IMG/VR virus record: IMGVR_UViG_3300035670_000030
Coordinates: 79,731 to 143,730 of that record
DNA length: 64,000 bases
Source of the DNA: a virus
Strand: one strand, 5' to 3'
Shown here: positions 1-64,000 of the stretch, piece by piece
Position numbering within the stretch: position 1 is the first letter of the stretch
How the letters are laid out: the number at the start of each line of letters is the position of its first letter
The notes under the pieces: generated by a model
Told to the model about the DNA's origin: nothing
The model's database searches: none
What the model saw: only the letters and a program-made list of their open reading frames with translations
Made by a program: the position numbers and the translations under genes

Positions 1-2
1 CT

Positions 3-116
3 ATCCAGAAAAAAATGGAAGGTGCCGAAAATTGGTCTAGTATAAAAGATATATCTCCGTTATCGATGTTTACAATTATTAGCGGAATTAAAAATAAAAA
101 TAAAAAATCTATGTAA
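3..116 (+). CDS. 3' end of a plus-strand gene (partial)
   Basis: An open frame enters from the left edge of the window and stops with TAA at 114-116, giving 37 residues ending in GIKNKNKKSM. The gene is truncated by the window, so no function can be assigned. It converges on, and overlaps by 8 bp, the end of the minus-strand gene that stops at 109. The other two plus frames are closed within about 45 bases, which makes this the only coding possibility here. Lysine-rich and AT-rich composition matches the neighbouring phage genes. Confidence 0.45.
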   Translation: MQKKMEGAENWSSIKDISPLSMFTIISGIKNKNKKSM

Positions 117-1950
117 TTTTTGGTGGAAAGATATTATTTTTATCAAAATCATCTCTTTGCCACTCTAAGAGTTCAAAACTTGGCTGCTTAAGGTAACTAA
201 TTTTAAAAGTATTATTTATCTCTTTCTCAAAAGAGAGTTCTTTACAATCTTTATTGTCAAAGATAAATTCTTGTTCTTTTAGTCTAAATACTTCAATATC
301 AAATGAATTATTAGATAATTTTATTTGACATTTAGTTTTTTCAAATTCTAATTCTTTTTCTTCTTCTGCACAGTCACTAGTTTTATACTTTGGTGGATCA
401 ATCTGAATTGTATCACTAGTTGTTAAAATATAATTTATAGACATCGGATTAGTAGAACCTATTCTGTCATAATTATCGTTTGTTGTTGCTAATATGCTTG
501 CTGGACTCTCAGTATTTAGCATACTTACAATATCATCTTCTTCTAGTAATTTTAAAATATTCAACATTAATTCAGCATTTTGACCAACTGTATAAGAAGA
601 AGTTTGTGCGCTTGATGATGACGATGACGATGATGAACTACTTATATCTTCACATTCTGTATCTTCACAATTTTTATCTTTATCTATAATAGATCCGTAT
701 AAATATATTTCATGGTAAAGCTCAAAAAAACACATATATATTTTTTTACTTCTGATATAAAATAAGTCAGAAATGTAAAAATCTAAATATTGGTAAGTAG
801 AATCTACAATACTATTATTATTATTTATATTATATTTTGCAGATCCAAATTTAGTAAATTCTTTTTCAAAGTTTTTTTGTTTATCAACAATATCTGGTGT
901 TAAAGGGGATACTCCGCCAAGGTCATAAGTATGTTTATTAATTACAGATAAAACATTATCAATATTTCCAAAAATATCTGAAAAAGGATTTTGCGATATA
1001 ATGACAGGGTCATTTATAAATGTAGAGTTAAAATTAAATTTATTACTATTTTGAAAAATAGATTTAAATGCGTTTGAATCAAAAGCCCATTCATCTTTAA
1101 AGATCTTAGTATTTGAATTATAAAGTAATTCTTCTTTATTTTTATCTTCTTTAATATTAATAATGGTTTCATAATTTACAGAGTCAGCGCCTAATCTTTT
1201 TTGAAGCTCTTGAAAATCAAAAATTTTTGTAGAATTAAAATTTATATTATGTTTAATTTTTTGATTATATTCAATTGGTTTATACCATACTACTGTAGCT
1301 TCTATTCTAACATTTGCTCCTAATGTATCTACAGCTGTAAATGATAAGGTTGATAAAGGTGTTTTTGGAATTAAGTTCTGATTAAATGCTGATGCAGCAT
1401 TTCCATCTGTAATTTTTGTACCATTTAAATAGCCTATATCATCAGCCACACCAACTGCTTTAAAATATGTTGGACTACCATCTGGACTATTAAAAACTAT
1501 AGGCCCAGCAGTATCTCCAGCTTCCGCTCCACCATCTTTAAAATCTCTTTTACATTCCGGACATTCTGGTGAAAAATTATTTCCTTTTGATTCTATTTCT
1601 ATATCAGAATTAATTATAACACCTTTAATCATTTTATGAAATAGTCCTTTATATTTATAAAATTCTGTTTCTGGAATTATAAGATAATTTTTACAAAATT
1701 TATTTGGAAATTCTAATTTATCAAATAGTGTAGAACCATATTTATTTTTTTTATACCATTTAAAAACCTCTTCCTCAGTTTCAAATTCTTTCGGCTTTTC
1801 TACGCTTGAATCCGGATCTTTTTCTGCAAAAGACGCTCTAAAAAAATGAATTGGAACATCGCTTATACGCCTATCTATAGAAAATTCTGGACGATACCCA
1901 AAATTACTATAAATACCATGAAAAACATGTTTATTTATTTTTGTCGCCAT
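109..1950 (-). CDS. Virion adhesin-like protein with poly-Ser linker and shared helical tag
   Basis: 613 residues; no family recognised for the bulk of the protein. Seen in the sequence: a CPEC pair near residue 130, a poly-Ser run near residues 436-447, and directly after it a helical segment beginning SYTVGQNAELM (about residues 450-475). That segment recurs almost exactly at the C-terminus of the protein starting at 6451. Unlike there, about 140 further residues follow the tag here. It is the last gene of a run of adjacent minus-strand tail genes (4-bp gap to the upstream gene), so a structural or host-contact role is inferred from context. It could be a fibre subunit or an accessory virion protein. 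Confidence 0.6.
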   Translation of the reverse strand: MATKINKHVFHGIYSNFGYRPEFSIDRRISDVPIHFFRASFAEKDPDSSVEKPKEFETEEEVFKWYKKNKYGSTLFDKLEFPNKFCKNYLIIPETEFYKYKGLFHKMIKGVIINSDIEIESKGNNFSPECPECKRDFKDGGAEAGDTAGPIVFNSPDGSPTYFKAVGVADDIGYLNGTKITDGNAASAFNQNLIPKTPLSTLSFTAVDTLGANVRIEATVVWYKPIEYNQKIKHNINFNSTKIFDFQELQKRLGADSVNYETIINIKEDKNKEELLYNSNTKIFKDEWAFDSNAFKSIFQNSNKFNFNSTFINDPVIISQNPFSDIFGNIDNVLSVINKHTYDLGGVSPLTPDIVDKQKNFEKEFTKFGSAKYNINNNNSIVDSTYQYLDFYISDLFYIRSKKIYMCFFELYHEIYLYGSIIDKDKNCEDTECEDISSSSSSSSSSSAQTSSYTVGQNAELMLNILKLLEEDDIVSMLNTESPASILATTNDNYDRIGSTNPMSINYILTTSDTIQIDPPKYKTSDCAEEEKELEFEKTKCQIKLSNNSFDIEVFRLKEQEFIFDNKDCKELSFEKEINNTFKISYLKQPSFELLEWQRDDFDKNNIFPPKIT

Positions 1951-1954
1951 TTTA

Positions 1955-2530
1955 TTAAAAATTCAATCTGCCACCAGCAAATGGAACTGGATAAATAACT
2001 GGAACTCCGTCAAATACCATGTTACACATTAATAAATTCGTGTTAATATTTTGCATAATATAAGCAGTATTCACAGCACTTTCATTTCCAGGAAGACCAG
2101 CAACAGCTTCATCATCTGAGACAAAAACACCAATAATAATTCTTGCTTCAATTTGTCTTAAATTATCACCTGATTCAAAAGTTACTGGTTGTAGCTCGTT
2201 AACTGTTTTATCATCTGAAACCCAAATAATTCTGGCCTCTTGGGCTTGTAAATTATTAACAGATACTTTTAAAACACAATAATAATTTTCACCAGGAAAA
2301 GAACTTGGAACTTCTTGAGGAAAATCTAATCCTTCAATGGGAATTTTTAACCATTGTAAATATTTACTAGTTATTCCCATTCCAGTAAAAAGACGAGAAT
2401 GGTAATTAACTGCCAATGTATAAATAGGAGTTCCGTCTGAACGCGTGCCCTGTTTACCAATATCAATTTTAAACGGATGTGTTTGTCCAGCTGTAGGTCT
2501 AGTAATACCAATTTTATTATAATTCGACAT
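1955..2530 (-). CDS. Putative tail structural protein (191 aa)
   Basis: 191 residues, mostly predicted beta with few charged clusters, no membrane segment and no recognised motif. It begins MSNYNKIGIT and ends with an aromatic residue (GGRLNF), a pattern often seen in virion proteins. It lies between two large adhesin-type genes with 4-bp gaps on either side, so it is almost certainly co-transcribed with them. Function is unknown; a virion or fibre-assembly role is inferred only from position. Confidence 0.6.
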   Translation of the reverse strand: MSNYNKIGITRPTAGQTHPFKIDIGKQGTRSDGTPIYTLAVNYHSRLFTGMGITSKYLQWLKIPIEGLDFPQEVPSSFPGENYYCVLKVSVNNLQAQEARIIWVSDDKTVNELQPVTFESGDNLRQIEARIIIGVFVSDDEAVAGLPGNESAVNTAYIMQNINTNLLMCNMVFDGVPVIYPVPFAGGRLNF

Positions 2531-2534
2531 AAAC

Positions 2535-3590
2535 TTATCCTTCTAAAATATCTGTGAAAAATATATTATTTCCACTAATAATATATTGGAATTTATTTCC
2601 AAAAATATTATATGGATTTGGTTTATATATTTCAATATTTAAGCCAGTATAGATTGTAGATTGATTTAATGGTATAATACCAGATCCTGAAAATTGACTA
2701 ATACCAGTATTAAAAGATATTGGAACGCCAGAATAATTTTGTGGGTTTCTCGGATCTTTAAACCCTGTTAATATTGTATAATTTCCACTAAAACTATCTT
2801 CCCAAAGAATACCTGATATATTTTTAAATAACTCTATAGGCTCTACTTGTTTAGTATAAAAACCAGAATTTTCAACAGTAATATTAAAAACGCCTGAAAA
2901 AGAACCAATCCAAGAATTAGCTCTTGGTCTATAACTTTCTCCGCCAGTAAAATATCTATTGTGAATTTTAATTGACTCTAAATTACTAGAGTCTCTATAA
3001 ATTCTAAGATCATTGCCATTTTCTCCTTCTCGTAAATAAGAAAATAAAAATAGTTTATTGTCTATTTGATAACCAGTAACCCCAACAATTGTTTGTAATA
3101 AAGTATATCCTTGATCATTAAATCCTCCTGTTGCTCCAGAATTTAAATTATTTAATAAATTTAAAGGAGAACTAAATTGACCTGGATTATCTGCTCCAGT
3201 ATTATAATAAAATAAGAAATCAGCTATACTTATATAATCTCCATTTTGAAGTCCAGACCCCGTATTATCTATAAATTCTATGATATTTTGAGCTGATTTA
3301 AAACCTGTAACATAATTAAGATAAACTCTTGTTTGTTGACCTGGATGAGTTAATTGTAAGTTTTGCCAAGTATATGAACCACTTCCATCTCCAATATAAC
3401 CATTTAAAACACCAGTTGTAAAATAAATAACTGGCTGTAATCCAGTTGGATTTAAAATAGTTCCAGTAAAAATTTGATTATCAAAAGAAGTAATATAACC
3501 ATGCCCACGATATGAATTGATTGTTGTATTTATACGGTTATCAATGGTATGATAAAAATCTACTTTTTTTATCCTAATAATCTCAGACAT
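2535..3590 (-). CDS. Putative tail fibre/adhesin protein, Gly/Ser/Thr-rich
   Basis: 351 residues, rich in Gly, Thr, Ser, Asn and Tyr with frequent YTG, FTG and SGN triplets. The same compositional signature is found in the large tail proteins upstream (genes starting at 9403 and 13835). No catalytic motif or membrane segment is visible. It is adjacent (2-bp gap) to the 952-residue adhesin and belongs to the same minus-strand run. A beta-rich fibre or fibre-associated protein is the best inference. Confidence 0.6.
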   Translation of the reverse strand: MSEIIRIKKVDFYHTIDNRINTTINSYRGHGYITSFDNQIFTGTILNPTGLQPVIYFTTGVLNGYIGDGSGSYTWQNLQLTHPGQQTRVYLNYVTGFKSAQNIIEFIDNTGSGLQNGDYISIADFLFYYNTGADNPGQFSSPLNLLNNLNSGATGGFNDQGYTLLQTIVGVTGYQIDNKLFLFSYLREGENGNDLRIYRDSSNLESIKIHNRYFTGGESYRPRANSWIGSFSGVFNITVENSGFYTKQVEPIELFKNISGILWEDSFSGNYTILTGFKDPRNPQNYSGVPISFNTGISQFSGSGIIPLNQSTIYTGLNIEIYKPNPYNIFGNKFQYIISGNNIFFTDILEG

Positions 3591-3592
3591 AA

Positions 3593-6451
3593 TTATTTAT
3601 TAGTCAAGTTAATAATTTCGTCATCTTCTAAGAGTTTCAAAATATTTAACATCAATTCAGCGCTTTGCCCTACTGTGTAAGAAGAAAAAGATGAAGGTTC
3701 TTGAATTGACGAAGACGAAGATGAAGATGAGGACGATTGACAACATGGATCTAATTGGCATGGGCATGTTGGCGGATCTGATACTTTAACACACTGATAA
3801 CAAATATCATTACCTCCAGGACAATTAACAATTTGAGTTTGTGCTTTAAGATATCCTTTTTCAATAAATTTATCTAGTCTAAATGGAATTGGAGTTTTCC
3901 AAGCATTGACATCTGTACATTGTTTTGGATCACATACGAATAATTCAGCAGCCGGAAAGCTCATTTCTTCTTCGCAATTAAATGCTTGTTGCTGCCAACT
4001 AAATTCAGCTGGGTCAGCATCATTTGCGCAATTATAATTCAAACAACATACATCTCTATTATCATTAATTTCAGTACAGTCTGCATTTTTTTCTACATAT
4101 TGCCAACAAGGATTTTTAAAAACTACGTCTGGCAATCCTACTTCTTTTAAATTTTCACAGCAATCACAAATCGGGCATTTGCTCTCATTTTCTTTATAAT
4201 ATCTTCCACAAGATAGTTCTCTAAATGATTGCCATTCGGCTTCCATTGTGTAAGGTTCGCTAGATATGTTAAGTGTATAATTATTAAATTCTGACTGCCC
4301 ATCTTGACAACTACTCAACCTACTATTAATAGTACCATTTAATTTAGCAACTATAGATGGATTCAATGAGCTAGCACAAATTGTTCTAATAAAATCATCT
4401 GAAACCTCAATATCTGCAGTATTTTCAAGTAACCCCTGATTAATTCTACCACCTTGTCCTTGATAAGTTTTACCTAAAAATACAAATGACATTGTTAGAC
4501 TTGTATGGTCACATTCAATAGGACTACTTTTTCCAAGTACAGAAATTTTAACCTTATCTGTACTACAATAAGGAACTGCACTTACTATTTCTACAGTTGG
4601 GGGCATTTCACAACAACTATACTCTGGTGATGGTGTTGGGGTTGGAGTAGGTGTTGGGGTTGGAGTGGGTGTTGGGGTTGGAGTAGGTGTTGGGGTTGGA
4701 GTAGGTGTTGGGGAAGGTGACGGCGATGGTCCTGTAGTACAATCTGCTTGAGTAGTGCTATTATCAATAACAAAATCATTTTGAACAAGTTCTTCAACTT
4801 GAGCGATCTCATTGACAATATTAAAATTAACTTTTGAATCTACAAATAAAGCACAATCTGGAACTATGCTTGTGCAATAACATTGTCTAATTATAACAGA
4901 TGAAGTGCCTAATTGCGTTGGAGTTCCTTCTATTAAATTACTTTTTACTGTCGATAACGTTAATCCATTTGGTAAAGATCCACTTATAACACTCCAACTA
5001 TTTGGTAACAACCCAAAACTTCTCCACAAATTTTCTTCTAAATCAATTCCATGATCCACAAGACAGCCTGGGGTATTGATACTATTCACAATTAATAAAT
5101 TAGATGGAGTCCATCTAGGAGTATTTATTAAAAGATTTAATGTCTGTTCATTAGATAATCTTGCTAATGTTTGTAAATTAGGTGAGCTTGAACTAGAGCT
5201 CTCACCACCTCCACCGACACATTCAAATATTAATCTACTATTATCTACAGAATACAAATTTCCGGTAGAAGTAGGAGAATTTGTTATATTAATATTGACA
5301 AAAGAATCTCTATATATTAAGCATGGTGGATACAATCCAGTACAGTAACATTGACGTATTAATACTTTTCTACTTTCAGATTGTGTTGGTGTCCCTGTTA
5401 TAAGCCCAAATGCGCCAGTTGATAATGTTAAACCAGCAGGCAGGGAACCAGAAATTATATTCCAAGTATTTGGAACAAGACCAGTAGTTTGCCATAAATT
5501 ATTATTAGGAGCTATAAAACTAAAAAATACGTTACCAACTTGACCAGGTTGTAATACTGAAGGTAACTCATTTACCAACATTGGTTGATTTAAGACACCG
5601 CTTAAAGTTTGCTCATTTGTCAAAACAGAAACAAATGTTTTTAATGGGTCTATACTAGAACTCGAACTTGAGCTCGAACCCAAGCTCGAACTTGAACTCG
5701 AGCTACTTGAGCAAGTAGGACATATATCATTCAGGCCCCATTTATTATTTAAATATTCACATAATTGTAAACGTTCTTGACAAGTCATAGTTTTATTAAA
5801 AACCATTAACTCACCTAAATCATAACTATAACCTTCTTGAAAAATTCCCGATAAACCAATAGTACCACCAGGTTTTTGAGCATTAATTCTTTCATCATTA
5901 AGATATTGGAAATTATTTAAATTTTTTATCTGATTTAATTTTTTAAATGTGTTACCATTTCGGCCAAAGTAGTTGCTTCCACTATAAATCCATTGGTCAA
6001 CAATAAAATTTTCAGTACCCGTAAGACTTCCATAAGAATCAACAGCGAAACTAGGGCCTATAACCTTGTTACCAGAAGTATACATTCCTATAAAAACATT
6101 TGTTCCAGATCCGTTATCAATTGGCGTGTATACTGCTGCTAATTTTGATACGCCAGAAATACCAGAACATGGTAAAGAAAATGGTATTAATGGAATATCA
6201 TTTAATAGTTGAACATTATCCCATTTATGCACAAAAACTATATGTAATGGAATATTTAAATCAATTACTGGAAATTCTTCGTTAATTAATTCGCCACTAG
6301 AATTAATTCTAATAAAATCTATACCATTTCCAGAATAATAGCCAAATGATTGCGTGACACCAGCCATACCAGTTACGCCAGTCATTTTGAATAAGAAATT
6401 ATTCTCAGATTTATCTCTAATTCCTGAAATTGTACCAATAAAATTAACCAT
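3593..6451 (-). CDS. Large modular adhesin: LamG-like, two Ig-like repeats, Pro-Thr linker, Cys-rich domain
   Basis: 952 residues, clearly modular. Residues 1-240 look like a concanavalin A/LamG-type lectin fold, with the characteristic end GELMVFNKTMT..ERLQLCEYLNNKWG. A poly-Ser linker follows. Two tandem ~110-residue copies of a putative Ig (He_PIG-like) domain share SGSLP.GLTLS, TPTQ and IRQCYCT. Then come a Pro-Ser/Pro-Thr stretch of about 38 residues (near 610), a long cysteine-rich region (CPICDCC, CCLNYNC, CPCQLDPCC), another poly-Ser run, and the C-terminal tag SYTVGQSAELM shared with the gene ending at 109. The likely role is a host-surface-binding virion appendage. The Pro-Thr stretch is encoded by an 18-bp tandem repeat at about 4630-4715. 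A GTGTAA motif and an AAGG-rich leader precede the start. Confidence 0.8.
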   Translation of the reverse strand: MVNFIGTISGIRDKSENNFLFKMTGVTGMAGVTQSFGYYSGNGIDFIRINSSGELINEEFPVIDLNIPLHIVFVHKWDNVQLLNDIPLIPFSLPCSGISGVSKLAAVYTPIDNGSGTNVFIGMYTSGNKVIGPSFAVDSYGSLTGTENFIVDQWIYSGSNYFGRNGNTFKKLNQIKNLNNFQYLNDERINAQKPGGTIGLSGIFQEGYSYDLGELMVFNKTMTCQERLQLCEYLNNKWGLNDICPTCSSSSSSSSSLGSSSSSSSSIDPLKTFVSVLTNEQTLSGVLNQPMLVNELPSVLQPGQVGNVFFSFIAPNNNLWQTTGLVPNTWNIISGSLPAGLTLSTGAFGLITGTPTQSESRKVLIRQCYCTGLYPPCLIYRDSFVNINITNSPTSTGNLYSVDNSRLIFECVGGGGESSSSSSPNLQTLARLSNEQTLNLLINTPRWTPSNLLIVNSINTPGCLVDHGIDLEENLWRSFGLLPNSWSVISGSLPNGLTLSTVKSNLIEGTPTQLGTSSVIIRQCYCTSIVPDCALFVDSKVNFNIVNEIAQVEELVQNDFVIDNSTTQADCTTGPSPSPSPTPTPTPTPTPTPTPTPTPTPTPTPTPSPEYSCCEMPPTVEIVSAVPYCSTDKVKISVLGKSSPIECDHTSLTMSFVFLGKTYQGQGGRINQGLLENTADIEVSDDFIRTICASSLNPSIVAKLNGTINSRLSSCQDGQSEFNNYTLNISSEPYTMEAEWQSFRELSCGRYYKENESKCPICDCCENLKEVGLPDVVFKNPCWQYVEKNADCTEINDNRDVCCLNYNCANDADPAEFSWQQQAFNCEEEMSFPAAELFVCDPKQCTDVNAWKTPIPFRLDKFIEKGYLKAQTQIVNCPGGNDICYQCVKVSDPPTCPCQLDPCCQSSSSSSSSSSIQEPSSFSSYTVGQSAELMLNILKLLEDDEIINLTNK

Positions 6452-6474
6452 TTTTACCTTTTTCCTTATATATG

Positions 6475-6480
6475 TTACAC
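6475..6480 (-). promoter_or_regulatory. Candidate late-promoter motif GTGTAA
   Basis: GTGTAA followed by CATATATAAGG lies 23 nt upstream of the adhesin start at 6451. It is one of at least eleven GTGTAA copies found ahead of gene blocks in this AT-rich region. An AAGG-containing leader follows. Confidence 0.4.
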
Positions 6481-6523
6481 TTAAAAAATATTATTATATA
6501 ATTTTAAAATTAAATATTTAATT

Positions 6524-9403
6524 TTATAAACTACTCGATGACGAAGTACTCGATAATGAGCTACTCGACGAATTTTCTAATATAATATCGTTATTTTCCG
6601 GATCTACCCATAAAGTATTTACGATTAAAGTCTCAGAACTTGACGAAGAACTACTCGATGACGAACTACTCGACAATGAACTGCTAGATGACGAACTACT
6701 CGAGGACGAACTAGAATTAAGATCTAAAAATAATATATTAGATGATCCTTCTGGATCTATCCATAAATTTGAACTAAATAATGATTCTGGTAAACTAGAA
6801 CTACTACTACTACTACTTGGGAATCCTGCGCAAGTAAAATAACGATTGTCACATTCGCTATCCCATTCAATTTCACAGCAAACAAAATCAGCATCAATAA
6901 CCTCCTGATAACAAATATTATTAGTGTCAATATAACTAGGAGGAATTACCGTGCAACCAAAAGAAGAACTAGAACTAGACGTAATATTTTTATTAAATAT
7001 AAATTTTAAAGATTTGCATCCAGTGATGATATCAAAATTTAAATTAAGATTACCAGTATTACTATAATTTTCATAAATTGTGTTATAATTATTATTATCT
7101 CTTGAAAATTGAAGTATTACTCCAGTTGGAATAAAACCACTCTCAAACTCAATATTAAACCCAGTAAAATCAAAAAATTTATTAGTAACAGAGTAACCTA
7201 AAAATAAATCATTATTTATATCTCCAGATATTTCTCCATAAGGATAAATATTTTTATTTTCATTAAAAGCATACCAAGCTGGATATGATAAAGAATCATT
7301 ACTATAAAAAACTTCCCCAGAAAAAGAATTATTATTTAAAATTCCCCCTGAAGGATTATTATATCCAGTTAAATTTGGAGCAACAGGATAAACAGAAAAA
7401 AATTCTGAATTATTTATAGTAACTGGTATTCCTGTGTATAACTCAATTTTTCTAAATCCTATTCCACTACTTGATTTTTGACCCGTAAAATTATGAGGCC
7501 AATTTTGTCCAGACTTAATTTCAATTCTAGCATAATTATAACTAGCATTATTATTAATTAATTGATCGGCATTATTACATTCTAGTATTATTTGTTGTGG
7601 ATATTCATAGAAATTTAAATCTTCACTTCTTAGAAAAAGCCCGTTACCAGACCGACTATCTATTGTTGTCCATGGGCCTTCTCTATTAATTGATAATTGT
7701 AAATCAAAATTATATGGATATTTTAAAGCATTAAAGTCTAACTCAAAAGAATAAAAAGATATTTTACTTTTTATTGATGGTTCATAAAATTTAAAGAATA
7801 TTCCTATATCGCCAGTATTTCCAGTTAAATAAAAATATTCATTACCAATAAATGCTTTATCTGACAAAGAGTTATTTTCAGATGCAAATCCACTTCCACC
7901 ATATATAAATAACCCCTCTTCTTGATTAATTATCGGATTTAACAAAACGCCAGTAGATTCGTTTATTATTATATTGCCTAAATTAATCTCTCCAGAATTA
8001 TTAGAAATTATATTTCCAAATAAAAGTCCTGTTAGTCCTACAATTTTATTTCCAGATCCAGTATAATTTAAACCAGTAATATTATTTGATTCCCAAAATA
8101 ATTTTTTATTATATAAAAAATAATCTCCAGTATAATAACCAGAACCAGTTAAACTTTGTAGTCCTGTTTTAATATTTATACTATTAAAATAAAAACCTGT
8201 TAGATTAATATTTCTTGTTTCTGAAAATAACCCGTACCCATAGACAAAACCAGTTAAGGGTGAATTTAAGAATCCTGTAGCTGTAATTAAAGTTCCTTCT
8301 GGAGAATTTCCTGTTCCACTAGCCCCAAGTAATGGCAAACGATATTGGTAATTAAGTTCTCCCGTGGCAAATTGTAGTTCTCTATAGCTTTCTGATAAAA
8401 TGCCTGTCGGAAATTGGTTATAGTAATCTCTTTCTAAAAAAGAAGTGCCTAAACCTGTTAAAACGCCAGTAATATAATCAAAACCATATATAAATCCAGA
8501 TGCGTTTCCACTTATAAAACCACTTGCGGCAAATTCTCCAAGAATTAATTCACCAGTATGCCCAGAAATATTTTTTATTAATATTGTTACGTTTAGTGGG
8601 TCTGGATATATCGTTCTTAATTCAAAATTATAATATTGCCCAAAAGTAAAATTATCAATAAGACCTGTTCCGCCAGTATAGCCTGTAAATAAATCAATAA
8701 AATAAACTGGCCCTGGAATCGAATCAAAAGAGATAGTATTTTGAATATTCCCAAAATTAGTATTTAAAAATAAAGTAGCTAAAGACGGAGTAACTTCATT
8801 AATACTAACTTGATCGTCAAATTCTGGTTTTAAAATTATTTGACCAGATTGATTTCCAGATATGATAAATAATGGTAAACTTTGGATTTCATAATCTGTA
8901 TTTTCATTAAATAAAGTGCCGCTAAAAATTCTAAAGGATTTTTGAGATTCATTTTCTAAATTCTTAATAACTCCAGTTAAGTTTTGTCCAAAAAAACCAC
9001 TTTTTGGAAAGATTATATTATAATTTGGCTTATCTCCTTGAATATAAAAATCGTATTCAATTTCAGAGCCAGTAGTTTTTACATAAAAATAATCATAGTA
9101 TGAATTGTCCAATTTCGGAGAAAATAAACATACTGGATTTTGATTTATAAAATAATTAATATATCCAGAACCAATATTTCCGGAAAAGCTTACTACTTCT
9201 CTTGGATTATAAGACCATACATATTTGTTATTAAAATCAAAAATATTTCCATCTTTAAAGGAGAAGATTTGTAATGTTTTTTCATCTCCTGAAAAACCAA
9301 TTTCTGAAACACCAGAACAAGTAGAATTTGTAGCATTAAATGAAAAAGAAAATTCATTTTGTGCTGCAAAATTTCTATACTGTATTCCAGAAGTAATAAT
9401 CAT
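6524..9403 (-). CDS. Large Thr-Gly-rich tail/adhesin protein with poly-Ser-linked C-terminus
   Basis: 959 residues. The first ~810 are beta-type, with dense [ILFY]TG and SG dipeptides and an approximately periodic look (LTGSG, YTGSG, LTGFYF). A segment around residues 600-700 (NREGPWTTIDSRSGNG, YARIEIKSGQNWPHNFTG) resembles a discoidin/carbohydrate-binding beta sandwich. Near residue 850 a cysteine motif C..EVIDADFVCC..EWDSEC.....TC appears, like those of extracellular proteins of Verrucomicrobia, Planctomycetes and Myxobacteria. The C-terminal ~120 residues alternate poly-Ser runs with two copies of a short LWVDPE-type strand. It probably forms a distal tail or fibre component. It lies next to the hub-like gene. 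Confidence 0.7.
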   Translation of the reverse strand: MIITSGIQYRNFAAQNEFSFSFNATNSTCSGVSEIGFSGDEKTLQIFSFKDGNIFDFNNKYVWSYNPREVVSFSGNIGSGYINYFINQNPVCLFSPKLDNSYYDYFYVKTTGSEIEYDFYIQGDKPNYNIIFPKSGFFGQNLTGVIKNLENESQKSFRIFSGTLFNENTDYEIQSLPLFIISGNQSGQIILKPEFDDQVSINEVTPSLATLFLNTNFGNIQNTISFDSIPGPVYFIDLFTGYTGGTGLIDNFTFGQYYNFELRTIYPDPLNVTILIKNISGHTGELILGEFAASGFISGNASGFIYGFDYITGVLTGLGTSFLERDYYNQFPTGILSESYRELQFATGELNYQYRLPLLGASGTGNSPEGTLITATGFLNSPLTGFVYGYGLFSETRNINLTGFYFNSINIKTGLQSLTGSGYYTGDYFLYNKKLFWESNNITGLNYTGSGNKIVGLTGLLFGNIISNNSGEINLGNIIINESTGVLLNPIINQEEGLFIYGGSGFASENNSLSDKAFIGNEYFYLTGNTGDIGIFFKFYEPSIKSKISFYSFELDFNALKYPYNFDLQLSINREGPWTTIDSRSGNGLFLRSEDLNFYEYPQQIILECNNADQLINNNASYNYARIEIKSGQNWPHNFTGQKSSSGIGFRKIELYTGIPVTINNSEFFSVYPVAPNLTGYNNPSGGILNNNSFSGEVFYSNDSLSYPAWYAFNENKNIYPYGEISGDINNDLFLGYSVTNKFFDFTGFNIEFESGFIPTGVILQFSRDNNNYNTIYENYSNTGNLNLNFDIITGCKSLKFIFNKNITSSSSSSFGCTVIPPSYIDTNNICYQEVIDADFVCCEIEWDSECDNRYFTCAGFPSSSSSSSSLPESLFSSNLWIDPEGSSNILFLDLNSSSSSSSSSSSSSLSSSSSSSSSSSSSETLIVNTLWVDPENNDIILENSSSSSLSSTSSSSSL

Positions 9404-9405
9404 AT

Positions 9406-11811
9406 TTAGGATGCGTTATAAGACGCTCTGTTAAATTGCGATTGAACATATCTAACTGTATTATTAGCTTTTGATAATTTTGGTGGTTTAGTTGAAAAAG
9501 TTGCGGTAGTTGTAAAACCATCAGACGATAAACTTATATCTAAATTTGATAATCCATTTTGAGGGCTAAGCGTTATATTTGATGGTTCGCCAGCAAATGT
9601 ATATTTAATTTCTTCTTGCGGTCTAGAACAAACCGCATCTGCTGGTTTAATTAAATTGCTAGGACGTCTCGATTGAAAAGAATCTTCGTCTGGATCTGTA
9701 ATATTTTCATTATTAATTCTAATTTCTGCGACATCATTTGCCACACCAGGATTTCCAGCAGACCATAAAAATTGTTCCGTTCCTACTGTACTAATTTTAT
9801 TGATATTAATATTGTATCTGCATACAACCTGTAAACTTCCATCAGATGGAGCGAAAATTCTAAGAGAGCCGCCTTTAAGAGAAATACTACAAGATTTTGC
9901 TGTTTTTGTTATCAAACCACTAACATAATCATCAGGGTTAGTCGTATCATTCGTAGTTCCCCCCGCTGCCTCTATAGCCTTATCTCTTGCAATTTCTTCG
10001 GCAGCTTTACAGGAACCTTTTTCTAAACTTTCATCATATTGAGGGCAATTTTTTTTACCAGATTGAATATTAGCATTTTTCTGATCATAATATGTTTGCT
10101 CAAGAGGGTTTAATCCCCTACTAGTTGAAGATCTAAATCCAATTTTATTTCTTACAAATTTTTCACTATTTGGAAAAATTATTAAAGTATTTACTTTTTT
10201 TGATTGTTCGCCAGTAAGTATTTTTGCAGTAACTAGCGCATCTGAGATTCCAGACTCTTTTAAATCAATATGAATAGGCGCACAATTTTGAATTTCATTT
10301 GCTAAATTTTCATAACCAAGAGCTTCTTGCGCGCTAGTTTCGTCATGGCTCATGGTACCACCCCTATCGATAATTCTTCTACCTGCAAAATTTTCACTAC
10401 CTTGTTCTTGGACTTGCCCCTCTGGATCTACAGAAATTTCTACTTCTATTGTATAATTAGAATTACAATAAAAAAATGAACCAGAAGAATCTGAAGCTCG
10501 ATAATATCTACCATGATATTGTAATAATTTTTGTTCAATTTCATGCCATTTATCAGCAATTGTCGGATCTCTGTTAATAAAATTAAAGTCATAGTTAGGA
10601 AGATCTTTTGCATCAAAAGCTTCTAAGTCAGAAATCATATCCTGAAAACCAAATTTTTTAAGAGCGCTTATAATTTTTAGTTTATTAGTTGTAATACCAC
10701 TATTTATTTTATATCCAAGAGCTTCCCAATGTTCATTTTGAAAACTGTATAAATCTCTTAAACTTCTTGATACATAACCTAAGAAAGCTGCGTGAACAAA
10801 ATTGTCTTGGTTTCTTTTCCCGCCCCATCTTCCTTTGTCTGCATTGATAGATTGGGGCGCACCAACTTTATTTATAAAATAACTAATTGGATATGGAGAT
10901 AACGAATATAAAACAACTCTCGATTTTGAAGCACTCAGAGCTTTAACTGCAGATCTCGGCATTGCCGTATATCCAATACCATATTGTCTAAATGTTCCCT
11001 GCATAGAAACAGATTTTTCTTTTGAAATAATGCTTGGGTGAGAAATATCTGGAATGGTAGCAACGCCAACAGAAACATCAAAAAATCTAAGCGTATTTGT
11101 TGAAAAATCCCAATAATAATCAAAACCTAGATCTGAGCACCAACTACTTAAAACTTCTCTTAGAGTTCCTTCATGAGTTGCTTTCCATTCATTATTATTT
11201 GGTGCAGATGACATATTTACAGGAATTTGGCCTTTTAAATCATTAAAAGTATAATAAGTATCTGGTATATCACATACAGAATTTGCGAATTTTTCATGCC
11301 CAACCAAAATAACATTTCCAACTTTTGTAGATCCCAAAGAATAAGATTTAGATGGAACTGTTATTCTACCTAATCTTTTCTCTACAAATTCCGTATAAGG
11401 AAAACCTGATAATTTTGTATTTCTTCTCGGTACTAATATAGACTCGTCACTAAAATCAAAAGTTTTATTTTTATTTTGCAGCGTCCCATTTTTTCCCAAC
11501 AACCCGCGTTTCCATAATAAAACATAGTATCTATCTAATATTATACTATTATCAATAAGAGTTACTTGTAATGTTTTTTCTCCAGCAGATTCTCGAAAAT
11601 TATAAGACCAAACAATTCCATTAAATTTAAAATTTCCAAAAGTTACTGAAGTTTGAGAATTTAAAGCTGGAGTTGAATAAATACCATTTTCATTCACAAT
11701 ATCTATTGTTAATTTAGATGGTTCAGCAGAGTATCCAATACTCATATTTAGTCCATATATTACCCCGCCATAATTTGGCCCTGATATTGTTGGTACATTT
11801 TTTATTGCCAT
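9406..11811 (-). CDS. Putative baseplate/tail hub protein
   Basis: 801 residues. The N-terminal part (VTLIDNSIILDRYYVLLWKRG, then TLREVLSSWCSDLGFDYYWDFSTNTLRFFD near residues 220-250) resembles tail hub proteins of the gpD/gp27 type, where a first beta domain is followed by this recognisable segment. The C-terminal part includes another beta-rich domain with SCSISLKGGSLRIFAPSDG. Position downstream of the tape measure and two distal-tail paralogues agrees with a hub or tip role. The start at 11811 is supported by AAGGAAAAAGGAA immediately upstream and by a GTGTAA motif 29 nt upstream. The assignment is by pattern and context, not by a decisive motif. Confidence 0.6.
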   Translation of the reverse strand: MAIKNVPTISGPNYGGVIYGLNMSIGYSAEPSKLTIDIVNENGIYSTPALNSQTSVTFGNFKFNGIVWSYNFRESAGEKTLQVTLIDNSIILDRYYVLLWKRGLLGKNGTLQNKNKTFDFSDESILVPRRNTKLSGFPYTEFVEKRLGRITVPSKSYSLGSTKVGNVILVGHEKFANSVCDIPDTYYTFNDLKGQIPVNMSSAPNNNEWKATHEGTLREVLSSWCSDLGFDYYWDFSTNTLRFFDVSVGVATIPDISHPSIISKEKSVSMQGTFRQYGIGYTAMPRSAVKALSASKSRVVLYSLSPYPISYFINKVGAPQSINADKGRWGGKRNQDNFVHAAFLGYVSRSLRDLYSFQNEHWEALGYKINSGITTNKLKIISALKKFGFQDMISDLEAFDAKDLPNYDFNFINRDPTIADKWHEIEQKLLQYHGRYYRASDSSGSFFYCNSNYTIEVEISVDPEGQVQEQGSENFAGRRIIDRGGTMSHDETSAQEALGYENLANEIQNCAPIHIDLKESGISDALVTAKILTGEQSKKVNTLIIFPNSEKFVRNKIGFRSSTSRGLNPLEQTYYDQKNANIQSGKKNCPQYDESLEKGSCKAAEEIARDKAIEAAGGTTNDTTNPDDYVSGLITKTAKSCSISLKGGSLRIFAPSDGSLQVVCRYNININKISTVGTEQFLWSAGNPGVANDVAEIRINNENITDPDEDSFQSRRPSNLIKPADAVCSRPQEEIKYTFAGEPSNITLSPQNGLSNLDISLSSDGFTTTATFSTKPPKLSKANNTVRYVQSQFNRASYNAS

Positions 11812-11840
11812 TTCCTTTTTCCTTTATATTCCTATTTAAT

Positions 11841-11846
11841 TTACAC
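11841..11846 (-). promoter_or_regulatory. Candidate late-promoter motif GTGTAA
   Basis: GTGTAAATTAAATAGG occurs 29 nt before the hub gene start. It overlaps the stop codon of the upstream gene, so an internal promoter within the tail block is suggested. It has the same motif as the other late blocks. Confidence 0.4.
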
Positions 11847-13835
11847 AAAAAAATCGTCTGTATTATTATAAATTACTTCTTTAAATACGCTTGGTTCTTT
11901 AAAAACTCCAGAAATTAAATCATAATTACTATTTTCAATATAATTGCTATTAATTTTTTGTTTAATACCATTATAATAAACTTGCGAACAGCCATGATTA
12001 AATGGGTAATTAAATTTTAATGTTCCAGAATTTCCTGATACATAATTATTATAATGGTTTATTTCTCTAACCATAAAATAATTTAAATCATTAGAAGGAT
12101 TTACGTTTAGAAAATATAAATTCATACCAGTTTCAATCCTCTCAACTGAGTAGTCAATACCACTAATTAATTTTTGACCATTTTTAAAAACAAAAGCATC
12201 AACACCACTGTTTGATGATTGATAAAAAATTTCTCCAAATATATTACCTGTTCTTTGTGAAAAACTTGATTTTCCACTAAAGTAGTCGTAAAATAAAAAA
12301 TCTTTTACACCAAAAAATTTATTTGTTTCAACTGTTGTCCCAGTTATAAAATAATCAAATTTTGGACTTCGTATTATTTCATATCCGCTTGGAATAAGTT
12401 CATAACCATCATCAATTAGCGCTTGTCCATTACCAAACATTAAAACTTCATTTGGGCCAAATTCTCTATCGATATAAAAATAATTTTCATTTAAAACATC
12501 GTATCCTAAATTTATATTATAATCTAAAACTTTACTTTGATTTTTTTCTGCATATATTTCTACTATATCATTATCTATTGGCTCTACACTAGCAGGGCCA
12601 ACCGCTGTTAATAAACTAATTTCTTTATAAGATAATGAGGCCAAGTAGTTATCATCATATGAGTACAAAACATCGCCAGTGTTATTAAAATAAGAATCAC
12701 ATATTAAACCAGTTACAAACACATTTTCGATACCAGTGTCTATTCCTATTAATTCGATCTCTGTAAATCCTGTCACGTATGTAATTCCAGTTAATGGTAC
12801 CGTCACTAAAACTTCGTTATATATTTCTCCAGATAAAGCAATTTGTTCTACAATATTAACACTGTTTCCACAGTTATCAATGTAAGATCCCAAAAATTTA
12901 CCACTATAGCCAGTAATACCAGTATATACATAACCAGAATTAATTTGTTGATATCCAGTGATACCAGTAATACCACTTTCGAATCCTGAAACTAAAACCC
13001 CAGTAACAGTAGAATAAGAATACCCAGATCCAGATAAAAATCCTGTCGTATAACAATATTCTTCTAAATCGCCCTCAAAACCCGTAGGTTCTGAAAAAAA
13101 TCCCCTAGCTAAAACATTTGCATAAACATAAGGTATATTATTAAATATATATAACCTATCCATATAACCACTAAAATTTGAAGGATTATTAGAATCCCAA
13201 GCGTATCCATTTGGATTTCCTCCTACATATAAATTAGAACTATTTATGAAATTGTTTTGATAAATTTCAAATTCTTGAGATGAAAATTGAAAATTATTAT
13301 TATTAAAATGTCCTAGAGTAATAACAGAATTTGTTCGATTGATGACCAAAATATTTTTATCTGACAGTATACCAGTATATGTAAAAGTAAATGATCCTTC
13401 TATATTATTCCAATATTTTAGATATAATTTATTGGCATCATTAATTCCGATATTAAATCCAGAATAAGTATTAAACGAATTTCCAGTGACTGAAGACAAT
13501 AGAACTTCATTGCCCATTCTTAGTTTTTCATATGAAATCAAAATAGTAGATTCATTTAAAGAATAGTCTTTACTTAATTTAAAATAATTTGTCGTGTTAA
13601 AATTTCCACTCCCAGAATAATCAAAAAACCCATTCCCACCGATAGTGTTTAGAATCCCAGATGAAGCGCCAGTTGCCCACGGATCACCATATACTATATC
13701 AGTATTCGTTGTGGGGTTAGATCTGAATGAAAATGCTGTGACAATATCTGCGTAGTTTATGTTTAACGCATCTACTAAAAAATTCATTCCTGAAATTATA
13801 TTTACCATATTATTATGAAATAAGTGGACCATCAA
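11841..13835 (-). CDS. Tail protein with LamG-like lectin domain and Thr-Gly repeats
   Basis: 664 residues. Residues ~60-240 have the pattern of a LamG/concanavalin A-like fold (KDYSLNESTILISYE, NNFINSSNLYVGGNPNG, FSGYMDRLYIFNN). The middle (~270-390) is a dense run of TG/SG dipeptides (SGFESGITGITGYQQINSG). The C-terminal part repeats FYYDYFSG/VFKNGQKLISGIDY-like strands, including GNGQALIDDGYEL and KNGQKLISGIDYS, typical of phage tail fibre beta modules. The start overlaps the end of the upstream gene by 23 bp. It is likely a tail-tip or side-fibre component that binds cell-surface glycans. Confidence 0.65.
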   Translation of the reverse strand: MMVHLFHNNMVNIISGMNFLVDALNINYADIVTAFSFRSNPTTNTDIVYGDPWATGASSGILNTIGGNGFFDYSGSGNFNTTNYFKLSKDYSLNESTILISYEKLRMGNEVLLSSVTGNSFNTYSGFNIGINDANKLYLKYWNNIEGSFTFTYTGILSDKNILVINRTNSVITLGHFNNNNFQFSSQEFEIYQNNFINSSNLYVGGNPNGYAWDSNNPSNFSGYMDRLYIFNNIPYVYANVLARGFFSEPTGFEGDLEEYCYTTGFLSGSGYSYSTVTGVLVSGFESGITGITGYQQINSGYVYTGITGYSGKFLGSYIDNCGNSVNIVEQIALSGEIYNEVLVTVPLTGITYVTGFTEIELIGIDTGIENVFVTGLICDSYFNNTGDVLYSYDDNYLASLSYKEISLLTAVGPASVEPIDNDIVEIYAEKNQSKVLDYNINLGYDVLNENYFYIDREFGPNEVLMFGNGQALIDDGYELIPSGYEIIRSPKFDYFITGTTVETNKFFGVKDFLFYDYFSGKSSFSQRTGNIFGEIFYQSSNSGVDAFVFKNGQKLISGIDYSVERIETGMNLYFLNVNPSNDLNYFMVREINHYNNYVSGNSGTLKFNYPFNHGCSQVYYNGIKQKINSNYIENSNYDLISGVFKEPSVFKEVIYNNTDDFFV

Positions 13836-15420
13836 AAGTCCATGTCTCGTTTATTGTTACAGTTTTAATATCATTATTCTTTGAAATATTTCTATCTTCT
13901 AATAATAAATTCGCTCTACCATTAGTATAGTTAGATTTCATTCTATTTACTTCACTAATTGCTGCGCTTTCCGCTGTAGAAATATTTTTATTCATCCTTG
14001 CGGTTGCTGTGACAGAAATTTGTATTCGGGACCTATTCGCGCATCTTAAATTTTGAACATTATGTTCTCTTGGCGTGAAAGCGGATGTATTTGGAACATG
14101 AATAAAAATAGACGGATTAAAAGTAATACTAGAACTGATATTTAAAATGTCAGCACTAAATACAACTGCTTTATTAGAATACTGGGCATTATAAGTAATT
14201 TGGGCATTAAATCTATCAAAACTTATAGATTCAGTTAAAGGAACAGGATTTAAATCAGAAGCTCCAAATTCTGATAAATATTCTTCTGATGCTAATGAGT
14301 ATGGAAAGAATCTATTTTGATAAAATTCATTAACTTTTTGCCATTTCGTTGCTAAATCTCCATATTTACAAGAAATTGTAGAACTTAAATTAACCGTTCG
14401 GATACATTTTAAAGAATCTTCATTAATATCAACAGTATAATTATTAATTAATTGATCTGAAAAATCGTTATTATATGAAGAACTAAAGCTTAATCTGTTT
14501 TCTTCCGATACCTCTTCTAATGATTGTGATATAGGACGATTAGAAATAGGTTCTTTAAAAACTCTACTACAAATTTGACTTGCGATACTATATAAATCTA
14601 AACTGTTATAATCATTTCTTAACACAGTAAGATTATTGCCTTGTAAATCGCCATTAATATTTACAGTAACAATACCATCATCAATTCCAGAATTTAAATC
14701 AACAGAATAATTTAAAATAGAATTGTTAGGATTTTCTAAGTTTGTTGATTTTTTGTAAGTTCCTTCCCACGAATAAGTTCCATTAAATCTATCTACGACT
14801 TCTTGGGTTGAATATAAAAGAAATGGGCGAGATGCTACAGCATTTCTATTTTTTATTAAAATAGGTGAAATTCCATTTATATTACCAGTTTTAGAGAGAA
14901 CCCATTCTTTTGCATTTTCTATTGCATTTTTATTTTTAGCAATTATACCTTTTGCGGAAATAGAGTGGATTACATTTAAAATATCCCCCTCTTCTTCATC
15001 AAAAGAAAAAGTTTCTTCTGGCTCAACAATGCCATAATAATCTTTAAATAAACCAGAATCATAAACAGTGATATCTATAGAATAAGGTAATAAACCATAC
15101 CAAGAAGACTGCTCAATATTAATTGAATTTATTACTGCATTAGCACCTGTATATAAACCAGACCCATTTTCAGTTATTAATAATGTTTTATAATTTTCAT
15201 TAAAATTTTCATGTAATTTCTGGGCAGCTTCTGCTAATAAATTATAAGAATTAGAACCCAAAAATTTACCAGTTAATTGACCTTCTAAAGTAATATTAGT
15301 AACTTGATTCCATTTTGTTCCAAAATCAATATAGTCATTAGAAATAGAAACAAATGGCACTGTTGAGATACCACTAAAAGCATCCTTATTGTTATATAAA
15401 ATTTTTACATTGTCACTCAT
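13813..15420 (-). CDS. Putative distal tail protein, paralogue of its upstream neighbour
   Basis: 535 residues, predicted mostly beta with two or more internal repeats of the type YSVDINxxG followed by N.NG..GN. The overall plan (short N-terminal strand with a YNNKDAF or FNNVEVLGYD motif, then TxxGxLT and a ~40-residue helix) parallels the next gene upstream, which suggests duplication. Both lie between the tape measure gene and the hub candidate, the usual place for distal tail or baseplate-wedge-like proteins. No enzymatic motif is seen. There is a 1-bp gap to the upstream gene, so the two are co-transcribed. Confidence 0.6.
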   Translation of the reverse strand: MSDNVKILYNNKDAFSGISTVPFVSISNDYIDFGTKWNQVTNITLEGQLTGKFLGSNSYNLLAEAAQKLHENFNENYKTLLITENGSGLYTGANAVINSINIEQSSWYGLLPYSIDITVYDSGLFKDYYGIVEPEETFSFDEEEGDILNVIHSISAKGIIAKNKNAIENAKEWVLSKTGNINGISPILIKNRNAVASRPFLLYSTQEVVDRFNGTYSWEGTYKKSTNLENPNNSILNYSVDLNSGIDDGIVTVNINGDLQGNNLTVLRNDYNSLDLYSIASQICSRVFKEPISNRPISQSLEEVSEENRLSFSSSYNNDFSDQLINNYTVDINEDSLKCIRTVNLSSTISCKYGDLATKWQKVNEFYQNRFFPYSLASEEYLSEFGASDLNPVPLTESISFDRFNAQITYNAQYSNKAVVFSADILNISSSITFNPSIFIHVPNTSAFTPREHNVQNLRCANRSRIQISVTATARMNKNISTAESAAISEVNRMKSNYTNGRANLLLEDRNISKNNDIKTVTINETWTFDGPLIS

Positions 15421-15421
15421 T

Positions 15422-17059
15422 TTATGAATATTTATAAGTTGCTTCGTATGTTATTGTTTTGTCTGTTTCATTTGATGAATAATTAATAGATTCTAAATAT
15501 TCATCATTTCCTAATCCAGGTGTTCCACCAGCATAATTTTTAGCTTTTGTAAAATAATTCCAACTATTAAATGTGCTAACTGTGCAACCAACTTCCATAT
15601 TGACCTTAACAGTATATGTACCTTGTTTTTTTAGATCCCTATTTTGGTTTAAAGCAAATGTACGATTTGGTATAATAAAATCTTTAGTAATAGGTAGTAA
15701 ACCCGTATCTGTTTTTTCTATATCTATTTTTTTAATTCCAGCGTCTGATCCATCTTTAACTGTTGGGTCATCCGTATATGTAAAATTGTAATTAATAAAA
15801 CCTTCATATTTATTACGGTTAATAGTTTTATTGATTTCCTTTAAGGTTCCTCCTATTTTATTTGTGGCTTCGTCATTGTAAAAACTAGTAACTCGACCGA
15901 ATATTCCACCTTTAGCTGCATTCCATCCAATTTTAGCTTTATCATATTTATCATTTGAGCCAATTTTTCCATTACCTTTAACAGAGCCATTCTCAGAAGC
16001 GCTCCATACTCCGTTTTCGCTTCTATCTAAATTACTTACATATTCCCAAATATAAGAAGAATTTATTTTTTTAGGGTCGTTATCAAAAGTTATCGTAAAA
16101 TTTATAGTGCCATTAAACTTATTAACTTGAACAGATTTGCTAATAAATTGCTGGTTTAAGTCTGTGATAATATTAAATTTTGTTTTATAGTTTTGGAATA
16201 CGGCATTACATCTAGAATAAACACCAACTACTTGCTCGTCATATCCAGCCAGAGCATTTTCATATAGTGATGGGACATCATATTCAGCTTTTATCGAACA
16301 ATTTTCACTTGCTGTTGCGATACCATTTTCATCTATTTCAACCGAATGAGTTCTAACAAAAGAATAATTTTTATTATTATTTAATGTGCTATACGAAAAC
16401 GTTCTTCTAAATCCACACTTACCAGTAATAGTATTATAATTTTCACTATTTAATACTTTGTAATTATTTCTAGTTGTGTAATTTCCTTCTGCAATATTAG
16501 AACTCGATGGGATTGTTTTTAATAGTTCTGTAGCTAAAGATTGTGCTAAACTAATTAAATTTATATTTTTATTATCTGCATCATACTCTATATCAATAGA
16601 ATGTTCTCCACCAAGCACTTTATTTTGAGTATCGAAATCTAAAGAAAAACTTTCTGAAAAACTTTTAATTAAATTAAAACTTTTATTATTAATATCAATC
16701 CCATCAAACTCTTTTGAATTCAAATCTGCAATTGGTACTTCCATCAAAACTTCAATAGTTGCTTCGTACTGTGTATAACGAACCCAATTTCCAGAATCAA
16801 CAGAAAAAGATTTTACTTTTCCGACTCCGAAGTTTACACTATTAATTATTATTTCTTGAAATTCCTGCGTAAGTTTTATAATTTCTTTAGTATTTGTAAA
16901 AACGCCTTTAACACCATTATCATTTGTTAAATCTAGTATATAGCCACGAATAGATATAGTTCTTAAAGATGAGTAAAATAAAGATCTTTCACCAAAAAAA
17001 TTATTTTGATGATCATAGCCTAGAACTTCTACATTATTAAATAGTAGATTAGTTGCCAT
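15422..17059 (-). CDS. Putative distal tail protein (545 aa)
   Basis: 545 residues, starting MATNLLFNNVEVLGYD. It has repeated elements of the type SYTF..NYTFVR/NYNFTYTDDPT and ends in a beta strand (TITYEATYKYS). It appears homologous in layout to the following gene (13813-15420). Immediately upstream (5-bp gap) lies the tape measure gene, so it probably sits at the distal tail end where tape measure, tube and hub meet. The function is inferred from synteny; no catalytic signature is visible. Confidence 0.6.
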   Translation of the reverse strand: MATNLLFNNVEVLGYDHQNNFFGERSLFYSSLRTISIRGYILDLTNDNGVKGVFTNTKEIIKLTQEFQEIIINSVNFGVGKVKSFSVDSGNWVRYTQYEATIEVLMEVPIADLNSKEFDGIDINNKSFNLIKSFSESFSLDFDTQNKVLGGEHSIDIEYDADNKNINLISLAQSLATELLKTIPSSSNIAEGNYTTRNNYKVLNSENYNTITGKCGFRRTFSYSTLNNNKNYSFVRTHSVEIDENGIATASENCSIKAEYDVPSLYENALAGYDEQVVGVYSRCNAVFQNYKTKFNIITDLNQQFISKSVQVNKFNGTINFTITFDNDPKKINSSYIWEYVSNLDRSENGVWSASENGSVKGNGKIGSNDKYDKAKIGWNAAKGGIFGRVTSFYNDEATNKIGGTLKEINKTINRNKYEGFINYNFTYTDDPTVKDGSDAGIKKIDIEKTDTGLLPITKDFIIPNRTFALNQNRDLKKQGTYTVKVNMEVGCTVSTFNSWNYFTKAKNYAGGTPGLGNDEYLESINYSSNETDKTITYEATYKYS

Positions 17060-17064
17060 TTAAA

Positions 17065-20000
17065 TTAACCTCCCCTTGCCTCTCTTGGTGTTATATTTGA
17101 CGAGGCTTTAGGTGGAACTTTTTGACCAAGAGCAACTCTAACTTTTTCAATAATAGTTGGAATTGCATTTTGAACGGCCTCACCAACAGCGGCAGCGATA
17201 TCTCCACCACCCTGTGCTTGAACAGTTACATTTACTGGAGCGCTAGTTGTTGTTTGTATATTAGGTTGTGCACCAGTATTCGTATTTGCATTATTAGTTT
17301 GAGTTGCATTCGCAGTTTCAAAACTTGTTTGTAGATTAGCAATTATATTTCTTAAACTTTCAATTCCACCAGTTAAATTATTTAATGCTCCTGTATTAGT
17401 ATTTAAAGCCGCTTCTTGTTGAGCGAACATTTCAGGTTTTTCTTGTACTGGTTTATTAATATTTCCTGTCGTTGTTTGAGGATTTTTATTAAATAACCTA
17501 TCAAGGACAGCATCAACATCATTTGATCTTTTACCATTGATTCCTGGAGAAATTAATATGTCATTAAGTATACTATTCGTAGTATTAATTGCTTCAACTG
17601 TCGGCTCATTACCTTCAGTTGTAATTCTTTCTCTAGCAAGTTTAGCAACTTCATCAAGAATTATTTTTGCTTCTGGTGTTTGAGCGCCCATCTGAACAGC
17701 TCTTTCTTTTAAAGCTTGTAAAACAGGGTCTTGATATTTTTTAGTAATAGCTTCAAACTGTGTTTCGTCTAAAGCCCCAGTTTGTCTAGCAACTTGTAAT
17801 TGTGCAATAGTTTTAAGCCCACCAAGTTCTGGAATTGTTTGAAGTGCAGCATTAATTTCATCTCTAACAATTTGAGGTGTTTCACTTGATTTTGCTACAG
17901 TCTGCAATTCTGTAACCTGTCTTCTTAAAAATTCTTCAACACCAGCAATCCCAGCTTGATATGCTTTACCTGTGGGGTCGGGAGTATACCCAGTAAAAGA
18001 TTGTAAATTTCCGATAAGTTTTAAAGCTTCTCTACCAAATTCTGGAGCCATTTCTTGGCGCGCTCTTTGAGCCGCTCCATATTGATATCTAAAATCATTT
18101 GTCCCTTGTCTATAATCGAAACGAAAATCTACTTGTTGACCTTGAAATTGATCAAAAGCTTTTGTTGATTCTAGAACTTTATCAAAAACACCTTGTCCTG
18201 GTTCTTTTGGATTAAGAAATTCATCTATTCCCCCACCAAAAGCTTGTGCTTGACTTATTTTTTGTATTAAAATTCTTTGTAATTGCTCCTTAGCTAATTT
18301 CTTAAATGATTGAACAGATTCTTGTTTTAAAAGTTTAATTTCAGAATTAACTTTTGAAGATTCTTCTTTTAATTGTGTGCTAATTTTAGTTCTTGTTTCT
18401 GCATTAACATTCGCATCTGCTAATTTACTATCAATTTGTGCTAATAAAGTTTCTAAATTAATTGTACCAGAACTTTGTAGATATTGATTGAGAACAGATT
18501 GCACTTCTTTAAATGCTCGCGTCTGTTGAAAAGCTTGTACTGATAGTTGATCATTTGTTTTAGTTATATCTTTGGATGTTCCGTCTTGTCTTGCTCCACC
18601 AATTGTTTCTCCAGTAGCATCTTTAAAAGCATCATTAATAGAAGAATTGATTGTATCTACAAAACTAAATTTAATATTTTCAATTCCTTCAATCTGAGAT
18701 TGAGCGATACCCGCAATTTGCTCTCTCAATGCGAAAGCTTCTGCTAATGGGGCTTCCGGACCAACAATTGTAGCAGCTGTTTCAGTTTTTCTTGTAAACC
18801 TATCTGCAAAAATCTCTTGTCTAGCGAATTGTTCCCTAGATCTTGCTAATTTTCTTTCTGATTCTGCCGCGAATTGTGCGACTCTTATATTTCTTTCTAA
18901 GTTTTCTATAATTTTAGCGGTTGCTTCTGTAGCGGCTTTTTTCTTTACCGCTTCGTCTTGAGTTGCCGCTGCTAATTCATCAGCAGCTGTTTTAGCGTTT
19001 TTAGCTTTTTCTGTATTTTGTATAAAACTTTGTCCAAGATCACCTACCACATTTTGGAAATCTTGAGCATTATTATTAGCCTGAGCAATAAACTGAGCAA
19101 CAATATCAGCTTTGCCTTCTTGTTCGGGAATAACCTTATTTAATAATGCTTCTAATGCTCCAACATCTCCAGTTTGAATTTGATTAAGCTGTTTAACAAA
19201 ATCTATACCACCAGCTTTTTGTAAAGCATCAATAGCATCCTGTCCAGTTCTTCCTTGTGTAACCGCTTGTCCAAAAACAGACATATTTGTTCTACTAGCT
19301 TGTGTTCCAACACCAGTCTCGCTTGGTAAATAATAATCTATATAATCTTGCAATGATGGGCCATTTAGAGCCTTTGAAAATTCACTAATTGCTCCAATAC
19401 CAGTATAGTTTAATACACCAGCTGCATTTCTAAGAAAGTTTCTAGATTCTACATCTCCAGTTACTTGCCCTAAATCTGCAGCTGCTTCTCTTGATTGTAA
19501 TTCAGCAGTTTTTTCTGCAAGAACTTTTGCATACTCTGTTTCTAATTGTCCTGTTTTTGCTGCCGCAGATAAACGTTTTTGATCTTCGGCAGAAAGACCA
19601 GACAATATTTTAGCATATTCTTCTGAAGCTTTATTTATTACTTCTTGAGAAGTGCTTGGATCTTCAAGTCCTTGTTGTAATGTTTCAAAAGACGCTAATA
19701 ATTTTGCCCCAGAATCACTAAATTTTGTTAATTCTTCTCCAGCTTTTTTTGCTGATTGTGATAATTCTGGAAAATCTGAAGCAAATGAAGATACAATTTT
19801 TGGTATTGTTAATAATGACCCAACTACAGTACCCACTGCAGCTCCAACTGGTCCAAATACAGCACCTGTTCCAGCAAAACCAGCTATCTCACCAGCAGCA
19901 CTAACAACTTCTCCACCTCTTCTTGCTCCAGCTGTTTCTTGGCCAATTATATTTTTAAGTGTTTCAGCGATAATGGGACCGCCAAGAGCAAGGGCGAAGC

Positions 20001-23000
20001 CTCCTGCTTGACCAGCAGCCCCTAATCTTTGCCCAGCTGTTCCTGCTTGAGCTTTTTTGACTTGATTTCTAGCGGCTCGAATTTCATCTGCACTTTGTTT
20101 TCTAGAAGCTCTAAAAGCTGCTGGAGAATCGTAATTAATATTGGCTTTTGCTTGTTCTCTAGCATTTGCTAAATTAACTTTCGCACTATTAACATTAGAT
20201 CTTGTTAGTTCGGCTAAAGATTGTTTATACTGTTGACCAGCCCCTTGCAAACCAAAAGCTAGAAATCCTAATTGTGTTACTACTGCTGTTACAGCCGTAG
20301 CTAAATCTGAACCTTGAACGTCTTGATCTGCAAGTGCGAAATTAGGAATATAACCACTAGCAAAACCTTTACTACGCATTGCGCTTTTTCTTGCGCTTTT
20401 TGTTGGCTCATCACGTTTATTAAATACTCCAATACCCATTGGATTTACGCTTGTTAAGGCTTTTTCTTGTGCAAGATAAATTTGGTTTTTCGGAATACCA
20501 GCTGCTCGCTCTCGACTAACTGCGTCTTGAAGAGCCGCAAAATTTGGTATATAGCCAGAAGCTTTTCCACGAAAGCCTCTTGTTAAACCACGCTCACGTA
20601 ATTCTCTTCCAGTTAAACCTCTTTTTACTTTTGCTCCCCCAAACCCAAATTCTTCTCTTAATATTTTTTTTCTAAAACTTGTTACAGAATCTCCGCCAGT
20701 TGTTGCTTTAAAATCCGCTTTTACAATACCACCAATTCCAAATAAGCTTTGAATTTTTTCTATTCCTTTTCCAGCGCGAACATCAAAATCACCAGCTCCA
20801 GTATTAGATCTAGCAGCTTCATAACCTAGAGCTGTAGTTATTCCAACTTCAAAGGCCGCGCCAATTGCACTTAAAATAGCACCTTTAGCGCCTTTAGCAG
20901 ATTGAAATCCTTTTTCTAAATCAGATGGAGAAATTGGTTTTCCTGGGGGCGCTAATTTTTTAGTATAACTTGCGGTTCTATTTAAAACACTTTGATATAT
21001 TTGATTTTCTAATTTATTACTAGCTTCAGCTTCTCCAATTAATTTTGGCCCATAAGCTGTTTGTGGTGGAAATATATATTTAATGTTATTTGCTGTATCA
21101 GTAACTACGCCACCAGGAATTGGCTTATCAGGTGTTGATAATCTACCAGGAGCAGTAGAAGGAATTAGATATCCATATTTTTTAGCTCCCGATACTATTA
21201 CTTCTTTAGCAGTTTGAGTACCTTTTTGAAAATTAGGAATAAATCCTTTGCCGTAAGTTGGAATTACTGCCGAATCTCCGTTTTTACCAAAATTAGTAAT
21301 CTCAATCTCACGATTGTTTTTTATAAACTTTTTACCATCAATCGTTCCTTTGCTCATTTGAGCTTTAGGATTTTTTGCTCCTAAAGTTCTAGCTAATAGT
21401 TCTTCACGAGCAAAATCATCTTTGGCAAAATTTGGAATATAACCAGTAGCTCTTCCTGGTCTTCCAGTAGGTACAACTGGGACACCACCAGAAACACGAA
21501 CGCCAGCTCCAGCAAAAGCTTTTGAAATTTGTGTTGCGATAACAGCTTGTTTTTGTAGTTCAACAGTTTGTTGTTGCAAATTAGCTAATAATTGATTAGC
21601 GGCAGCATTTAGACCTTTTTCACCTTGTAAAGCAAGCTGTAATAATTTGGGATTATTCGATAAAATTTGGTTAATACTTGCTTGTAAATCTCTTTGCTGT
21701 GTTGCCGCAGTGTTTAAACCTAAAAGTTGTTTAACACTTCCAGTAGCAAAACTTGCTAAATCTTTAAATAATTTTAATAAAACGCCACCAATTAATACCA
21801 AACCTGGACCAGCAATAAATTGGCCTAATCCGTCTAGAATTCCTCTACCTAGTACAGTACCGAATCCTTGAGCATCACTTTCGTTAAATCCTGCAAGTAA
21901 TTGATTTGTCCCCCCAACCAATCTTTCAATAGATGGCCCAAATAATCTTTCACCGCCAACGGCAGCCAATTGTCTTGCATTTTCTTGAAGAGCATTTAAT
22001 TGAGCCGCATAAGTTTTATTTAATTCTTCATTTCTTCTAACAGCTTGGTCTGTAGCATTCGCAGAAACATTTAAGGCATTATTATAAATCGAATATTCTT
22101 TTCCTAAATCAGCTAAAGCAGCTTTTAAAATGTTAATTTGGAATACGCCACCGACCTGTTCTGCAACATATGCTTGTTGTTGTGATCCAAGAGTATCATA
22201 GACTCTACCCAAATCTTGAAGAAGTTGAATTGTTGATTTTATTTGTCCTCCAGCACCAACAGTCTCAACACCCAAACTTTCTAATAAGCTTACAACCTTA
22301 GTTCTTTGCAATCTAGTAAAAATTGTTTTAAAAGAGTTACCAATAACAGCACCGCCACGAGCAGTTGTTTGTTGTGCAGCTGTAACAATAGCTATTAATT
22401 CATTTAATGAGACTCCTGATTGAGCAGCGCTACTACCAACACGGGCAACTGCGTCCGCAAGATCTGCAGAACTAACAGCGAAAGCTGCATCTACAGTTGC
22501 AAATTTATTGACAACCTCAGTCGCACTAACAGCTTGGCTAGCAAATGAATTTACTGCCGCAGTAAGAGCTTCAACACTCTTAACCGTATCCAAACCACTC
22601 AAACGTGATAAAATAAGCGCTTCACTTGTTCTCTTAAGAGTTTCTTCTACACCAAGACCTTGACGAGAGAATTCTGTTGCAGCTTCTGCTACAGCTTGAA
22701 AAGTTTGTCCTGTATTTCTAGCAATATTAAAAAGTTCTCCACCAAATTTTTGCAACTCTTTTGTTGAAACATTAAGAATAACATTGATATCTTGTAAAGA
22801 CTTTTGGACTTCAACGACTGAAGTTAAAAGTGCTGTAAAAGCTCTTTCTACTCCAAATATAATACCAGCACTTGCTCCGAAGGCAATAACACGAGCATTT
22901 GAAGCATCTAATGATTTATTAAATTCATTAACCTGTCCTGTAATCCGACCAAGAGGTTGATCGCCCTTAGTTTTTAAATTAATATTATATACCTTATTGA

Positions 23001-23067
23001 CAGTCTTTTGTATATCCCTGTCTAAACGCCTAGTATCTCCACCAATATCTAAATTAATAGCAGCCAT
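17065..23067 (-). CDS. Tail tape measure protein (TP901 type, 2000 aa)
   Basis: Residues ~90-290 carry the TP901 tape-measure core (ARNTGQTFQAVAEAATEFSRQG, then LNELIAIVTAAQQTTARGG). Hydrophobic Gly/Ala-rich segments occur near residues 405-450 and 1030-1110, as expected for a protein that enters the host envelope. Long Gln/Ala/Glu coiled-coil stretches fill the C-terminal half. Four G[YF]IPNF motifs occur near residues 543, 608, 838 and 905. Between the second and third is a compact segment with FEVGI, GDFDVR and KADFKAT (residues ~740-790) that resembles a PD-(D/E)XK nuclease fold. If tail length scales as in other siphoviruses (~0.15 nm per residue), the tail would be about 300 nm. The start is preceded by AAGGAATATA and a GTGTAA motif. 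Confidence 0.93.
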   Translation of the reverse strand: MAAINLDIGGDTRRLDRDIQKTVNKVYNINLKTKGDQPLGRITGQVNEFNKSLDASNARVIAFGASAGIIFGVERAFTALLTSVVEVQKSLQDINVILNVSTKELQKFGGELFNIARNTGQTFQAVAEAATEFSRQGLGVEETLKRTSEALILSRLSGLDTVKSVEALTAAVNSFASQAVSATEVVNKFATVDAAFAVSSADLADAVARVGSSAAQSGVSLNELIAIVTAAQQTTARGGAVIGNSFKTIFTRLQRTKVVSLLESLGVETVGAGGQIKSTIQLLQDLGRVYDTLGSQQQAYVAEQVGGVFQINILKAALADLGKEYSIYNNALNVSANATDQAVRRNEELNKTYAAQLNALQENARQLAAVGGERLFGPSIERLVGGTNQLLAGFNESDAQGFGTVLGRGILDGLGQFIAGPGLVLIGGVLLKLFKDLASFATGSVKQLLGLNTAATQQRDLQASINQILSNNPKLLQLALQGEKGLNAAANQLLANLQQQTVELQKQAVIATQISKAFAGAGVRVSGGVPVVPTGRPGRATGYIPNFAKDDFAREELLARTLGAKNPKAQMSKGTIDGKKFIKNNREIEITNFGKNGDSAVIPTYGKGFIPNFQKGTQTAKEVIVSGAKKYGYLIPSTAPGRLSTPDKPIPGGVVTDTANNIKYIFPPQTAYGPKLIGEAEASNKLENQIYQSVLNRTASYTKKLAPPGKPISPSDLEKGFQSAKGAKGAILSAIGAAFEVGITTALGYEAARSNTGAGDFDVRAGKGIEKIQSLFGIGGIVKADFKATTGGDSVTSFRKKILREEFGFGGAKVKRGLTGRELRERGLTRGFRGKASGYIPNFAALQDAVSRERAAGIPKNQIYLAQEKALTSVNPMGIGVFNKRDEPTKSARKSAMRSKGFASGYIPNFALADQDVQGSDLATAVTAVVTQLGFLAFGLQGAGQQYKQSLAELTRSNVNSAKVNLANAREQAKANINYDSPAAFRASRKQSADEIRAARNQVKKAQAGTAGQRLGAAGQAGGFALALGGPIIAETLKNIIGQETAGARRGGEVVSAAGEIAGFAGTGAVFGPVGAAVGTVVGSLLTIPKIVSSFASDFPELSQSAKKAGEELTKFSDSGAKLLASFETLQQGLEDPSTSQEVINKASEEYAKILSGLSAEDQKRLSAAAKTGQLETEYAKVLAEKTAELQSREAAADLGQVTGDVESRNFLRNAAGVLNYTGIGAISEFSKALNGPSLQDYIDYYLPSETGVGTQASRTNMSVFGQAVTQGRTGQDAIDALQKAGGIDFVKQLNQIQTGDVGALEALLNKVIPEQEGKADIVAQFIAQANNNAQDFQNVVGDLGQSFIQNTEKAKNAKTAADELAAATQDEAVKKKAATEATAKIIENLERNIRVAQFAAESERKLARSREQFARQEIFADRFTRKTETAATIVGPEAPLAEAFALREQIAGIAQSQIEGIENIKFSFVDTINSSINDAFKDATGETIGGARQDGTSKDITKTNDQLSVQAFQQTRAFKEVQSVLNQYLQSSGTINLETLLAQIDSKLADANVNAETRTKISTQLKEESSKVNSEIKLLKQESVQSFKKLAKEQLQRILIQKISQAQAFGGGIDEFLNPKEPGQGVFDKVLESTKAFDQFQGQQVDFRFDYRQGTNDFRYQYGAAQRARQEMAPEFGREALKLIGNLQSFTGYTPDPTGKAYQAGIAGVEEFLRRQVTELQTVAKSSETPQIVRDEINAALQTIPELGGLKTIAQLQVARQTGALDETQFEAITKKYQDPVLQALKERAVQMGAQTPEAKIILDEVAKLARERITTEGNEPTVEAINTTNSILNDILISPGINGKRSNDVDAVLDRLFNKNPQTTTGNINKPVQEKPEMFAQQEAALNTNTGALNNLTGGIESLRNIIANLQTSFETANATQTNNANTNTGAQPNIQTTTSAPVNVTVQAQGGGDIAAAVGEAVQNAIPTIIEKVRVALGQKVPPKASSNITPREARGG

Positions 23068-23097
23068 TATATTCCTTAATCCTTTATGTACAATTAA

Positions 23098-23103
23098 TTA
23101 CAC
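23098..23103 (-). promoter_or_regulatory. Candidate late-promoter motif GTGTAA
   Basis: GTGTAATTAATTG lies 30 nt upstream of the tape measure start, in the gap between it and the upstream gene. AAAGGATTAAGGA follows as a likely ribosome-binding region. Confidence 0.4.
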
Positions 23104-23106
23104 ATT

Positions 23107-24129
23107 TTAATTATTTTCGCGCGCTTTGAAATATTCTGATTTTTCAAGAACTCCACCTTTTTCTTTAGCTAGTTCTAATAGACTTTTACCATGTAATTTT
23201 TCGACTTTTACTCCAATTTTATCTAAATCATCTTTTGTTGCCCCGACAGGGCTTGTAACTAAATTGGAGCTACTAGTTTTAGACCTTTTATTTTTTGATT
23301 TAATACTTGTATCTTTTGATTGGTTATCAATCCACATTACAAGCTTTTCAGGATCATTTAATATATCATCGGGAACTGATTTTCCAGACTCATTGTAATT
23401 TTTTACAATATTCTTATACATTTTCCCATACAATAAAATATCTATTTGATATTTAGTACAACCAGTGGTTGCTTTGCCCCAAAAACTATAAGCGTCATCA
23501 TTTAAATAAACTAAATTCTGAAAAAACCCTGTTGCAGCTACTTTCTTTATATTATCATGATTAAATATTTCTGAATACGTTTCAAAGGCATTTTTAATAT
23601 TTTTTAAAGACTCCTCATTTAAATCATAATATTCATCCCTAGTAACGAAAAGCTTTTCAGTAAAAGTGGGATTTTTATAAGTAAAAAATCTCAATAATTC
23701 TTCGGTCAATTTACTATTAGCATAATCTTCTAAAGAATAACCAACAATTTCTCGACGTTCTTTTGTATAAGTAATTAAAATAGATTCATTTTGTTTTATT
23801 TGTTTATCTATTTCTATTCTTTGAGATGGGTATAATAATTTATCTCTTGTTTTAAATAAATTTTGAATGGTCTTTTTAAGAAAATTTATTTTAGACTCGT
23901 TTTCTGATGACCACCAACCATTTTTAATGGCTTCATTTAATTTATCAGATTCTGATTCCAGACCTTTTTTACGTCCTTCTGATAAAAAAATATCGTAACT
24001 TGAATAAGTAGAAAAATGCTCTGCTAACGTTGGGTGTTTAAAATAAATTATAGAATTATTAACTATAGATTGTGAAAATCCTTTACATATTTCACTATAT
24101 ATTCTTCCATATTCAGATTGTTTGTCCAC
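23107..24129 (-). CDS. Protein between tube and tape measure, chaperone candidate (340 aa)
   Basis: 340 residues, charged and mainly helical, no recognised family. It lies between the tail tube and tape measure genes, where siphoviruses encode tail assembly chaperones. The only in-frame start near the beginning is GTG at 24129, two bases after the TAA of the upstream gene (TAATGTGG), in the +1 frame relative to that gene. This frame stays open for nine codons upstream of the GTG, so a frameshifted fusion like lambda G-GT cannot be excluded. Translational coupling from a GTG start is the simpler reading. Confidence 0.6.
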   Translation of the reverse strand: MDKQSEYGRIYSEICKGFSQSIVNNSIIYFKHPTLAEHFSTYSSYDIFLSEGRKKGLESESDKLNEAIKNGWWSSENESKINFLKKTIQNLFKTRDKLLYPSQRIEIDKQIKQNESILITYTKERREIVGYSLEDYANSKLTEELLRFFTYKNPTFTEKLFVTRDEYYDLNEESLKNIKNAFETYSEIFNHDNIKKVAATGFFQNLVYLNDDAYSFWGKATTGCTKYQIDILLYGKMYKNIVKNYNESGKSVPDDILNDPEKLVMWIDNQSKDTSIKSKNKRSKTSSSNLVTSPVGATKDDLDKIGVKVEKLHGKSLLELAKEKGGVLEKSEYFKARENN

Positions 24130-24130
24130 A

Positions 24131-24937
24131 TTATTCGGATTTGATTTCTTCTATAATAGAAATTTTTTCTTCAACTTTAATTTCTTCTACTTCAGTTTTT
24201 TGTTCTTTTTTATCTTGTTCTTGCGGTTCAATTTTATTCTCTTTTATAAAATTTTCATCAAAGATTTTAAAATCATCTACAGAATCAGCGCGCCCCAAAA
24301 ACCAAAGAGTAATAAGATACATGAATCTACGAACAACACCTAGTAAAAACTCATATTTATTTTCTTCTTCTTCAAAACTATCATATTGAATTAATTTTTC
24401 TTCAAATGATTCACCTTTAAAAATAGGACTATATTCTTCAGCATTTTTTTCATAAGCTAAGTTCATTACCCACCATAAAATGGCTCTATTACGAGCTTTT
24501 GCTTCTGCGGTATTTTCAAAAATAGCAATTTGAGATGCTTCGAAATTTTGAATATCTTTTCTAATTTCATCTAATTGGTCAATTAATTCTTTTGAACGTA
24601 ATTTTTCAGCTTCAGTCCTATCTCCATCTCCTTTAATCAAAATAGATTGTAATTCAAATGATGAATCCCTAAATTTCAAAAGTAATTTACCATATTCTTC
24701 ACGCTCTTGATCGCTAATACTACCACCGCCATTAGATAAAATGGTTCCCCATGCTGCTTTTGGTAAAACACCAGCTTTAGCAAATCTTGAAGTTTCAGCC
24801 GCATAGAAAAGTTCGCCATCTTCACGTAAGCGACGATTTGGTTTTAATATTGCAAATTTTTTTGTGAGAGTATCTTGTGATCCGTCATCTTTTTTTATAA
24901 CATTTTTAGCATCAAATTCGTATAACCATTTATTCAT
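24131..24937 (-). CDS. Tail assembly chaperone candidate (268 aa)
   Basis: 268 residues, mostly helical. The C-terminal ~40 residues are Glu/Lys-rich low complexity (EPQEQDKKEQKTEVEEIKVEEK). A hydrophobic aromatic stretch (FLLGVVRRFMYLITLWFLG) lies near residues 195-215. It is placed directly downstream of the tube region and upstream of the tape measure, the standard position of the G-type chaperone that coats the tape measure protein. A disordered acidic tail followed directly by a second frame is also reminiscent of that system. The function is inferred from position only. Confidence 0.55.
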   Translation of the reverse strand: MNKWLYEFDAKNVIKKDDGSQDTLTKKFAILKPNRRLREDGELFYAAETSRFAKAGVLPKAAWGTILSNGGGSISDQEREEYGKLLLKFRDSSFELQSILIKGDGDRTEAEKLRSKELIDQLDEIRKDIQNFEASQIAIFENTAEAKARNRAILWWVMNLAYEKNAEEYSPIFKGESFEEKLIQYDSFEEEENKYEFLLGVVRRFMYLITLWFLGRADSVDDFKIFDENFIKENKIEPQEQDKKEQKTEVEEIKVEEKISIIEEIKSE

Positions 24938-24946
24938 ATATTTATA

Positions 24947-25171
24947 TTATTTATCCTTTAATTTAAAATCAAAATTATCTAGTTCTTGTTCTATATTTCT
25001 ATAACAATTATTGCCATAATCAAGAACACGCTTTCTTAATCTTTGGAATTCATCTTCTGTAATTTTGTCTTCGCTTTTAAGGTCTTCAAGAGTATATAAA
25101 AAACTTAAATAGAGTTTTTTAACGTCTCTATAAACGAATCCTTTAACAAGATCATTTAAATCAATATTCAT
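24947..25171 (-). CDS. Small helical protein upstream of the chaperone candidates (74 aa)
   Basis: 74 residues, highly charged and predicted helical (LKSEDKITEDEFQRLRKRVLDYGNN), no known family. It is the first gene of the block after the terminator at 25211-25240. A GTGTAA motif and AAAGG precede its start. It ends 9 bp before the next gene and so probably shares its mRNA. A small tail-assembly factor is possible; nothing in the sequence proves this. Confidence 0.6.
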   Translation of the reverse strand: MNIDLNDLVKGFVYRDVKKLYLSFLYTLEDLKSEDKITEDEFQRLRKRVLDYGNNCYRNIEQELDNFDFKLKDK

Positions 25172-25199
25172 CCTTTACAAACCTTTTGCCTATTTTAAA

Positions 25200-25205
25200 T
25201 TACAC
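25200..25205 (-). promoter_or_regulatory. Candidate late-promoter motif GTGTAA
   Basis: GTGTAATTTAAAATAGG sits between the terminator of the tube gene and the start at 25171 (28-nt gap). It therefore has the position expected of a promoter that restarts transcription after a strong terminator. Confidence 0.5.
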
Positions 25206-25210
25206 TTCAT

Positions 25211-25240
25211 AAAAAAAATGGGCACCCGAAGGTGCCCATT
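25211..25240 (-). terminator. Rho-independent terminator after the tail tube gene
   Basis: On the minus strand a perfect 10-bp stem (AATGGGCACC with GGTGCCCATT) closes a UUCG tetraloop and is followed by eight T residues. It begins 24 bp after the stop codon of the tube gene at 25264. One of the two clear intrinsic terminators in the late region, both placed after highly expressed virion genes. Confidence 0.92.
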
Positions 25241-25263
25241 AAGTTTTATTTTTAATAAAATAA

Positions 25264-26367
25264 TTAAGCGGTAATGCTACCAGAGATAAAGATACCTTTT
25301 TCGATATCTTGAGGTCCAGAAAGCTGAACTTCATATGTTGCTGTCATTGTAGCATTATCACCAATTGCGCTTGAGAAGCTTTGTGAAACTAATTTAGCGC
25401 CTTTGAAAACATAAGCAATTGCTGTTGGTTTATTTACAGAACAACCTGGCTCTTTCATAAGAATTGTGAAATTCTTTAATGTTTCACTACAAAGGATATC
25501 GGCTAAGTTACCATTTTTAAGGTCTCCTACTTCGGCATTAACTTCTAAAGTTGCTGTAACTGGGAAGTCAATTTCACGAGAAAACGCAAAACGGTTTCCA
25601 AGTTTTTGAAGCGGGGTACGAGCGAGATCGAAAGAAAGTGTAAAATCTTGAACTTTCAAATCTGTTTCTTGGAAACCAATTGTACTATCAGCTGGAAGAT
25701 TAAATACAATATCTCCAGGTTGTAATGCCGTTGGGATTCCAGCCCCAGTAATTGCCGTAGCCTGTGGCAATTTGAAAAAGCTTCCTGTAATATTTAAGCC
25801 ATCAACTGGGTTTACTGCTGGAATTACTTCGTTACCAGTAGCATTACCATATATACGGATATTTAAACCTTCAATTTCGATATCTGCTGTAGCAATTTCA
25901 CCAACAGCAGCATTGACACTATATGAAGTTAAGAATCCGTTTCCGACACCAATAACACCAGTATTTGCGCCAGCATATAGAGCTGCATCATTACCTTCAT
26001 CAGCAATTAAAAGATAATAATTTTTTTCGTCAGTGGCTTTTGTAAGTAAACCAGAAATACAAGAACGAAGATTTGCTTCGGCAGTACCACTTGGATATAC
26101 GTTTAATCCTAAAAATTTTTCATTTTGACCATTAGTTACATAATAAGAAAAACTAGCTGTTACATCTGGATTTTCTGTTTCAATACGGTCAATAGCAGCT
26201 AAGTTACCAAACTGGTTAACGTCCGTGAAATTACGTGTAAAATCTTCGTCAAAATTTTGAACACGAGAAAGTTGTTTTACATCGTTTACACCAGTTTGCA
26301 TTCCAGTCGCAGAAACTTGGCTTGCATAAAGAGCTAATACTTGATAAATTGTTCTATTTCTTGCCAT
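25264..26367 (-). CDS. Major tail tube protein
   Basis: 367 residues, predicted largely beta (VTASFSYYVTNG, ADIEIEGLNIRIYGN, FTLSFDLARTPLQKLGNRFAF, ATYEVQLSGPQDIEKGIFISG). The layout matches siphovirus major tail/tube proteins with an Ig-like or duplicated tube fold. It is followed by a strong intrinsic terminator, and its codon and base use are less AT-extreme than the neighbours, consistent with high expression like the capsid gene. It lies between the neck genes and the chaperone/tape measure genes. No sheath gene accompanies it, which argues for a non-contractile tail. Confidence 0.82.
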   Translation of the reverse strand: MARNRTIYQVLALYASQVSATGMQTGVNDVKQLSRVQNFDEDFTRNFTDVNQFGNLAAIDRIETENPDVTASFSYYVTNGQNEKFLGLNVYPSGTAEANLRSCISGLLTKATDEKNYYLLIADEGNDAALYAGANTGVIGVGNGFLTSYSVNAAVGEIATADIEIEGLNIRIYGNATGNEVIPAVNPVDGLNITGSFFKLPQATAITGAGIPTALQPGDIVFNLPADSTIGFQETDLKVQDFTLSFDLARTPLQKLGNRFAFSREIDFPVTATLEVNAEVGDLKNGNLADILCSETLKNFTILMKEPGCSVNKPTAIAYVFKGAKLVSQSFSSAIGDNATMTATYEVQLSGPQDIEKGIFISGSITA

Positions 26368-26418
26368 ACTTATAATTACAGCTCATTTTTATTAAAGACA
26401 CTAGTTATTTATTATTAA

Positions 26419-27582
26419 TTAAATTATCTGATTAACTTTTGGAACAGGTAAATATTGACTATTAATAGTATACCAATTATTTACCATCCAAGGATATAAT
26501 ACATCCTCTGGACTCCAATAAATTGCATCTAATCCATTTTCCGCAAAATCAAAAATATTCCATTGATTTTCAAACCATGCTATAAACCAGTTTCCATTTC
26601 CATCTTTATTATAATAAGGTTTTCCTTGGAATTCTGTAGTGTATACAAATGTTCCATTTAGATTTGGCCATCCACCATTTTGAACATCAACGCTTGATAA
26701 TAACCCAGGAACAATTTGTGCTGGTTCTTGATCATAAACTCTAGGATATCTTAAATCAGATAATTCAAAATCAACGAGAGCCGCAACACATTTTTTATTA
26801 ATTTTTGCATTATCGATTTCATCTAATTTTGAAACAGTAACTTTATCAATATAAACAAGACTATTTGATGGTTGATTTTTACATAAATTAATATAATTAA
26901 AATTATTACTTAATTTAAAATCACCAAAATAATTAAATGGAAAATCATCAGGATTCAAGACAGGAAAAACTTTTCTTGCGCTATCACTTAAAATAGAAAT
27001 AAGACCATCTAATGAAAAACTATTTGAGGCTAATACAATACAACGTACCATTGTTTCTGTAGAATCTTCCCCACCGAAAGCAAAAGGAACATTTTCTCCC
27101 ATCCTATGCTTAATAAAAATACATGGATATGGTGTATCTAAATAACCTAAAGCACCTGTTACTTGTGTTACTTTTGGAGTGACATTATAAGCTTTTTCAA
27201 AAAGTAATTTTTCCTCACGTTCATCAGTATAATAAATATTATATTCTTTAAAACTATAAGTTGCAGTGACATTATTAGAATTTAATCCACTATTTAAAAT
27301 TGCACGTCCTTTATTAAAATCAATTTTTAGCCCACTTACCCCACGATCTATAAAATTACCATTAACAAAAATCCCAGAAGAAATATTCGCATTAGGAACA
27401 CTACTATCGTATACCCATTGACGGAATGGAGATCCATATATAGAATTATTTGGAAAATTTGGATCAGGAGAATTATAAAGTTTACCGCTATAATTTATAA
27501 AAGCCTCTCCCCTCGTTAGAATTTCATGATCTAACCATAAATAAAAACTGGACATTAGATTTGTAATATAACTAGCTTTCAT
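26419..27582 (-). CDS. Putative neck/tail-completion protein (387 aa)
   Basis: 387 residues. Residues 1-300 form a beta-rich domain with no clear family, beginning with a helical segment containing SSFYLWLDHEILTRGEAF. The last ~90 residues form a distinct aromatic domain (GTFVYTTEFQGKPYYNKDGNG, then WFIAWFENQWNIFD) that resembles small beta-propeller or carbohydrate-binding modules appended to phage and extracellular proteins. It starts adjacent to the neck gene upstream and precedes the tail tube gene, fitting a tail terminator or head-tail joining role with a surface-exposed decoration. Confidence 0.5.
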   Translation of the reverse strand: MKASYITNLMSSFYLWLDHEILTRGEAFINYSGKLYNSPDPNFPNNSIYGSPFRQWVYDSSVPNANISSGIFVNGNFIDRGVSGLKIDFNKGRAILNSGLNSNNVTATYSFKEYNIYYTDEREEKLLFEKAYNVTPKVTQVTGALGYLDTPYPCIFIKHRMGENVPFAFGGEDSTETMVRCIVLASNSFSLDGLISILSDSARKVFPVLNPDDFPFNYFGDFKLSNNFNYINLCKNQPSNSLVYIDKVTVSKLDEIDNAKINKKCVAALVDFELSDLRYPRVYDQEPAQIVPGLLSSVDVQNGGWPNLNGTFVYTTEFQGKPYYNKDGNGNWFIAWFENQWNIFDFAENGLDAIYWSPEDVLYPWMVNNWYTINSQYLPVPKVNQII

Positions 27583-28160
27583 TATATAACCCCCAATCTT
27601 TTAAGAAATTTTGTATACATAGGACTAAAATATTTTACAGGACGAAATATACGATTTGAATAATTATATTTTATTTGAATACCACCGCCAGAACGAGACC
27701 CACTAAAACGTCCATATAAAAAAGAACCTAAACCAGAAATTCCGCGTTCAACATCTAATAGCCAACTACGACCACCTTCCCATGGTAATCTTGTGACAGC
27801 ACCAAATTCTTCTTTAGAGGGGATATTAACTTTTATTTCGAAACCATTTTGCGTATCTTTAACTTTACGATCTAATAAAATTTTTTGTATTAAACGTTTT
27901 ACTGGTAATGTTGGATTCGATCCTTTATTAAAACCTAAAAATGAAAATAAATTACCATAACCGCCAAGTGTTCCAGATATATTAGATGCATTTTCTCCAC
28001 CATCTAATTCTTGCGTAACAGGGTGTGATTCAAATTCTGCGCGAAATAAAGCCTTTTCTTTTTCTAGTTCTTGTTTAACTAAATTACGAACTAAAGTCTT
28101 TACGCTTTTACTTTGGAAGACCTCCTTTTTAATAAGTTTTTTATTAATTTTTCCAGCCAT
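27582..28160 (-). CDS. Putative neck protein (192 aa)
   Basis: 192 residues. The basic, helical N-terminus (KINKKLIKKEVFQSKSVK) is followed by a Gly-rich central part. It overlaps the gene before it and the gene after it by one base, indicating tight translational coupling in the neck operon. It fits the position of HK97 gp10-like or tail-completion proteins between the connector genes and the tail tube. The assignment rests on synteny and size. Confidence 0.5.
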   Translation of the reverse strand: MAGKINKKLIKKEVFQSKSVKTLVRNLVKQELEKEKALFRAEFESHPVTQELDGGENASNISGTLGGYGNLFSFLGFNKGSNPTLPVKRLIQKILLDRKVKDTQNGFEIKVNIPSKEEFGAVTRLPWEGGRSWLLDVERGISGLGSFLYGRFSGSRSGGGIQIKYNYSNRIFRPVKYFSPMYTKFLKRLGVI

Positions 28161-28591
28161 TATTCGCTCTCCCTAAAATATAAAGTATAAAAATCTATAT
28201 TGAAAAGTCCGTGTGGACGATTAGTTCCCAATGATTGGACCGGACGACCATCAATTTCAATTTTTTCAGCATCACTAATAAAATCTACAAAATCTTTTTT
28301 TGCTTTTATTCTGCAAATATTTCCACGTACTTCTTCACGAATTTCTGGCCAACCCATCATTTTAGATGGATCTTGCCATTGAATTCGACAATCAAAAGTA
28401 CCACTAATCGGAATATAAGTTACTTCTATAGACTCCTGATCGTTATATAAAAAATTATAATTTGGATCACTAGATACGACTACACGTTCAGGTGTTTTCC
28501 ATGCAGTAACAGGCCTTGCAAATGTATCATGTAAATTATTGAATTCATTTGCCCATGCTAATTTTTCTGCATCTGAAACAAAACTTGGCAT
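28160..28591 (-). CDS. Putative head-tail connector/stopper (143 aa)
   Basis: 143 residues, a compact beta-rich protein (FDCRIQWQDPSKMMGWPEIREEVRGNICRIKAKKDFVDFISDAEKIEIDGRP in parts). Size and fold type resemble siphovirus stopper proteins of the gp16/HK97 gp7 kind. Position after the adaptor candidate (28593-29126) and before the tail-completion candidates supports a connector role. No independent motif confirms it. Confidence 0.5.
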   Translation of the reverse strand: MPSFVSDAEKLAWANEFNNLHDTFARPVTAWKTPERVVVSSDPNYNFLYNDQESIEVTYIPISGTFDCRIQWQDPSKMMGWPEIREEVRGNICRIKAKKDFVDFISDAEKIEIDGRPVQSLGTNRPHGLFNIDFYTLYFRESE

Positions 28592-28592
28592 A

Positions 28593-29126
28593 TTAATTTA
28601 ATGTTCTTTGATATTCTTGAGTTATATAAATTGCAACACCTTCAGTATCATCTCCAACAACTTGATCAGGTATAGAATTATATTTAAGATACATTTTTAC
28701 AGATTTATCTAATTCCGCTTTGCAGTCTTGAGCAAGACCTCTAAAATTTTTAGAAATTTCATTTTTATTAATTTTAGTGATTGTACTGTCCCCTTCTCTT
28801 AAAGTTGTCCAATCATTACCAACAGTCATTGCACTAGATGCTGCGTTTCTGGCTTCATTTTTAAAATACTCACAATCAAATATCATTTTATAAATCGAAT
28901 ATTGATCAGAAGACGGCTCTGGTAATAAACCATAACCAGTAACGATTCCAGAAGAGTTTTGAAAACAAACCCCAGAAATATGCGTGCCTATTAAATTATT
29001 TAATTTTCCAGCATTTGAATTATCCAAAAACCATCCAGATAAACGACTTGGAGGATAAGATGCAGGATTTCCTAAATCATTATATACACTATCTATAAAT
29101 TGAGAAAAAGAATATGTACAGTTCAC
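28593..29126 (-). CDS. Putative head-tail adaptor (177 aa)
   Basis: 177 residues, first gene after the DNA-binding-like small gene downstream of the capsid gene. It contains helices with FKNEARNAASSAMTVGNDWTTLREGDSTITKINKNEISKNFRG in segments, similar to helical adaptor proteins that dock on the portal. A GTGTAA motif lies only 8 nt upstream of the start. If that motif marks transcription initiation, the mRNA leader would be extremely short. The adaptor role is inferred from gene order. Confidence 0.5.
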   Translation of the reverse strand: MNCTYSFSQFIDSVYNDLGNPASYPPSRLSGWFLDNSNAGKLNNLIGTHISGVCFQNSSGIVTGYGLLPEPSSDQYSIYKMIFDCEYFKNEARNAASSAMTVGNDWTTLREGDSTITKINKNEISKNFRGLAQDCKAELDKSVKMYLKYNSIPDQVVGDDTEGVAIYITQEYQRTLN

Positions 29127-29134
29127 ATACTATT

Positions 29135-29140
29135 TTACAC
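29135..29140 (-). promoter_or_regulatory. Candidate late-promoter motif GTGTAA
   Basis: GTGTAAAATAGT directly precedes the ATG at 29126, with an 8-nt gap. It is the closest motif-to-start spacing in the window, so either the leader is nearly absent or the motif serves another role. Confidence 0.35.
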
Positions 29141-29146
29141 AAAAAA

Positions 29147-29524
29147 TTAAGCACCTTCTCTTAAGATCTTTCGCGCTTTAGCGTCTAAATCATTAATTGA
29201 TTTAACTTGACCTTCTGCAACATTACTACCATATCTAGAATTCCATTTTATAAATTCCTGAACTAAACGGTCTGTAAGAACTTTTCTATCTGGAGTTGGA
29301 ACAAGACCAATTTTATATGCATGTGCTTGTAGATCCGTCATATTCATTTCAGCTAATTGTCCACGATATTGTTCAGAACTTGTTGCTGTGTATATTGAAA
29401 GAGTTTCGCCTAAAATTTCATCTAAAGAAGATGGCTGTTTAACAGTTTTTTCCTCTTTCCCGTGAATTTGTAACATATCTTTTTTTGATGGGCGACCTCT
29501 TTTCTTTTTAGTTTGAGTATTCAT
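29147..29524 (-). CDS. Small AT-hook plus SAP-like DNA-binding protein
   Basis: 125 residues. The N-terminus has an AT-hook-like KKKRGRPSKK (residues ~6-15). Residues ~72-105 (MTDLQAHAYKIGLVPTPDRKVLTDRLVQEF) match the helix-turn-helix pattern of SAP/HeH-type DNA-binding domains. Several phages encode an HeH/SAP-type protein near the capsid gene, where it may bind packaged or replicating DNA. The gene sits between the terminator of the capsid gene and the neck genes and has its own upstream TGTAATAATATTT motif. The DNA-binding role is a motif-based inference. Confidence 0.65.
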   Translation of the reverse strand: MNTQTKKKRGRPSKKDMLQIHGKEEKTVKQPSSLDEILGETLSIYTATSSEQYRGQLAEMNMTDLQAHAYKIGLVPTPDRKVLTDRLVQEFIKWNSRYGSNVAEGQVKSINDLDAKARKILREGA

Positions 29525-29570
29525 CTTAAATATTATTACATTTAATGTAAAAATAATCTAATTTTTTTAT

Positions 29571-29600
29571 AAAAAAAGGGCCACCCTTTCGGATGGCCCT
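29571..29600 (-). terminator. Rho-independent terminator after the capsid gene
   Basis: On the minus strand AGGGCCA pairs with TGGCCCT across a 10-base apex and is followed by seven T residues. It starts about 23 bp past the capsid stop codon. It matches in design and orientation the terminator after the tail tube gene. Confidence 0.9.
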
Positions 29601-29623
29601 AATTTTTTAAACTATTTGTTTAA

Positions 29624-30748
29624 TTATACAATTAAACCAACAGCTGCGCGAGCGTCAACAGCTACGCGACCTTCTTCTACGAAGCTGTAGAAGCCAACTT
29701 TTTGGCTACGAGCCAAGAATTGGTCGTCAGGAAGAACTCTGACTTGGCCACGGCTTTCGCTTTGGATTGCGACTGGGCGCAAGAAAGCGTTACGTGTAGC
29801 ATCAACACCGATGATTAATTCATCAGTTGCGCTTGTGAATGTTGTTCCACCAGCTTGTCCGTATGTATTGAATTGTGTCGAACCAGCAAAGGTGTCGAAC
29901 AAGTCATTGTATTTACGGCCTTCGCCAAGTTCAAGCAATTCATGAATTGTTACTCCGAAGATTTCATTAGTACCAGCAGCACGATAGATTTCTTCACGAA
30001 CACTGTCAGGAAGAGGTACTGCAGTAGCACCACTTGTAGCAACAGCGCCAGAGCGTGTGTTCATTGGTTGATAAGCAAATGCACGGATTTGTTCTTTGAC
30101 TTCTGGGCTTACGAAGATGTCGGTTAAGCCACGGCTCTGAAGAGCTTGTGGTGTACCGCCAGTGTAAGCAGCGTTGAGTCTACGAACTAAAGTCCAGAGC
30201 TTGTTCATGTCGTCAAGTTGGAAAGTTCCAGCAGTACCAACACGGAAAACGTGTTTAGTGCTATTTGTGGAAGCTTCAGCTAAGAGTTTAAGGATAACAG
30301 CCCAAGCATTACGTTCTTGTTTTACAAGAATTTCATTGGCCATACGTTCCAAACCAGCAGCAACAACGTCGAGACGAGCCCTACGTACATAGCGTTTGTC
30401 CATGGAAATCGCACTATCAAGACGATAGGTATTGATTTTCATTTCTTGCATACCTTGTACGAAATTGGTTGGCAATCCGCCACCAACAGTTTGGCTCCAT
30501 ACGCTGATGTGCCCCTCATTAAGACCGTAGTAAAGATCAAGCGGAATCGAAGGAGAATCATCTTCATCAAATTCTACGTCTCTGTAAATCATAGGAGCAG
30601 TACCAGCTTGTAAGAGAACTTGCTGAACAACTTCACTGATGAAAGCTGCGAAAGCTTCTTGAGCTTCCATTGCTACAGTTTTATTGTCCGAAGCAAGAGC
30701 CTTGATAAGCTCGACTTGCTCTGGGTTTTTATCAAATTGAATTTTCAT
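29624..30748 (-). CDS. Major capsid protein (HK97-like fold)
   Basis: 374 residues. A helical N-terminal arm is followed by an E-loop-like and P-domain region (SAISMDKRYVRRARLDVVAAGLERMANEILVKQERNAWAVILKLL in parts) and a C-terminal beta region with GQVRVLPDDQFLARSQKVGFYSFVEEGRVAVDARA. This matches capsid proteins that use an HK97 fold. Base composition is visibly richer in G+C than most neighbours, consistent with codon selection for very high expression. It follows the decoration and protease-scaffold genes and is closed by a strong terminator. Confidence 0.9.
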   Translation of the reverse strand: MKIQFDKNPEQVELIKALASDNKTVAMEAQEAFAAFISEVVQQVLLQAGTAPMIYRDVEFDEDDSPSIPLDLYYGLNEGHISVWSQTVGGGLPTNFVQGMQEMKINTYRLDSAISMDKRYVRRARLDVVAAGLERMANEILVKQERNAWAVILKLLAEASTNSTKHVFRVGTAGTFQLDDMNKLWTLVRRLNAAYTGGTPQALQSRGLTDIFVSPEVKEQIRAFAYQPMNTRSGAVATSGATAVPLPDSVREEIYRAAGTNEIFGVTIHELLELGEGRKYNDLFDTFAGSTQFNTYGQAGGTTFTSATDELIIGVDATRNAFLRPVAIQSESRGQVRVLPDDQFLARSQKVGFYSFVEEGRVAVDARAAVGLIV

Positions 30749-30772
30749 ATTTTTCTTTCTTTATTTATTTTA

Positions 30773-31309
30773 TTAGAGTTCTACCTTTAAGAGGGCATAT
30801 CCTTCGTCATTTTTAGGACCGAGGAATTTGCCAACTGTTGCGCTAGCATAAGGTACAACTTTAAGATCTCCGTTACCAGCGTCGGAAACAGCTGCGCCGC
30901 TACCAACTCCTGGGGTTCCAACGATACCGCTAACAAGAACAAGCCCTTTTGTAAGAATTGGGCATGCTTGACCACTGATGATGACATCCATCTCAGCTGC
31001 CTTGCGTGGGTTGTAAATTAATTGTTCGCCGTTCTCATCTACTTTACGAACATCTTTAAGCAATAATCCAACGATTTGGCCTTTAGCGGCACCAGAAGGA
31101 GCGGCGCTAACAGTCCAAGGAACATTGAATTGTGCGGAAAGAGTGTTTCCGTATTGAGAAAGGTTGTCTAAACTAAGATTAGATTTGAGATCAACACCGT
31201 TTCCGTCTGCGACAACAACAGTTCCCTTATTTAAGGATTCTGCGTTAACAGCAAAAAGATTTACGACATCATGCTCATCATAATCTCTGAATGGTTTTAA
31301 ATTTGCCAT
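30773..31309 (-). CDS. Capsid decoration/head stabilisation protein
   Basis: 178 residues. It starts MANLKPFRDYDEHDVVNLFA and continues with the small beta domain KGTVVVADGNGVDL, typical of trimeric decoration proteins that sit at capsid local three-fold axes. It is located between the protease-scaffold gene and the capsid gene, the standard order. Codon use is GC-richer, like the capsid gene. Both this gene and the capsid gene are preceded by the same purine-rich leader type (AAATAAATAGAAAGAAAA). Confidence 0.75.
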   Translation of the reverse strand: MANLKPFRDYDEHDVVNLFAVNAESLNKGTVVVADGNGVDLKSNLSLDNLSQYGNTLSAQFNVPWTVSAAPSGAAKGQIVGLLLKDVRKVDENGEQLIYNPRKAAEMDVIISGQACPILTKGLVLVSGIVGTPGVGSGAAVSDAGNGDLKVVPYASATVGKFLGPKNDEGYALLKVEL

Positions 31310-31328
31310 AATTTTATTTTCTTTCTAT

Positions 31329-33203
31329 TTATTTAATTTTTACGCTGTTTTTATTGAAAGCAGCACTGATTTTTTCAACCAATGATACCTCTTGAGGAGA
31401 GGAAGCGTTCGGAAGGACTTCTTCCTTTACCTCTGCACTCGAAATTACTTCTTCTACAGTTTTTTCTTCGCTAGCTACGACTTCAGAAGGTTCAGAAGCT
31501 TTTTCTTCTTTCATTTCTTCTTTTTTCATTTCAGCTTCTTTCTTCATCATTTCAGCTTTAGCCATTTTTTTCTTAGCTGCGGCAAATGTAGAAAACTTTT
31601 TATACCATTTTTCGAATTGTTCATCATTCTCGATGGCATTTAAATCTTCTGCGATGATACTACGATCTTCATCAGTAAGATCAAATTCTTCATCAAGCAA
31701 GGCCATACGGCGTTGGAAATTGGCTTCAATTTCTTTGGCTTTAAGATCTTCTTGAATTTTCGTGAATTCTTCTTTTACTTTTTCACTATCGGCTTTGATT
31801 GATTCAAGGCTGGTTTTTAATTCAGCGATTTGATCTTCAGCAGCTTTAAGTGCGGTTTCTTTTTCTTCAACTTTTGATTGCCATTCTTTAGCTAGATCTG
31901 CGATACGGTTCGAAATAAAATCACGAACTTCACTTGCAGCAACTTCCTTAATGGAATCATCCGTAATATCATCAATATTTTTTAGTTGCATAATATTTTT
32001 TACATTTTTATTTTCTTCTTGGACACTTTTTTTATTCATTTTAATTTCAGAAGATTCTACCTCACTATATTTTTTATAATTTGATGAAGAGCATTGTGGA
32101 CAAATTTCAGCATACATACCTTTATAACCACAACCAGTACAAACATATTGATTATCTTTCATTTCGTCAGATTTTTTTTCATATTTGTCTGCATCTTCGT
32201 TCTCAACAATAGATAAAGTTTCTTCGGCGGCTGTTGACTCTTGATTTTCTTTTGGTTTATCATAAGAAATAACAACACCACTAACTTCAGCAGCTGGGGT
32301 ATTAGTAAAACCAATTCCTAGTGGAAGAACATTTCCCTGAAGATTTAAAAGAACTAATTCTCCATCTTCTGTAAACCCATTGCCTCCAAAAACTTTAAGA
32401 CGATCTTTTAATTCTATAATTTCTTCTTCTTTTTCTATAATAGTTGCTTCAGCTAAATTTTTGCTTCCTTTCGCAACATTAAATTCATTAAACCCAAGTT
32501 CCCAACTTGCACTAACTGACAAGTATCTATCAGAAGACGGATCACTGCTAGTAACCAATTCAGCTGCAAATTCTGGATTTACAATTTTCCATACGTAACC
32601 AGAAAGAACAACATTAAATGGGCCTTTCATTCCCTTTACTTCTTCTAAAGTCAAAGGTTTACTACTACCAAACTCACTAAATCCATAACCAGTACAAACA
32701 CCAACAACCACTTTACGATTATGTTCAATATTAAATGGTTTATTAATAAAATTCTCAACCATTGCTAAAGCAACATCTGTGCTGATTATATGTCCATTTT
32801 TATTTCCACGATTAACAACGAAAGCATCAAAAGCAACTCCCATTAAATCACGATTAACATCAAGATCAACATTTTGTGGAAGATATTGTTTTAACTGGTC
32901 AATTGAAGCTACTGCTAAATATTTATCATCATCAAAAGGAACCATCGCTTGAACGATAATTCCATCAAATTTAATTGAGTATTTAAAATCTTTCATTGTA
33001 TCCATTTGTAAATTTACACTTTCTTCTTTTAATAGGGCAACATTTTTGAGTTTACTACCTACAATAATTTTATCTTGATTTGTTTTTGTTAATTCTAACG
33101 CGCACAATGATATTGGACGGGTAAATGAAATTGATAAATCTGATAAATCAAATCCTGTTTTTGGATCGATATTATTAATAACAGCTTCTTCGTATGTAGG
33201 CAT
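31329..33203 (-). CDS. Capsid maturation protease fused to scaffold, with internal zinc ribbon
   Basis: 624 residues. The N-terminal ~330 residues look like a phage prohead serine protease: a candidate catalytic His in FNIEHNRKVVVG (near residue 159) and Ser in LSVSASWEL (near 230). A zinc-ribbon CTGCGY...CPQC follows near residues 352-372. The remaining ~230 residues are a Lys/Glu/Ala-rich coiled coil (AEDQIAELKTSLESIKAD, MKKEAEMKKEEMKEEK), typical of a scaffold or core protein. Protease and scaffold in one chain is known in other phages; a zinc ribbon as the hinge is unusual. It lies directly upstream of the decoration and capsid genes. A GTGTAA motif lies 18 nt before the start. Confidence 0.82.
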   Translation of the reverse strand: MPTYEEAVINNIDPKTGFDLSDLSISFTRPISLCALELTKTNQDKIIVGSKLKNVALLKEESVNLQMDTMKDFKYSIKFDGIIVQAMVPFDDDKYLAVASIDQLKQYLPQNVDLDVNRDLMGVAFDAFVVNRGNKNGHIISTDVALAMVENFINKPFNIEHNRKVVVGVCTGYGFSEFGSSKPLTLEEVKGMKGPFNVVLSGYVWKIVNPEFAAELVTSSDPSSDRYLSVSASWELGFNEFNVAKGSKNLAEATIIEKEEEIIELKDRLKVFGGNGFTEDGELVLLNLQGNVLPLGIGFTNTPAAEVSGVVISYDKPKENQESTAAEETLSIVENEDADKYEKKSDEMKDNQYVCTGCGYKGMYAEICPQCSSSNYKKYSEVESSEIKMNKKSVQEENKNVKNIMQLKNIDDITDDSIKEVAASEVRDFISNRIADLAKEWQSKVEEKETALKAAEDQIAELKTSLESIKADSEKVKEEFTKIQEDLKAKEIEANFQRRMALLDEEFDLTDEDRSIIAEDLNAIENDEQFEKWYKKFSTFAAAKKKMAKAEMMKKEAEMKKEEMKEEKASEPSEVVASEEKTVEEVISSAEVKEEVLPNASSPQEVSLVEKISAAFNKNSVKIK

Positions 33204-33221
33204 TTTATTATTATAGATTAC

Positions 33222-33227
33222 TTACAC
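33222..33227 (-). promoter_or_regulatory. Candidate late-promoter motif GTGTAA
   Basis: AAGTGTAAGTAATC lies 18 nt upstream of the protease-scaffold gene, in the gap after the endolysin gene. It would head the capsid block. Confidence 0.45.
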
Positions 33228-33246
33228 TTATTTTTATAATTTATTA

Positions 33247-33945
33247 TTATAATCTTGCAAATTGCCAATGTTGATAATCCATATTTCTATAACGACCTAA
33301 ACTAATCCCGCCCTCTTCTTCGACAAATTTCCAATAGTTATTATAATCTGGATGGGCCATTTTTGCACGATCTTTTCCCCATTTTAATTGATTTCGATCA
33401 GGATCGATATCTACAGCACATCCCCAGGAATGAGTGCTAAAAGCATTGCCGCCACGCATTTTTCTAACATTCAAAATACCACCAAATAAATTTAAACCGA
33501 GCCTATCAATTTCTTTTTCTCCATATGTTTTTAATACTTTTTCAAAAACATTATAAAAACTTTTTGCGCATTTTTCATGACATGTAAATTTTTTAATAGT
33601 TATATTTTTAGCCCAAGCAAGTTTCATGGGATATGGTATTTCTAAACTAGTTTGATTTTCTCCAACTGGGCCATAAAAATTAACCATACTATTATAGTCT
33701 TGTTTTGGCCAGCGTTGAGAAATCGGTGTATTTTCACTAACAGTAGTAATAAATTTCCAAGTTTTTGGACCAACAATTCCATCAGGTTTAAGACCATTTT
33801 TAGTTTGAAATTTTAAAGTTTCTCTTTCTGTCATTGGGCCGAATGCTCCATCAACATATGGTATTTTATAACCAGCGCTTTGTAAAAACAACTGCCATTG
33901 TTTTACATCTTGTCCAAAATCACCTTTTTTTAAAACTTTATTCAT
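33247..33945 (-). CDS. Endolysin: peptidoglycan-binding domain plus M15 peptidase
   Basis: 232 residues. Residues ~5-65 form a PG_binding_1 domain (LKKGDFGQDVKQWQLFL, then VDGAFGPMTERETLKFQ and GIVGPKTW). Residues ~115-232 are an M15-type D-Ala-D-Ala/L-Ala-D-Glu peptidase: zinc ligands H172 and D179 in HSWGCAVDID and H226 in YQHWQF. It cleaves peptidoglycan peptide cross-links at the end of infection. There is no signal peptide, so it depends on a holin, and the adjacent membrane-protein gene (8-bp overlap) is a good candidate. Part of a four-gene lysis cassette. Confidence 0.92.
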   Translation of the reverse strand: MNKVLKKGDFGQDVKQWQLFLQSAGYKIPYVDGAFGPMTERETLKFQTKNGLKPDGIVGPKTWKFITTVSENTPISQRWPKQDYNSMVNFYGPVGENQTSLEIPYPMKLAWAKNITIKKFTCHEKCAKSFYNVFEKVLKTYGEKEIDRLGLNLFGGILNVRKMRGGNAFSTHSWGCAVDIDPDRNQLKWGKDRAKMAHPDYNNYWKFVEEEGGISLGRYRNMDYQHWQFARL

Positions 33946-34408
33946 ATTTCATTACCCATTCAAGTGGGGCATAAGATGGATCATTTTTATATTTTTCAGC
34001 ATATACAATCGTTTCTTCATATATAATATTTTCTTCTCTTTGTTCTGATGTTAAAGTAGAATTTAAATTTGTATTAGAAGAGCTACCATATTTAAGATCA
34101 ATAGCCGCTTGTACACCAATATAAGAGGCAACAATAATTGCTACAATTTCAATTGTCTTTGTAAAAATAGTAACATAACCAGAAATCAATTCATTTTTAC
34201 TTGGTAATAAAAATAATATTGCTACTGACAATAAATAAAAAAATAGCAAACCAATAAAAGAAGAAAATGCTAGAAAAAATTTTTTTGATTTAAAGTGGTT
34301 TTCTTTTCTTAATGAATTTTGTAGCTCAATTGGCGTTCCAGGTGGTACGCGATTAGAACTTAAAAAAGAAGCGGCACTGCTTACAATATTTTTTAAATTA
34401 GTCCACAT
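33938..34408 (-). CDS. Holin candidate (two transmembrane segments)
   Basis: 156 residues with two hydrophobic segments: FFLAFSSFIGLLFFYLLSVAILFLL near residues 47-71 and IEIVAIIVASYIGVQAAI near 85-105. A hydrophilic C-terminus of ~50 residues follows. It overlaps the endolysin gene start by 8 bp and follows the spanin-like gene with a 1-bp gap. The topology fits a class II-like holin that releases the endolysin. Family-specific motifs are lacking, so the role is inferred from topology and cassette context. Confidence 0.65.
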   Translation of the reverse strand: MWTNLKNIVSSAASFLSSNRVPPGTPIELQNSLRKENHFKSKKFFLAFSSFIGLLFFYLLSVAILFLLPSKNELISGYVTIFTKTIEIVAIIVASYIGVQAAIDLKYGSSSNTNLNSTLTSEQREENIIYEETIVYAEKYKNDPSYAPLEWVMKYE

Positions 34409-34409
34409 A

Positions 34410-34925
34410 TTATAAAAAGATCCAAACTAATGATGCAAATAATCCAGCCCCACCAATTGGAGCTAATAAATTATAAGGCGGTGGCACAAAACCCATAATT
34501 TGTAAACCTAGTAATACCCCACCAGCAGCTGCAATAATTGCAGCAATCCATTTTAAACGATGATAACGTTTAATTGCATTAGTATATTTTTCAAGCCATT
34601 TTTGAGCTTCTGCTTGTTGTACTATACCCCACTCTTTTAGAGTCTCAATATCTTTTTTAAGTTTATCTATTTGAGTGAAACTGTCTTTCAAATTCATGTT
34701 TGCTTTGCTCAAATTATCTTTAAGTTTCACATTTTCAGATTTAGCAATTTTTAATTCTGATTGTAACTCTTTAACAATTTGTTTTGCATCTTGTATTGGG
34801 GCTTTTGGTGTTACAACTACAGCTGGCGTTGTATCTACTTTTGATTTTGATTTAAACCAGTTAAATTGACTATACCCAGTATTTATAAAAATTAATAATA
34901 AAATAAATGGAATAAATTTTTTCAT
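34410..34925 (-). CDS. Inner-membrane spanin candidate: signal anchor, coiled coil, C-terminal membrane segments
   Basis: 171 residues. The N-terminal hydrophobic segment (KKFIPFILLLIFINTGYS) is a signal peptide or anchor. A long heptad-like coiled coil follows (residues ~48-105, IVKELQSELKIAKSENVKLK...). Two hydrophobic segments lie near the C-terminus (IAAIIAAAGGVLLGLQIMGF and LLAPIGGAGLFASLVWIFL). The ATGA overlap with the upstream lipoprotein gene links the pair, as in i-spanin/o-spanin genes. The C-terminal membrane segments are atypical for an i-spanin, so a holin/antiholin role is an alternative. Confidence 0.5.
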   Translation of the reverse strand: MKKFIPFILLLIFINTGYSQFNWFKSKSKVDTTPAVVVTPKAPIQDAKQIVKELQSELKIAKSENVKLKDNLSKANMNLKDSFTQIDKLKKDIETLKEWGIVQQAEAQKWLEKYTNAIKRYHRLKWIAAIIAAAGGVLLGLQIMGFVPPPYNLLAPIGGAGLFASLVWIFL

Positions 34926-35197
34926 ATAATTGGTTCTTTAATTAATTTAGAATTAGATTCTTCTTCTATTTGTTCAAGAAGCCTCTCTAATCTATCTGCT
35001 AATGTTAAAGCTTTCTCAACTTTTTCTCCAACAATAGTATTTGATTCTCCAGCTTTATCTAATTCACTTTTTGTTTTTTCAAGTGACTGAATAACTTCTT
35101 CGGTATTTGCAATTGGTGGTCCAGATTTTTTATGCGCTGGATCTAAGCATACACATCCAGTAAAAAATAGAATAAATATTAACGATAAATACTTCAT
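34922..35197 (-). CDS. Outer-membrane spanin candidate (lipoprotein)
   Basis: 91 residues if started at the second Met, chosen because it gives a clean signal peptide: MKYLSLIFILFFTGC. LFFTGC is a lipobox with Cys15 as the lipidation site. The mature part is helical and charged (VEKALTLADRLERLLEQIEEE). It overlaps the following gene by four bases (ATGA). Lipoprotein plus coiled-coil membrane protein next to an endolysin is the classical spanin arrangement and implies an outer membrane, hence a Gram-negative host. A TGTGTACATATATAAT sequence upstream may be a promoter variant. Confidence 0.65.
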   Translation of the reverse strand: MKYLSLIFILFFTGCVCLDPAHKKSGPPIANTEEVIQSLEKTKSELDKAGESNTIVGEKVEKALTLADRLERLLEQIEEESNSKLIKEPII

Positions 35198-35230
35198 ATT
35201 ATATATGTACACACAAAATAAATTATAAAA

Positions 35231-37447
35231 TTAATTTATCCACAATTGAGAAGGATAAGATTTTGTTTTTATTGCGCCTTGGGCGCTTGCGCAACTATTA
35301 ACACAAAGTATTACATAATATGTATGTAAGCCCTGTCCAATTCCACATTGTGCAAACGTTAAGCCTGGAATAATTTGTCTTTCGCCTCCGCCAGCTAATA
35401 ATGCTTTATAATAAGGTTTGCCAATATTAGCTAAACTTCCACACCTACTTGGATCAGCTAAATAAGAACCTTCAATTGCTGCACCACATAAAGAAGTTGG
35501 GTAAATCATATAACTACTTGGTGTATAGTTACAGTCGAAATTCGCAGGCACAATGTCACTACTATTAAAAGATAAATCTGGAACTCCAATACAAACCGTC
35601 CCACCGCCGTCGTTTATTAAAGTAGCAGTCCCACCACATTCAGGACATATAGCTAAGGTAGATTGAGTTAATGTTGGTGAACTCCGACTAGGGCTACTAG
35701 TAACATTTGCGGATCTTACGCGTATATAATAAGTAGTGTTGGCAGATAACCCAGTTACAATTTCACTATTTGTATAGATAGCTTTATCATTATAGCCAAC
35801 TACAAAATTTGTAAAGCTAGAATTCGTAGCAATATCAAGACGATATTGATTCGCATTTGGGACAACATTCCAACTTAATGTAAATCCATTAGAAGTGACA
35901 TTAGAACTTGTTGGCTGATTAGGCATTGCAGTCGCAGTCACTCTACCAATATATTGTGAATTATTACTTATACCATCTTCATTCGCCGCACGAACTCTTA
36001 TCCAGTATGTTGTAAAAGCTGATAAATTATTTACAATTTGACTTGTTCCATTTACTGTAAGATTATTATAACCAATCACATAATTTGTAAAATTATTATC
36101 CGTAGCTACATCAAGACGATAATTTATTGCTGTTGGAACGCTATTCCAATTTGCCGTAAAACTTATATCATTTACATTAGTTGTTGTGGGTTGACTTGGG
36201 GCAGCTGGAATTGCAATACTTTTTCGACTAATCGCTATATCCATCCAATCTCTTAATGAATCTCTTTGTGACCAAGTGTTTCCATAATCATTAGATCCGT
36301 ATAATTCTGATACACCATTAGCGATTTGGTATTTTCCATCTCCATTCATAGCTATATTGTACCATTTTTTTGGAAAATCTAATATTGGACCTTTTGGAGC
36401 CCAAGAGTTTTGGAGACCATAATTATTTGAAACCCATATTCTTCCATTATCTGCTACATCAACAATACTTTGATATTTACCATCATTACTTACGGATACA
36501 TCATGCATAGCTGAATTTGGTGAAATTGATAAAATATTAAAAGAAATACCTGAATTATTAGAAATAACAACTCCTCCTTCGGTAAAGAAAGCGGATAAAG
36601 TTATGTATTTACCATCCGCGCTCATACCAACACTAGTATATGTGCCAGGTCCGATATTCGCGCCAGACCATGTTTCCCCATAATCTTTTGAAATATATAA
36701 TCCGGAAAATAACCCTTCAGAACCTGGGCCTCCAACATATGTATTTGTAACCTGAAATTTACCATCAGAAGAAACACAAAGATTTACTAAATTACCATTA
36801 TTTGGTACTGAAAATTTTGGATTCCATGTTTCTCCATAATCATTAGAAACATAAATATTATTAGGAAGAAGATCTTCATATGTAAAATTATTCCTAGATA
36901 CTATGGCTGTTTGGTATTTACCATTACTACTCATCGCTACACGATACCATGCTCTCGGAGTGCTTATTTTTTCAATAAAATTTTGACCAGAATTGTTAGA
37001 TACAAATATACCACCACTATTAACAACAGCCGTTTGATATTTAGCATCATGACTAATAGCTACCCCACGCCACCCTGATACTTCTCCAGTCGCTACCCAT
37101 GTCTGTCCATAATCTTTTGATAAATAAATTCTACTTTCAGCTTGTTTACTTGCTGCTATTTGGTATTTTCCATCATTCAATATATAATCATCATCTAATG
37201 GTCTCTCACCCCATGTGTAATTATAATTTGTATTAGAAACTATATTTGTACTTGAATTTGGCTCCCAATTAGCAATTACATTTCCACTTGTGTAAATAAC
37301 TTTAAAATTTGATAAAGTTTTGCCAAAAGGATTATCAAAAAATTGCCAAAAATCCCCCCCAGGGAAAGGCCAAAGTAAGGTATTCCCCAAATATAAGCGG
37401 CTAACAATTCCAGTACCTAGATAAAAATTATCAGCTTCTTGCAACAT
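35231..37447 (-). CDS. Fibre/adhesin with Asp-box propeller and two FN3 domains
   Basis: 738 residues. The N-terminus carries the attachment-type motif YLGNTLLWPF and a ~40-residue beta module (NPFGKTLSNFKVIYTSGNVIANW) shared with the 84-residue gene at 49453. Residues ~90-410 contain at least five Asp-box repeats (SKDYGQTW, SNDYGETW, SKDYGETW, SNDYGNTW), forming a sialidase-like beta propeller. Two fibronectin type III domains follow (~415-505 and ~505-595). The C-terminal ~140 residues contain ten or more cysteines, including CPECGG. It is probably a receptor-binding or glycan-binding fibre; catalytic residues of a sialidase were not identified. Confidence 0.78.
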   Translation of the reverse strand: MLQEADNFYLGTGIVSRLYLGNTLLWPFPGGDFWQFFDNPFGKTLSNFKVIYTSGNVIANWEPNSSTNIVSNTNYNYTWGERPLDDDYILNDGKYQIAASKQAESRIYLSKDYGQTWVATGEVSGWRGVAISHDAKYQTAVVNSGGIFVSNNSGQNFIEKISTPRAWYRVAMSSNGKYQTAIVSRNNFTYEDLLPNNIYVSNDYGETWNPKFSVPNNGNLVNLCVSSDGKFQVTNTYVGGPGSEGLFSGLYISKDYGETWSGANIGPGTYTSVGMSADGKYITLSAFFTEGGVVISNNSGISFNILSISPNSAMHDVSVSNDGKYQSIVDVADNGRIWVSNNYGLQNSWAPKGPILDFPKKWYNIAMNGDGKYQIANGVSELYGSNDYGNTWSQRDSLRDWMDIAISRKSIAIPAAPSQPTTTNVNDISFTANWNSVPTAINYRLDVATDNNFTNYVIGYNNLTVNGTSQIVNNLSAFTTYWIRVRAANEDGISNNSQYIGRVTATAMPNQPTSSNVTSNGFTLSWNVVPNANQYRLDIATNSSFTNFVVGYNDKAIYTNSEIVTGLSANTTYYIRVRSANVTSSPSRSSPTLTQSTLAICPECGGTATLINDGGGTVCIGVPDLSFNSSDIVPANFDCNYTPSSYMIYPTSLCGAAIEGSYLADPSRCGSLANIGKPYYKALLAGGGERQIIPGLTFAQCGIGQGLHTYYVILCVNSCASAQGAIKTKSYPSQLWIN

Positions 37448-37448
37448 A

Positions 37449-39353
37449 TCAATCGACTATTACATAAAAAGTAGCTGGATCTTTTACTGATAGCGCATTA
37501 TATTCAGCCTGTGTTAGCTTAATCATATTATTAATAGTACCGTTACTTCTAACTGCTTCACCGCTTAAAAGAACGCCAGTACCCTGAACATTTGGCCTAT
37601 TTTCAAAAGAAACGGTTCCGAGTAGCGATACAAGCACGTTTGATGGTCCGAACTGGCTAAAATATACTATTGGTTGATTATTACTAGCCTTTATCACCAA
37701 AGAATCTGTACCATCCTGGTTATCTTCTGAAGTAAAATATGGAACTGTATTAATCTCAAGCGATGGTATTATCTGAATTCTTTCAAATGATTTAATACCA
37801 CTAATATTTTGATCACCAGTCGTATAAACTACATTATTTAAAGATACATCCGCAGCTTCTCCCTGTAATAAAACACCAGTCCCATTAACAGTTGGACGAG
37901 AAATAAAATTTTTAGTACCACTAATAGTTTGTTCTCCAGTATTATATACTAAATTATTACCATAAAATTCTTCTGCAATAATATTACCTTCACTTTCAAC
38001 ATTACTTTGAGTGGTTAAAGATGCTTTTGATATATATATACCGAAATCGTTAACTCCTATGCATTGAACTCTACCATCACTAGACATGCCAACGCTATAT
38101 GAAAGGCCTGCTGCTGGTAATGGTGAATTAATAATCGTGTCACCATAATTGTTGGAAGTATAAAGGCTAGAAAGGGCAGCAAATAATAAAATTTTACCAT
38201 TAGATGAGTTTGCCATATCAAATGCGGAAGTAGTATTATTTATTATTTGCCAATTTTGCCCATAATCGATAGATTTGGCAAATATACCTCCCACGGTTGT
38301 TACAGCTACTTGAATTCTACCATCATTAGACATTTTAATGGATCGCCAAGCTCTACTCGTGTCTTTATTAGTCCAAAAATTACCGTAATCATATGAAACA
38401 GCAAGTGACTGACTATCTCTACAAGCAGCTTGAATCCTTCCATCGCTAGACATGCTGATACCATTCCATTTAATAGATCCAATAGAGTCGAATGTTTTTT
38501 GAACCCATGTGTTTCCATAATCTGTGGATACATAAATATTGCCATTATATTGAACGGCGGTTTGAATTCTGCCATCACTAGACATAGATACGTAGGGAGC
38601 CCCAACTGAGAACGTGTTAAGACGATTTACCCATGTATTTCCATAATCTGTCGATACAAAAAGTCTACTTTCCGTAGGACTACTTAATACAGCTCCAATT
38701 GTTATAAATTTTCCATCAACTGACATTGCTATTGATAAAATATTTGGAGATCTAGTAGAACTTAAGCCTAGTTCGAATTTTGTAGACCATGTTTTCCCAT
38801 AGTCTTCAGATATATTTATAATTGAGTTTTTAGAGATGCTGTTTTGAGTATATTGAATTGAAGTCGCTATAAGATTACCTTTGCTAGATATTGCTATGGC
38901 ATTATATATTTTATTTGTACCAGATGTATTTGCTGCAGGTAATGCTAGTTCCCATCCCGTTCCAATTGTTGATGTTTTTAAATCCCACGGATTTTCTTCA
39001 ATTCGAGTTCTTCCTAAATATAAGCTATTATTATTTTGGCCTATTAAAATATTTCCAGCTGAAAATGAGCCACCACCTGAAGGCTCATTCGTTATATTTT
39101 TAATCCCACTAATTAATTGATTTCCAGTTGTATAAACAACATTACTTGGAGCAACAGAATTAAATTCAACCCATTGATTACCAGTATTATAATAATAATG
39201 TTTATTTTCTCCAGTTACATATACAATTATTCCAGCATAAGCTTTATTACTTGTGACTAATGCATTTCGTTCAGTTTGATTAGAAACGACAATTCTTGAA
39301 TCTAATGGTACTGATGATGCTAAATCAAAATTTGTAGATACTTGTATTCCCAT
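37449..39353 (-). CDS. Tail fibre protein with Asp-box propeller and TGxQxISG modules
   Basis: 634 residues. Near the N-terminus a phage fibre motif NKHYYYNTGNQWVEF is followed by VVYTTGNQLISGIKNI. Residues ~130-430 have several Asp-box-like repeats (SEDYGKTW, STDYGNTW twice, SIDYGQNW). Two more TGxQxISGxKxF modules follow, and the end LTQAEYNALSVKDPATFYVIVD is common in phage fibre and baseplate upper proteins. It lies between the other Asp-box adhesin and a third fibre gene, all within 1-3 bp of one another. Structural fibre with a propeller for host contact. Confidence 0.78.
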   Translation of the reverse strand: MGIQVSTNFDLASSVPLDSRIVVSNQTERNALVTSNKAYAGIIVYVTGENKHYYYNTGNQWVEFNSVAPSNVVYTTGNQLISGIKNITNEPSGGGSFSAGNILIGQNNNSLYLGRTRIEENPWDLKTSTIGTGWELALPAANTSGTNKIYNAIAISSKGNLIATSIQYTQNSISKNSIINISEDYGKTWSTKFELGLSSTRSPNILSIAMSVDGKFITIGAVLSSPTESRLFVSTDYGNTWVNRLNTFSVGAPYVSMSSDGRIQTAVQYNGNIYVSTDYGNTWVQKTFDSIGSIKWNGISMSSDGRIQAACRDSQSLAVSYDYGNFWTNKDTSRAWRSIKMSNDGRIQVAVTTVGGIFAKSIDYGQNWQIINNTTSAFDMANSSNGKILLFAALSSLYTSNNYGDTIINSPLPAAGLSYSVGMSSDGRVQCIGVNDFGIYISKASLTTQSNVESEGNIIAEEFYGNNLVYNTGEQTISGTKNFISRPTVNGTGVLLQGEAADVSLNNVVYTTGDQNISGIKSFERIQIIPSLEINTVPYFTSEDNQDGTDSLVIKASNNQPIVYFSQFGPSNVLVSLLGTVSFENRPNVQGTGVLLSGEAVRSNGTINNMIKLTQAEYNALSVKDPATFYVIVD

Positions 39354-39356
39354 AAA

Positions 39357-40355
39357 TTAAAAATTAAATCTAATTTGAAAATTAGAGTTTGTTGAATTGA
39401 CTAAAGATTTATATACTAAATATGGATGTGTAGACCCATTTACTAAATTTAATAACATTCCCGAACCAGTAAAACTAGATGTTATATTAAAATTATTTTG
39501 ATCTATTATTGAAGTTAAAGGTCCCCATCCCGAAGGATACGCTAACCAAAAACGGCTATTAACTGTATTATATGTTAATGTAATAGGGTTTGGTTTACTT
39601 GAAACAACTTTAGTTCTTGGTGCGCCAGTAATTTGAGAAGCTGTTAAATTATCTTGTCCAGAGCCCCAGTAATAAGGAGCTTCAAAAATAATACTTCGCG
39701 TGTTACTTTGTATTTCAATTGGGCTGTTATTTTGATTTACGCCGCTAGCTTTTATATAAACATTATTAGATGTATTACTTAAATTTATACCAACTGACCA
39801 ATTAAAATTTTGAACTACTGGAATAAGCAGCGGTAAACGTCCAACATTATTTACATAGCCCTCTACATTTGTAAATGTATTTAAATTTAAACTACCAGTA
39901 TTAATTGTACCTACAAAATTTATATTAGTAACCGTTCTTCCCAATTCTTGTACAGCAAAACTATTTAGAGAAATAGATCCAGAAACAAATGGATAAAAAA
40001 CATTGTTAAGGAAAGAAACAACATCATTGCCACCAGGCGTTATTCCTTGAAAACCCTGAACATCAGCAGTGATTTCCCTATTTCCATCGAATAATGTTGA
40101 ACCACCTAATTCGCCAGTTGTGGCCAGGCCAGACCCATTAAAAAATGGTCTATTATCAAATGTTTTTATTCCACTAATTGTCTGATTACCAGTTGTGTAA
40201 ACAACATTTTGTCCAGTTAATTCAACTTCTGGATTGAATTCACTTAATATAAAATCTAACTCACCAAATGTAACAAAATATCCAGAACCGTAGCCGCTAA
40301 CTAAATCGCCTACGTCTGGATGTAATTGATTTTTTCTGATTAAACTTTTCGCCAT
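39357..40355 (-). CDS. Tail fibre protein (332 aa)
   Basis: 332 residues. It starts with a short helix (MAKSLIRKNQLHPDVGDLVSGYG), a start typical of proximal fibre proteins that dock on the virion. The VVYTTGNQTISGIKTFDNRPFF module is shared with the next fibre gene. The C-terminal half is beta-rich with no recognised enzymatic motif and ends QIRFNF. It is the first of three consecutive fibre genes immediately downstream of the portal gene, an unusual place for fibres. Confidence 0.7.
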   Translation of the reverse strand: MAKSLIRKNQLHPDVGDLVSGYGSGYFVTFGELDFILSEFNPEVELTGQNVVYTTGNQTISGIKTFDNRPFFNGSGLATTGELGGSTLFDGNREITADVQGFQGITPGGNDVVSFLNNVFYPFVSGSISLNSFAVQELGRTVTNINFVGTINTGSLNLNTFTNVEGYVNNVGRLPLLIPVVQNFNWSVGINLSNTSNNVYIKASGVNQNNSPIEIQSNTRSIIFEAPYYWGSGQDNLTASQITGAPRTKVVSSKPNPITLTYNTVNSRFWLAYPSGWGPLTSIIDQNNFNITSSFTGSGMLLNLVNGSTHPYLVYKSLVNSTNSNFQIRFNF

Positions 40356-40356
40356 A

Positions 40357-42261
40357 TTAATCTAATTTGCTGTGATATAATAAAATTGCTGTTTTATAAT
40401 CTAAACCATACTCAGCCGCAATTTCATTAATCTTTTCCATATTGACATTTAATTGAACTGGCGCATTAAGATAATCATTAATTTTGTTAACCCAGTCTTT
40501 CGGATTTTCATTTGTAGCAATTGTTTCTGCAATTGTTTGAATTATTTCTTTTTGTTCTTTTGTTAATCTTTTACGATTATATTTTTCTTTTAAAGTGGTT
40601 TCTACGGCTTCAACTAAATTATCAAATTTAACTAAATTTTTTGCAACTAGATCAGCATTAATTTTAGGTTTAATTTCTGAAGCTTGAACAGTTGGAGCCG
40701 TTCTTGGTGCTTTTGTTGTTTGTGGCGTTCCAGTTCCAGTTGGACGACCAGATTGTTGCTGTTGAGGTTTATTTAAAAGTGGTTGATATAAACCTTCTTC
40801 CTGTAATTGTTTAAAATCTTTTTGAGATTCTACACTTTCATCTGGAAGTGGTAAACGTCCGGTTTCAATTGCTGTAATACCTTCTTCTGGAGTTAATACG
40901 CCAAGCTCAATTAAACGAGAATAAATTCTTGTTAAATTCATATCATTTTTAAAGTCTGCATCTTTAAAACGAGCTACTGGTAAATTTTTAAATCCAAGAT
41001 TTTTACCAATTTTTTTCATTTCTGGTAAAAGAAAATCATTCATAAAAGTTTCTCTGGCATGTTTTAAACGAGAAAGAAATACTTCTATTTTAGTATTTGT
41101 ATTTGCATATTTTTCTTCACCAAAGAGTACATTATTTAAACCATAACGAATATCACGATCTACAACTTCATATTTCTTAGGATCTAGAATATTACTAATT
41201 TCCGGAATGATAAATTTAATATTAGTTGTATAGTCAGTAACAAGAATACGTCCAACACTTTCATTTTCAAAAATTTTTCTTAATGTACTGATTTGTTCTT
41301 TGGTTGGCATACCAACTTCATCATTTCCCATTGTAACCAAAAGGACTGCTTGCTGTATGGTACGACTAATTGCCATATCCATATTTTTAAGTTCTTGCTT
41401 CCAGTTAATATCTTCGAGAACTGGGAAGCCCATTGGGACGCTAAATGGTTCATAATCTTGTTTTTTATAAAATACAGGAACAAATCTTTCAGGATCTAAT
41501 TCAAATATCATATATTGATTAGATTGGGTAATATTACTTGATGTTTTTAAATCTTTTACATTCTTAACCCTTTCTGCAAGTTGCTGGTCTTGTTCATTAG
41601 TAGGATTAGTTAAAACTTGCATTTCAAAATCATTTAAAACTTTAACATATTGAGGGGTAATAAATGATGCAGAGCCAATAGCTTGAACATCTGCTGGATT
41701 TAAAATAATATATCTAACTGGAATTTCACCAGTACGAGCCTCTGTGGTAATTAAATCCGTAAGCACTCGCATATCTTGTTTTGTAAATTGCGCATTTAAT
41801 TTGTAAAGAAATACATTACCGCTACGGAAAAACTCACGGAAAAACATATCTTGTAATTTCCATAAATTAACACGATCCCCCCAAGCTTGGAAGAATTTGC
41901 GAGATTGCTCATTGCCACCAGTAAAATATATAGGAGAGCAACTAAATTCGGTCATTAAATCAATGGTATTTCTAAAAATAGAAAAATTGTAATAAGCTTT
42001 TTGACACAAGATAATAGTATCTTTTATACTTATATTAGAAGTATATTTACCATAACCGCCACCATAAATAAAAGGAATAACGCCACCTTCAATATTTTTA
42101 TATTTATCAGTTCTAGAAATTGTAGAAGCTCTATTCCTTCTTACGGAAGTATTGACTTCGCCGCGACTGGCCTTGACTTCTATATTATCTTTTGATTTTA
42201 TAGATCCTTCAATTACCTGTGGCTCTGGGAATTTAATATTTTTATTATTATTTCGTGCCAT
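40357..42261 (-). CDS. Portal protein
   Basis: 634 residues. A conserved portal-like core appears at residues ~60-350 (IFRNTIDLMTEFSCSPIYF, FREFFRSGNVFLYKLN, PVRYIILNPADVQAIG, ELKNMDMAISRTIQQAVLLVTMG). It is followed by a helical stem/crown region and a low-complexity Gln/Pro/Thr-rich linker near residues 495-525. The C-terminal ~100 residues form a separate helical domain (LTKEQKEIIQTIAETIATNENPKDWVNKINDYL). It forms the dodecameric DNA gate and docks TerL. It lies directly downstream of terL, with a GTGTAA motif 19 nt before its start. Confidence 0.85.
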   Translation of the reverse strand: MARNNNKNIKFPEPQVIEGSIKSKDNIEVKASRGEVNTSVRRNRASTISRTDKYKNIEGGVIPFIYGGGYGKYTSNISIKDTIILCQKAYYNFSIFRNTIDLMTEFSCSPIYFTGGNEQSRKFFQAWGDRVNLWKLQDMFFREFFRSGNVFLYKLNAQFTKQDMRVLTDLITTEARTGEIPVRYIILNPADVQAIGSASFITPQYVKVLNDFEMQVLTNPTNEQDQQLAERVKNVKDLKTSSNITQSNQYMIFELDPERFVPVFYKKQDYEPFSVPMGFPVLEDINWKQELKNMDMAISRTIQQAVLLVTMGNDEVGMPTKEQISTLRKIFENESVGRILVTDYTTNIKFIIPEISNILDPKKYEVVDRDIRYGLNNVLFGEEKYANTNTKIEVFLSRLKHARETFMNDFLLPEMKKIGKNLGFKNLPVARFKDADFKNDMNLTRIYSRLIELGVLTPEEGITAIETGRLPLPDESVESQKDFKQLQEEGLYQPLLNKPQQQQSGRPTGTGTPQTTKAPRTAPTVQASEIKPKINADLVAKNLVKFDNLVEAVETTLKEKYNRKRLTKEQKEIIQTIAETIATNENPKDWVNKINDYLNAPVQLNVNMEKINEIAAEYGLDYKTAILLYHSKLD

Positions 42262-42280
42262 AATTTATTATAACAGTTTA

Positions 42281-42286
42281 TTACAC
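42281..42286 (-). promoter_or_regulatory. Candidate late-promoter motif GTGTAA
   Basis: AGTGTAATAAACTGTTATAAT lies in the 41-bp gap between terL and the portal gene, 19 nt before the portal ATG. It would head a portal/fibre block. Confidence 0.45.
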
Positions 42287-42302
42287 TAAAATCTGATATT
42301 TA

Positions 42303-44204
42303 TTAGATTAATTCTGCTACAAAGGTTGTATTCTTTTTTACAAAATTTTCTGGAGCCATTATATCAAAATAAGCTTTAACACCCCAATTCCCTAACATAA
42401 GAGTAGTATAATTATCTTTTCTTGCCCTGTTTACACTTGTAGATTTTCTTAAATGTGATGGTAGGTCAAAACTTTGGGTACCCCTAGATGTTGTAGTTAC
42501 TTCTACATTCGCACATTGGTCTTTAGTATCTTGAATAATAAAATCTTGTTCTTCTATAAATTCTCTAACAGTTAATTTTTTAGTTTCAAATTCATTATCA
42601 GCTTTGTCACCAATGCCTCTAGGATAAATATACTCCATAGGAAGATTCATTGTAAAAATATTTTCTAAAATATCAGGATGGTTGCTAGCGCGCGATGCAA
42701 ACCATATCTTTTTATGATCAATACAAGTTTGTAAATAAGAATTGGCGCGACCCAAGAAGAAACTAGTAAAATATTGTTTAATACATATATTCCCGAAATC
42801 TTTATTATACTGACGAGCACAATCTTTTAACATCTTACTATAATCTTCATTTTCTTTATCAGATTCAAAATCGACAAATCCAATTTTGCGATTCATGTCT
42901 TTAAAAAATTGAGAATTATTAACCGCATCAATAAATGTATCTGCACCCGCATGGTCAATTATAATTAAAGCAATATTAAAATTTTTATACAAATAATAAA
43001 AATACTTAATATGGTCTTGTAATGAAGACCCCGCAGCTTGATAACCATGAACAAGAACCCCTTGTTTTTTTTCTTCATCTAGTTCAATAAGACTCATAGC
43101 AAAATAGTCAGCAACCTTAGATGATGAAAAGTTCGGGTCAATTGCTAAAATATATTTTTTATCGCTATCGCCAATGACTTTAGTAGTAGGATATTCTCCA
43201 TCTGGAATAGTACATTCATGCATTTTTTTGGGTGAGAAATAACTATCTCCACCATCAATAAAACGCGCGCAATATTCTCGTAAAAACGAATGATGTGAAC
43301 TTCCGCCACTTTTAGCTACTTGAATTGCGGCTTGATCCACCATATGAGAAGGCAATGCTTCATAACCTAATTGCGAAACAAAATAAGTTCCAGGCAATTC
43401 TCCTTCTTTAGTTTCTTGTTCTTCTGGATGTTCGATTAAATGCGACCATTGTTGGTAAACACGAAATAAATGTTCAAATGTATAACTTGCAGAACTAAGA
43501 GCTAACATCTGAGAAGTATTCTCAAATATTTGTTTATTATCAGGATGTAACAATCCTTTTTTTATTAATTCATCTTCTAATTTTCTAATACGAATTCTTT
43601 CTCCTACGTCACGAGGAGAGCTTAAGAACGGAATGAGAACATTATCAATAATATCAGGAGGTAATAATAAAAACTCATCAAGAATTAGTACGTTAGCACG
43701 AATACCACGAATCTTTTCTCCAGTTAATGGAATAGCTGTAATACTTCCACCATTAACTTCCCATTCGTATTGGTCATTACGCTTACTTTTTAAACCAAAA
43801 CATTGACGTGCTAAAGCTGCTTGTGGAGAGCTTAAAAATTTTTCAATTTCATTAAAAACACGGCGACTCGTACGAAAGTTAATAGAAGCGATAAGAATTT
43901 TAGTTCCAGGTTCGAATATACATTTTAAAATACAATAAATTGCAGCACAAAAACTTTTTGCACATCCACGACCCCAAACAAGCATACAATAATTTCTATT
44001 GAAAAAAGAATTTATTGTTAATTCTTGATATGATTCTAAATTTAAACCTAGAGCTAAGTCTGTTGTAAATCCAAGATTATAACGAAGAAATTTCGCAAGG
44101 GAAATCCTTGCCTCTTGATCCGTTAAATCTCCTTTTAATTTTAAAAGTTCTTGATTAACAGGAACAATAGATTTTTTATTTTGACTACCAACTATAAGGG
44201 CCAT
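42303..44204 (-). CDS. terL: Terminase large subunit
   Basis: 633 residues. The ATPase domain has a Walker A-like GRGCAKS at residues 78-84, a coupling region (KILIASINFRTSRRV) and Walker B LILDE at ~173-177. The RNase H-like nuclease domain has candidate acidic ligands in YILAIDPNF (near residue 345), LIIIDHAGADTF and a later acidic patch. It powers genome packaging through the portal and cuts the concatemer. The start overlaps the ERCC4-nuclease gene by 13 bp, so the two are translationally linked. The cysteine within the P-loop (GRGCAKS) is a departure from the usual GxxGxGK[ST] but is tolerated in phage terminases. Confidence 0.93.
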   Translation of the reverse strand: MALIVGSQNKKSIVPVNQELLKLKGDLTDQEARISLAKFLRYNLGFTTDLALGLNLESYQELTINSFFNRNYCMLVWGRGCAKSFCAAIYCILKCIFEPGTKILIASINFRTSRRVFNEIEKFLSSPQAALARQCFGLKSKRNDQYEWEVNGGSITAIPLTGEKIRGIRANVLILDEFLLLPPDIIDNVLIPFLSSPRDVGERIRIRKLEDELIKKGLLHPDNKQIFENTSQMLALSSASYTFEHLFRVYQQWSHLIEHPEEQETKEGELPGTYFVSQLGYEALPSHMVDQAAIQVAKSGGSSHHSFLREYCARFIDGGDSYFSPKKMHECTIPDGEYPTTKVIGDSDKKYILAIDPNFSSSKVADYFAMSLIELDEEKKQGVLVHGYQAAGSSLQDHIKYFYYLYKNFNIALIIIDHAGADTFIDAVNNSQFFKDMNRKIGFVDFESDKENEDYSKMLKDCARQYNKDFGNICIKQYFTSFFLGRANSYLQTCIDHKKIWFASRASNHPDILENIFTMNLPMEYIYPRGIGDKADNEFETKKLTVREFIEEQDFIIQDTKDQCANVEVTTTSRGTQSFDLPSHLRKSTSVNRARKDNYTTLMLGNWGVKAYFDIMAPENFVKKNTTFVAELI

Positions 44205-45124
44205 TTTGTATCAAAGTAATATTGTAAATCTATTTTACAGGCTTCATTGTCCATTTTTAAAATATATAAAGTTTTGTCTCTAGCTTCTTCACGCCCATCA
44301 CAAAAAACAAATTGTAAATTATCATATTTTCTTAATAGTTGTCTCATATTATGGGCTATAAATTCACCAGATGCTTTACCAAATTTTTGTTTTTGATACA
44401 TCATATTATTTAAGGTAGACTCAACTACAACCACAATATAACCTTCTAATTTTTTAGCTTTTTGGATCTCACGTTCGAATCTTTCACGACCACCACTTAA
44501 AGTTCCATATAAATCAGATAAACTTTTTCTTTCTATAGCTAATTTGTTATTAGGGTGAAGTGAGTAATCTCCATACTCTAATTTTGATTCAATTAAAGTA
44601 AGCTCTTCAAAATGAAATGGCTTTTGTTCACGACTATCTACAATAATTTGCGGAGTAGGGGTGAATTGAATTTCTTCAGGAATTTGATAATTAAATCTGG
44701 AATGCAATCCAATTTTTTTACATAAATTATTGTAATCCATTCCAGAAAAAACTTCTATTGTGCTTACTGGTAATAAACAATTTATACTTTGAGCTTCTAC
44801 TTGACCAGGAGCACTTTCTAAGTTTTTTAAATCGCAATATTGTTTTAATTTACTTTTAAAGTAATCAGCGCACTCTTCTTTAGAAAGCGTCTTCAACCAA
44901 TTTTTATAGTTTTTCTTATCAACAAAATCACAAGTAATATATTGATCAAAGGACTTATATTCTAGTTTTTTACCATCAAAACGATCAATACGTTTCCAAT
45001 AAGTTTCAAAATAAGTCTTACAAGAAAGTTTATGATAACTTCTTAAATGCTTTTGTAACTCAGCGAAATAATTAAATTCTTCGCCACAAACTTTACATTT
45101 TAAGTATATTTTGTTATTATTCAT
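44192..45124 (-). CDS. ERCC4-type nuclease with N-terminal C2H2 zinc finger
   Basis: 310 residues. Residues 8-45 form a C2H2 finger (C10, C13, H26, H31) followed by SCKTYFETYWKR, resembling MucR/Ros-type fingers. Residues ~155-250 are an ERCC4 nuclease domain: IIVDSREQKPF, LEYGDYSL, AIERKSLSDL and a Glu/Gln-rich helix, so the metal-binding D, the GDY loop and the ERK motif are all present. It should cut branched or flap DNA. It is coupled to terL by a 13-bp overlap, which suggests a role in resolving branches before packaging, or in end formation. A mobile-endonuclease origin is an alternative. Confidence 0.82.
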   Translation of the reverse strand: MNNNKIYLKCKVCGEEFNYFAELQKHLRSYHKLSCKTYFETYWKRIDRFDGKKLEYKSFDQYITCDFVDKKNYKNWLKTLSKEECADYFKSKLKQYCDLKNLESAPGQVEAQSINCLLPVSTIEVFSGMDYNNLCKKIGLHSRFNYQIPEEIQFTPTPQIIVDSREQKPFHFEELTLIESKLEYGDYSLHPNNKLAIERKSLSDLYGTLSGGRERFEREIQKAKKLEGYIVVVVESTLNNMMYQKQKFGKASGEFIAHNMRQLLRKYDNLQFVFCDGREEARDKTLYILKMDNEACKIDLQYYFDTKWPL

Positions 45125-45135
45125 AATATATTATA

Positions 45136-46248
45136 TTAGCCTTGCACCATTTCATCAATATCAATTCCACGAATTACTGCTTTTAATTCATCCATAGAAG
45201 ATAAACGTTTAGCCTCTTCTTCGAGATTCTGCTTCTGAGCTTCAGCCAAATTGATAATACTTTTTCGACGTTCTTCGTCTTTCCATGCTTGCACTAAATT
45301 AAGAATACTTGCGTTTTCTTGTTTTCTTTCTTGTAATTTTTTAGAACGATCATCTACGAGAGATTTATATAATTTATTTTGTCTTGTGCGACATTGATTA
45401 TATTCTGTTTGCAAACTACTAATAGCTTCATTCAAGCTCATTTTAATATTGCGGCCCTCATCCTCTTCAGATGCTTGTCTTAATAATTGACGCAAGTCTT
45501 CTACTTGCTGTAAAATAGTGGAAGCCGTTACAACTTCTGTACAAAGGGTAATAAATTGGTCTAATTCTTCTTGTGTCAAATCATCTTTATCATAAGTATA
45601 ACGAATAAAAGCATCTTCAAAGAGTTTTCTATCATCTTCACGACGATACGTATTAATTTGGTAACAAAAACTAAAAGTATTTAAATATCTTTGAAGCATT
45701 TCCACTTGTTTGAGTTGCATTGCTTTGAGTTTCTTTTCCTCCCAACCCAAATTAAGATATTTATTAATTCTATATAAAGTTTGATCCATACGACGCGGCG
45801 GGAAATATTCCCCAAGAGGACTTGGGGTGGTATTCTCTGTTTCTTTTGGGGTGTAAACTGTCATGTCCAAATATGTAGGATCTGCTTTTTGTAGTTTATT
45901 AACATATTTGTTGACTTCACGAGATTCGAGACTTAAATGCGTTAAATTATTATTTTTAAATAAAATTTTTGCCATATCAAGATAGTGCTGATTTTTATAA
46001 TTATTTTTTATAAATTCTTCTTGATCTTTTGTAAGTGAAACGCGATCTCTTTGAAAAACAGAACGATTTTTATATTCAATATTATTGTCTAATAAATATT
46101 TTTTTAAAATTCGCCCTTCTTTGCTACGACTATCTATATTTTCATTATTATACGTATAAGCTGTAATTTCTGTAAGAGTTGCTTCTGGATTTTTTTGTAA
46201 AATTTCTGTTAATCGATTTTTTTGTTCTAATGTTAAAATATCATCCAT
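45136..46248 (-). CDS. Small terminase candidate / HTH-coiled-coil protein
   Basis: 370 residues. The N-terminal ~110 residues contain two helix-turn-helix-like segments (LTEILQKNPEATLTEITAYTY, then LTKDQEEFIKNNYKNQHYLDMAKILF). The middle is helical, and residues ~260-350 are a strong coiled coil (SSLQTEYNQCRTRQNKLYKSLVDDRSKK). N-terminal HTH plus coiled-coil oligomerisation and placement just ahead of terL match the plan of small terminase subunits, although it is longer than most (150-200 residues). A packaging-related regulator would be the alternative. Confidence 0.45.
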   Translation of the reverse strand: MDDILTLEQKNRLTEILQKNPEATLTEITAYTYNNENIDSRSKEGRILKKYLLDNNIEYKNRSVFQRDRVSLTKDQEEFIKNNYKNQHYLDMAKILFKNNNLTHLSLESREVNKYVNKLQKADPTYLDMTVYTPKETENTTPSPLGEYFPPRRMDQTLYRINKYLNLGWEEKKLKAMQLKQVEMLQRYLNTFSFCYQINTYRREDDRKLFEDAFIRYTYDKDDLTQEELDQFITLCTEVVTASTILQQVEDLRQLLRQASEEDEGRNIKMSLNEAISSLQTEYNQCRTRQNKLYKSLVDDRSKKLQERKQENASILNLVQAWKDEERRKSIINLAEAQKQNLEEEAKRLSSMDELKAVIRGIDIDEMVQG

Positions 46249-46958
46249 TATAATACCTCCCTTACTACTTCACGCGCCTTTTGTAAAATTTTTGATTTAA
46301 TTTTACTAATTTGTCTGTATGCTGGACGACCTTCTTTTAAACTTAATTTATAACCCATTTTTTTAGCAACCTCTGCTTCTTCAAGGTGCTGTAAGAACAT
46401 ATAATCATATACTTTCCATTCTATTATACTTAAATGTTTTTTCATAATTTCATGAAAAAGTGGCATTAAATTTTCTATATCTAATGAATTTTCTGTATCA
46501 TGTAAAACATTTTCTAATGTTGTTTCTGGGTTATCATGATTAGGACTATGAATACTCAACGGAAATTTTACATCATAAGCAGATTTTTTACCCTTTTCCC
46601 ATTTGGCGTAATCTTTACATGAATTATTTTGCGTTCCATATATCGAGCAACCATAATCACCAGTATTAAATGGGCATTTTAAACACGGTCTAGAAAAATT
46701 AGAATAATGATTTCTGAGCATGTTAGTCATTTGGTGATTGATTACTTGATTAAGCCATGGGCGCATAGGTCTTTCTGGATCCCATTTCTCCCATTTTTTA
46801 TAAATATGTATTCTTAATCTTTGAGCAACATCTTCAAAATCCATCCAAGCTATGGCCGTCAAATGCCAACGATGTTTACGCTTCTGAATTTCAGAATTGA
46901 TAATTTCTATCGATTCTTCAAATGAAGGTCTATTAACGCCTTTTTTCTTTCGTGGCAT
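46248..46958 (-). CDS. Phage sigma-70-like transcription factor with a four-Cys insertion
   Basis: 236 residues. Residues ~35-84 (DFEDVAQRLRIHIYKKWEKWDPERPMRPWLNQVINHQMTN in parts) match sigma-70 region 2, including the acidic DFED start and a W..D..RP..PWL core. Residues ~185-230 resemble a region 4 HTH (EEAEVAKKMGYK, then YRQISKIKSKI). Between them C92, C95, C104 and C114 form a candidate zinc or iron-sulphur site. It is the second gene of the late packaging run, so it could act like T4 gp55 as a late sigma factor, perhaps reading the GTGTAA motif. It starts one base after the zinc-ribbon gene. Confidence 0.72.
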   Translation of the reverse strand: MPRKKKGVNRPSFEESIEIINSEIQKRKHRWHLTAIAWMDFEDVAQRLRIHIYKKWEKWDPERPMRPWLNQVINHQMTNMLRNHYSNFSRPCLKCPFNTGDYGCSIYGTQNNSCKDYAKWEKGKKSAYDVKFPLSIHSPNHDNPETTLENVLHDTENSLDIENLMPLFHEIMKKHLSIIEWKVYDYMFLQHLEEAEVAKKMGYKLSLKEGRPAYRQISKIKSKILQKAREVVREVL

Positions 46959-46959
46959 A

Positions 46960-47370
46960 TTACTTAGATCTTAATGAGCCAGCTTCCTTTTGAAATTCTG
47001 CTAAAATTTCTTCTTTAGTTTTTGTTTGTATATTATCTTGAGTATTTTCTTTAATAGGGCTGGAAGGGTTTTCAATTAAACTTCCAAAAGATTCGCCTTT
47101 CGACTGGTAAACATCTACTTTAAAAGATGGTTTAATTTTTTTAAAATTAATATTACTTTCTACTTCAACTGTATCGTCACTGTCATCATTAATTACTATA
47201 GGGTTTATATTTTTCTTTAATTTTAATTCATTTAAAAATTTATTCCTATTATCTTCAGTTTGTACTGAAGATGATTTACTAGCAAACGATTGGCCGCAAA
47301 AAGCACAAAACTTTGGTAGCTCAAAATTATATTGAGTGGTTTTACCACATTTAGAACAAAAATATTTCAT
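46960..47370 (-). CDS. Small zinc-ribbon protein (136 aa)
   Basis: 136 residues. Residues 1-30 contain CSKCGK and CAFCGQ, a two-knuckle zinc ribbon. The rest is disordered and charged, with a polar Ser/Asp/Glu stretch and a short helical C-terminus (TKEEILAEFQKEAGS). It is first in the minus-strand run that leads into the sigma-like and terminase genes, and a GTGTAA motif 19 nt upstream could be its promoter. Function unknown. Its position next to the sigma-like gene makes a transcription-related role possible but unproven. Confidence 0.6.
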   Translation of the reverse strand: MKYFCSKCGKTTQYNFELPKFCAFCGQSFASKSSSVQTEDNRNKFLNELKLKKNINPIVINDDSDDTVEVESNINFKKIKPSFKVDVYQSKGESFGSLIENPSSPIKENTQDNIQTKTKEEILAEFQKEAGSLRSK

Positions 47371-47389
47371 ACACTAGTATTTTATAGGT

Positions 47390-47395
47390 TTACAC
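47390..47395 (-). promoter_or_regulatory. Candidate late-promoter motif GTGTAA (leftward)
   Basis: TGTGTAAACCTATAAAATA faces left from the divergent gap 47371-47457, 19 nt before the zinc-ribbon gene. A mirror copy on the plus strand at 47442 serves the metallopeptidase. Confidence 0.5.
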
Positions 47396-47441
47396 AAAAA
47401 AATTCTAAAATCTCTTCTATAAACTTTATATAAAAATATAA

Positions 47442-47447
47442 GTGTAA
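47442..47447 (+). promoter_or_regulatory. Candidate promoter motif GTGTAA (rightward)
   Basis: AAGTGTAAATAAC lies 10 nt upstream of the ATG at 47458. It is the only plus-strand exact copy that I found of the motif preceding minus-strand blocks, and it forms a divergent pair with the one at 47390. Confidence 0.45.
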
Positions 47448-47457
47448 ATAACTATTG

Positions 47458-48045
47458 ATGTCGTCTTTAATTAATTCACGAGTGTTCGATATCATCAAGG
47501 AAGATATCGAATTGCTTGATGGTCGTATTATATTATTAAAAGGAAATTACTGCGGAGGTAAGAGTAAATGCTCTGGTCTTTTTTATTTAGATTCAAATGA
47601 TAATCCACTTATTAAAGTAGCCAAAGGTAATCTAATAGAGGAAGAATGGTTTGGCGTTCTTTTGCATGAATACTGTCATTTCTTACAATGGCGTGATGAT
47701 TCTCGATTATGGAATAATTTTTGTGATTATGATATTACCTATTCAGAAATTATATTAAAACCACAAAAATATAAAAAAGAATTACAAGCCCTAATGGAGT
47801 TAGAAATTGACTGTGAAAAATGCGCAGCTAATATAATCAAAAATAATCAACTTTTTGATCACAAAAAATATATCCAAAGTGCAAATGCTATTTTATATAA
47901 ATATGCGATGCTTTATAAATATAATAAATGGCCAGAAAATAATAGAAAATATAAAAATGTGCAAGATTTTTGCCCAACGAAAGTTTTAAAATCTTATAAA
48001 GACTATCTAAAAATACCAGAAAAAATTATTAAATATTATCAATAG
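47458..48045 (+). CDS. HExxH zinc metallopeptidase-like protein
   Basis: 195 residues. HEYCH at residues 70-74 is a HExxH zinc site, and LEIDCEKCA near 123-131 could supply the third ligand in a downstream helix. There is no signal peptide or membrane segment, so it acts in the cytoplasm. I prefer ATG at 47458 to the TTG one codon upstream. It is a lone plus-strand gene between two minus-strand late blocks and overlaps the convergent gene at its 3' end by 17 bp. Small phage HExxH proteins have been linked to processing of virion or host proteins; no substrate can be inferred here. Confidence 0.75.
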   Translation: MSSLINSRVFDIIKEDIELLDGRIILLKGNYCGGKSKCSGLFYLDSNDNPLIKVAKGNLIEEEWFGVLLHEYCHFLQWRDDSRLWNNFCDYDITYSEIILKPQKYKKELQALMELEIDCEKCAANIIKNNQLFDHKKYIQSANAILYKYAMLYKYNKWPENNRKYKNVQDFCPTKVLKSYKDYLKIPEKIIKYYQ

Positions 48046-48289
48046 AATCGGAACCATTAAATGGAAGAATTAGATTGTTATCAATAATGTATTGATTTAG
48101 TTCTTCTTCTGTGTCCGCAATGACCATTGTATATGGACTAGATGTTCCACCAGCACATTGAAGAGGTGGGATAATTACCTTATTAGTTTCGGCGTCATAA
48201 ATCATCCACCACTCTGTTTCGTTAGTCATGATACTCTCCACGCTAGAAACTACATCTGGCTTTTCTTGGTTTGAATATATTTTAATCAT
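48029..48289 (-). CDS. Small protein downstream of the LRR fibre (86 aa)
   Basis: 86 residues from ATG at 48289, chosen because this ATG overlaps the TGA of the upstream fibre gene (ATGA). A longer start 30 bases upstream is possible. It contains EWWMIYDAETNKVI followed by YTMVIADTEEELNQYIIDNNL, a short beta-beta-helix fold seen as small genes or fibre tails in phages. No known function; a fibre chaperone or accessory protein is a reasonable guess from its translational coupling to the fibre. Confidence 0.6.
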   Translation of the reverse strand: MIKIYSNQEKPDVVSSVESIMTNETEWWMIYDAETNKVIIPPLQCAGGTSSPYTMVIADTEEELNQYIIDNNLILPFNGSDSIDNI

Positions 48290-49449
48290 GGCGTATTTGT
48301 TCCTGTAGTTACAGACCAACCGCGACTTCGAAGAGTCGCTACATCAGTAATACCTTGTCCGGTTGGTTGAGAATTTGTTGCACCTCCTAGATTTAATACA
48401 CATGTCCCGCTAGCTGTAGTTCGACCAGCTGCAACAAAAGATGAAAGAATACTATTAACTGCTGTTGCGACAAGATTATTATTATCAGCTCTAAAAAATC
48501 CAAGAGTGCTAGGAAGAGAACCTCCAGCAAAACTTGTTAATTGATTGTTTTGACAGAAGAAAAACTGAAGCCCAGTAATAGTACTAAAACTAGGAATAGA
48601 TCCTGTTAATTGGTTGCTATTGCAATAAAAATCTCTAAGTGGTATATTATTATTTAAACTTGGAATCGGTCCTGTTAATTGGTTGTTATTACAATAAAAA
48701 AACTGAAGCCCCGTATTAGCACTGAGATTTGGAATCTGTCCTGTTAATTGATTTAATTCACAATGAAAATCTTGAAGTAGTGTATTATTACTTAAATTAG
48801 GAATAGGTCCTGTAAGCTTGGTTGTTCCTGATTGATTTTCACAACGAAAAGCTTCAAGTTTTGTGTGTGTTGCAAGACTTGGAATAGGCCCTGTTAACCT
48901 GTTTGATCCACAACGAAAATCCACAAGTTCTAAATTATTCGTAAAATTTGGAATTTGACCTGTTAGAAAATTACTATAACAATAAAAAGTTTTAAGATCT
49001 GTATTAAAGGACAAATTTGGAATACTCCCCGTTAGTTGATTTGTATAGCACCGAAAATCTAAAAGATTCACATTATTATCCAAATTTGGAATTGTTCCTG
49101 ATAACAAATTTCTATCACAATAAAAATCCTCAAGCTGTGTGTTAGCACTTAGACTTGGGATAGATCCAGTCAGCAGATTGAAAAAACAAAAGAATTCAAC
49201 TAATCCAGTATTTGAATTAATATTAGGAATACTTCCAGTAATACTATTTCTTGAATAATTCATGCTCACTAAATTTGGATTATTTTCAAATCCACTAATT
49301 GCAGTAATAGCATTATTAATACATGTAAAAGTTTTTAAATTAGGAAATGCAGATAAATTAACAGTTCCTCCTAATTTTGGAGAACTTGCACCACAATTAA
49401 TTTCTGTAATTATTGGGTTATTTTGTAATATTAAACTAATTCCAGCCAT
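48286..49449 (-). CDS. Leucine-rich-repeat fibre protein (LTGxIP type)
   Basis: 387 residues. About a dozen repeats of 22-23 residues follow the plan NxLTG[SPQ]IPxLxxNTxLxxFxCxxN from residue ~60 to ~330. This is the LTGxIP-type leucine-rich repeat best known in plant receptor proteins, with a conserved Cys in nearly every repeat. It should form an elongated solenoid, fit for receptor binding. It begins two codons after the TAA of the upstream 84-residue gene and in the same frame, so both may once have been one protein. Part of the second fibre cluster. Confidence 0.8.
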   Translation of the reverse strand: MAGISLILQNNPIITEINCGASSPKLGGTVNLSAFPNLKTFTCINNAITAISGFENNPNLVSMNYSRNSITGSIPNINSNTGLVEFFCFFNLLTGSIPSLSANTQLEDFYCDRNLLSGTIPNLDNNVNLLDFRCYTNQLTGSIPNLSFNTDLKTFYCYSNFLTGQIPNFTNNLELVDFRCGSNRLTGPIPSLATHTKLEAFRCENQSGTTKLTGPIPNLSNNTLLQDFHCELNQLTGQIPNLSANTGLQFFYCNNNQLTGPIPSLNNNIPLRDFYCNSNQLTGSIPSFSTITGLQFFFCQNNQLTSFAGGSLPSTLGFFRADNNNLVATAVNSILSSFVAAGRTTASGTCVLNLGGATNSQPTGQGITDVATLRSRGWSVTTGTNTP

Positions 49450-49452
49450 ATA

Positions 49453-49707
49453 TTAAGAAAATGTTTTGTTATAGCTTACACCTGAAGTTAAAATTTGAGA
49501 ACTTCCATCATTCCAATCGGCGGTAACTTGACCACCTATAAAACCAACGCTAAAAGCAGTTAATGTTTTACCAGATGGATTGTTAAAATCCCAAAAAAGA
49601 CCCGAAAGCGGAATTTCAATTTGTGGCCAAATTAATTTATTATTATAATAAACCTGTTTGGCTGATAAACCATTATATTTAACATCAACTGCATCGTTGA
49701 ATTTCAT
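49453..49707 (-). CDS. Fibre N-terminal module, separated from the LRR protein by one in-frame stop
   Basis: 84 residues. It contains the fibre-attachment motif VYYNNKLIWP and a PKD-like module (NPSGKTLTAFSVGFIGGQVTADWNDGSS) homologous to the N-terminus of the 738-residue Asp-box adhesin, where the chain continues without interruption. Here it ends KTFS-TAA, and the next in-frame codons are TAT then the ATG of the LRR gene. Stop readthrough, a split gene or a degraded N-terminus are the options. Its start overlaps the stop of the fibre gene upstream. Confidence 0.7.
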   Translation of the reverse strand: MKFNDAVDVKYNGLSAKQVYYNNKLIWPQIEIPLSGLFWDFNNPSGKTLTAFSVGFIGGQVTADWNDGSSQILTSGVSYNKTFS

Positions 49708-50804
49708 TATATTAAAATATATACTACTCCACTGATAGGAGTAATAGCATTATATTGCCCCGTGGTCATTACTTGCATTCCGCTAACACCACCAAGATTT
49801 TTAACGATACCGCTCGTTACAACATTTCCAGTTTCAATAGATAATTTGCTTGCACCAACAATTGAAATATTTGCACCAGAAAATATATAACTATCAGCTT
49901 CAAATGTTTTATCTCCGCTTATAGTTTGGCTACCAGTTGTAAATAGAACATTTTCACTAGTAATAAATCCACTTGGATTACTTGCTTGATAATAATTACT
50001 AATGCCAGAAACATCACCAGTAGTAAGCTGTTTATTTTCCCAATATCCACTAGCTAAATTATATTTGATAAAATCATTATTTTTTAAAGCAGAAAATTTA
50101 ACATTATTGTCTGTGCCTCCAAGTTCGCTACCAGCTGTGACACGAGCGAAAACAATACCATTGTTGCCCGATGTAGTGTTAAGACCTACTATAACTTTAG
50201 CATTAGGAGCCTGCGGTGGAATATTTGTAAAACCACCAGTTGTCGCAGGATCATAATAAAGTATAGAATCTACAGGGAAATTATTTGTGTCAATTCCGCG
50301 TATAGCACCAAAAGCAACAACATCACCATAATCATTAGCGGCAATTTCTTCTGCGGAAATACCCATAATCAATTGACCACTATTTCCAATATTTTGCGCT
50401 TCTCTTGCGAGCAGATATTCACTGTTTCCAATGCCACCTAAGGCCATAACTACTTTGCCTTTTCTTATGGTTTGTGCGGCTTTGACGCGATAAAATGATT
50501 TAAAGCCAATTGGATTAATAACGTCGCCATTATTCATTCCAATTTGCAAAGTCCCATAGTCAGCATTCCAATTCATCTGACCGTCTAAAACTTCTCCAGT
50601 GTTTGCGGTGTTAAAATTTAATATTCCACTAAAATTAGTGTTATTTATAAACGTTTTATTACCACTAATAGTTTGATTTCCAGTAATAGAAACTCCTGAA
50701 AGATTTAAAAGCGCCTGTCCAGCATTAGACGCATTCGTACCGCCGCCAGCAATAGTTCTAACGCCACTAGTTTCTACAATATTGGTACGAAATAATCTAT
50801 TCAT
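49707..50804 (-). CDS. Tail fibre protein with TGxQxISGxKTF modules
   Basis: 365 residues. It has two copies of the module TGxQTISGxKTF (SITGNQTISGNKTF near residue 45 and LFTTGSQTISGDKTF near 290), shared with fibre genes at 37449 and 39357. A middle domain (residues ~120-220, AAQTIRKGKVVMALGGIGNSEYLLAREAQ) resembles the small beta-barrel decoration or head-fibre domain seen in many phage fibres. The end VMTTGQYNAITPISGVVYILI parallels the LTQAEYNAL ending of other fibres. It probably links the second adhesin set to the virion. Confidence 0.75.
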   Translation of the reverse strand: MNRLFRTNIVETSGVRTIAGGGTNASNAGQALLNLSGVSITGNQTISGNKTFINNTNFSGILNFNTANTGEVLDGQMNWNADYGTLQIGMNNGDVINPIGFKSFYRVKAAQTIRKGKVVMALGGIGNSEYLLAREAQNIGNSGQLIMGISAEEIAANDYGDVVAFGAIRGIDTNNFPVDSILYYDPATTGGFTNIPPQAPNAKVIVGLNTTSGNNGIVFARVTAGSELGGTDNNVKFSALKNNDFIKYNLASGYWENKQLTTGDVSGISNYYQASNPSGFITSENVLFTTGSQTISGDKTFEADSYIFSGANISIVGASKLSIETGNVVTSGIVKNLGGVSGMQVMTTGQYNAITPISGVVYILI

Positions 50805-50806
50805 AA

Positions 50807-51112
50807 TTAAAATCTAATTTGTTTATGTTCTCCATTTACACGGCAATTGATGATGCCGCTTCCTGCTGGCAAAATAACGTCCACGCTAATCAATTGAGAG
50901 CCTTCAATTTTGTTGGCATCATAGATTGCTTGTGCGGAAGCAACGTCTTCAGAGGATGGTGTTTCAAACATCCTCTCTTTTACAGCGTCCAGCACGGCTT
51001 TGCGCTCTTCTGCGGGAGCTTCCCTGTTTTCAATAACAGCCTTTTCAGCCTCTGTTATGTTGGGATTAACTCTTTGTTTCCACTCGTTATTAATTAAGGT
51101 TAAATTTTTCAT
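50807..51112 (-). CDS. Small protein in the fibre cluster (101 aa)
   Basis: 101 residues. A charged helical N-terminal part (TEAEKAVIENREAPAEERKAVLDAVKER) precedes a C-terminal beta part (SVDVILPAGSGIINCRVNGEHKQIRF). No known family. It lies between the beta-helix and fibre genes, with gaps of 8 and 2 bp, so it is likely an accessory protein of the cluster such as a fibre chaperone. Base composition is noticeably less AT-rich than flanking genes. Confidence 0.6.
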   Translation of the reverse strand: MKNLTLINNEWKQRVNPNITEAEKAVIENREAPAEERKAVLDAVKERMFETPSSEDVASAQAIYDANKIEGSQLISVDVILPAGSGIINCRVNGEHKQIRF

Positions 51113-51120
51113 GGGATAAT

Positions 51121-52359
51121 TTATTGATCTATAATGTCATTGTTTCCGTCGATGCAGTTACGCATCAATCCCCCGCCACTGACGGGTTCAAATGTTCCAG
51201 AAGTCAGGCGACATTCAAAAAATTTACCAGTAAGGAAACCGCTAAGACCTCCGAAGCCATATAGGCCAGCTATACAATTTGTAAATGTTCCGCTAGCCGT
51301 GCCGCCATTACCGCCGAAGTTTCCATCACCACCGATGCAATCTATAAATGTTCCGCTTGCATTTCCAATAGTATCACCAAAGCTGTTAGTGCCAGCAATA
51401 CAGCGTATAAATATTCCGCTAGCAGCTCCAAGACTTCCGAAGCTAATATCACCAGCCCTGCAATCTGTAAATGTTCCGCTAGCTATACCACCATCACCAC
51501 CAAACGAAGCAAGACCACCTATGCAATTAGTAAATATGCCATTAGCAATACCAGCATTGCCACCAAAGCTGTAATTACCTGCAATGCAATCTGTAAATGT
51601 TCCACTTGCTACTCCGGAAGAACCACTAAACGAGTTAGAAGATCCAATACAACCCGTAAATGTACCACTAGATGTAATCCCAAAACACTCATCCCCACCT
51701 AGGCAATTAATGAATGTCCCACTAGCTAATCCGTACCCACCAAATGAACTATATTGTGCAATACAATTCGTAAATATACCGCTAGCTATTCCCGTAAATC
51801 CCCCACCAAAACTGTAATTACCTCCAATGCAATTTGTAAAAGTTCCACTTGATTGCCCTCCGTTACCGCCAAAACTTTCATCGCCCCCAACGCAATCTTC
51901 AAATCTTTGAAGTGGCAAATCGTTACCTATCTTAAAAGCCTGAGAACCAACACTAATACCCTGAACGCGTACATCATTTGCGGTTACATTGAAGGTGTTG
52001 CCCGTAATGGTGACGGCAGGAATTGCCCCTTTTTCTAGCTTTTGCGCTCCGAGGCCAATGATATCCACATACTGCGCGTCAATTGCAAGTTCAGATGATA
52101 AAGAATAATTACCTGGCATTATAATTAAACATGCCCTATTTGTAGAACTTTTAGCCTGACCATTTGGAGTTAAAGCCTTTGCTTCATTATATTTTGTTGC
52201 TAAATTATCTTCAGGTTCTGCTACTATATAAGTATCAGTACTTTTAATTACAGCCTGTTGAGATATCAATTCTTCAATTGTAGATAAATCTATATCTCCA
52301 GGTGTTGTTGTAGAAGGATACTCCTGTTCTGCCTTTCTAATTATATTTCTAATAGCCAT
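51121..52359 (-). CDS. Beta-helix fibre with tandem ~23-residue repeats
   Basis: 412 residues. The N-terminal ~140 residues include a helix and a pectate-lyase-type start (RACLIIMPGNYSLSSELAI). From ~150 to ~390 about a dozen repeats follow the plan ASGTFTDCIGGxxSFGGxGG, with Cys stacked at one position per turn, the hallmark of a right-handed parallel beta helix. Repeats are also visible at DNA level in the plus strand (TTCCGCTAGC-type words). Likely a receptor-binding or depolymerase-like spike, though no catalytic residues could be identified. First gene of the second fibre cluster, behind a GTGTAA motif 10 nt upstream. Confidence 0.8.
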   Translation of the reverse strand: MAIRNIIRKAEQEYPSTTTPGDIDLSTIEELISQQAVIKSTDTYIVAEPEDNLATKYNEAKALTPNGQAKSSTNRACLIIMPGNYSLSSELAIDAQYVDIIGLGAQKLEKGAIPAVTITGNTFNVTANDVRVQGISVGSQAFKIGNDLPLQRFEDCVGGDESFGGNGGQSSGTFTNCIGGNYSFGGGFTGIASGIFTNCIAQYSSFGGYGLASGTFINCLGGDECFGITSSGTFTGCIGSSNSFSGSSGVASGTFTDCIAGNYSFGGNAGIANGIFTNCIGGLASFGGDGGIASGTFTDCRAGDISFGSLGAASGIFIRCIAGTNSFGDTIGNASGTFIDCIGGDGNFGGNGGTASGTFTNCIAGLYGFGGLSGFLTGKFFECRLTSGTFEPVSGGGLMRNCIDGNNDIIDQ

Positions 52360-52369
52360 TAATTATTAA

Positions 52370-52375
52370 TTACAC
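52370..52375 (-). promoter_or_regulatory. Candidate late-promoter motif GTGTAA
   Basis: AAGTGTAATTAATAATTAATG: the motif ends 10 nt before the beta-helix gene start. It lies immediately after the last codon of the phoH gene and would head the second fibre cluster. Confidence 0.5.
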
Positions 52376-53101
52376 TTATTTTTTTATATTTTCAAATCTT
52401 TCTATGATATAAGACAATATTTCAGATCTTACAATATCTTCCTTGCCAAATTCAAAAGTATAAATACCATGTTTTCTAGATTCTTCTGTATCAAACATAT
52501 CAAATACTTTACTAAATCCACTTTGTTTAATATCTGATTGTTGAGCATCTCCACATATAAATAATGTTGAAAATTTCGCCATTCTTGTCATTACTAATAG
52601 AAAGTCTTCTACACGACAATTTTGAGCTTCATCCATAATAAAAGCAGCGTTAGAAATATTTAAACCACGCAAGAAACCCAACGGAATCCCAACAATTCTT
52701 TCATCGGCCATCAGTGCTTTAACATGTGGTTCTATTAATAATTCATTTAATTTATCTACCATTGGATGAGTATAAGGAGACATTTTTTCTTCCGATGTCC
52801 CTTTAATATATCCAATACCATGCACAGAAGCCTCGACTGGAACGCGGCTGTAATATATTTCACTAATTTTTTTATCTTTAATTTTTTGTAGTGAGCAGTA
52901 TACGGCAAGAAGAGTTTTACTAGTACCAGCCACACCTTTAGTAATAATTACTTTTGTATGTTTATCACTGGCTAATTTAATAAACTCTTTTTGTTTATCT
53001 GTCCATGGTAATTCTCTTATATTGAGTTCAATGTTTGATTTAGTTTTTTTCTTCTCCGTATACGGAGAAACGTCACGAGATTTTTCTTTTTTTGACTTCA
53101 T
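52376..53101 (-). CDS. phoH: PhoH-like P-loop ATPase
   Basis: 241 residues from ATG 53101; an upstream GTG at 53125 would overlap the promoter-like motif, so I prefer the ATG. Walker A GVAGTSKT lies near residues 56-63 and Walker B FIMDEAQN near 165-172, with GDAQQSDI (sensor/motif III) downstream. This is the core of PhoH proteins, predicted RNA-binding ATPases frequent in phages of many hosts. The Lys-rich N-terminal ~35 residues are poorly conserved. The phage role is unknown. It is divergent from Hsp20. Confidence 0.9.
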   Translation of the reverse strand: MKSKKEKSRDVSPYTEKKKTKSNIELNIRELPWTDKQKEFIKLASDKHTKVIITKGVAGTSKTLLAVYCSLQKIKDKKISEIYYSRVPVEASVHGIGYIKGTSEEKMSPYTHPMVDKLNELLIEPHVKALMADERIVGIPLGFLRGLNISNAAFIMDEAQNCRVEDFLLVMTRMAKFSTLFICGDAQQSDIKQSGFSKVFDMFDTEESRKHGIYTFEFGKEDIVRSEILSYIIERFENIKK

Positions 53102-53117
53102 GAAAGAACATATATAT

Positions 53118-53123
53118 TTACAC
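53118..53123 (-). promoter_or_regulatory. Candidate promoter motif GTGTAA for phoH
   Basis: TAGTGTGTAAATATATATG lies 16 nt upstream of the preferred phoH ATG at 53101. It argues for that start over the upstream GTG. Confidence 0.45.
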
Positions 53124-53169
53124 ACTATACAATTGAGACACTTTTTATTTTATTTTTCTTTATTTTTTT

Positions 53170-53199
53170 TTGAACATTTTAATATACAATGAGTCTAAT
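53170..53199 (+). promoter_or_regulatory. Sigma70-like promoter of the Hsp20 gene
   Basis: TTGAAC (53170-53175), an 18-bp AT-rich spacer and TCTAAT (53194-53199) lie 8 nt before the ATG at 53208. The mRNA leader would be at most one or two bases, as in the GC-richer region to the right. Confidence 0.5.
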
Positions 53200-53207
53200 A
53201 TCACACT

Positions 53208-53615
53208 ATGAATATTAACGCAAGCCTCGTACCTAAAACTTATAGTGGTTCTAACACATGGGAAATTGTAGATCTGATTGATCAAAGTTGGCCCAAATGG
53301 GCATCAATGTTTGATGTTGTGACAAGTCCGTCATATAGTTTTTCAAATAGGGTTGGATTTAAAGAAAGCGATAAAGATTCTTTCAATTTAGAGATAGAAC
53401 TCCCACGTTTTCGCAAAGAAAATATTAAACTCTCTGCTGAAAATAATGTTTTACATATTAGTGCAGAACAAGATAATCTTAAATTCTATCATTCGGTTAG
53501 TATCCCCACAACTTTAGATACAAATACAATTGAAGCTAAACTTGATCATGGTGTACTCACGATCTCCGCCCAAAAAGCCGAGCAAGCTAAAACAAAATTA
53601 ATTGAAATTAAATAA
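53208..53615 (+). CDS. Hsp20/alpha-crystallin small heat-shock protein
   Basis: 135 residues. Residues ~55-135 carry the alpha-crystallin domain: FNLEIELPRFRKENIKLSAENNVLHISAEQ in segments, then the conserved AKLDHGVLTISAQK near the C-terminus. An IEIK end resembles the IxI anchor of this family. It is an ATP-independent holdase that could protect phage or host proteins during infection. Small Hsps are common in large marine and freshwater phages. It is divergently placed to phoH, with a promoter giving almost no leader. Confidence 0.9.
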   Translation: MNINASLVPKTYSGSNTWEIVDLIDQSWPKWASMFDVVTSPSYSFSNRVGFKESDKDSFNLEIELPRFRKENIKLSAENNVLHISAEQDNLKFYHSVSIPTTLDTNTIEAKLDHGVLTISAQKAEQAKTKLIEIK

Positions 53616-53618
53616 AAC

Positions 53619-53647
53619 TTTACATAAGAATAAATTATCGTTATAAT
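53619..53647 (+). promoter_or_regulatory. Consensus sigma70 promoter of the glycosyltransferase operon
   Basis: TTTACA (53619-53624), 17-bp spacer and TATAAT (53642-53647) lie 8 nt before the ATG at 53656. This is the closest match to the canonical sigma70 consensus in the window. The predicted transcript begins at or next to the start codon, so it would be leaderless or nearly so. Confidence 0.75.
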
Positions 53648-53657
53648 TAACGATAAT
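53634..53657 (+). promoter_or_regulatory. Perfect palindrome over the -10 box and start codon (operator candidate)
   Basis: ATTATCGTTA and TAACGATAAT form a perfect 10-bp inverted repeat with a TAAT centre. It covers the TATAAT box, the probable transcription start and the first two bases of the ATG at 53656. A dimeric repressor bound here would block RNA polymerase. The palindrome also could fold as DNA or RNA over the start codon. Confidence 0.7.
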
Positions 53658-54693
53658 GGAAAATATTTATTTTTTTCACTGGCCATCTGATTTAGGTGGC
53701 GCGGATACCAGACTAAAAGATCTTATACAACTTTTTTCAGAATCGAATAAATATAATTTATTCTGCATCCCAAATGATGATTTTAGATTAAAAGAAAAAA
53801 ATAATATCGATTTCCTAACAAAGAATAACGTAAAAATTCTAACTTGGGATACTTTACCAATTCATACAAAAGGTTATGCCATAGCTTTTTGTAATTTTAG
53901 ATTATTTCAAGAATCTTGGCGACTAGAAAAAATAAAAAATATTGGCCTAAAATTTATTTGGTCAAATGATATGATGTGGTCTTCACAAGAAGAAGCCAGT
54001 GCTTTTGAAAAAAATTTAGTTTCGGCCGCTATATTCACAAGCGATTTTCATCAAAACCGTTTAATTAAAGTTAACCCCTCATTTAATAAAGTTAAAAATT
54101 ATATTGTTCCTAATTATTTTAATTCTGATAAATACAAAAAAAATAATAAAAAATCATATTTAGATGATAAATTTGTTATTGGGAAATTATCAAGAGCAGA
54201 ATGGACTAAATATGGTGAAAATTTTCCACTGTTTTATAGTAAAATAAAAATACCAAATGCTCATTTTAGATTTATGGGCTGGAATGAAAAGTTGGAGCAA
54301 AAATACAGTTGGTTTAAATTTGGAAATAATTTTGAGCTTTTAAAAGAAAACCAAGAAAGTATTGTTGAATTTTTATCACAACTTGATTTATATGTTTTTA
54401 CTTGTCATCATAATTATACAGAAAATCAATCTAGATCTATTATTGAAGCACAATTATTGGGAATTCCATGTATCGTACCTAATGAAGGAAATTTTCCTAA
54501 TATGATTTGGCATGAAAGAACTGGATTTGTATATAACAATATTGAAGAATGTTATAGTTATATTAATAAATTATATAATGATAAAATGTTATTAAATACT
54601 ATGAGTTATAATTCAAAAGAAATTATAAAATTTATTTGGGGTAATAAACATTCCCAATTACAAACTTGGGAAAAAATCTTTGCGTCGATATGA
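53656..54693 (+). CDS. GT4-type glycosyltransferase
   Basis: 345 residues, GT-B fold pattern. The N-terminal ..WPSDLGGADTRLKDL resembles the donor/acceptor-side Rossmann start. The C-terminal half has LSRAEWTKYGENFPLF and YTENQSRSIIEAQLLGIPCIVPNEG, the EX7E-like motif region that binds the nucleotide sugar. It should transfer a sugar from a nucleotide-sugar donor; the acceptor is unknown (host surface glycan, virion protein or modified base). First gene of a plus-strand group with the next gene in ATGA overlap. Confidence 0.82.
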   Translation: MENIYFFHWPSDLGGADTRLKDLIQLFSESNKYNLFCIPNDDFRLKEKNNIDFLTKNNVKILTWDTLPIHTKGYAIAFCNFRLFQESWRLEKIKNIGLKFIWSNDMMWSSQEEASAFEKNLVSAAIFTSDFHQNRLIKVNPSFNKVKNYIVPNYFNSDKYKKNNKKSYLDDKFVIGKLSRAEWTKYGENFPLFYSKIKIPNAHFRFMGWNEKLEQKYSWFKFGNNFELLKENQESIVEFLSQLDLYVFTCHHNYTENQSRSIIEAQLLGIPCIVPNEGNFPNMIWHERTGFVYNNIEECYSYINKLYNDKMLLNTMSYNSKEIIKFIWGNKHSQLQTWEKIFASI

Positions 54694-55490
54694 GTAAAAA
54701 ATTCTGTTATTGGACAATCAGTTGGGGCGATTATGATTATATATCACAATCCATGGTTAACTCAGCTAGAGAAGTTGGTATCGATGAAGATTTTTATGCT
54801 TTTACAGAAAAACCAATTAAAAATTGCTACAATACAAGTTTAAATAAAAATATAAAATTAGACTCTTTACAATTTTTTAAATTTGAATATTTGAAACACG
54901 AAATTCAAAAATTAGATTATGATTATTTTGTATTTATTGATGCTGATCATTATTTTGTCAGAAAACCAGACATTACACCTTTAGATATAATTAAAGATAG
55001 TCCATGGCATTCGTTTTTAGAAAGCCCGATTAATACTGAAAAGACAAAAAGACCAGATTGGTGGCAAGTACCTAATATTGTAATGACAACATTTATGAAA
55101 AAAAATGGTGTGATGTCTCATGAAATCAGAAATAGTAACGGAGGTTTTTGGATATGTAAAAAACAATTTATTGAACAGGCTTGTAATTTAGCTTATGAGT
55201 TTCATAATAAATTAAGAAATTATAATATAACAGTTCCAGAGGAAGTCTCTATCGCCTATCTTTCTCATTTAATGTCTCCCATCATTCAAGATAGGTATTT
55301 AGAAAATTTTACAAATTATTGGGCTTCTGATTGGACTGAAAATTTTAAAGATCAAGTACCTGAAAATCGACAATGGGAGTATACTTCTTACATGACTTAT
55401 GAAAAAATACAGGTTAGCCCTGCGATTGTTCATGCCATGAGAAGTAAGAAAGCTTTAATTGAATTAGGTAAAAAATATGTTAATTATTAA
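54690..55490 (+). CDS. GT-A-type glycosyltransferase with DxD motif
   Basis: 266 residues from ATG 54690, which overlaps the TGA of the preceding glycosyltransferase (ATGA); an earlier start would extend into that gene. YDYFVFIDADHYFV at ~residues 79-92 provides the DxD metal/nucleotide-sugar site. SNGGFWICKKQF follows. No membrane segment. Coupled translation with the GT4 enzyme indicates a joint pathway, perhaps sequential sugar addition. Confidence 0.8.
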   Translation: MSKKFCYWTISWGDYDYISQSMVNSAREVGIDEDFYAFTEKPIKNCYNTSLNKNIKLDSLQFFKFEYLKHEIQKLDYDYFVFIDADHYFVRKPDITPLDIIKDSPWHSFLESPINTEKTKRPDWWQVPNIVMTTFMKKNGVMSHEIRNSNGGFWICKKQFIEQACNLAYEFHNKLRNYNITVPEEVSIAYLSHLMSPIIQDRYLENFTNYWASDWTENFKDQVPENRQWEYTSYMTYEKIQVSPAIVHAMRSKKALIELGKKYVNY

Positions 55491-55510
55491 TAAATAATGT
55501 AAATTTATAG

Positions 55511-55909
55511 GTGGCAAGACTATTTTACTTATTATTAATTTTAATAATCATATTGGGCATTTTGCCTAATTATTCGACTAAGCCGCCACAAGAAGATATT
55601 ATTCTTAATAATGGGTGTTTAATTTATGCCATTCAGTATCAACATGCAATAGAGGCTAAAAATATTCTAAATGAGTCCGATGTTTGGGCAAAAATATTAT
55701 TATATAGATTAGTAGGGAATAAATCTGGACATGCTGTTACCTTATATGTTTATAAAAATAAAACATATGTGTATGATCCAGCTTTCGCCAGTTATCAATT
55801 AACAGAATTCCCAGTTTATAATCCTTATAAAATAGTAAGTCTTATGCACCCAATGAGCAAAATTGCTTGGGCTGAATATGCTGAAAATGTTTTGTTGTAT
55901 AACCCCTAG
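55511..55909 (+). CDS. Secreted transglutaminase-like cysteine peptidase candidate
   Basis: 132 residues from a GTG start. An N-terminal hydrophobic signal/anchor (FYLLLILIIILGILP) precedes a small domain with a Cys-His-Asp triad: C36 (NNGCLIYA), H74 (KSGHAVTLYV) and D89 (YVYDP). The spacing fits bacterial transglutaminase-like cysteine peptidases and papain-like folds. The domain would lie outside the inner membrane. It lies 20 bp behind the glycosyltransferase pair. Possible roles are envelope modification or superinfection exclusion, but nothing in the sequence decides. An AATGTAAATTTATAGG sequence precedes it. Confidence 0.6.
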   Translation: MARLFYLLLILIIILGILPNYSTKPPQEDIILNNGCLIYAIQYQHAIEAKNILNESDVWAKILLYRLVGNKSGHAVTLYVYKNKTYVYDPAFASYQLTEFPVYNPYKIVSLMHPMSKIAWAEYAENVLLYNP

Positions 55910-55945
55910 TTTAGCCTGTTCAAAATTATTGCCTAGCCCCATTCA

Positions 55946-56047
55946 TTAACGAGTGCGGCTGGGAAAAAATTCTGCAAGCATTGCTATATATCCAACACAT
56001 GTAACGCCTAAATTGACCATAGTCATTATAGTAGCAAATAATATCAT
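55946..56047 (-). CDS. 33-residue membrane peptide with perfect Shine-Dalgarno site
   Basis: An ATG at 56047 opens a 33-codon frame ending in TAA. The peptide begins MILFATIMTMVNLGVT and continues CVGYIAMLAEFF, one hydrophobic segment, with a short basic tail PSRTR. Seven bases upstream is AAAGGAGGTG, the only full Shine-Dalgarno sequence I saw in the window. A TGTAATATATAG motif lies 30 nt upstream. Such small phage membrane peptides can act in superinfection exclusion or lysis control; no assignment can be made. It is transcribed opposite to the preceding plus-strand gene and ends 37 bp from it. Confidence 0.6.
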   Translation of the reverse strand: MILFATIMTMVNLGVTCVGYIAMLAEFFPSRTR

Positions 56048-56053
56048 TCGAAA

Positions 56054-56063
56054 CACCTCCTTT
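56054..56063 (-). promoter_or_regulatory. Strong Shine-Dalgarno site AAAGGAGGTG
   Basis: Ten bases complementary to the 3' end of 16S rRNA, 6 nt from the ATG at 56047. The site shows that host ribosomes can use Shine-Dalgarno pairing, although most genes here lack it. Confidence 0.8.
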
Positions 56064-56137
56064 CATATACTATATATTACAGCAATTTAAATGCCAGAAA
56101 AGTTACAATATTGTTTCATTATGAATTAACAACATAT

Positions 56138-57001
56138 CTATTTAATTCTATATTCTTTGCAAATTTTTTTATATAGTGCATACGTATTTTTACGAATTTC
56201 TTTTACCTTTTTTCCATCCCACAAATGGAGTACGCCTACTTTTAAACCATAAGAATAACTAAATTGTGAATATTTAATTGGTATTAAGGTAGTATATGTT
56301 TTTAATTTCTTTTTCATCATTATCAGAAATAAAACTTGCTCAATTATGACTGGGATTGTTGCATAGGCAAGTTCATCGAATGTGGTTTTAAATTTTGTTA
56401 TTAATTCATCGCCATCTAAAAAATCTTTATGTTCTATAATACAATCAATCATTTTTTGCGCGGTTTCATTTATTATTGGAATATTATTTTCTATACAGGA
56501 TCCAAATATAGCAAAATTGACAGACATGAATTTTTGGTCTAAATCTAAATTTAATGATTTATTTAGAACATCTAAGATGACCGCGACCCCATTTTTATAA
56601 AAATCGCATCCCTTTCCAAAGTTTGAACTCCAAGGTTCATCATGGTAGGTAAAAAATGGTGCATTCTTAATTTTTTCTAAAAAAGAGTTATTTAATATAA
56701 AGAAATCAAAATCAATATGTATAAATGGACGTTTTTCCATGCTCATTGTCAAAATTTTACCAGCACTCCATACACTTCTAGGTAATTTATTAGTTATTTT
56801 ATCATCCAATAAAATTATTTCATCGTAAGGAATATTTTTTAAAAGTTCGGCTCCTATTTTATCTGTATATAATACTGTTTTCAATCCCGTATTCTTTTTG
56901 GCGTAATACTGCGAGCAAGTAGCAAATATTTTTGTATCTTCATCAGTAGCATTACTTCCAATTCTATTCCCCAAAAAACTAAATATAATAACTGGTTCCA
57001 T
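56138..57001 (-). CDS. Glycosyltransferase-like protein (DxD, 287 aa)
   Basis: 287 residues. The N-terminal beta-alpha fold ends with HIDFDFFI at residues 95-102; the D97-x-D99 pair is the metal/nucleotide-sugar motif of GT-A enzymes. FTYHDEPWSSNFGKGCDFYKNG follows, and the C-terminal SYGLKVGVLHLWDGKK provides the conserved late His motif. It lies opposite to the other two glycosyltransferases with its own upstream TGTAATATATAGG sequence. Probably modifies the host surface or virion components; substrate unknown. Confidence 0.72.
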   Translation of the reverse strand: MEPVIIFSFLGNRIGSNATDEDTKIFATCSQYYAKKNTGLKTVLYTDKIGAELLKNIPYDEIILLDDKITNKLPRSVWSAGKILTMSMEKRPFIHIDFDFFILNNSFLEKIKNAPFFTYHDEPWSSNFGKGCDFYKNGVAVILDVLNKSLNLDLDQKFMSVNFAIFGSCIENNIPIINETAQKMIDCIIEHKDFLDGDELITKFKTTFDELAYATIPVIIEQVLFLIMMKKKLKTYTTLIPIKYSQFSYSYGLKVGVLHLWDGKKVKEIRKNTYALYKKICKEYRIK

Positions 57002-57397
57002 TATTTATCCTATATATTACATAAATATTCTTAAATTGTTACGGTTAAATTAAATTAATTAAAACAAAATACCCCGACCAAATTTCCAGATTGATTTGTT
57101 TCTTGATTAGTACAATTAGTCTATTTTTTTAAAAAAAGGTAGGGGGTACATATATATAGAAATACCCACTCTTCTATACATAAGAATAAGGATATGTATA
57201 GGAATATAAGAGAGATGGATTAAATTAAATTAATTAAAATAAAATGTCTAGAGATTGAAATTTCACCCCCCCGCCACCTAAAATTAAAACGAACGTTCGA
57301 ATTTTTTCAAAAATGGGGAGGGGTTATCAACAAAAATAATTTGCAGAATCTTAAAAAAATCGCTTGCTTTTCTGCCGTCCTGTGGTAGAGTGTAGAC
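57002..57397 (+). other. Gene-free boundary between AT-rich and GC-richer regions
   Basis: No convincing gene in 396 bp. It contains a 26-bp AT-only-like direct repeat (57045-57070 and 57220-57245, one mismatch), a CGAACGTTCG palindrome at 57289-57298 near an A/T tract, a G-rich GGTAGGGGG run near 57138, and an A-rich tract leading into the first promoter of the GC-richer region. Composition changes sharply within this stretch. Confidence 0.6.
57364..57391 (+). promoter_or_regulatory. Leaderless-type promoter, unit 1
   Basis: TTGCTT, 16-bp spacer, TAGAGT preceded by TGTGG; ATG follows after exactly 6 nt at 57398. An AAAAAAATCGC tract lies upstream of the -35. Confidence 0.75.
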
Positions 57398-57580
57398 ATG
57401 AAGAAGAAATACTACACCAGCACAGAGATCATCGAATACGCCGAACAGACTGGCGCGGTCTGCACGTTCGCCAGCCTCAACCTCCGCATCTTCAAGGGAT
57501 GGACTGCGAAGGGTAGCTATGAGGTCAAGTTCCACAGGATCGAGCCTTGCGTGTGGCAGAAAAAAATCGTCAAAAAATAA
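57398..57580 (+). CDS. Small basic protein (60 aa), leaderless
   Basis: 60 residues, MKKKYYTSTEIIEYAEQTG..., mixed helix/strand, net basic, no known family. The ATG lies 6 nt behind a -10 box and no Shine-Dalgarno sequence is present, so the start is fixed by the promoter. First gene of the GC-richer region and first member of unit 1. Codon use (ATC, AAC, CTC, TTC) differs strongly from the AT-rich late genes. Confidence 0.65.
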   Translation: MKKKYYTSTEIIEYAEQTGAVCTFASLNLRIFKGWTAKGSYEVKFHRIEPCVWQKKIVKK

Positions 57581-57581
57581 C

Positions 57582-57609
57582 TTGACTTTTTAAGGATCTC
57601 TGATAGATT
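57582..57609 (+). promoter_or_regulatory. Leaderless-type promoter within unit 1
   Basis: TTGACT, 16-bp spacer, TAGATT; ATG at 57616 after 6 nt. It starts two bases after the stop of the preceding gene. Confidence 0.75.
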
Positions 57610-57615
57610 AAAGAC

Positions 57616-57846
57616 ATGAACACATACGATAACGAAATCATCCACAAAGGCAAAGAATACTACCTTTCGACGGAGTATGACTTTGATCACACTGATACCC
57701 TGCAACTCTCTGGCTTTGTCTTGACTGATGAAGACGGCGAAGAAATCTCGCAAGAGGCCTTCGAAGCAAACGAAGATCTTTATGATCACGTTTGCACTAT
57801 CCTTGCAAACGAAAGCGCCGTCTGCTATGGCGGCGCACCTTGCTAA
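57616..57846 (+). CDS. Small acidic protein (76 aa), leaderless
   Basis: 76 residues, acidic (LTDEDGEEISQEAFEANEDLYDH), beginning MNTYDNEIIHKGKEYYLSTEYDF. No recognised family. Small acidic proteins of this size in phage early regions often bind host enzymes or mimic DNA, but that is only a possibility here. It has its own promoter directly upstream. A 28-residue membrane peptide follows 4 bp after the stop. Confidence 0.65.
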   Translation: MNTYDNEIIHKGKEYYLSTEYDFDHTDTLQLSGFVLTDEDGEEISQEAFEANEDLYDHVCTILANESAVCYGGAPC

Positions 57847-57850
57847 CACT

Positions 57851-57937
57851 ATGACACACATCATTATGACATACATCGCAGAAGCACTCGCCGTGGTGCT
57901 CATCCTCCTGCTTGGCGTTGCGATCCTGTCGATCTAA
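57851..57937 (+). CDS. Single-pass membrane peptide (28 aa)
   Basis: ATG at 57851 gives 28 residues: MTHIIMTYIAEALAVV followed by the hydrophobic LILLLGVAILSI. It lacks its own promoter and begins 4 bp after the preceding gene, in the junction CTAACACTATGACACA that recurs at 59571-59586. A longer frame running in from 57728 overlaps the previous gene and is unlikely. Ends unit 1 just before the first 70-bp repeat element. Confidence 0.5.
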   Translation: MTHIIMTYIAEALAVVLILLLGVAILSI

Positions 57938-57940
57938 GTT

Positions 57941-58010
57941 GTTGTAAATCAACAGCTTACACAGGCGCGCCCCGCCGCGCGCCGTAAGTCCTTGATAATG
58001 AAGCACTTAC
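57941..58010 (+). repeat. 70-bp intergenic element, copy 1
   Basis: Left arm GTTGTAAATCAACAGCTTAC, core containing GGCGCGCCCCGCCGCGCG, then GTAAGTCC and right arm TTGATAATGAAGCACTTAC. The arms are exactly 50 bp apart. It follows unit 1 by 3 bp. Confidence 0.9.
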
Positions 58011-58063
58011 AAATGTCAAGCAAAAAAGATAAAAAAAATTTTACACAATCGCAAAAAAATCCC

Positions 58064-58091
58064 TTGCTTTTTTCGTGCGCTGTGCTATTCT
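58064..58091 (+). promoter_or_regulatory. Leaderless-type promoter, unit 2
   Basis: TTGCTT, 16-bp spacer, extended -10 TGTGCTATTCT; ATG at 58098 after 6 nt. A-rich tract (AAAAAAATCCC) upstream. Confidence 0.85.
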
Positions 58092-58097
58092 ATAAAC

Positions 58098-58445
58098 ATG
58101 AAAGATAAAAAACTATTCAACGTCAACGGAACCCTCTGCAAGCTCGTCATCTCGGAGGATCACGAGGATGACTGCATCAAGCTCTGGCACGAACTCGTCA
58201 GCGTAGAGACTGGCAAAACCATCCACACCCTCTCGTGGTCGCCTTACTCCATCCCTTCAGATGAAGAAGTGCAACAGATCATCGACCTCGGTTTGCCAGA
58301 TGGATTGCGTTGGCACAACTCTCATCCCATGTCTGGGATGAACTTCTGCTCTGACATTCTCGCCATGTTCCTCGCTGGTGAGGAGCATCCCCAAGGCGGC
58401 AAGCTGGAGCTTGTGTTCCGTGTGCGTCATGCGAATGCCGCATAA
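58098..58445 (+). CDS. Hypothetical protein (115 aa), leaderless
   Basis: 115 residues, MKDKKLFNVNGTLCKLVISEDHEDD..., a beta-rich start followed by WHELVSVETGKTIHTLSWSPYSIP and a helical part. No family recognised. The start is placed by the promoter. It shares the opening MKDK with the first gene of unit 4 (60141) but little else. The next gene has its own promoter inside the 43-bp gap. Confidence 0.65.
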   Translation: MKDKKLFNVNGTLCKLVISEDHEDDCIKLWHELVSVETGKTIHTLSWSPYSIPSDEEVQQIIDLGLPDGLRWHNSHPMSGMNFCSDILAMFLAGEEHPQGGKLELVFRVRHANAA

Positions 58446-58453
58446 AAAATCTC

Positions 58454-58482
58454 TTGCAATAAACCTCAACATCCCATATCCT
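58454..58482 (+). promoter_or_regulatory. Leaderless-type promoter within unit 2
   Basis: TTGCAA, 17-bp spacer, TATCCT; ATG at 58489 after 6 nt. Confidence 0.65.
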
Positions 58483-58488
58483 AACAAT

Positions 58489-58707
58489 ATGAACATCACC
58501 AACGACCACTTCAACACGCAACCGCAATCCGACGAATATGCCAGCGAGCACGAGGAAGTGCGCGGCACGTTTGCGGCTGAACCAGCCGCAGAGCAGGAGC
58601 CGCAACCCTACGATGGGTGGGAAGGCTGCTGGCCTGGGGATGGATCGGGCATGGACGACCTCGCGGACATGCACGCGAACGAAGCCAATGACTACTACGA
58701 CGAGTAG
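58489..58707 (+). CDS. Small acidic protein, member of a two-copy family
   Basis: 72 residues. Residues ~5-20 (NDHFNTQPQSDEYASE) match residues ~8-24 of the 44-residue protein at 63091 (NDDFNTQIQSDEFASE), so the two are paralogues. The remainder is very acidic with many Pro, Gly and Tyr. The start chosen is the ATG 6 nt behind the -10 box; a longer upstream frame would run into the previous gene. Both paralogues are followed at their unit's end by the same TGTCATAG motif and a hairpin terminator. Confidence 0.65.
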   Translation: MNITNDHFNTQPQSDEYASEHEEVRGTFAAEPAAEQEPQPYDGWEGCWPGDGSGMDDLADMHANEANDYYDE

Positions 58708-58784
58708 TGTCATAGTCGTGTCATAATTTTCCGAACGTTTCGATGCGTGTCTCCATGGCGCGGGAATAAACGAAGAGGAAACGA

Positions 58785-58808
58785 AGCGCCCGTGTTCAAA
58801 CGGGCGTT
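58785..58808 (+). terminator. Hairpin terminator of unit 2
   Basis: CGCCCGT pairs with ACGGGCG (loop GTTCAA) and can extend by AG/TT. The T-rich tract after it is short. TGTCATAGTCGTGTCATA at 58708-58725 precedes it, as at the end of unit 7. Confidence 0.65.
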
Positions 58809-58840
58809 TCAATTTGCTGAAATTCAATGTTGCGTAAACC

Positions 58841-58909
58841 ATTGATATTCAACCACTTACATGGGCGCGCGGGGCGTGCGCGCGTAAGTCCTTGATATTC
58901 AACGACTTA
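58841..58909 (+). repeat. 70-bp intergenic element, copy 2 (most diverged core)
   Basis: Left arm ATTGATATTCAACCACTTAC, core ATGGGCGCGCGGGGCG-type, then GTAAGTCC and right arm TTGATATTCAACGACTTAA. The 50-bp arm spacing is kept although the core differs from the other copies. Confidence 0.88.
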
Positions 58910-58924
58910 AGTAGTGCCTTACGA

Positions 58925-58966
58925 ACCCGCATGAATACTGGCTTCGCGGGTGTCAAGCTTTTTTTT
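58925..58966 (+). terminator. Possible hairpin with T-run ahead of the RNA gene
   Basis: ACCCGC pairs with GCGGGT across a 15-base loop. GTCAAGC and then eight T residues follow. This could insulate the downstream RNA promoter from readthrough. Confidence 0.45.
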
Positions 58967-59000
58967 GCAAAAAAATTTTCATCGAATCGAAAAAAACTGG

Positions 59001-59028
59001 TTGCTTTCTGCGCGTTCTGTGGTATTCT
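59001..59028 (+). promoter_or_regulatory. Unit 3 promoter driving a non-coding RNA
   Basis: TTGCTT, 16-bp spacer, extended -10 TGTGGTATTCT, the same class as the protein-coding units. The transcription start predicted 6-7 nt downstream (59035) coincides with the first base of a closed RNA fold rather than an ATG. Confidence 0.8.
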
Positions 59029-59034
59029 GTATAC

Positions 59035-59142
59035 ATTGATAGGACAAGAGGTTTTCCACCGAGAAGGGTTGATCGCCGGAAAAAAGGTGGAAACGTAAGC
59101 GTCCGACCGTAATGGCAAGGCCTACTCCTATCAAAACTTTTT
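59035..59142 (+). ncRNA. Candidate structured non-coding RNA, ~105 nt
   Basis: No ORF follows the promoter. TTGATAGGA (59036-59044) pairs perfectly with TCCTATCAA (59126-59134), closing the whole segment, and AACTTTTTC follows. Inside, TTTCCACC (59053-59060) pairs with GGTGGAAA (59086-59093) over a 25-nt loop, and a GGC-AAG-GCC mini-hairpin occurs at 59114-59122. It does not match tRNA, tmRNA, RNase P, 6S, hammerhead, twister or pistol patterns I know. Promoter and closing stem agree on both ends of the transcript. It is probably a phage regulatory or decoy RNA. No homology evidence is available here. Confidence 0.6.
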
Positions 59143-59143
59143 C

Positions 59144-59171
59144 TTGACTCTCACCCTTAACCTGCTAAAAT
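59144..59171 (+). promoter_or_regulatory. Leaderless-type promoter within unit 3
   Basis: TTGACT, 16-bp spacer, TAAAAT; ATG at 59179 after 7 nt. This is the only coding case with 7 rather than 6 nt. It begins just after the T-run of the RNA gene. Confidence 0.75.
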
Positions 59172-59178
59172 AATCACT

Positions 59179-59370
59179 ATGAATAGAAACTACAGAAGCT
59201 GGCGCGACGAAGAACGCGAAGCAACCCTCGACTACCCGCTGGCCGTGGATCGTGAAGATCCCGCCTACCAGCACAACCCGAACGCCTACGAGCGTGAACT
59301 TGAGCGGTTGAACCGCTTGGAGGGTTGGGAGCGTAGCCGTGGCGGTTACTACCGCCGCAGCTACCGCTGA
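59179..59370 (+). CDS. Small Arg/Tyr-rich protein (63 aa), leaderless
   Basis: 63 residues, rich in Arg, Glu and Tyr (NAYERELERLNRLEGWERSRGGYYRRSYR) with a helical middle and an RGG-like basic aromatic end, which suggests nucleic-acid binding. No family recognised. The start is set by the promoter. The stop precedes the next promoter by 10 bp. Confidence 0.6.
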   Translation: MNRNYRSWRDEEREATLDYPLAVDREDPAYQHNPNAYERELERLNRLEGWERSRGGYYRRSYR

Positions 59371-59380
59371 AAAAAGTCGC

Positions 59381-59409
59381 TTGACTTTCAGCCCCATTTC
59401 AACGATACT
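59381..59409 (+). promoter_or_regulatory. Leaderless-type promoter within unit 3
   Basis: TTGACT, 17-bp spacer, GATACT; ATG at 59416 after 6 nt. Confidence 0.65.
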
Positions 59410-59415
59410 TTTAAC

Positions 59416-59574
59416 ATGACAGAAAACACCACAACTGGCTGGCCCGAAGTCTGGAACTTCGACGAACCCCAAGACGATAACCTCACGCCCGAACAAGCGT
59501 TCGACATCCTTTTCGGCTATGCCGAAGAACGTCACCGCAACGATCCGTGCGCTCATCCCGAACCCAAACACTAA
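59416..59574 (+). CDS. Small acidic protein (52 aa), leaderless
   Basis: 52 residues: MTENTTTGWPEVWNFDEPQ, then DDNLTPEQAFDILFGYAEERH and a polar end. No family recognised. Its ATG is 6 nt from the -10 box. The frame is short but fully supported by the promoter and by tight spacing to the next ATG (TAACACTATG). Confidence 0.6.
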   Translation: MTENTTTGWPEVWNFDEPQDDNLTPEQAFDILFGYAEERHRNDPCAHPEPKH

Positions 59575-59578
59575 CACT

Positions 59579-59809
59579 ATGACACAACAAGACGGCATCA
59601 TCAAGTCGCTTGAAACCCTCATCAAGCACGAAAAAACAATCCAAGCTCAAGAGGCTTGCATCGTAGAACTGCGCGACATTCTCGCAAAAGCTCTCCACAC
59701 CATCACCATGCACGAACACAAGCTAAACCTCTTGTGTGGCGTGTCCACCACTCTCGCCGTCGAACTGACTGCGGTGAAAAACAAACAGGTTTCTTTCGGA
59801 GTCAACTAA
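59579..59809 (+). CDS. Small helical protein (76 aa)
   Basis: 76 residues. The N-terminal two thirds form an amphipathic helix or coiled coil (GIIKSLETLIKHEKTIQAQE, then ELRDILAKALHTITMHEHKL). No known family. I chose the ATG at 59579, 4 bp after the previous stop in a CTAACACTATGACACA junction identical in type to that at 57845, over an in-frame start at 59519 that would overlap the previous gene. No Shine-Dalgarno sequence. Confidence 0.65.
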   Translation: MTQQDGIIKSLETLIKHEKTIQAQEACIVELRDILAKALHTITMHEHKLNLLCGVSTTLAVELTAVKNKQVSFGVN

Positions 59810-59810
59810 C

Positions 59811-59966
59811 ATGAGCAAAATCATTATGACAATCGACACGCGCCCTCTTGCGAGGGCGATTGAACGTAGCGTTCGCAAGACCACTTGCAAGCCGTCCTTC
59901 GCCATGCGTGTCAAGAAAAAATTCGCGCGCAGGGCTAAGTTTTTTCGCGGTTGGTCTGAAGAGTAA
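59811..59966 (+). CDS. Small very basic protein (51 aa)
   Basis: 51 residues with many Arg and Lys, especially MRVKKKFARRAKFFRGW near the end. It begins 1 bp after the preceding stop, so translation is probably coupled. The charge suggests nucleic-acid or ribosome binding. The stop codon lies immediately before the third 70-bp element and closes unit 3. Not a recognised family. Confidence 0.55.
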   Translation: MSKIIMTIDTRPLARAIERSVRKTTCKPSFAMRVKKKFARRAKFFRGWSEE

Positions 59967-59969
59967 AGC

Positions 59970-60039
59970 GTTGTAAATCAATGACTTACGGCGGCGCGCC
60001 CCGCCGCGCGGCGTAACCCATTGTAAATCAACGACTTAC
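59970..60039 (+). repeat. 70-bp intergenic element, copy 3
   Basis: Left arm GTTGTAAATCAATGACTTAC, core GGCGGCGCGCCCCGCCGCGC, then GGCGTAACCCA and right arm TTGTAAATCAACGACTTAC. It begins 4 bp after the stop codon of unit 3. Confidence 0.92.
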
Positions 60040-60106
60040 AGAATCATCTACGCAAGTGCCGTGCCAAGTGTGACTGTGTCATAAAAATAAAAAATAAAAA
60101 AATCTC

Positions 60107-60134
60107 TTGCTTTTCTGTGGCTCTGTGCTATTCT
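60107..60134 (+). promoter_or_regulatory. Leaderless-type promoter, unit 4
   Basis: TTGCTT, 16-bp spacer, extended -10 TGTGCTATTCT; ATG at 60141 after 6 nt. AAAAATAAAAAAATCTC lies just upstream. Confidence 0.85.
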
Positions 60135-60140
60135 TTAAGC

Positions 60141-60320
60141 ATGAAAGATAAAGCACCACAAAAAGGCCAACTCTTCGCGGTTGGAACAAAAGTCTATCGC
60201 GTGATCCGCAACGAAGGGGACAAGACCCACGTTCACCATCACGGGCAAATGGCCCTGTTCTACACGCGTCATCTCAAACCTGTCAGCCGTGACCGAGTCG
60301 CGGAATACTTGGGAAAATAG
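60141..60320 (+). CDS. Small SH3-like beta protein candidate (59 aa), leaderless
   Basis: 59 residues: MKDKAPQKGQLFAVGTKVYR, a VIRNEGDKTHVHHHG turn and a basic end. Pattern and size suggest a small SH3/KOW-like beta barrel. The unit 5 gene at 61294 (KTPQVGDKIMYRF) has a similar opening and could be related. The start is fixed by the promoter; an upstream in-frame ATG at 60117 lies inside the promoter and is rejected. Confidence 0.65.
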   Translation: MKDKAPQKGQLFAVGTKVYRVIRNEGDKTHVHHHGQMALFYTRHLKPVSRDRVAEYLGK

Positions 60321-60321
60321 T

Positions 60322-60350
60322 TTGACAATCACCACAAAACCTAACAGAAT
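60322..60350 (+). promoter_or_regulatory. Leaderless-type promoter within unit 4
   Basis: TTGACA (perfect consensus), 17-bp spacer, CAGAAT; ATG at 60357 after 6 nt. Starts one base after the previous stop codon. Confidence 0.7.
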
Positions 60351-60356
60351 CATAAC

Positions 60357-60545
60357 ATGACTAAAAAACACTTCACCGCCATCGCTGAAATCGTAGGGAA
60401 ACGCTTGCGCGAAAAAATCACCGCGCCAATCGGAGAATACGAGGCAATCGAGTTTGTAGCTAATGACTTGGCCGCATACTTCAAAACTCAAAACTCCAGC
60501 TTTGACAAAAATCGCTTTTTGGAAGCTGTCTATACCCAGAAATAA
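60357..60545 (+). CDS. Small helical protein (62 aa), leaderless
   Basis: 62 residues, mixed charge, largely helical (FTAIAEIVGKRLREKITAPIGEYEAIEFVANDLAAYF in parts). No recognised family or motif. Its ATG is 6 nt from the -10 box. The next gene begins 4 bp after its stop, so they form a small operon. Confidence 0.65.
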   Translation: MTKKHFTAIAEIVGKRLREKITAPIGEYEAIEFVANDLAAYFKTQNSSFDKNRFLEAVYTQK

Positions 60546-60549
60546 TCAC

Positions 60550-60729
60550 ATGAAAAAATACATCACATTCGACCGCATTGCCTATGCAATGTCTCTCGCA
60601 ACCTTCATCTTCATCGCTTGCACACTCTGTGCCGCTTGCGTGAACCTCCACAACAGAACAACCCAAAACCAAAAACAAATGCACGAAGAAGTTCGCGCCA
60701 TGTTTGCTCACGTTGAAAAACCTCTATGA
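60550..60729 (+). CDS. Small membrane protein (59 aa)
   Basis: 59 residues. One hydrophobic segment at ~residues 12-33 (YAMSLATFIFIACTLCAACVNL) is followed by a polar, Gln-rich helical tail. A weak lipobox-like LCAAC is present but the segment looks more like a membrane anchor. It begins 4 bp after the previous gene and its stop overlaps the next ATG (ATGA), giving translational coupling. Role unknown. Confidence 0.6.
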   Translation: MKKYITFDRIAYAMSLATFIFIACTLCAACVNLHNRTTQNQKQMHEEVRAMFAHVEKPL

Positions 60730-60926
60730 TCACGCCCAACATACAAAAAGCCCTCGAATCAAACGGAGTCCGCTTCTATGCAAAAGACTTTCTCATGGAA
60801 GGCTTGCGGAAAGACTGCGTTGACGCCGTGCATGATGCTCAACTTGTTTATGAGTTGCTGAAAGAACGCATGGAAATAATCCTTGACCTTAAACCCAAAT
60901 TCCCCGAAAATCAAAACAATGAGTAA
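60726..60926 (+). CDS. Small helical protein (66 aa)
   Basis: 66 residues, MITPNIQKALESNGVRFYAKDF..., charged and largely helical. No recognised family. The ATGA overlap with the preceding gene and an 8-bp overlap with the following gene show it is part of a coupled run. Function unknown. Confidence 0.65.
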   Translation: MITPNIQKALESNGVRFYAKDFLMEGLRKDCVDAVHDAQLVYELLKERMEIILDLKPKFPENQNNE

Positions 60927-61110
60927 AGAACAAGTCAAAGCCGTGTGCGACTTCTCGCACGATGTCATAATGAAAGTCAAGAAGCTCGTCGGCATCAAGC
61001 CGCGCCAAGAGTCGCTTCTGTGTCATAGTCTGTGGCACCTCAACACCTCCAACTGGGTTGAGCGCATCACGGCAAATGGCATCATTGATCGCTACATCGT
61101 AAAGCACTAA
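60919..61110 (+). CDS. Small basic protein (63 aa)
   Basis: 63 residues, starting MSKEQVKAVCDFSHDVIMKVKK and ending IDRYIVKH. I chose the ATG at 60919, overlapping the previous gene by 8 bp, rather than one 36 bases upstream, because it gives the tightest coupling. Its stop TAA forms part of the left arm of the fourth 70-bp element. No recognised family. Confidence 0.6.
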   Translation: MSKEQVKAVCDFSHDVIMKVKKLVGIKPRQESLLCHSLWHLNTSNWVERITANGIIDRYIVKH

Positions 61111-61174
61111 TAATTAAGCACTTAGGGCGGCGCGCCCCCCGTGCGAATGTAAGTCGTTGTAAATCAAACACTTA
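61106..61174 (+). repeat. 70-bp intergenic element, copy 4
   Basis: Left arm ACTAATAATTAAGCACTTAG, core GGCGGCGCGCCCCCCG, then TGTAAGTCG and right arm TTGTAAATCAAACACTTAT. It begins inside the last codons of the preceding gene; the arm supplies its TAA stop. Confidence 0.88.
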
Positions 61175-61259
61175 TGAATAGGTGCAAATACTATCATACC
61201 AGTGAGAGAATGTCAAGAATAAAAATGCAAAAAATAAAAATAATTTTCTAAAAAATCTC

Positions 61260-61287
61260 TTGCGTTTTTTCATATGTGTGCTATCTT
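61260..61287 (+). promoter_or_regulatory. Leaderless-type promoter, unit 5
   Basis: TTGCGT, 16-bp spacer, extended -10 TGTGCTATCTT; ATG at 61294 after 6 nt. Long A-rich tract upstream. Confidence 0.8.
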
Positions 61288-61293
61288 GTATTC

Positions 61294-61515
61294 ATGTTAA
61301 GTAAAACACCACAAGTGGGAGATAAGATCATGTATCGGTTCTCCCAAGGCAAAAAGAAATACCCCGCAACAATCATCGCCATCGAGGGCGAACACTGCGT
61401 GTTCACGCTGGATGGTGACTCTTACGATCCTACGCCCACCAAGTGGCCTATGTGGCATGGCCTCCTCTACGACTACGACGAGACCCTTGTCAAGAAAAAA
61501 AGAAAGTGGTGCTAA
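61294..61515 (+). CDS. Small SH3-like beta protein candidate (73 aa), leaderless
   Basis: 73 residues: MLSKTPQVGDKIMYRF, a strand-rich middle (YPATIIAIEGEHCVFTLDGD) and a basic KKKRKWC tail. The plan resembles a small SH3/Tudor-like barrel, and the opening is similar to the 59-residue unit 4 protein. This is the only gene in unit 5. An in-frame ATG at 61276 lies inside the promoter and is rejected. Confidence 0.65.
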   Translation: MLSKTPQVGDKIMYRFSQGKKKYPATIIAIEGEHCVFTLDGDSYDPTPTKWPMWHGLLYDYDETLVKKKRKWC

Positions 61516-61518
61516 ACC

Positions 61519-61587
61519 ACTAATAATCAAACACTTACGCTAGCGCGCCCCGCCGCGCGGCGTAACTCGTTGAAAATCAACAACTTA
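61519..61587 (+). repeat. 70-bp intergenic element, copy 5
   Basis: Left arm ACTAATAATCAAACACTTAC, core GCTAGCGCGCCCCGCCGCGC, then GGCGTAACTCG and right arm TTGAAAATCAACAACTTAG. It starts 4 bp after the stop codon of unit 5. Confidence 0.9.
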
Positions 61588-61665
61588 GGCATTATGACAT
61601 TCAGAAAGCGTGCCAAGTGTGACTACCAAGCACAAAAAAATATTTTTTAAATCGCAAAAAATTCC

Positions 61666-61693
61666 TTGCATTTTTGGGAACCTGTGGTATTCT
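61666..61693 (+). promoter_or_regulatory. Leaderless-type promoter, unit 6
   Basis: TTGCAT, 16-bp spacer, extended -10 TGTGGTATTCT; ATG at 61700 after 6 nt. AAATCGCAAAAAATTCC lies upstream. Confidence 0.85.
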
Positions 61694-61699
61694 TACAAC

Positions 61700-61939
61700 A
61701 TGAACATCACCAAAGAAGAACTCCGTGACTCTCTCGTTAACGCTCGCGCCGCCTTGGCTCTGCAAGTCCGCGACCATTACAAACACCGCAACGGCTTTTG
61801 CGGAAAATCTTTTCGCGGTATGATCCGCGAAAATCTCCGCGCTTTGCGCTTGTTGGGTAATCTCGAAACCATCGACGCGAAAGTCTACACGTTCGACGCT
61901 CGCATCTTGGGTCGTGTCAAAAAAGCTCTTGCCAAGTAA
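61700..61939 (+). CDS. Small basic helical protein (79 aa), leaderless
   Basis: 79 residues, strongly basic and helical (MNITKEELRDSLVNARAAL, then NLRALRLLGNLETIDAKVYTF and KKALAK). Possibly nucleic-acid binding. A longer frame from 61610 runs through the promoter and is rejected. The next gene's -35 box is inside its last codons. Confidence 0.65.
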   Translation: MNITKEELRDSLVNARAALALQVRDHYKHRNGFCGKSFRGMIRENLRALRLLGNLETIDAKVYTFDARILGRVKKALAK

Positions 61940-61957
61940 AGCAAACTCTGACAAAAT
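61929..61957 (+). promoter_or_regulatory. Leaderless-type promoter overlapping the upstream gene's end
   Basis: TTGCCA, 17-bp spacer, CAAAAT; ATG at 61964 after 6 nt. Weak hexamers, but the spacing is identical to the strong cases. Confidence 0.55.
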
Positions 61958-61963
61958 CACCAC

Positions 61964-62647
61964 ATGAAACTACTAAGCACCAATAACACCAAAATCAAAA
62001 AAGGCGAAAAACTCGGCTGGCGCACCTACGGCTTGTCGCTTTCTCCCGCTGGCAAGTCTGGAAAACAATTCTGTCCGCATCGTTCGGCTGGCTGTGAGTT
62101 TGCCTGTCTCGACACTTCGGGCATGGGCATTTTCTCAAACGTGCAAGACGCTCGCCTTGCAAAGTCGCGTTTCTTCATTGATAGCCGCAACGATTTTCTC
62201 GCACAGTTGCATAAAGAATTGCACAACGCTGAAAAGTGGAGCGCAAAAAATCAAATGCCCGTTGCTTGCCGTCCGAATGTCCTTTCTGACCTTCCTTTCC
62301 ATAAGCTCATCGACATGGCACGCTTTCCATCAATCCAGTTTTACGATTACACGCCGAACCTTCAACGCATGATGCAGTTTCTGAATGGCGAACTACCGAA
62401 AAATTACCATCTGACTTTTTCGCGCAAAGAGGATAATCAGCATCGTGTTCATGCGGTTGTTGCCGCTGGTGGCAACGTGGCGGTTGTCTTTAATGAGTTG
62501 CCCGAAACCTATCTCGGCAAGCCTGTCATAAACGGAGACGAAAGCGACTTGCGTTTTCTCGACCCGCAAGGCGTCATCGTCGGACTCAAAGCAAAGGGCA
62601 AAGCTCTAAAAGATCAGTCTGGATTCGTGGTGCAAGTTGGTGTATAA
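61964..62647 (+). CDS. Gp88/DUF7227-like phage protein
   Basis: 227 residues. It starts LLSTNNTKIKKGEKLGWRTYGLSLSPAGKSG, then CPHRSAGCEFACLDTSGMGIFSNVQDAR. The LSTxNTK opening and the CPxxxxGCxxxCL cysteine cluster (near residues 38-49) match a family of phage proteins related to mycobacteriophage gene product 88 (DUF7227 as I recall it). Later segments (RPNVLSDLPFHKL, SIQFYDYTPNLQRM, YHLTFSRKEDN) are also typical. The cysteines could bind a metal or cluster; biochemical function is unknown. It is the longest gene in the GC-richer region. Confidence 0.75.
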   Translation: MKLLSTNNTKIKKGEKLGWRTYGLSLSPAGKSGKQFCPHRSAGCEFACLDTSGMGIFSNVQDARLAKSRFFIDSRNDFLAQLHKELHNAEKWSAKNQMPVACRPNVLSDLPFHKLIDMARFPSIQFYDYTPNLQRMMQFLNGELPKNYHLTFSRKEDNQHRVHAVVAAGGNVAVVFNELPETYLGKPVINGDESDLRFLDPQGVIVGLKAKGKALKDQSGFVVQVGV

Positions 62648-62656
62648 TGAGCAACT

Positions 62657-62728
62657 ATGACAATCCTAACCTTGCTCGCTGTGTGTGGCTTGTGTGCTTT
62701 TGCAATTTATAACAACGAAAAAAAATGA
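62657..62728 (+). CDS. Membrane peptide (23 aa)
   Basis: ATG at 62657 encodes MTILTLLAVCGLCAFAIYNNEKK, wholly hydrophobic with a polar tail. Its TGA overlaps the next ATG (ATGA), which supports translation. An alternative overlapping frame from 62648 exists (21 residues) but lacks this coupling. Similar one-pass peptides are encoded at 57851 and 60550. Confidence 0.45.
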   Translation: MTILTLLAVCGLCAFAIYNNEKK

Positions 62729-62883
62729 CCTTCAATCTAATCGCACGAAAAAATCTGTTTCGCTTGTCTGAATACTTTTTCCACTTGGCTCTGTGGTGGG
62801 AACGCGCTGGCGTTATGACACTCTCTAACGGGTTTGTCATAGCGTGGGAGTATTGCCTCGACGCACGCGATAAGTTGAGATAA
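62725..62883 (+). CDS. Small amphipathic protein (52 aa)
   Basis: 52 residues, MTFNLIARKNLFRLSEYFFH, then LALWWERAGVMTLSNGF and a charged end DARDKLR. Many aromatic residues on an amphipathic helix suggest membrane or protein-surface contact. ATGA overlap with the upstream peptide. It closes unit 6; copy 6 of the repeat starts 8 bp after the stop. No family recognised. Confidence 0.55.
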   Translation: MTFNLIARKNLFRLSEYFFHLALWWERAGVMTLSNGFVIAWEYCLDARDKLR

Positions 62884-62891
62884 CGTAAAGC

Positions 62892-62961
62892 GTTGATAAT
62901 CAACGACTTACGGCGGCGCGCCCCGCCGCGCTGCGCAAGTGCTTGATATTCAATGACTTAC
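62892..62961 (+). repeat. 70-bp intergenic element, copy 6
   Basis: Left arm GTTGATAATCAACGACTTAC (TTGATAATCAA is a perfect palindrome), core GGCGGCGCGCCCCGCCGCGC, then TGCGCAAGTGC and right arm TTGATATTCAATGACTTAC. Confidence 0.92.
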
Positions 62962-63056
62962 GCAATATGCTACGCAGGAAGCGTGCCAACATAGGCTTAA
63001 ACGAGCGTTTGAAAATTCGTCAACAAAAATAGTTTCTAAAAATGCAAAAAAAATCG

Positions 63057-63084
63057 TTGCACTCTCATGCCCTGCTGCTATTCT
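63057..63084 (+). promoter_or_regulatory. Leaderless-type promoter, unit 7
   Basis: TTGCAC, 16-bp spacer, extended -10 TGCTATTCT; ATG at 63091 after 6 nt. A-rich tract AATGCAAAAAAAATCG lies upstream. Confidence 0.82.
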
Positions 63085-63090
63085 TTACCC

Positions 63091-63225
63091 ATGCAAGCGA
63101 ACTCCATCATCAACGACGACTTCAACACGCAAATCCAAAGCGACGAATTCGCTTCGGAATATAATGCTTGGCTCGACGAGCAGGAACTGCAATACTGGCG
63201 CGAAATCGAAGCGAAAGGAAACTAG
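63091..63225 (+). CDS. Short paralogue of the unit 2 acidic protein (44 aa), leaderless
   Basis: 44 residues: MQANSIINDDFNTQIQSDEF, then ASEYNAWLDEQELQYWREIEAKGN. Residues 8-24 match the 58489 protein at protein and DNA level. The C-terminal halves differ: helical and charged here, Pro/Gly-rich there. ATG exactly 6 nt behind the -10 box. Role unknown. Confidence 0.65.
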   Translation: MQANSIINDDFNTQIQSDEFASEYNAWLDEQELQYWREIEAKGN

Positions 63226-63229
63226 TTTT

Positions 63230-63421
63230 ATGACAAACACAAACCCACTGGAAGGCTTCGTCTCCGTTTGCTGCGGAGCCGAACACGACATCAACGCCGA
63301 ATACCATATGCTCAACGAAAGCATCGTGGGCGGCTGCTCGGTCTGCGGACGTTACTCGGAGTTTGACATCTTTGAGAACTTCGTAGAAAATTCTCTTGAC
63401 CTCGAAACCTCTAACCTCTAA
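63230..63421 (+). CDS. Small zinc-ribbon-like protein (63 aa)
   Basis: 63 residues. CC near residues 14-15 and CSVC at ~36-39 give a candidate two-knuckle zinc site of the type CCGAEHD..CSVCGRYSEF. It starts 4 bp after the previous gene and so is co-transcribed. Small phage zinc ribbons often contact host proteins or RNA polymerase, but no target can be inferred. Confidence 0.65.
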   Translation: MTNTNPLEGFVSVCCGAEHDINAEYHMLNESIVGGCSVCGRYSEFDIFENFVENSLDLETSNL

Positions 63422-63433
63422 TCTCTCAACTCT

Positions 63434-63880
63434 ATGAACCAAGCAAACATCGTAATCAGCGCATACGGCAACGGCATCGCTGTCGGACTCAACGGAACCA
63501 AAGAAGAAATCGAACGCACGTTCAATCGCTTCTTTAACTGGGGCGCAACTGGCATCGGTGAACTCGGCAGTTACTTGCACGAACTCTCTGACAACTTCGC
63601 TTACTTCCTCTCGACGGAAGCGGATATGCTTCGCGCTATGACATACGAAACTATGACACGCTGGCAAGACTCACCTGTGAGCGAACAATACAAAGCGCGT
63701 CCGCGCTTCCACAAGAAACCGAACGGCAAAAAGTTTCGCGCTGACGCAGAGCAAGCTGCGCGTGACGAATACGACTCGTTCCCACGCGAGAGCTTCATGC
63801 TGTTCGCTAAAACTCCCACTCATATCTATCAGCAACTCGATGGAGGCGCGCCCGATTGGGTGAGCGAGACAGAGGACTAA
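63434..63880 (+). CDS. Hypothetical protein (148 aa)
   Basis: 148 residues. A beta-alpha start (MNQANIVISAYGNGIAVGLNG) leads to KEEIERTFNRFFNW and later a basic segment RPRFHKKPNGKKFRADAEQAARDEY. No known family. It begins 12 bp after the zinc-ribbon gene without a Shine-Dalgarno sequence. It closes unit 7 and is followed by TGTCATAG repeats, a terminator and copy 7 of the repeat. Confidence 0.7.
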   Translation: MNQANIVISAYGNGIAVGLNGTKEEIERTFNRFFNWGATGIGELGSYLHELSDNFAYFLSTEADMLRAMTYETMTRWQDSPVSEQYKARPRFHKKPNGKKFRADAEQAARDEYDSFPRESFMLFAKTPTHIYQQLDGGAPDWVSETED

Positions 63881-63904
63881 TCTCTGTCATAGTCGTGTCA
63901 TAGT

Positions 63905-63932
63905 AAACGCTCGTGCAAACGGGCGTTTTACT
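63905..63932 (+). terminator. Hairpin terminator of unit 7
   Basis: AAACGCTCG pairs with CGGGCGTTT (nine pairs including one G-T; loop TGCAAA), followed by TACTTTT. It is preceded by TGTCATAGTCGTGTCATA at 63885-63902, exactly as at the end of unit 2. Confidence 0.7.
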
Positions 63933-63960
63933 TTTGCCCAAAATGAATGTGTTGTAAAGC

Positions 63961-64000
63961 GTTGAAGATCAAGCACTTACGGGCGCGCGCCCCGCCGCCC
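63961..64000 (+). repeat. 70-bp intergenic element, copy 7 (cut by the window end)
   Basis: Left arm GTTGAAGATCAAGCACTTAC and the core start GGGCGCGCGCCCCGCCGCCC are visible; the right arm lies beyond the window. Confidence 0.85.

Follow-up and report, generated by a model that had tools for sequence, protein, structure and literature searches.

Organization of the hsp20–glycosyltransferase region

The window analyzed here is the whole 64,000-nucleotide stretch of DNA that forms the right end (79731–143730) of a 143,730-base phage record in IMG/VR, and positions are given within it. The region of interest has five genes, one for a PhoH-like protein, one for a small heat-shock protein (hsp20), two for putative glycosyltransferases (GT1 and ORF2), and ORF3; these are listed in Table 1 with the two promoters and the inverted repeat discussed below.

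Table 1. Genes, promoters and repeat arms of the hsp20–GT1–ORF2–ORF3 region of the window.
Feature	Position	Strand	Remarks
PhoH-like gene	52376..53125	-	PF02562, phrog_170; divergent from hsp20
hsp20 promoter GAAC-N18-TCTAAT, AlgU/sigmaE-like	53172..53199	+	8 nt before hsp20 ATG
hsp20, small heat-shock protein	53208..53615	+	PF00011, phrog_432
-35 element TTTACA of predicted GT1 promoter	53619-53624	+	TTTACAT invariant in five distinct sequences
5' arm ATTATCGTTA	53634-53643	+	3'-terminal two bases shared with the 5' end of the -10; core TTATCGTT invariant
-10 element TATAAT of predicted GT1 promoter	53642-53647	+	17-nt spacer from -35
3' arm TAACGATAAT	53648-53657	+	AACGATA invariant; includes first two ATG bases
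GT1, GT-B type glycosyltransferase (Glycos_transf_1), 345 aa	53656..54693	+	PF00534; start conserved in alignment
ORF2, predicted GT-A fold, GT6-like glycosyltransferase	54690..55490	+	ATGA overlap with GT1 stop
ORF3, 132 aa, no assigned function	55511..55909	+	Directly after hsp20 in cassette-free relatives

GT1 is recognized by its Pfam domain, and ORF2, which has no Pfam match, by its predicted fold. The AlphaFold model of ORF2 has a mean pLDDT of 96, and Foldseek aligns it (E 3.6e-9, TM about 0.5, 10–16% identity) with enzymes that we take to be the GT6 family (ABO-type, BoGT6a). Since ORF2 thus has the predicted GT-A fold of GT6-like enzymes, the preliminary description of this locus, made from the sequence alone, is right in speaking of a glycosyltransferase pair. 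The two genes are adjacent in 45 of 46 relatives, the exception being L011, whose contig stops short of ORF2. Searches for bacterial homologues of GT1 and for named phage relatives gave no match.

The gene order of relatives places the pair within an otherwise continuous unit. Among 23 hsp20 loci, the gene or genes that follow hsp20 are the GT pair in ten (L223, L224, L225, L227, L230, L231, L232, L233, L237, and L239, with the L231 sequence ending behind GT1), ORF3 in four (L226, L228, L229, and L235), and others in nine. In the four ORF3 loci hsp20 and ORF3 are adjacent with no cassette between them, from which the GT pair is read as an insertion between these two genes; a GT1 search of G013, the record behind L235, also gave no match, although an empty result alone is no proof. 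Morons are accessory genes that have been inserted into phage genomes with their own promoter, and by its gene order GT1–ORF2 is a putative moron-like cassette inserted in the hsp20–ORF3 transcription unit. Reading by eye revealed no terminator behind hsp20 in the cassette loci, so that hsp20 RNA should continue into GT1; GC-rich terminators with T-runs, also read by eye, are located behind hsp20 in L241–L244. No plus-strand terminator-like site that could serve the cassette itself is listed between ORF2 and ORF3.

The cassette adjoins a leftwards gene (56138–57001, -) coding for a DUF6734 protein (PF20508), relatives of which (32–36%) are found behind ORF2 in L004, L005, L007, L008, L015, and L016. 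Farther to the right, between 57600 and 64000, the GC content rises from about 0.3 to 0.45–0.50 and the ORFs have a different look, one of 227 aa matching PF17338 GP88; this segment, for which the phages collection gave no close match, is possibly a chimeric contig end or a recent insertion.

The hsp20 promoter

The sequence TTGAAC-N18-TCTAAT is positioned 7–8 nt before the hsp20 ATG in 15 of the 16 distinct upstream sequences that represent 24 hsp20 loci, with spacers that differ by 48% on average between sequences. The full motif is present once per genome, at hsp20, in G000 (the phage's own record), G001, G004, and G013, and absent from the six other records searched. It resembles AlgU/sigmaE-type promoters, for which the accessible text of PMC10651043 gives the AlgU consensus GAACTT-N16/17-TCtgA; the hexamers and spacing fit, but the hsp20 site does not keep the TT after GAAC, and its message would be leaderless. 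We suggest that the phage hsp20 may answer to host envelope stress.

Leaderless genes in the phage lineage

The GT1 -10 hexamer is separated from the ATG by 8 nt, with no Shine-Dalgarno sequence. A similar layout is seen elsewhere in the lineage: TATAAT ends 4–11 nt ahead of an ATG in 15 of the 121 genes of G000, 13 of 158 in G001, and 10 of 95 in G004 (4 and 0, 2 and 0, and 0 and 0 genes, respectively, in two control bins of equal width; ORF starts were assigned mechanically). About one gene in ten of these phages is therefore of the leaderless sigma70 kind by this measure. Promoter-like sites matching the consensus at 10 of 12 positions and followed by an ORF start within 60 nt have that start at 4–11 nt in 18 of 30 cases (binomial p = 3e-9), and many orthologous promoters retain the hexamer and the distance where other bases have changed. 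Shine-Dalgarno-like motifs are rare in the phage's own record (14 of 121 genes; 1 of 121 in the control). The preliminary description had drawn attention to a promoter with almost no leader, which is real at GT1 but not special to it, because sigma70-type promoters without a leader are widespread in this lineage. Nor are leaderless phage genes a novelty in themselves, as PMC5312081 remarks, in its accessible text, that phage transcripts are often leaderless.

Two more general patterns were considered and rejected. Sigma70-like sites as such are in excess at 11 of 12 matches (18, versus 8.3 expected) but not at 10 of 12 (142 versus 135), and palindromes are no more than a weak general trait of the phage's promoters (Fisher p = 0.002 for 19 promoter registers, one of them the window site).

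The GT1 promoter and its inverted repeat

At 53619–53658 the preliminary description had reported a very strong sigma70 promoter, TTTACA-N17-TATAAT, overlapped by a perfect palindrome that reaches into the glycosyltransferase start codon. The sequence is exactly so, and the promoter is supported as a strong sigma70-type one, matching the consensus at 11 of 12 positions and having the top promoter-like score within 44001–64000. The repeat ATTATCGTTA-TAAT-TAACGATAAT (53634–53657) overlaps the -10 element and reaches as far as the second base in the GT1 ATG (53656–53658), with transcription predicted to start at about 53653–53655, within the 3' arm. The repeat spans the -10, the start, and part of the ATG, but its arms are separated by a 4-nt centre, and the palindrome is not continuous.

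The 24-mer occurs once in the window with up to three mismatches allowed and in none of 100 shuffles. A genome-wide search for the palindrome, proposed in the preliminary description as a check, was run on the whole 143,730-base record and found this single copy, with no other even at three mismatches. When the hexamers and the ATG are fixed and the remainder is shuffled, so good an inverted repeat is expected with p = 0.004; 10-bp inverted repeats are nonetheless not rare in this AT-rich window, which contains 31 pairs with arms no more than 30 nt apart, and the GT1 repeat ranks 24th by length among them. Judged from the sequences of relatives, conservation is the stronger evidence for the repeat than are these chance statistics. 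No Rfam family was matched.

Conservation of the repeat among relatives

Scans of IMG/VR identified 22 and later 46 loci encoding GT1, giving 47 starts with that of the window. The core TTATCGTT-N5/6-AACGATAA is found before GT1 in nine of these (the window, L002, L003, L004, L005, L009, L011, L012, and L013), and in all nine hsp20 is immediately upstream. The 8-bp arm cores are thus exact in 9 of 11 starts with hsp20 directly upstream and in none of the 36 others, L006 and L010 being the two that have hsp20 upstream of GT1 and lack the core. A scan of viral contigs for TTTACAT-N6-AAATTATCGTTATAAT matched eight contigs, all eight of which are these GT1 loci.

The arms were compared in the window and in L004, L005, L009, and L011, which make up five distinct sequences; the proteins of the four relatives are 59–79% identical to that of the window. 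They show 0 of 150 pairwise base differences, as against 36 of 60 for the six bases between the -35 element and the 5' arm in the same five sequences. The arm spacing is changed by 1 nt in L009, and both L009 and L011 retain the right arm though the ATG lies 2–3 nt farther downstream, such that coding does not explain the conservation of that arm. The cores of the nine repeat-bearing starts are identical in sequence, with no compensatory change in any pair, which favours recognition of the sequence itself, as pure RNA pairing would permit such changes. In a tree of 28 GT1 proteins the presence of the repeat requires at least two changes, and loss in L010 and in L006/L007 appears to be the simplest reading.

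A predicted RNA hairpin at the GT1 start

RNA folds were computed for 33 distinct GT1 starts, from -36 to +16, and compared with dinucleotide shuffles. The GT1 start of the window has z-scores of -3.7 to -5.5 in segments of 40 to 52 nt and of -2.2 in the widest segment tested; two of the three AUG bases are in the stem. A stable hairpin (p <= 0.05) is predicted in 9 of 12 starts where a same-strand gene ends 35–59 nt upstream (L176, L181, and L182 share this context and have no significant hairpin). Of the 21 starts with a divergent or overlapping upstream gene, two (L174 and L175) have such a hairpin, in both of them with the start codon unpaired. Four segment sizes agree (7–9 of 12 versus 0–3 of 21), but the p-values for this association (Fisher p = 0.0002; Mann-Whitney p 0.00005–0.0007) are not to be taken literally, since the context classes were drawn after the data had been seen, the ORF calls are mechanical, and the loci share ancestry.

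Comparisons of particular loci carry more weight. In L006 and L010, from which the repeat has been lost, another hairpin is predicted to fold with the start codon buried. In L007 hsp20 is located elsewhere and the hairpin is absent. L172 and L177, which are remote in the tree and have another gene upstream, show an unrelated predicted hairpin with the AUG in its stem. The computed accessibility of the start codon is better on the cassette's own mRNA than on read-through RNA in 7 of 10 loci, with a modest gain in the window (0.41 versus 0.21), a tie in L009, and the opposite in L005 and L011; in L009 and L011 the ATG lies 2–3 nt outside the hairpin. A hairpin at every internal leaderless promoter was considered as a wider rule and rejected (47 internal versus 15 divergent promoters in three records, p = 0.43).

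Elsewhere in the same record, outside the window, a gene for a 95-aa protein (L155:12075–12362, -) has a similar element, with a TATCAT -10 in the 5' arm and the ATG in the 3' arm. The 9-bp hairpin arms are identical in six of six sequences (its own and L208–L212), in which the loops and flanks are variable. In the loci checked, a gene on the same strand ends 34–45 nt upstream; in one the neighbour upstream is a GIY-YIG-like ORF, as judged from its sequence. The 95-aa protein has no assigned family, and its gene is followed in relatives by one coding for 412 aa.

Other hairpins at gene starts were seen in this lineage. In one, AATAAGG..CCTTATT encloses a start codon in its loop and is conserved in three records (L156:12450–12788, -; L196:18470–18808, +; L202:16545–16883, -), with the start assignment uncertain. 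In another, in G004 (L206:12599–12814, -), the Shine-Dalgarno sequence GGAGGTGC pairs with an upstream GCACC in a strong predicted hairpin (z = -5.1), which is a candidate RNA switch.

Interpretation and alternatives

Our preferred reading, to which we give slightly less than an even chance, is that an RNA hairpin insulates the inserted GT1–ORF2 pair from read-through out of hsp20. The cassette would supply its own sigma70-type promoter, with an mRNA starting 1–3 nt before the GT1 ATG and hence leaderless, and the inverted repeat over the -10, the start, and the ATG would most likely act in RNA. We infer that a longer transcript entering from hsp20 would fold the hairpin at the GT1 start and block translation there, and that the cassette's own mRNA, starting inside the 3' arm, would be missing the 5' arm and be translated as a leaderless message. 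With the hairpin closed on read-through only, glycosyltransferase expression would depend on the housekeeping promoter and be shielded from hsp20 transcription, whether stress-driven or read-through. In favour of this reading are the link between hairpin and gene context, the replacement hairpins of L006 and L010, the missing hairpin of L007, the unrelated one of L172 and L177, the altered arm spacing in L009, the element before the 95-aa gene, the cassette-free loci, and the terminators behind hsp20 in L241–L244. Against it are the lack of compensatory changes in the arms, the ATG outside the hairpin in L009 and L011, the accessibility values of L005, L009, and L011, the absence of a significant hairpin in L176, L181, and L182, and the similar hairpin strength of internal and divergent leaderless promoters.

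Because compensatory changes are lacking in the arms, the built-in operator of the preliminary description has to be taken seriously as a rival. A dimeric phage or host repressor would in that case bind TTATCGTT-N6-AACGATAA over the -10/+1 region, exclude RNA polymerase, and switch the GT pair. A position over -10/+1 is typical for repression, and that of the repeat suits it; the arms are identical in the five distinct sequences next to a freely varying hexamer, and in L009 and L011, where the ATG is displaced, the right arm keeps to the promoter. There is a precedent in T4 I-TevI, which has an operator over its hairpin promoter (accessible text of PMC2988022). However, the site is found once per genome in the phage's own record and in three of 12 relatives' records and is absent from the other nine, those 12 records hold orthologous sites only, and no second promoter with the motif was encountered in viral contigs. 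The sole exact match in a host genome falls inside a coding gene, the arm spacing is altered in L009, the repeat is lost in L006 and L010 although a hairpin persists, and no HTH_3 or MazE-type protein, the two families searched, was found in eight related records. We consider an operator possible but rather doubtful; no sharing of it with other phage or host genes was found in the records, viral contigs, and host genomes searched, and nothing supports the associated proposal of control early in infection or in a carrier state. The hsp20 context, the hairpin on read-through RNA, and the inserted character of the gene pair do not figure in the preliminary description. RNA insulation and an operator could possibly act together, as in I-TevI (PMC2988022, accessible text). 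The looser motif TTATCGTT-N3-7-AACGATAA is present in at least 120 stretches of viral contigs, 94 among the matches listed having a 3-nt gap; by eye, many of these (contigs of 2–4 kb) appear to be RNA phages with the motif in replicase coding sequence, and have no bearing here.

The hairpin might instead serve hsp20, in mRNA 3'-end processing or as an exonuclease barrier, with the hiding of the GT1 start a by-product. No start without hsp20 directly upstream has the repeat (9 of 11 starts with it do), and L006 and L010 hold a hairpin of other sequence in the same place, as this would predict; yet by eye no such hairpin is present where ORF3 succeeds hsp20 (L226, L228, L229, and L235), the repeat is in register with the -10 and the ATG, and a similar element precedes the unrelated 95-aa gene, and we regard a 3'-end role as improbable. 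An intrinsic terminator between hsp20 and GT1 is very unlikely, for although the stem-loop is located behind a stop codon, it has two G-C pairs only, no T-run follows within 12 nt of the 3' arm in any of the five sequences, the element is absent from the list of terminator-like sites, and the true terminators of the lineage (L241–L244) differ in look. That promoter constraints are all there is to the repeat, which would be a by-product of AT-rich promoter sequence and shared descent, we consider quite improbable. In AT-rich promoters TATAAT is commonly overlain by small palindromes, and no inverted-repeat excess was found at 11 other GT promoters; against this stand the exact conservation of the arms adjoining freely varying bases, the p-value of 0.004 within the promoter, and the retention of the right arm when the ATG moves.

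Taking the hairpin as insulation from hsp20 read-through, a wider reading is conceivable, though we hold it to be on the unlikely side: that a lineage with leaderless sigma70 units carries movable cassettes in which the -10 and the start codon form the two arms of a hairpin, the gene being opened by transcription that starts inside and closed by transcription that enters from outside. In the GT cassette, housekeeping-sigma and stress-sigma (AlgU/sigmaE-like) hsp20 programmes would then be split on the same strand with neither a terminator nor a repressor. If the hairpin insulates as proposed, the GT1 locus also offers a testable map of a phage relying on leaderless mRNAs, in which a phage heat-shock gene seems to heed a host envelope-stress sigma factor.

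Comparison with known systems

The GT pair is like a moron cassette in being located in a phage operon, having its own promoter, and being absent from relatives, and is unlike one in that no terminator of its own was found, such that its insulation would be translational. The predicted fold of ORF2 is common to GT6 glycosyltransferases. As in the leaderless genes of Actinobacteria and Deinococcus-Thermus, whose TA-rich -10 elements lie some 10 bp ahead of the start (accessible text of PMC3160421 and PMC12340547), the GT1 -10 hexamer is 5–10 nt before the ATG, but GT1 belongs to a lineage of uncultured phages, and consensus -35 elements accompany the -10 there.

The closest parallel is in phage T4. 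For e, soc, 49, and I-TevI, a hairpin covers the translation start on long transcripts from upstream, and the mRNA made from a promoter directly before the gene lacks the 5' strand of this hairpin (PMC3014915 and PMC2988022, accessible text); I-TevII/III, segB, and Aeh1 mobE are further members of this scheme in the same accessible text. We found no description of a leaderless version of such promoter-in-hairpin control in the open-licence literature. GT1 is like T4 e and I-TevI in having a predicted hairpin at the translation start and a promoter placed so that its own predicted transcript lacks the 5' arm. It differs in that the T4 promoters are late ones (TATAAATA) and the hidden element is a Shine-Dalgarno sequence, whereas GT1 has a sigma70-type TTTACA-N17-TATAAT and no Shine-Dalgarno sequence, its message is predicted to be leaderless, and its start codon is at the edge of the stem. 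If the insulation reading is true, it would operate with host sigma70 and leaderless translation, so that a short symmetric sequence alone would insulate a cassette, and the hiding of starts on early read-through RNA, as in T4, would be a general route for gene insertion into phage operons.

Follow-up and report, generated by a model that had tools for sequence, protein, structure and literature searches.

The window analysed here, a 64,000-nucleotide stretch of IMG/VR record IMGVR_UViG_3300035670_000030 (positions 79,731 to 143,730), ends in a run of gene units on the + strand that are each closed by a copy of the same intergenic element. The features of this region are, in window positions:

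57398..57937, + strand: unit closed by element 1 (families c0 and c2, and a short hydrophobic ORF)
57934..58010: element 1; arms 57934-57960 and 57984-58010, core 57961-57983; a conserved short ORF has its TAA stop in the left arm
58032..58100, + strand: promoter module (TTGC −35-like, TATTCT −10-like; repeat family D3)
58098..58707, + strand: unit between elements 1 and 2 (families c12, c6)
58787..58822, + strand: separate hairpin (58787-58806) plus T-run, between the unit stop (58707) and element 2
58834..58910: element 2; arms 58834-58860 and 58884-58910, inverted core 58861-58883
59179..59966, + strand: unit between elements 2 and 3 (families c17, c3, c7)
59963..60039: element 3; arms 59963-59989 and 60013-60039; the left arm holds the stop TAA of ORF 59811-59966
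60141..61110, + strand: unit between elements 3 and 4 (families c4, c8, c5, c9)
61099..61175: element 4; arms 61099-61125 and 61149-61175; left-arm stop TAA 61108-61110; right half of core divergent
61294..61515, + strand: unit between elements 4 and 5 (family c26)
61512..61588: element 5; arms 61512-61538 and 61562-61588; left-arm stop TAA 61513-61515
61700..62883, + strand: unit between elements 5 and 6, including the GP88-family protein gene
61964-62647, + strand: GP88-family protein (PF17338, 3.8e-41; phrog_1617, 2.9e-62)
62885..62961: element 6; arms 62885-62911 and 62935-62961; upstream stop ends at 62883
63091..63880, + strand: unit between elements 6 and 7 (families c6, c18, c14)
63905..63938, + strand: separate intrinsic-terminator-like hairpin plus T-run, between the unit stop (63880) and element 7
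63954..64000: element 7; truncated at the contig end, with left arm 63954-63980 and the first part of the GC core

The element is 77 bp long, with two 27-bp palindromic arms around a 23-bp GC-rich core. The initial annotation had described a seven-copy repeat with its arms exactly 50 bp apart, and both points hold: the window carries six complete copies and a seventh that is cut because window base 64000 is contig base 143730, the end of the contig, and in every one of the six the arms start exactly 50 bp apart (13 arms in all, starting as listed above). Its start positions for the copies are about 7 bp too far into the left arms. The remaining ~137 kb of the contig holds no copy. The arms are imperfect 27-bp palindromes of the GTAAGTCGTTGATNATCAACGACTTAC type; over the whole 143.7-kb contig, array arms match the consensus at 18-25 of 27 positions (all but two at 21 or more), and non-array sequence on both strands gives no score above 18/27. 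The window cores follow the pattern GGCGGCGCGCCCCGCCGCGCGGC, with the exception of the copy at 58834, which carries GGCGGCGCGCCCCGCCGCGCGGC inverted, as does its orthologue (the G4 element, L264:6998), and of the copy at 61099, in which the right half diverges. The original placement of the copies after the last stop of each unit was nearly right: the stop TAA lies within the left arm at 57934, 59963, 61099 and 61512, at 62885 it ends just upstream, and in the copies at 58834 and 63954 the stop is parted from the element by a separate terminator, a hairpin plus T-run. Copies of the promoter module end at 57399, 58099, 59036, 60142, 61295, 61701 and 63092, and transcripts from it are probably leaderless, because the ATG follows only 7-8 nt past the −10. 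We also note that a shared module adjoins the right arm.

Across IMG/VR, we found about 350 distinct paired copies at some 80 loci, with 54 contigs carrying at least three; the arm profile, itself built from 769 arms, has 769 matches in viral loci versus 8 in shuffled sequence. About 90% of pairs keep one contig-specific spacing, so that the expected conservation of arm spacing is seen within genomes, but 50 bp is not universal, the distance being 39-58 bp according to lineage. Core length ranges from 14 to 31 bp, core identity is 0.69 within a contig versus 0.57 between contigs, and both core orientations occur, while specific arm bases are almost invariant across very diverged phages. Near-complete relatives (166-172 kb) carry a single cluster of about 10-14 elements, situated in a GC-raised early region with RIIA, RIIB, ArdC and GP88 genes. 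In the present contig, GC content jumps from 30% to about 48% at ~57.3 kb, and the chimeric contig suspected from this jump was ruled out, because relatives show the same phoH-to-array order: a PhoH gene is common to all 10 array contigs tested (36-93% identity), and in the contigs examined the array lies downstream of it with a rise in GC. No element was found in isolated phages; Azobacteroides phage ProJPt-Bp1, considered as an isolated relative, has a 22-bp match without an array and was rejected. Rfam holds no family matching the element, and the literature searched, which took in few subscription papers and for PeSLs (see below) a secondary source, reports no such element.

Inside arrays, the element occupies 39% of the gaps between co-directional genes, 72% of the convergent gaps and 69% of the divergent ones, with gap strands called by a codon-usage gene caller. 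The proposed relation to unit ends is borne out, in that only 17 of 350 pair midpoints fall within an ORF of 100 aa or more, compared to 53% of random points. The element stands at the ends of transcription units, and it is not just a terminator, because it is present in all three kinds of gap.

The consensus for IHF is WATCARNNNNTTR (PMC8421141, PMC9519438), and each half-arm reads WATCARNNNNTTR, the arm having the form YAANNNNTTGAT-W-ATCAANNNNTTR, that is, two IHF-type half-sites of 13 bp with a common central W on the dyad. Among 1,266 halves from 633 distinct arms, 36% are exact WATCAANNNNTTR and 37% have one mismatch; for the WATCAA form, 63% of the 633 arms are exact and 92% are within one mismatch. 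The deviations tolerated in the half-site are those of WATCARNNNNTTR (W at the dyad, A/G at 0.86/0.13 at position 6, and 0.89/0.09 at the last position). In the window, which was not selected for its IHF match, an exact half-site is present in 11 of the 13 arms, every arm has a half with no more than one mismatch, and the arm 62885-62911 of element 6 carries the exact consensus in both halves; registers shifted by one base or more fit far more poorly there. We estimate the chance of a random palindrome matching the IHF consensus in some register at about 5 in 10,000, for a match recognized post hoc. IHF kinks lie 9 bp apart (PMC8421141). By our own geometry, the steps bordered by the invariant T10 and A18 are set 9 bp apart about the dyad. 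The sites of E. coli IHF are asymmetric and have an A-tract, whereas the arms are symmetric and show an extra preference for A in the N4 stretch. Since the arms are dyad-symmetric, with the consensus on both sides, we refer to them as IHF-type and not as E. coli IHF sites. Pairing of symmetric arm positions equals the independent-column expectation nearly everywhere and is never notably above it, and cross-arm pairing likewise shows no excess. The lack of covariation suggests that the symmetry is recognized, not folded, which argues for protein-DNA recognition, and an RNA-hairpin function of the arms was rejected. The suggestion that the element may be a protein-binding site is supported by its symmetric half-sites, its lack of covariation and its IHF-type consensus. 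Against an IHF-type reading stand this difference from E. coli IHF sites and the fact that no HU/IHF-family gene (PF00216, PF18291) was found in the phage contigs, so that the factor would come from the host or be too diverged for these profiles; in addition, with spacings of 39-58 bp the lineages keep no common helical phase.

Where relatives join a unit to a new neighbor, the left arm goes with the unit upstream of it, and the right arm with the one downstream. Among 97 elements, taken in many pairs that are not independent events, those sharing only the upstream unit show an excess identity of 0.54 in the outer left arm and 0.11-0.21 in the right arm, and those sharing only the downstream unit one of 0.04 in the left and about 0.27 in the right arm. 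Judged from these comparisons, gene blocks are reshuffled between phages at the elements, in line with the recombination seam that had been among the roles first proposed.

Our preferred reading, to which we give an even chance, is that the element is an IHF/HU-type architectural boundary that doubles as a cassette-exchange seam. It would form a border, at the level of the DNA, that separates early-region transcription units within a clade of large phages: an HU/IHF-family dimer, with the host as its simplest source, would bind and sharply bend each arm, and the two bends around a melting-resistant GC core would yield a compact nucleoprotein marker that closes each unit independently of the direction of neighboring genes. 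In simulation, IHF bridging is reported to split DNA into topological domains (PMC9519438). Such a marker might insulate against supercoiling or read-through, as the insulator role raised in the initial annotation would have it. Units have been joined, moved and replaced at the element, probably by the ordinary homologous recombination of the phage, with the element serving as the exchange site because a near-symmetric 77-bp sequence is common to every unit end. The element provides a precise sequence signature by which unit borders can be recognized in a group of large phages that is widespread and uncultivated, and gene-block exchange is located at this signature. If the IHF/HU reading is true, these phages insulate and modularize their early genes with a nucleoid protein, and the IHF code has a symmetric form.

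Palindromes that do not covary would suit any dimeric binder, and the arm pair could instead be the operator or "stoperator" of a phage-encoded helix-turn-helix regulator, which silences or coordinates early promoters and roadblocks the polymerase. The half-site is long enough for this, and promoters lie nearby, with about 4 bp between the arm and the start of the −35 where one element sits between two divergent promoters. However, elements also occupy convergent gaps without a promoter, promoters are found anywhere from about 4 to more than 60 bp away, and the half-site matches the IHF consensus down to its degenerate letters, such that we consider this operator unlikely. A bidirectional terminator or RNA 3′-end stabilizer, with core and arms forming a long RNA hairpin comparable to BIME attenuation, would in turn explain why the element follows stop codons, some of them inside the arms, and the hairpins computed for the RNA, at about −22 to −45 kcal/mol, and the slight excess of core pairing over shuffled cores (0.54 vs 0.44) are in its favor. 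The absence of covariation within and between arms speaks against it, as do cores that fold only weakly better than shuffled ones (mean z about −0.5), the absence of an Rfam family, and the lack of a consistent T-run downstream, so that the GC hairpin and U-tract of an intrinsic terminator are not seen in the element. Taking into account also that copies lie between divergent promoters and that two window copies have their own terminator upstream, the terminator function entertained at the outset is disfavored, and we regard this alternative as quite unlikely.

The exchange of cassette-like units could also be the work of a recombinase that excises and inserts them at an integron- or Xer-like site, and the greater likeness of cores within contigs, together with their two orientations, is as expected for a homology-dependent crossover region. 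Yet a tyrosine recombinase (PF00589) was found in none of 11 phage contigs, which may be incomplete, compared to 14 of 14 control genomes; the variable core length also argues against such a site, and identity declines gradually across the element, as in homologous recombination. This makes a site-specific system very unlikely. In T4-like phages, gene cassettes are reported to be shuffled at promoter early stem-loop cassettes, or PeSLs (Arbiol et al. 2010; Comeau et al. 2014, as related in PMC4503421), and exchange at the elements would suit a neutral homology seam of this kind, whose repeats persist by enabling shuffling, without protein-dependent function. The arm bases are nevertheless near-invariant over diverged phages next to a changeable core, which points to selection on recognition, and we hold a purely neutral seam to be extremely improbable. 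Nothing was found in support of the replication site that had also been suggested.

The element resembles PeSLs, as far as these are described in that source, in being a repeated intergenic motif near promoters, located in early or hypervariable parts of large phage genomes, at which early-region cassettes are shuffled, the region here having RIIA, RIIB and ArdC-type genes. Unlike the PeSL stem-loop terminator, what is conserved is a protein-site-like palindrome pair around a GC core, which also occurs in convergent and divergent gaps, has its promoter separate and at variable distance, and does not couple an early promoter to a conserved stem-loop terminator. Integron attC sites are likewise end-of-cassette elements with internal symmetry and variable centers, but here no integrase was found, the units are operons with their own promoters, and spacing and half-sites do not fit. 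Mycobacteriophage stoperators are single sites, short and asymmetric, for a temperate repressor, and they are similarly numerous and intergenic within one phage genome; they are distributed genome-wide, whereas the putative protein-binding sites here are paired palindromes in one early cluster per genome, with no integrase found. The BIME and RIB/RIP repeats of enterobacteria combine an IHF site with palindromy, often at unit ends. The 155-bp Correia/NEMIS element of Neisseria has an IHF site as well (PMC2229807). Both are intergenic repeats with palindromy and an IHF site, as here, but they carry one asymmetric IHF site amid RNA hairpins or transposon ends, whereas in the phage element each of the two arms is an IHF-type site with dyad symmetry, their spacing is fixed and the copies form a single cluster, and no REP units were seen.

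In a scan of bacterial genomes, one Microscillaceae (Bacteroidota) MAG holds 1,952 copies of the arm palindrome but gives no more than weak HU matches, which counts against the IHF/HU reading; the palindrome is not general in the phylum, 14 of 147 other genomes having 1-4 copies. It is conceivable, though we put this forward only tentatively, that the early region is split into separately controlled, exchangeable domains by GC clamps at every unit border, each set between two symmetric bend sites of the IHF/HU type, in a dyad-symmetric IHF code shared with the Microscillaceae genome and its about 1,950 uses. This would be an insulator and cassette border based on a nucleoid protein, of a sort not described in phages before. 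The other bacterial matches are mostly single palindromes, some of them directly downstream of tRNA genes and probably terminators selected by the pattern.

The record, of an uncultivated virus, is 143,730 bases long, and in the window, its final 64 kb, the GC content rises from ~30% to ~48% at about 57.3 kb. An imperfect palindrome of 27 bp (GTAAGTCGTTGATNATCAACGACTTAC), the arm, occurs 13 times in this high-GC stretch. Twelve of the arms form six full pairs, in each of which the second arm starts exactly 50 bp after the first, and the thirteenth precedes the end of the contig; the core between paired arms is 23 bp long and GC-rich. The element of two arms around such a core that the initial annotation described is borne out, except that the coordinates given there start ~7 bp too far into each left arm. 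Scanning both strands of the other ~137 kb of the contig revealed no convincing arm. We note that cassette regions of 45-50% GC in genomes of ~31-34% GC occur at window 57300-64000 and in two of the compared contigs (G001, 17.9-36 kb; G004, 91.8-104.7 kb).

Scanning IMG/VR with a loose arm pattern returned at least 119 stretches, and a refined profile, first trained on the arms of the window, matched, among the stretches listed, at least 769 arms in 120 loci (8 in shuffled sequence), from which come at least 350 distinct elements with paired arms, spread over 83 loci. Across these 350, the mean GC of the cores is 0.79, compared to 0.40 for the loci, and 17 element midpoints fall within ORFs of 100 aa or more, as against 53% of random points. 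Spacing is a property of the contig: in the 54 contigs with at least three pairs among the stretches listed, 90% of pairs use their contig's own modal spacing (52% expected with randomly dealt spacings), with modes from 39 to 58 bp, most commonly 50 (26 contigs) and then 48 (8 contigs). Core likeness, measured free of orientation, is 0.69 within and 0.57 between contigs. The element is absent from all isolated phages in the collection searched, to which phoH shows a similarity of at most ~36%. At some loci (L269 reversed 6071-6291, L273:11248, L256:11819), other hairpins (TGATCATCATGAAAT..ATTTCACGATCA; GTTCCCGAAATTCATTTCGGGAAC) replace the GC core between or after some arms, giving tandem arm chains.

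An assembly artefact is ruled out, as a homologue of the window's phoH is present in all 10 array contigs tested (36-93% identity), and in the contigs laid out, the array start and GC rise lie a few kilobases from it. In contigs of 166-172 kb, nearly all elements sit in a single dense cluster, which has about 10-14 of them; in one contig (G002), the cluster lies across the two ends, the layout that circular permutation of the genome would give. The array region encodes RIIA- and RIIB-like and GP88-family proteins, as well as an ArdC-like anti-restriction protein in the 48-bp family, with a T4-type terminase and a Pol III alpha-type polymerase encoded outside it. Repeat-built phage proteins, with 69-bp (23-aa) leucine-rich-like and 63-bp (21-aa) CIGG..SFGG repeats, are encoded at window 48535-49172 and 51121-52359 and at L009:4121-5389, and are probably surface or fibre proteins.

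The preceding gene's stop codon lies inside the left arm in four of the seven window elements, the fifth left arm begins two bases past it, and the remaining two elements have a separate hairpin and T-run upstream. Downstream of the window elements stands a promoter with 7-8 nt between its -10 and the ATG, a distance that suggests leaderless messages. In relatives of other families, genes run in both orientations, and with all families pooled and genes taken from a simple codon-usage caller, the element occupies 147 of 381 gaps between co-directional genes, 28 of 39 between convergent and 20 of 29 between divergent ones. In the 48-bp family, it is found in the convergent gap between gene families c4 and c3, and also in the divergent gap between the ArdC-like gene and its neighbour, flanked by a promoter on each side. 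The element is therefore neither simply a terminator nor simply an operator, but marks unit borders whatever the direction of the genes. Two further features accompany it: a second conserved module in the 50-bp family, often between right arm and promoter, and, in the 48-bp family, replacement of the promoter-side outer half-arm by AAATYTC/GARATTT, the side away from the promoter retaining GTAA/TTAC.

Features beside the element (the ~30-bp module occupies the same place in relatives)
Window 58011-58040: ~30-bp module (..cag..gcGTGCCAAct)
Window 60040-60080: the same module
Window 61589-61640: the same module
Window 62962-63010: the same module
Loci L015, L043, L098, L105, L127, L270, L271: 48-bp family, altered promoter-side half-arm

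Among relatives, gene families turn up again both in unchanged units and in units grouped anew, and the junctions lie at elements. We compared 97 elements of the 50-bp family, judging unit homology from sequence well away from the element. From the left to the right outer arm, identity in excess of unrelated pairs was 0.54, 0.35, 0.64, 0.31, 0.24, 0.11 and 0.21 for 104 pairs with homologous upstream but not downstream units, and 0.04, 0.24, 0.15, 0.19, 0.09, 0.26 and 0.27 for the 82 reverse pairs. In neither class are the pairs independent, such that exchanges are fewer than pair counts. As the left side follows the upstream unit, whereas the right side follows the downstream one, the joints fall inside the element; for example, two elements (G3:10602 and G1:22008) differ leftward and are identical from mid-core rightward. 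A search of 11 phage contigs for a tyrosine recombinase found none, and ordinary homologous recombination between the repeats would be the simplest route.

Were the arms RNA hairpins, symmetric positions should covary. Instead, pairing is as frequent as the column frequencies multiplied together predict, no position shows a notable excess, cross-arm pairing shows none either, and core pairing is only slightly above that of shuffled cores. The arms are thus symmetric in the way of a recognition sequence that has two half-sites independent of each other. Each half-arm, followed outward from the dyad, reads W-ATCAA-NNNN-TTR, in line with the published IHF consensus WATCARNNNNTTR (PMC8421141, PMC9519438), and the W shared by both half-sites sits on the dyad. 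Against the WATCAA form, 36% of 1,266 half-sites are exact and 37% have one mismatch, with the tolerated substitutions being those permitted by the consensus. Of the 13 window arms, 11 contain an exact half-site and two are one mismatch off, and other registers match far worse. The kinks in IHF-bound DNA are spaced 9 bp apart (PMC8421141), which agrees with the invariant arm positions T10/A18. We estimate the chance that an arbitrary palindrome matches at about 5 in 10,000, which makes the match strong, yet not proof. The symmetric arms suggest a homodimeric HU/IHF relative, or IHF binding in either orientation. What speaks against the IHF reading is that no recognisable HU/IHF gene was found in the phage contigs. 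We infer that such a protein would bind and bend the arms, and that the element, with its core playing a part, may insulate adjoining units.

The nearest relatives in kind are the T4 PeSL cassettes, alike in place and evolutionary effect but different in anatomy, and intergenic repeats that carry IHF sites, for example BIME/RIB. We assign the element to neither, because it lacks defining features of each for which we tested, and there is a reasonable chance that it is a new kind of border element.

The same palindrome occurs in a 6.8 Mb Microscillaceae MAG (G011, JALONJ01), in which exact matches to YAANNNNTTGATWATCAANNNNTTR number 1,952 (reversed control, 0) and the N4 letters vary among them. 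Sampled copies are mostly intergenic; some stand in tandem or as pairs at a distance of ~46 bp, and the spacers are AT-rich. This MAG is an outside precedent for a symmetric IHF-type palindrome, although its PF00216 (HU) matches are weak only, which also counts against the IHF reading. The palindrome is not general in Bacteroidota, with 1-4 copies in 14 of the 147 other genomes. Single palindromes found by pattern in bacterial genomes often follow the 3' end of a tRNA at a distance of 1-15 bp; some of these look like tRNA terminators, and at L184 an apparent integrase gene adjoins the palindrome.

Palindromes in bacterial genomes
L175:536-790, L135, L210: example copies in the Microscillaceae MAG
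L148:2584, L164:545, L171:164, L184:1410, L185:1070, L212:6084, L222:3654: single palindromes
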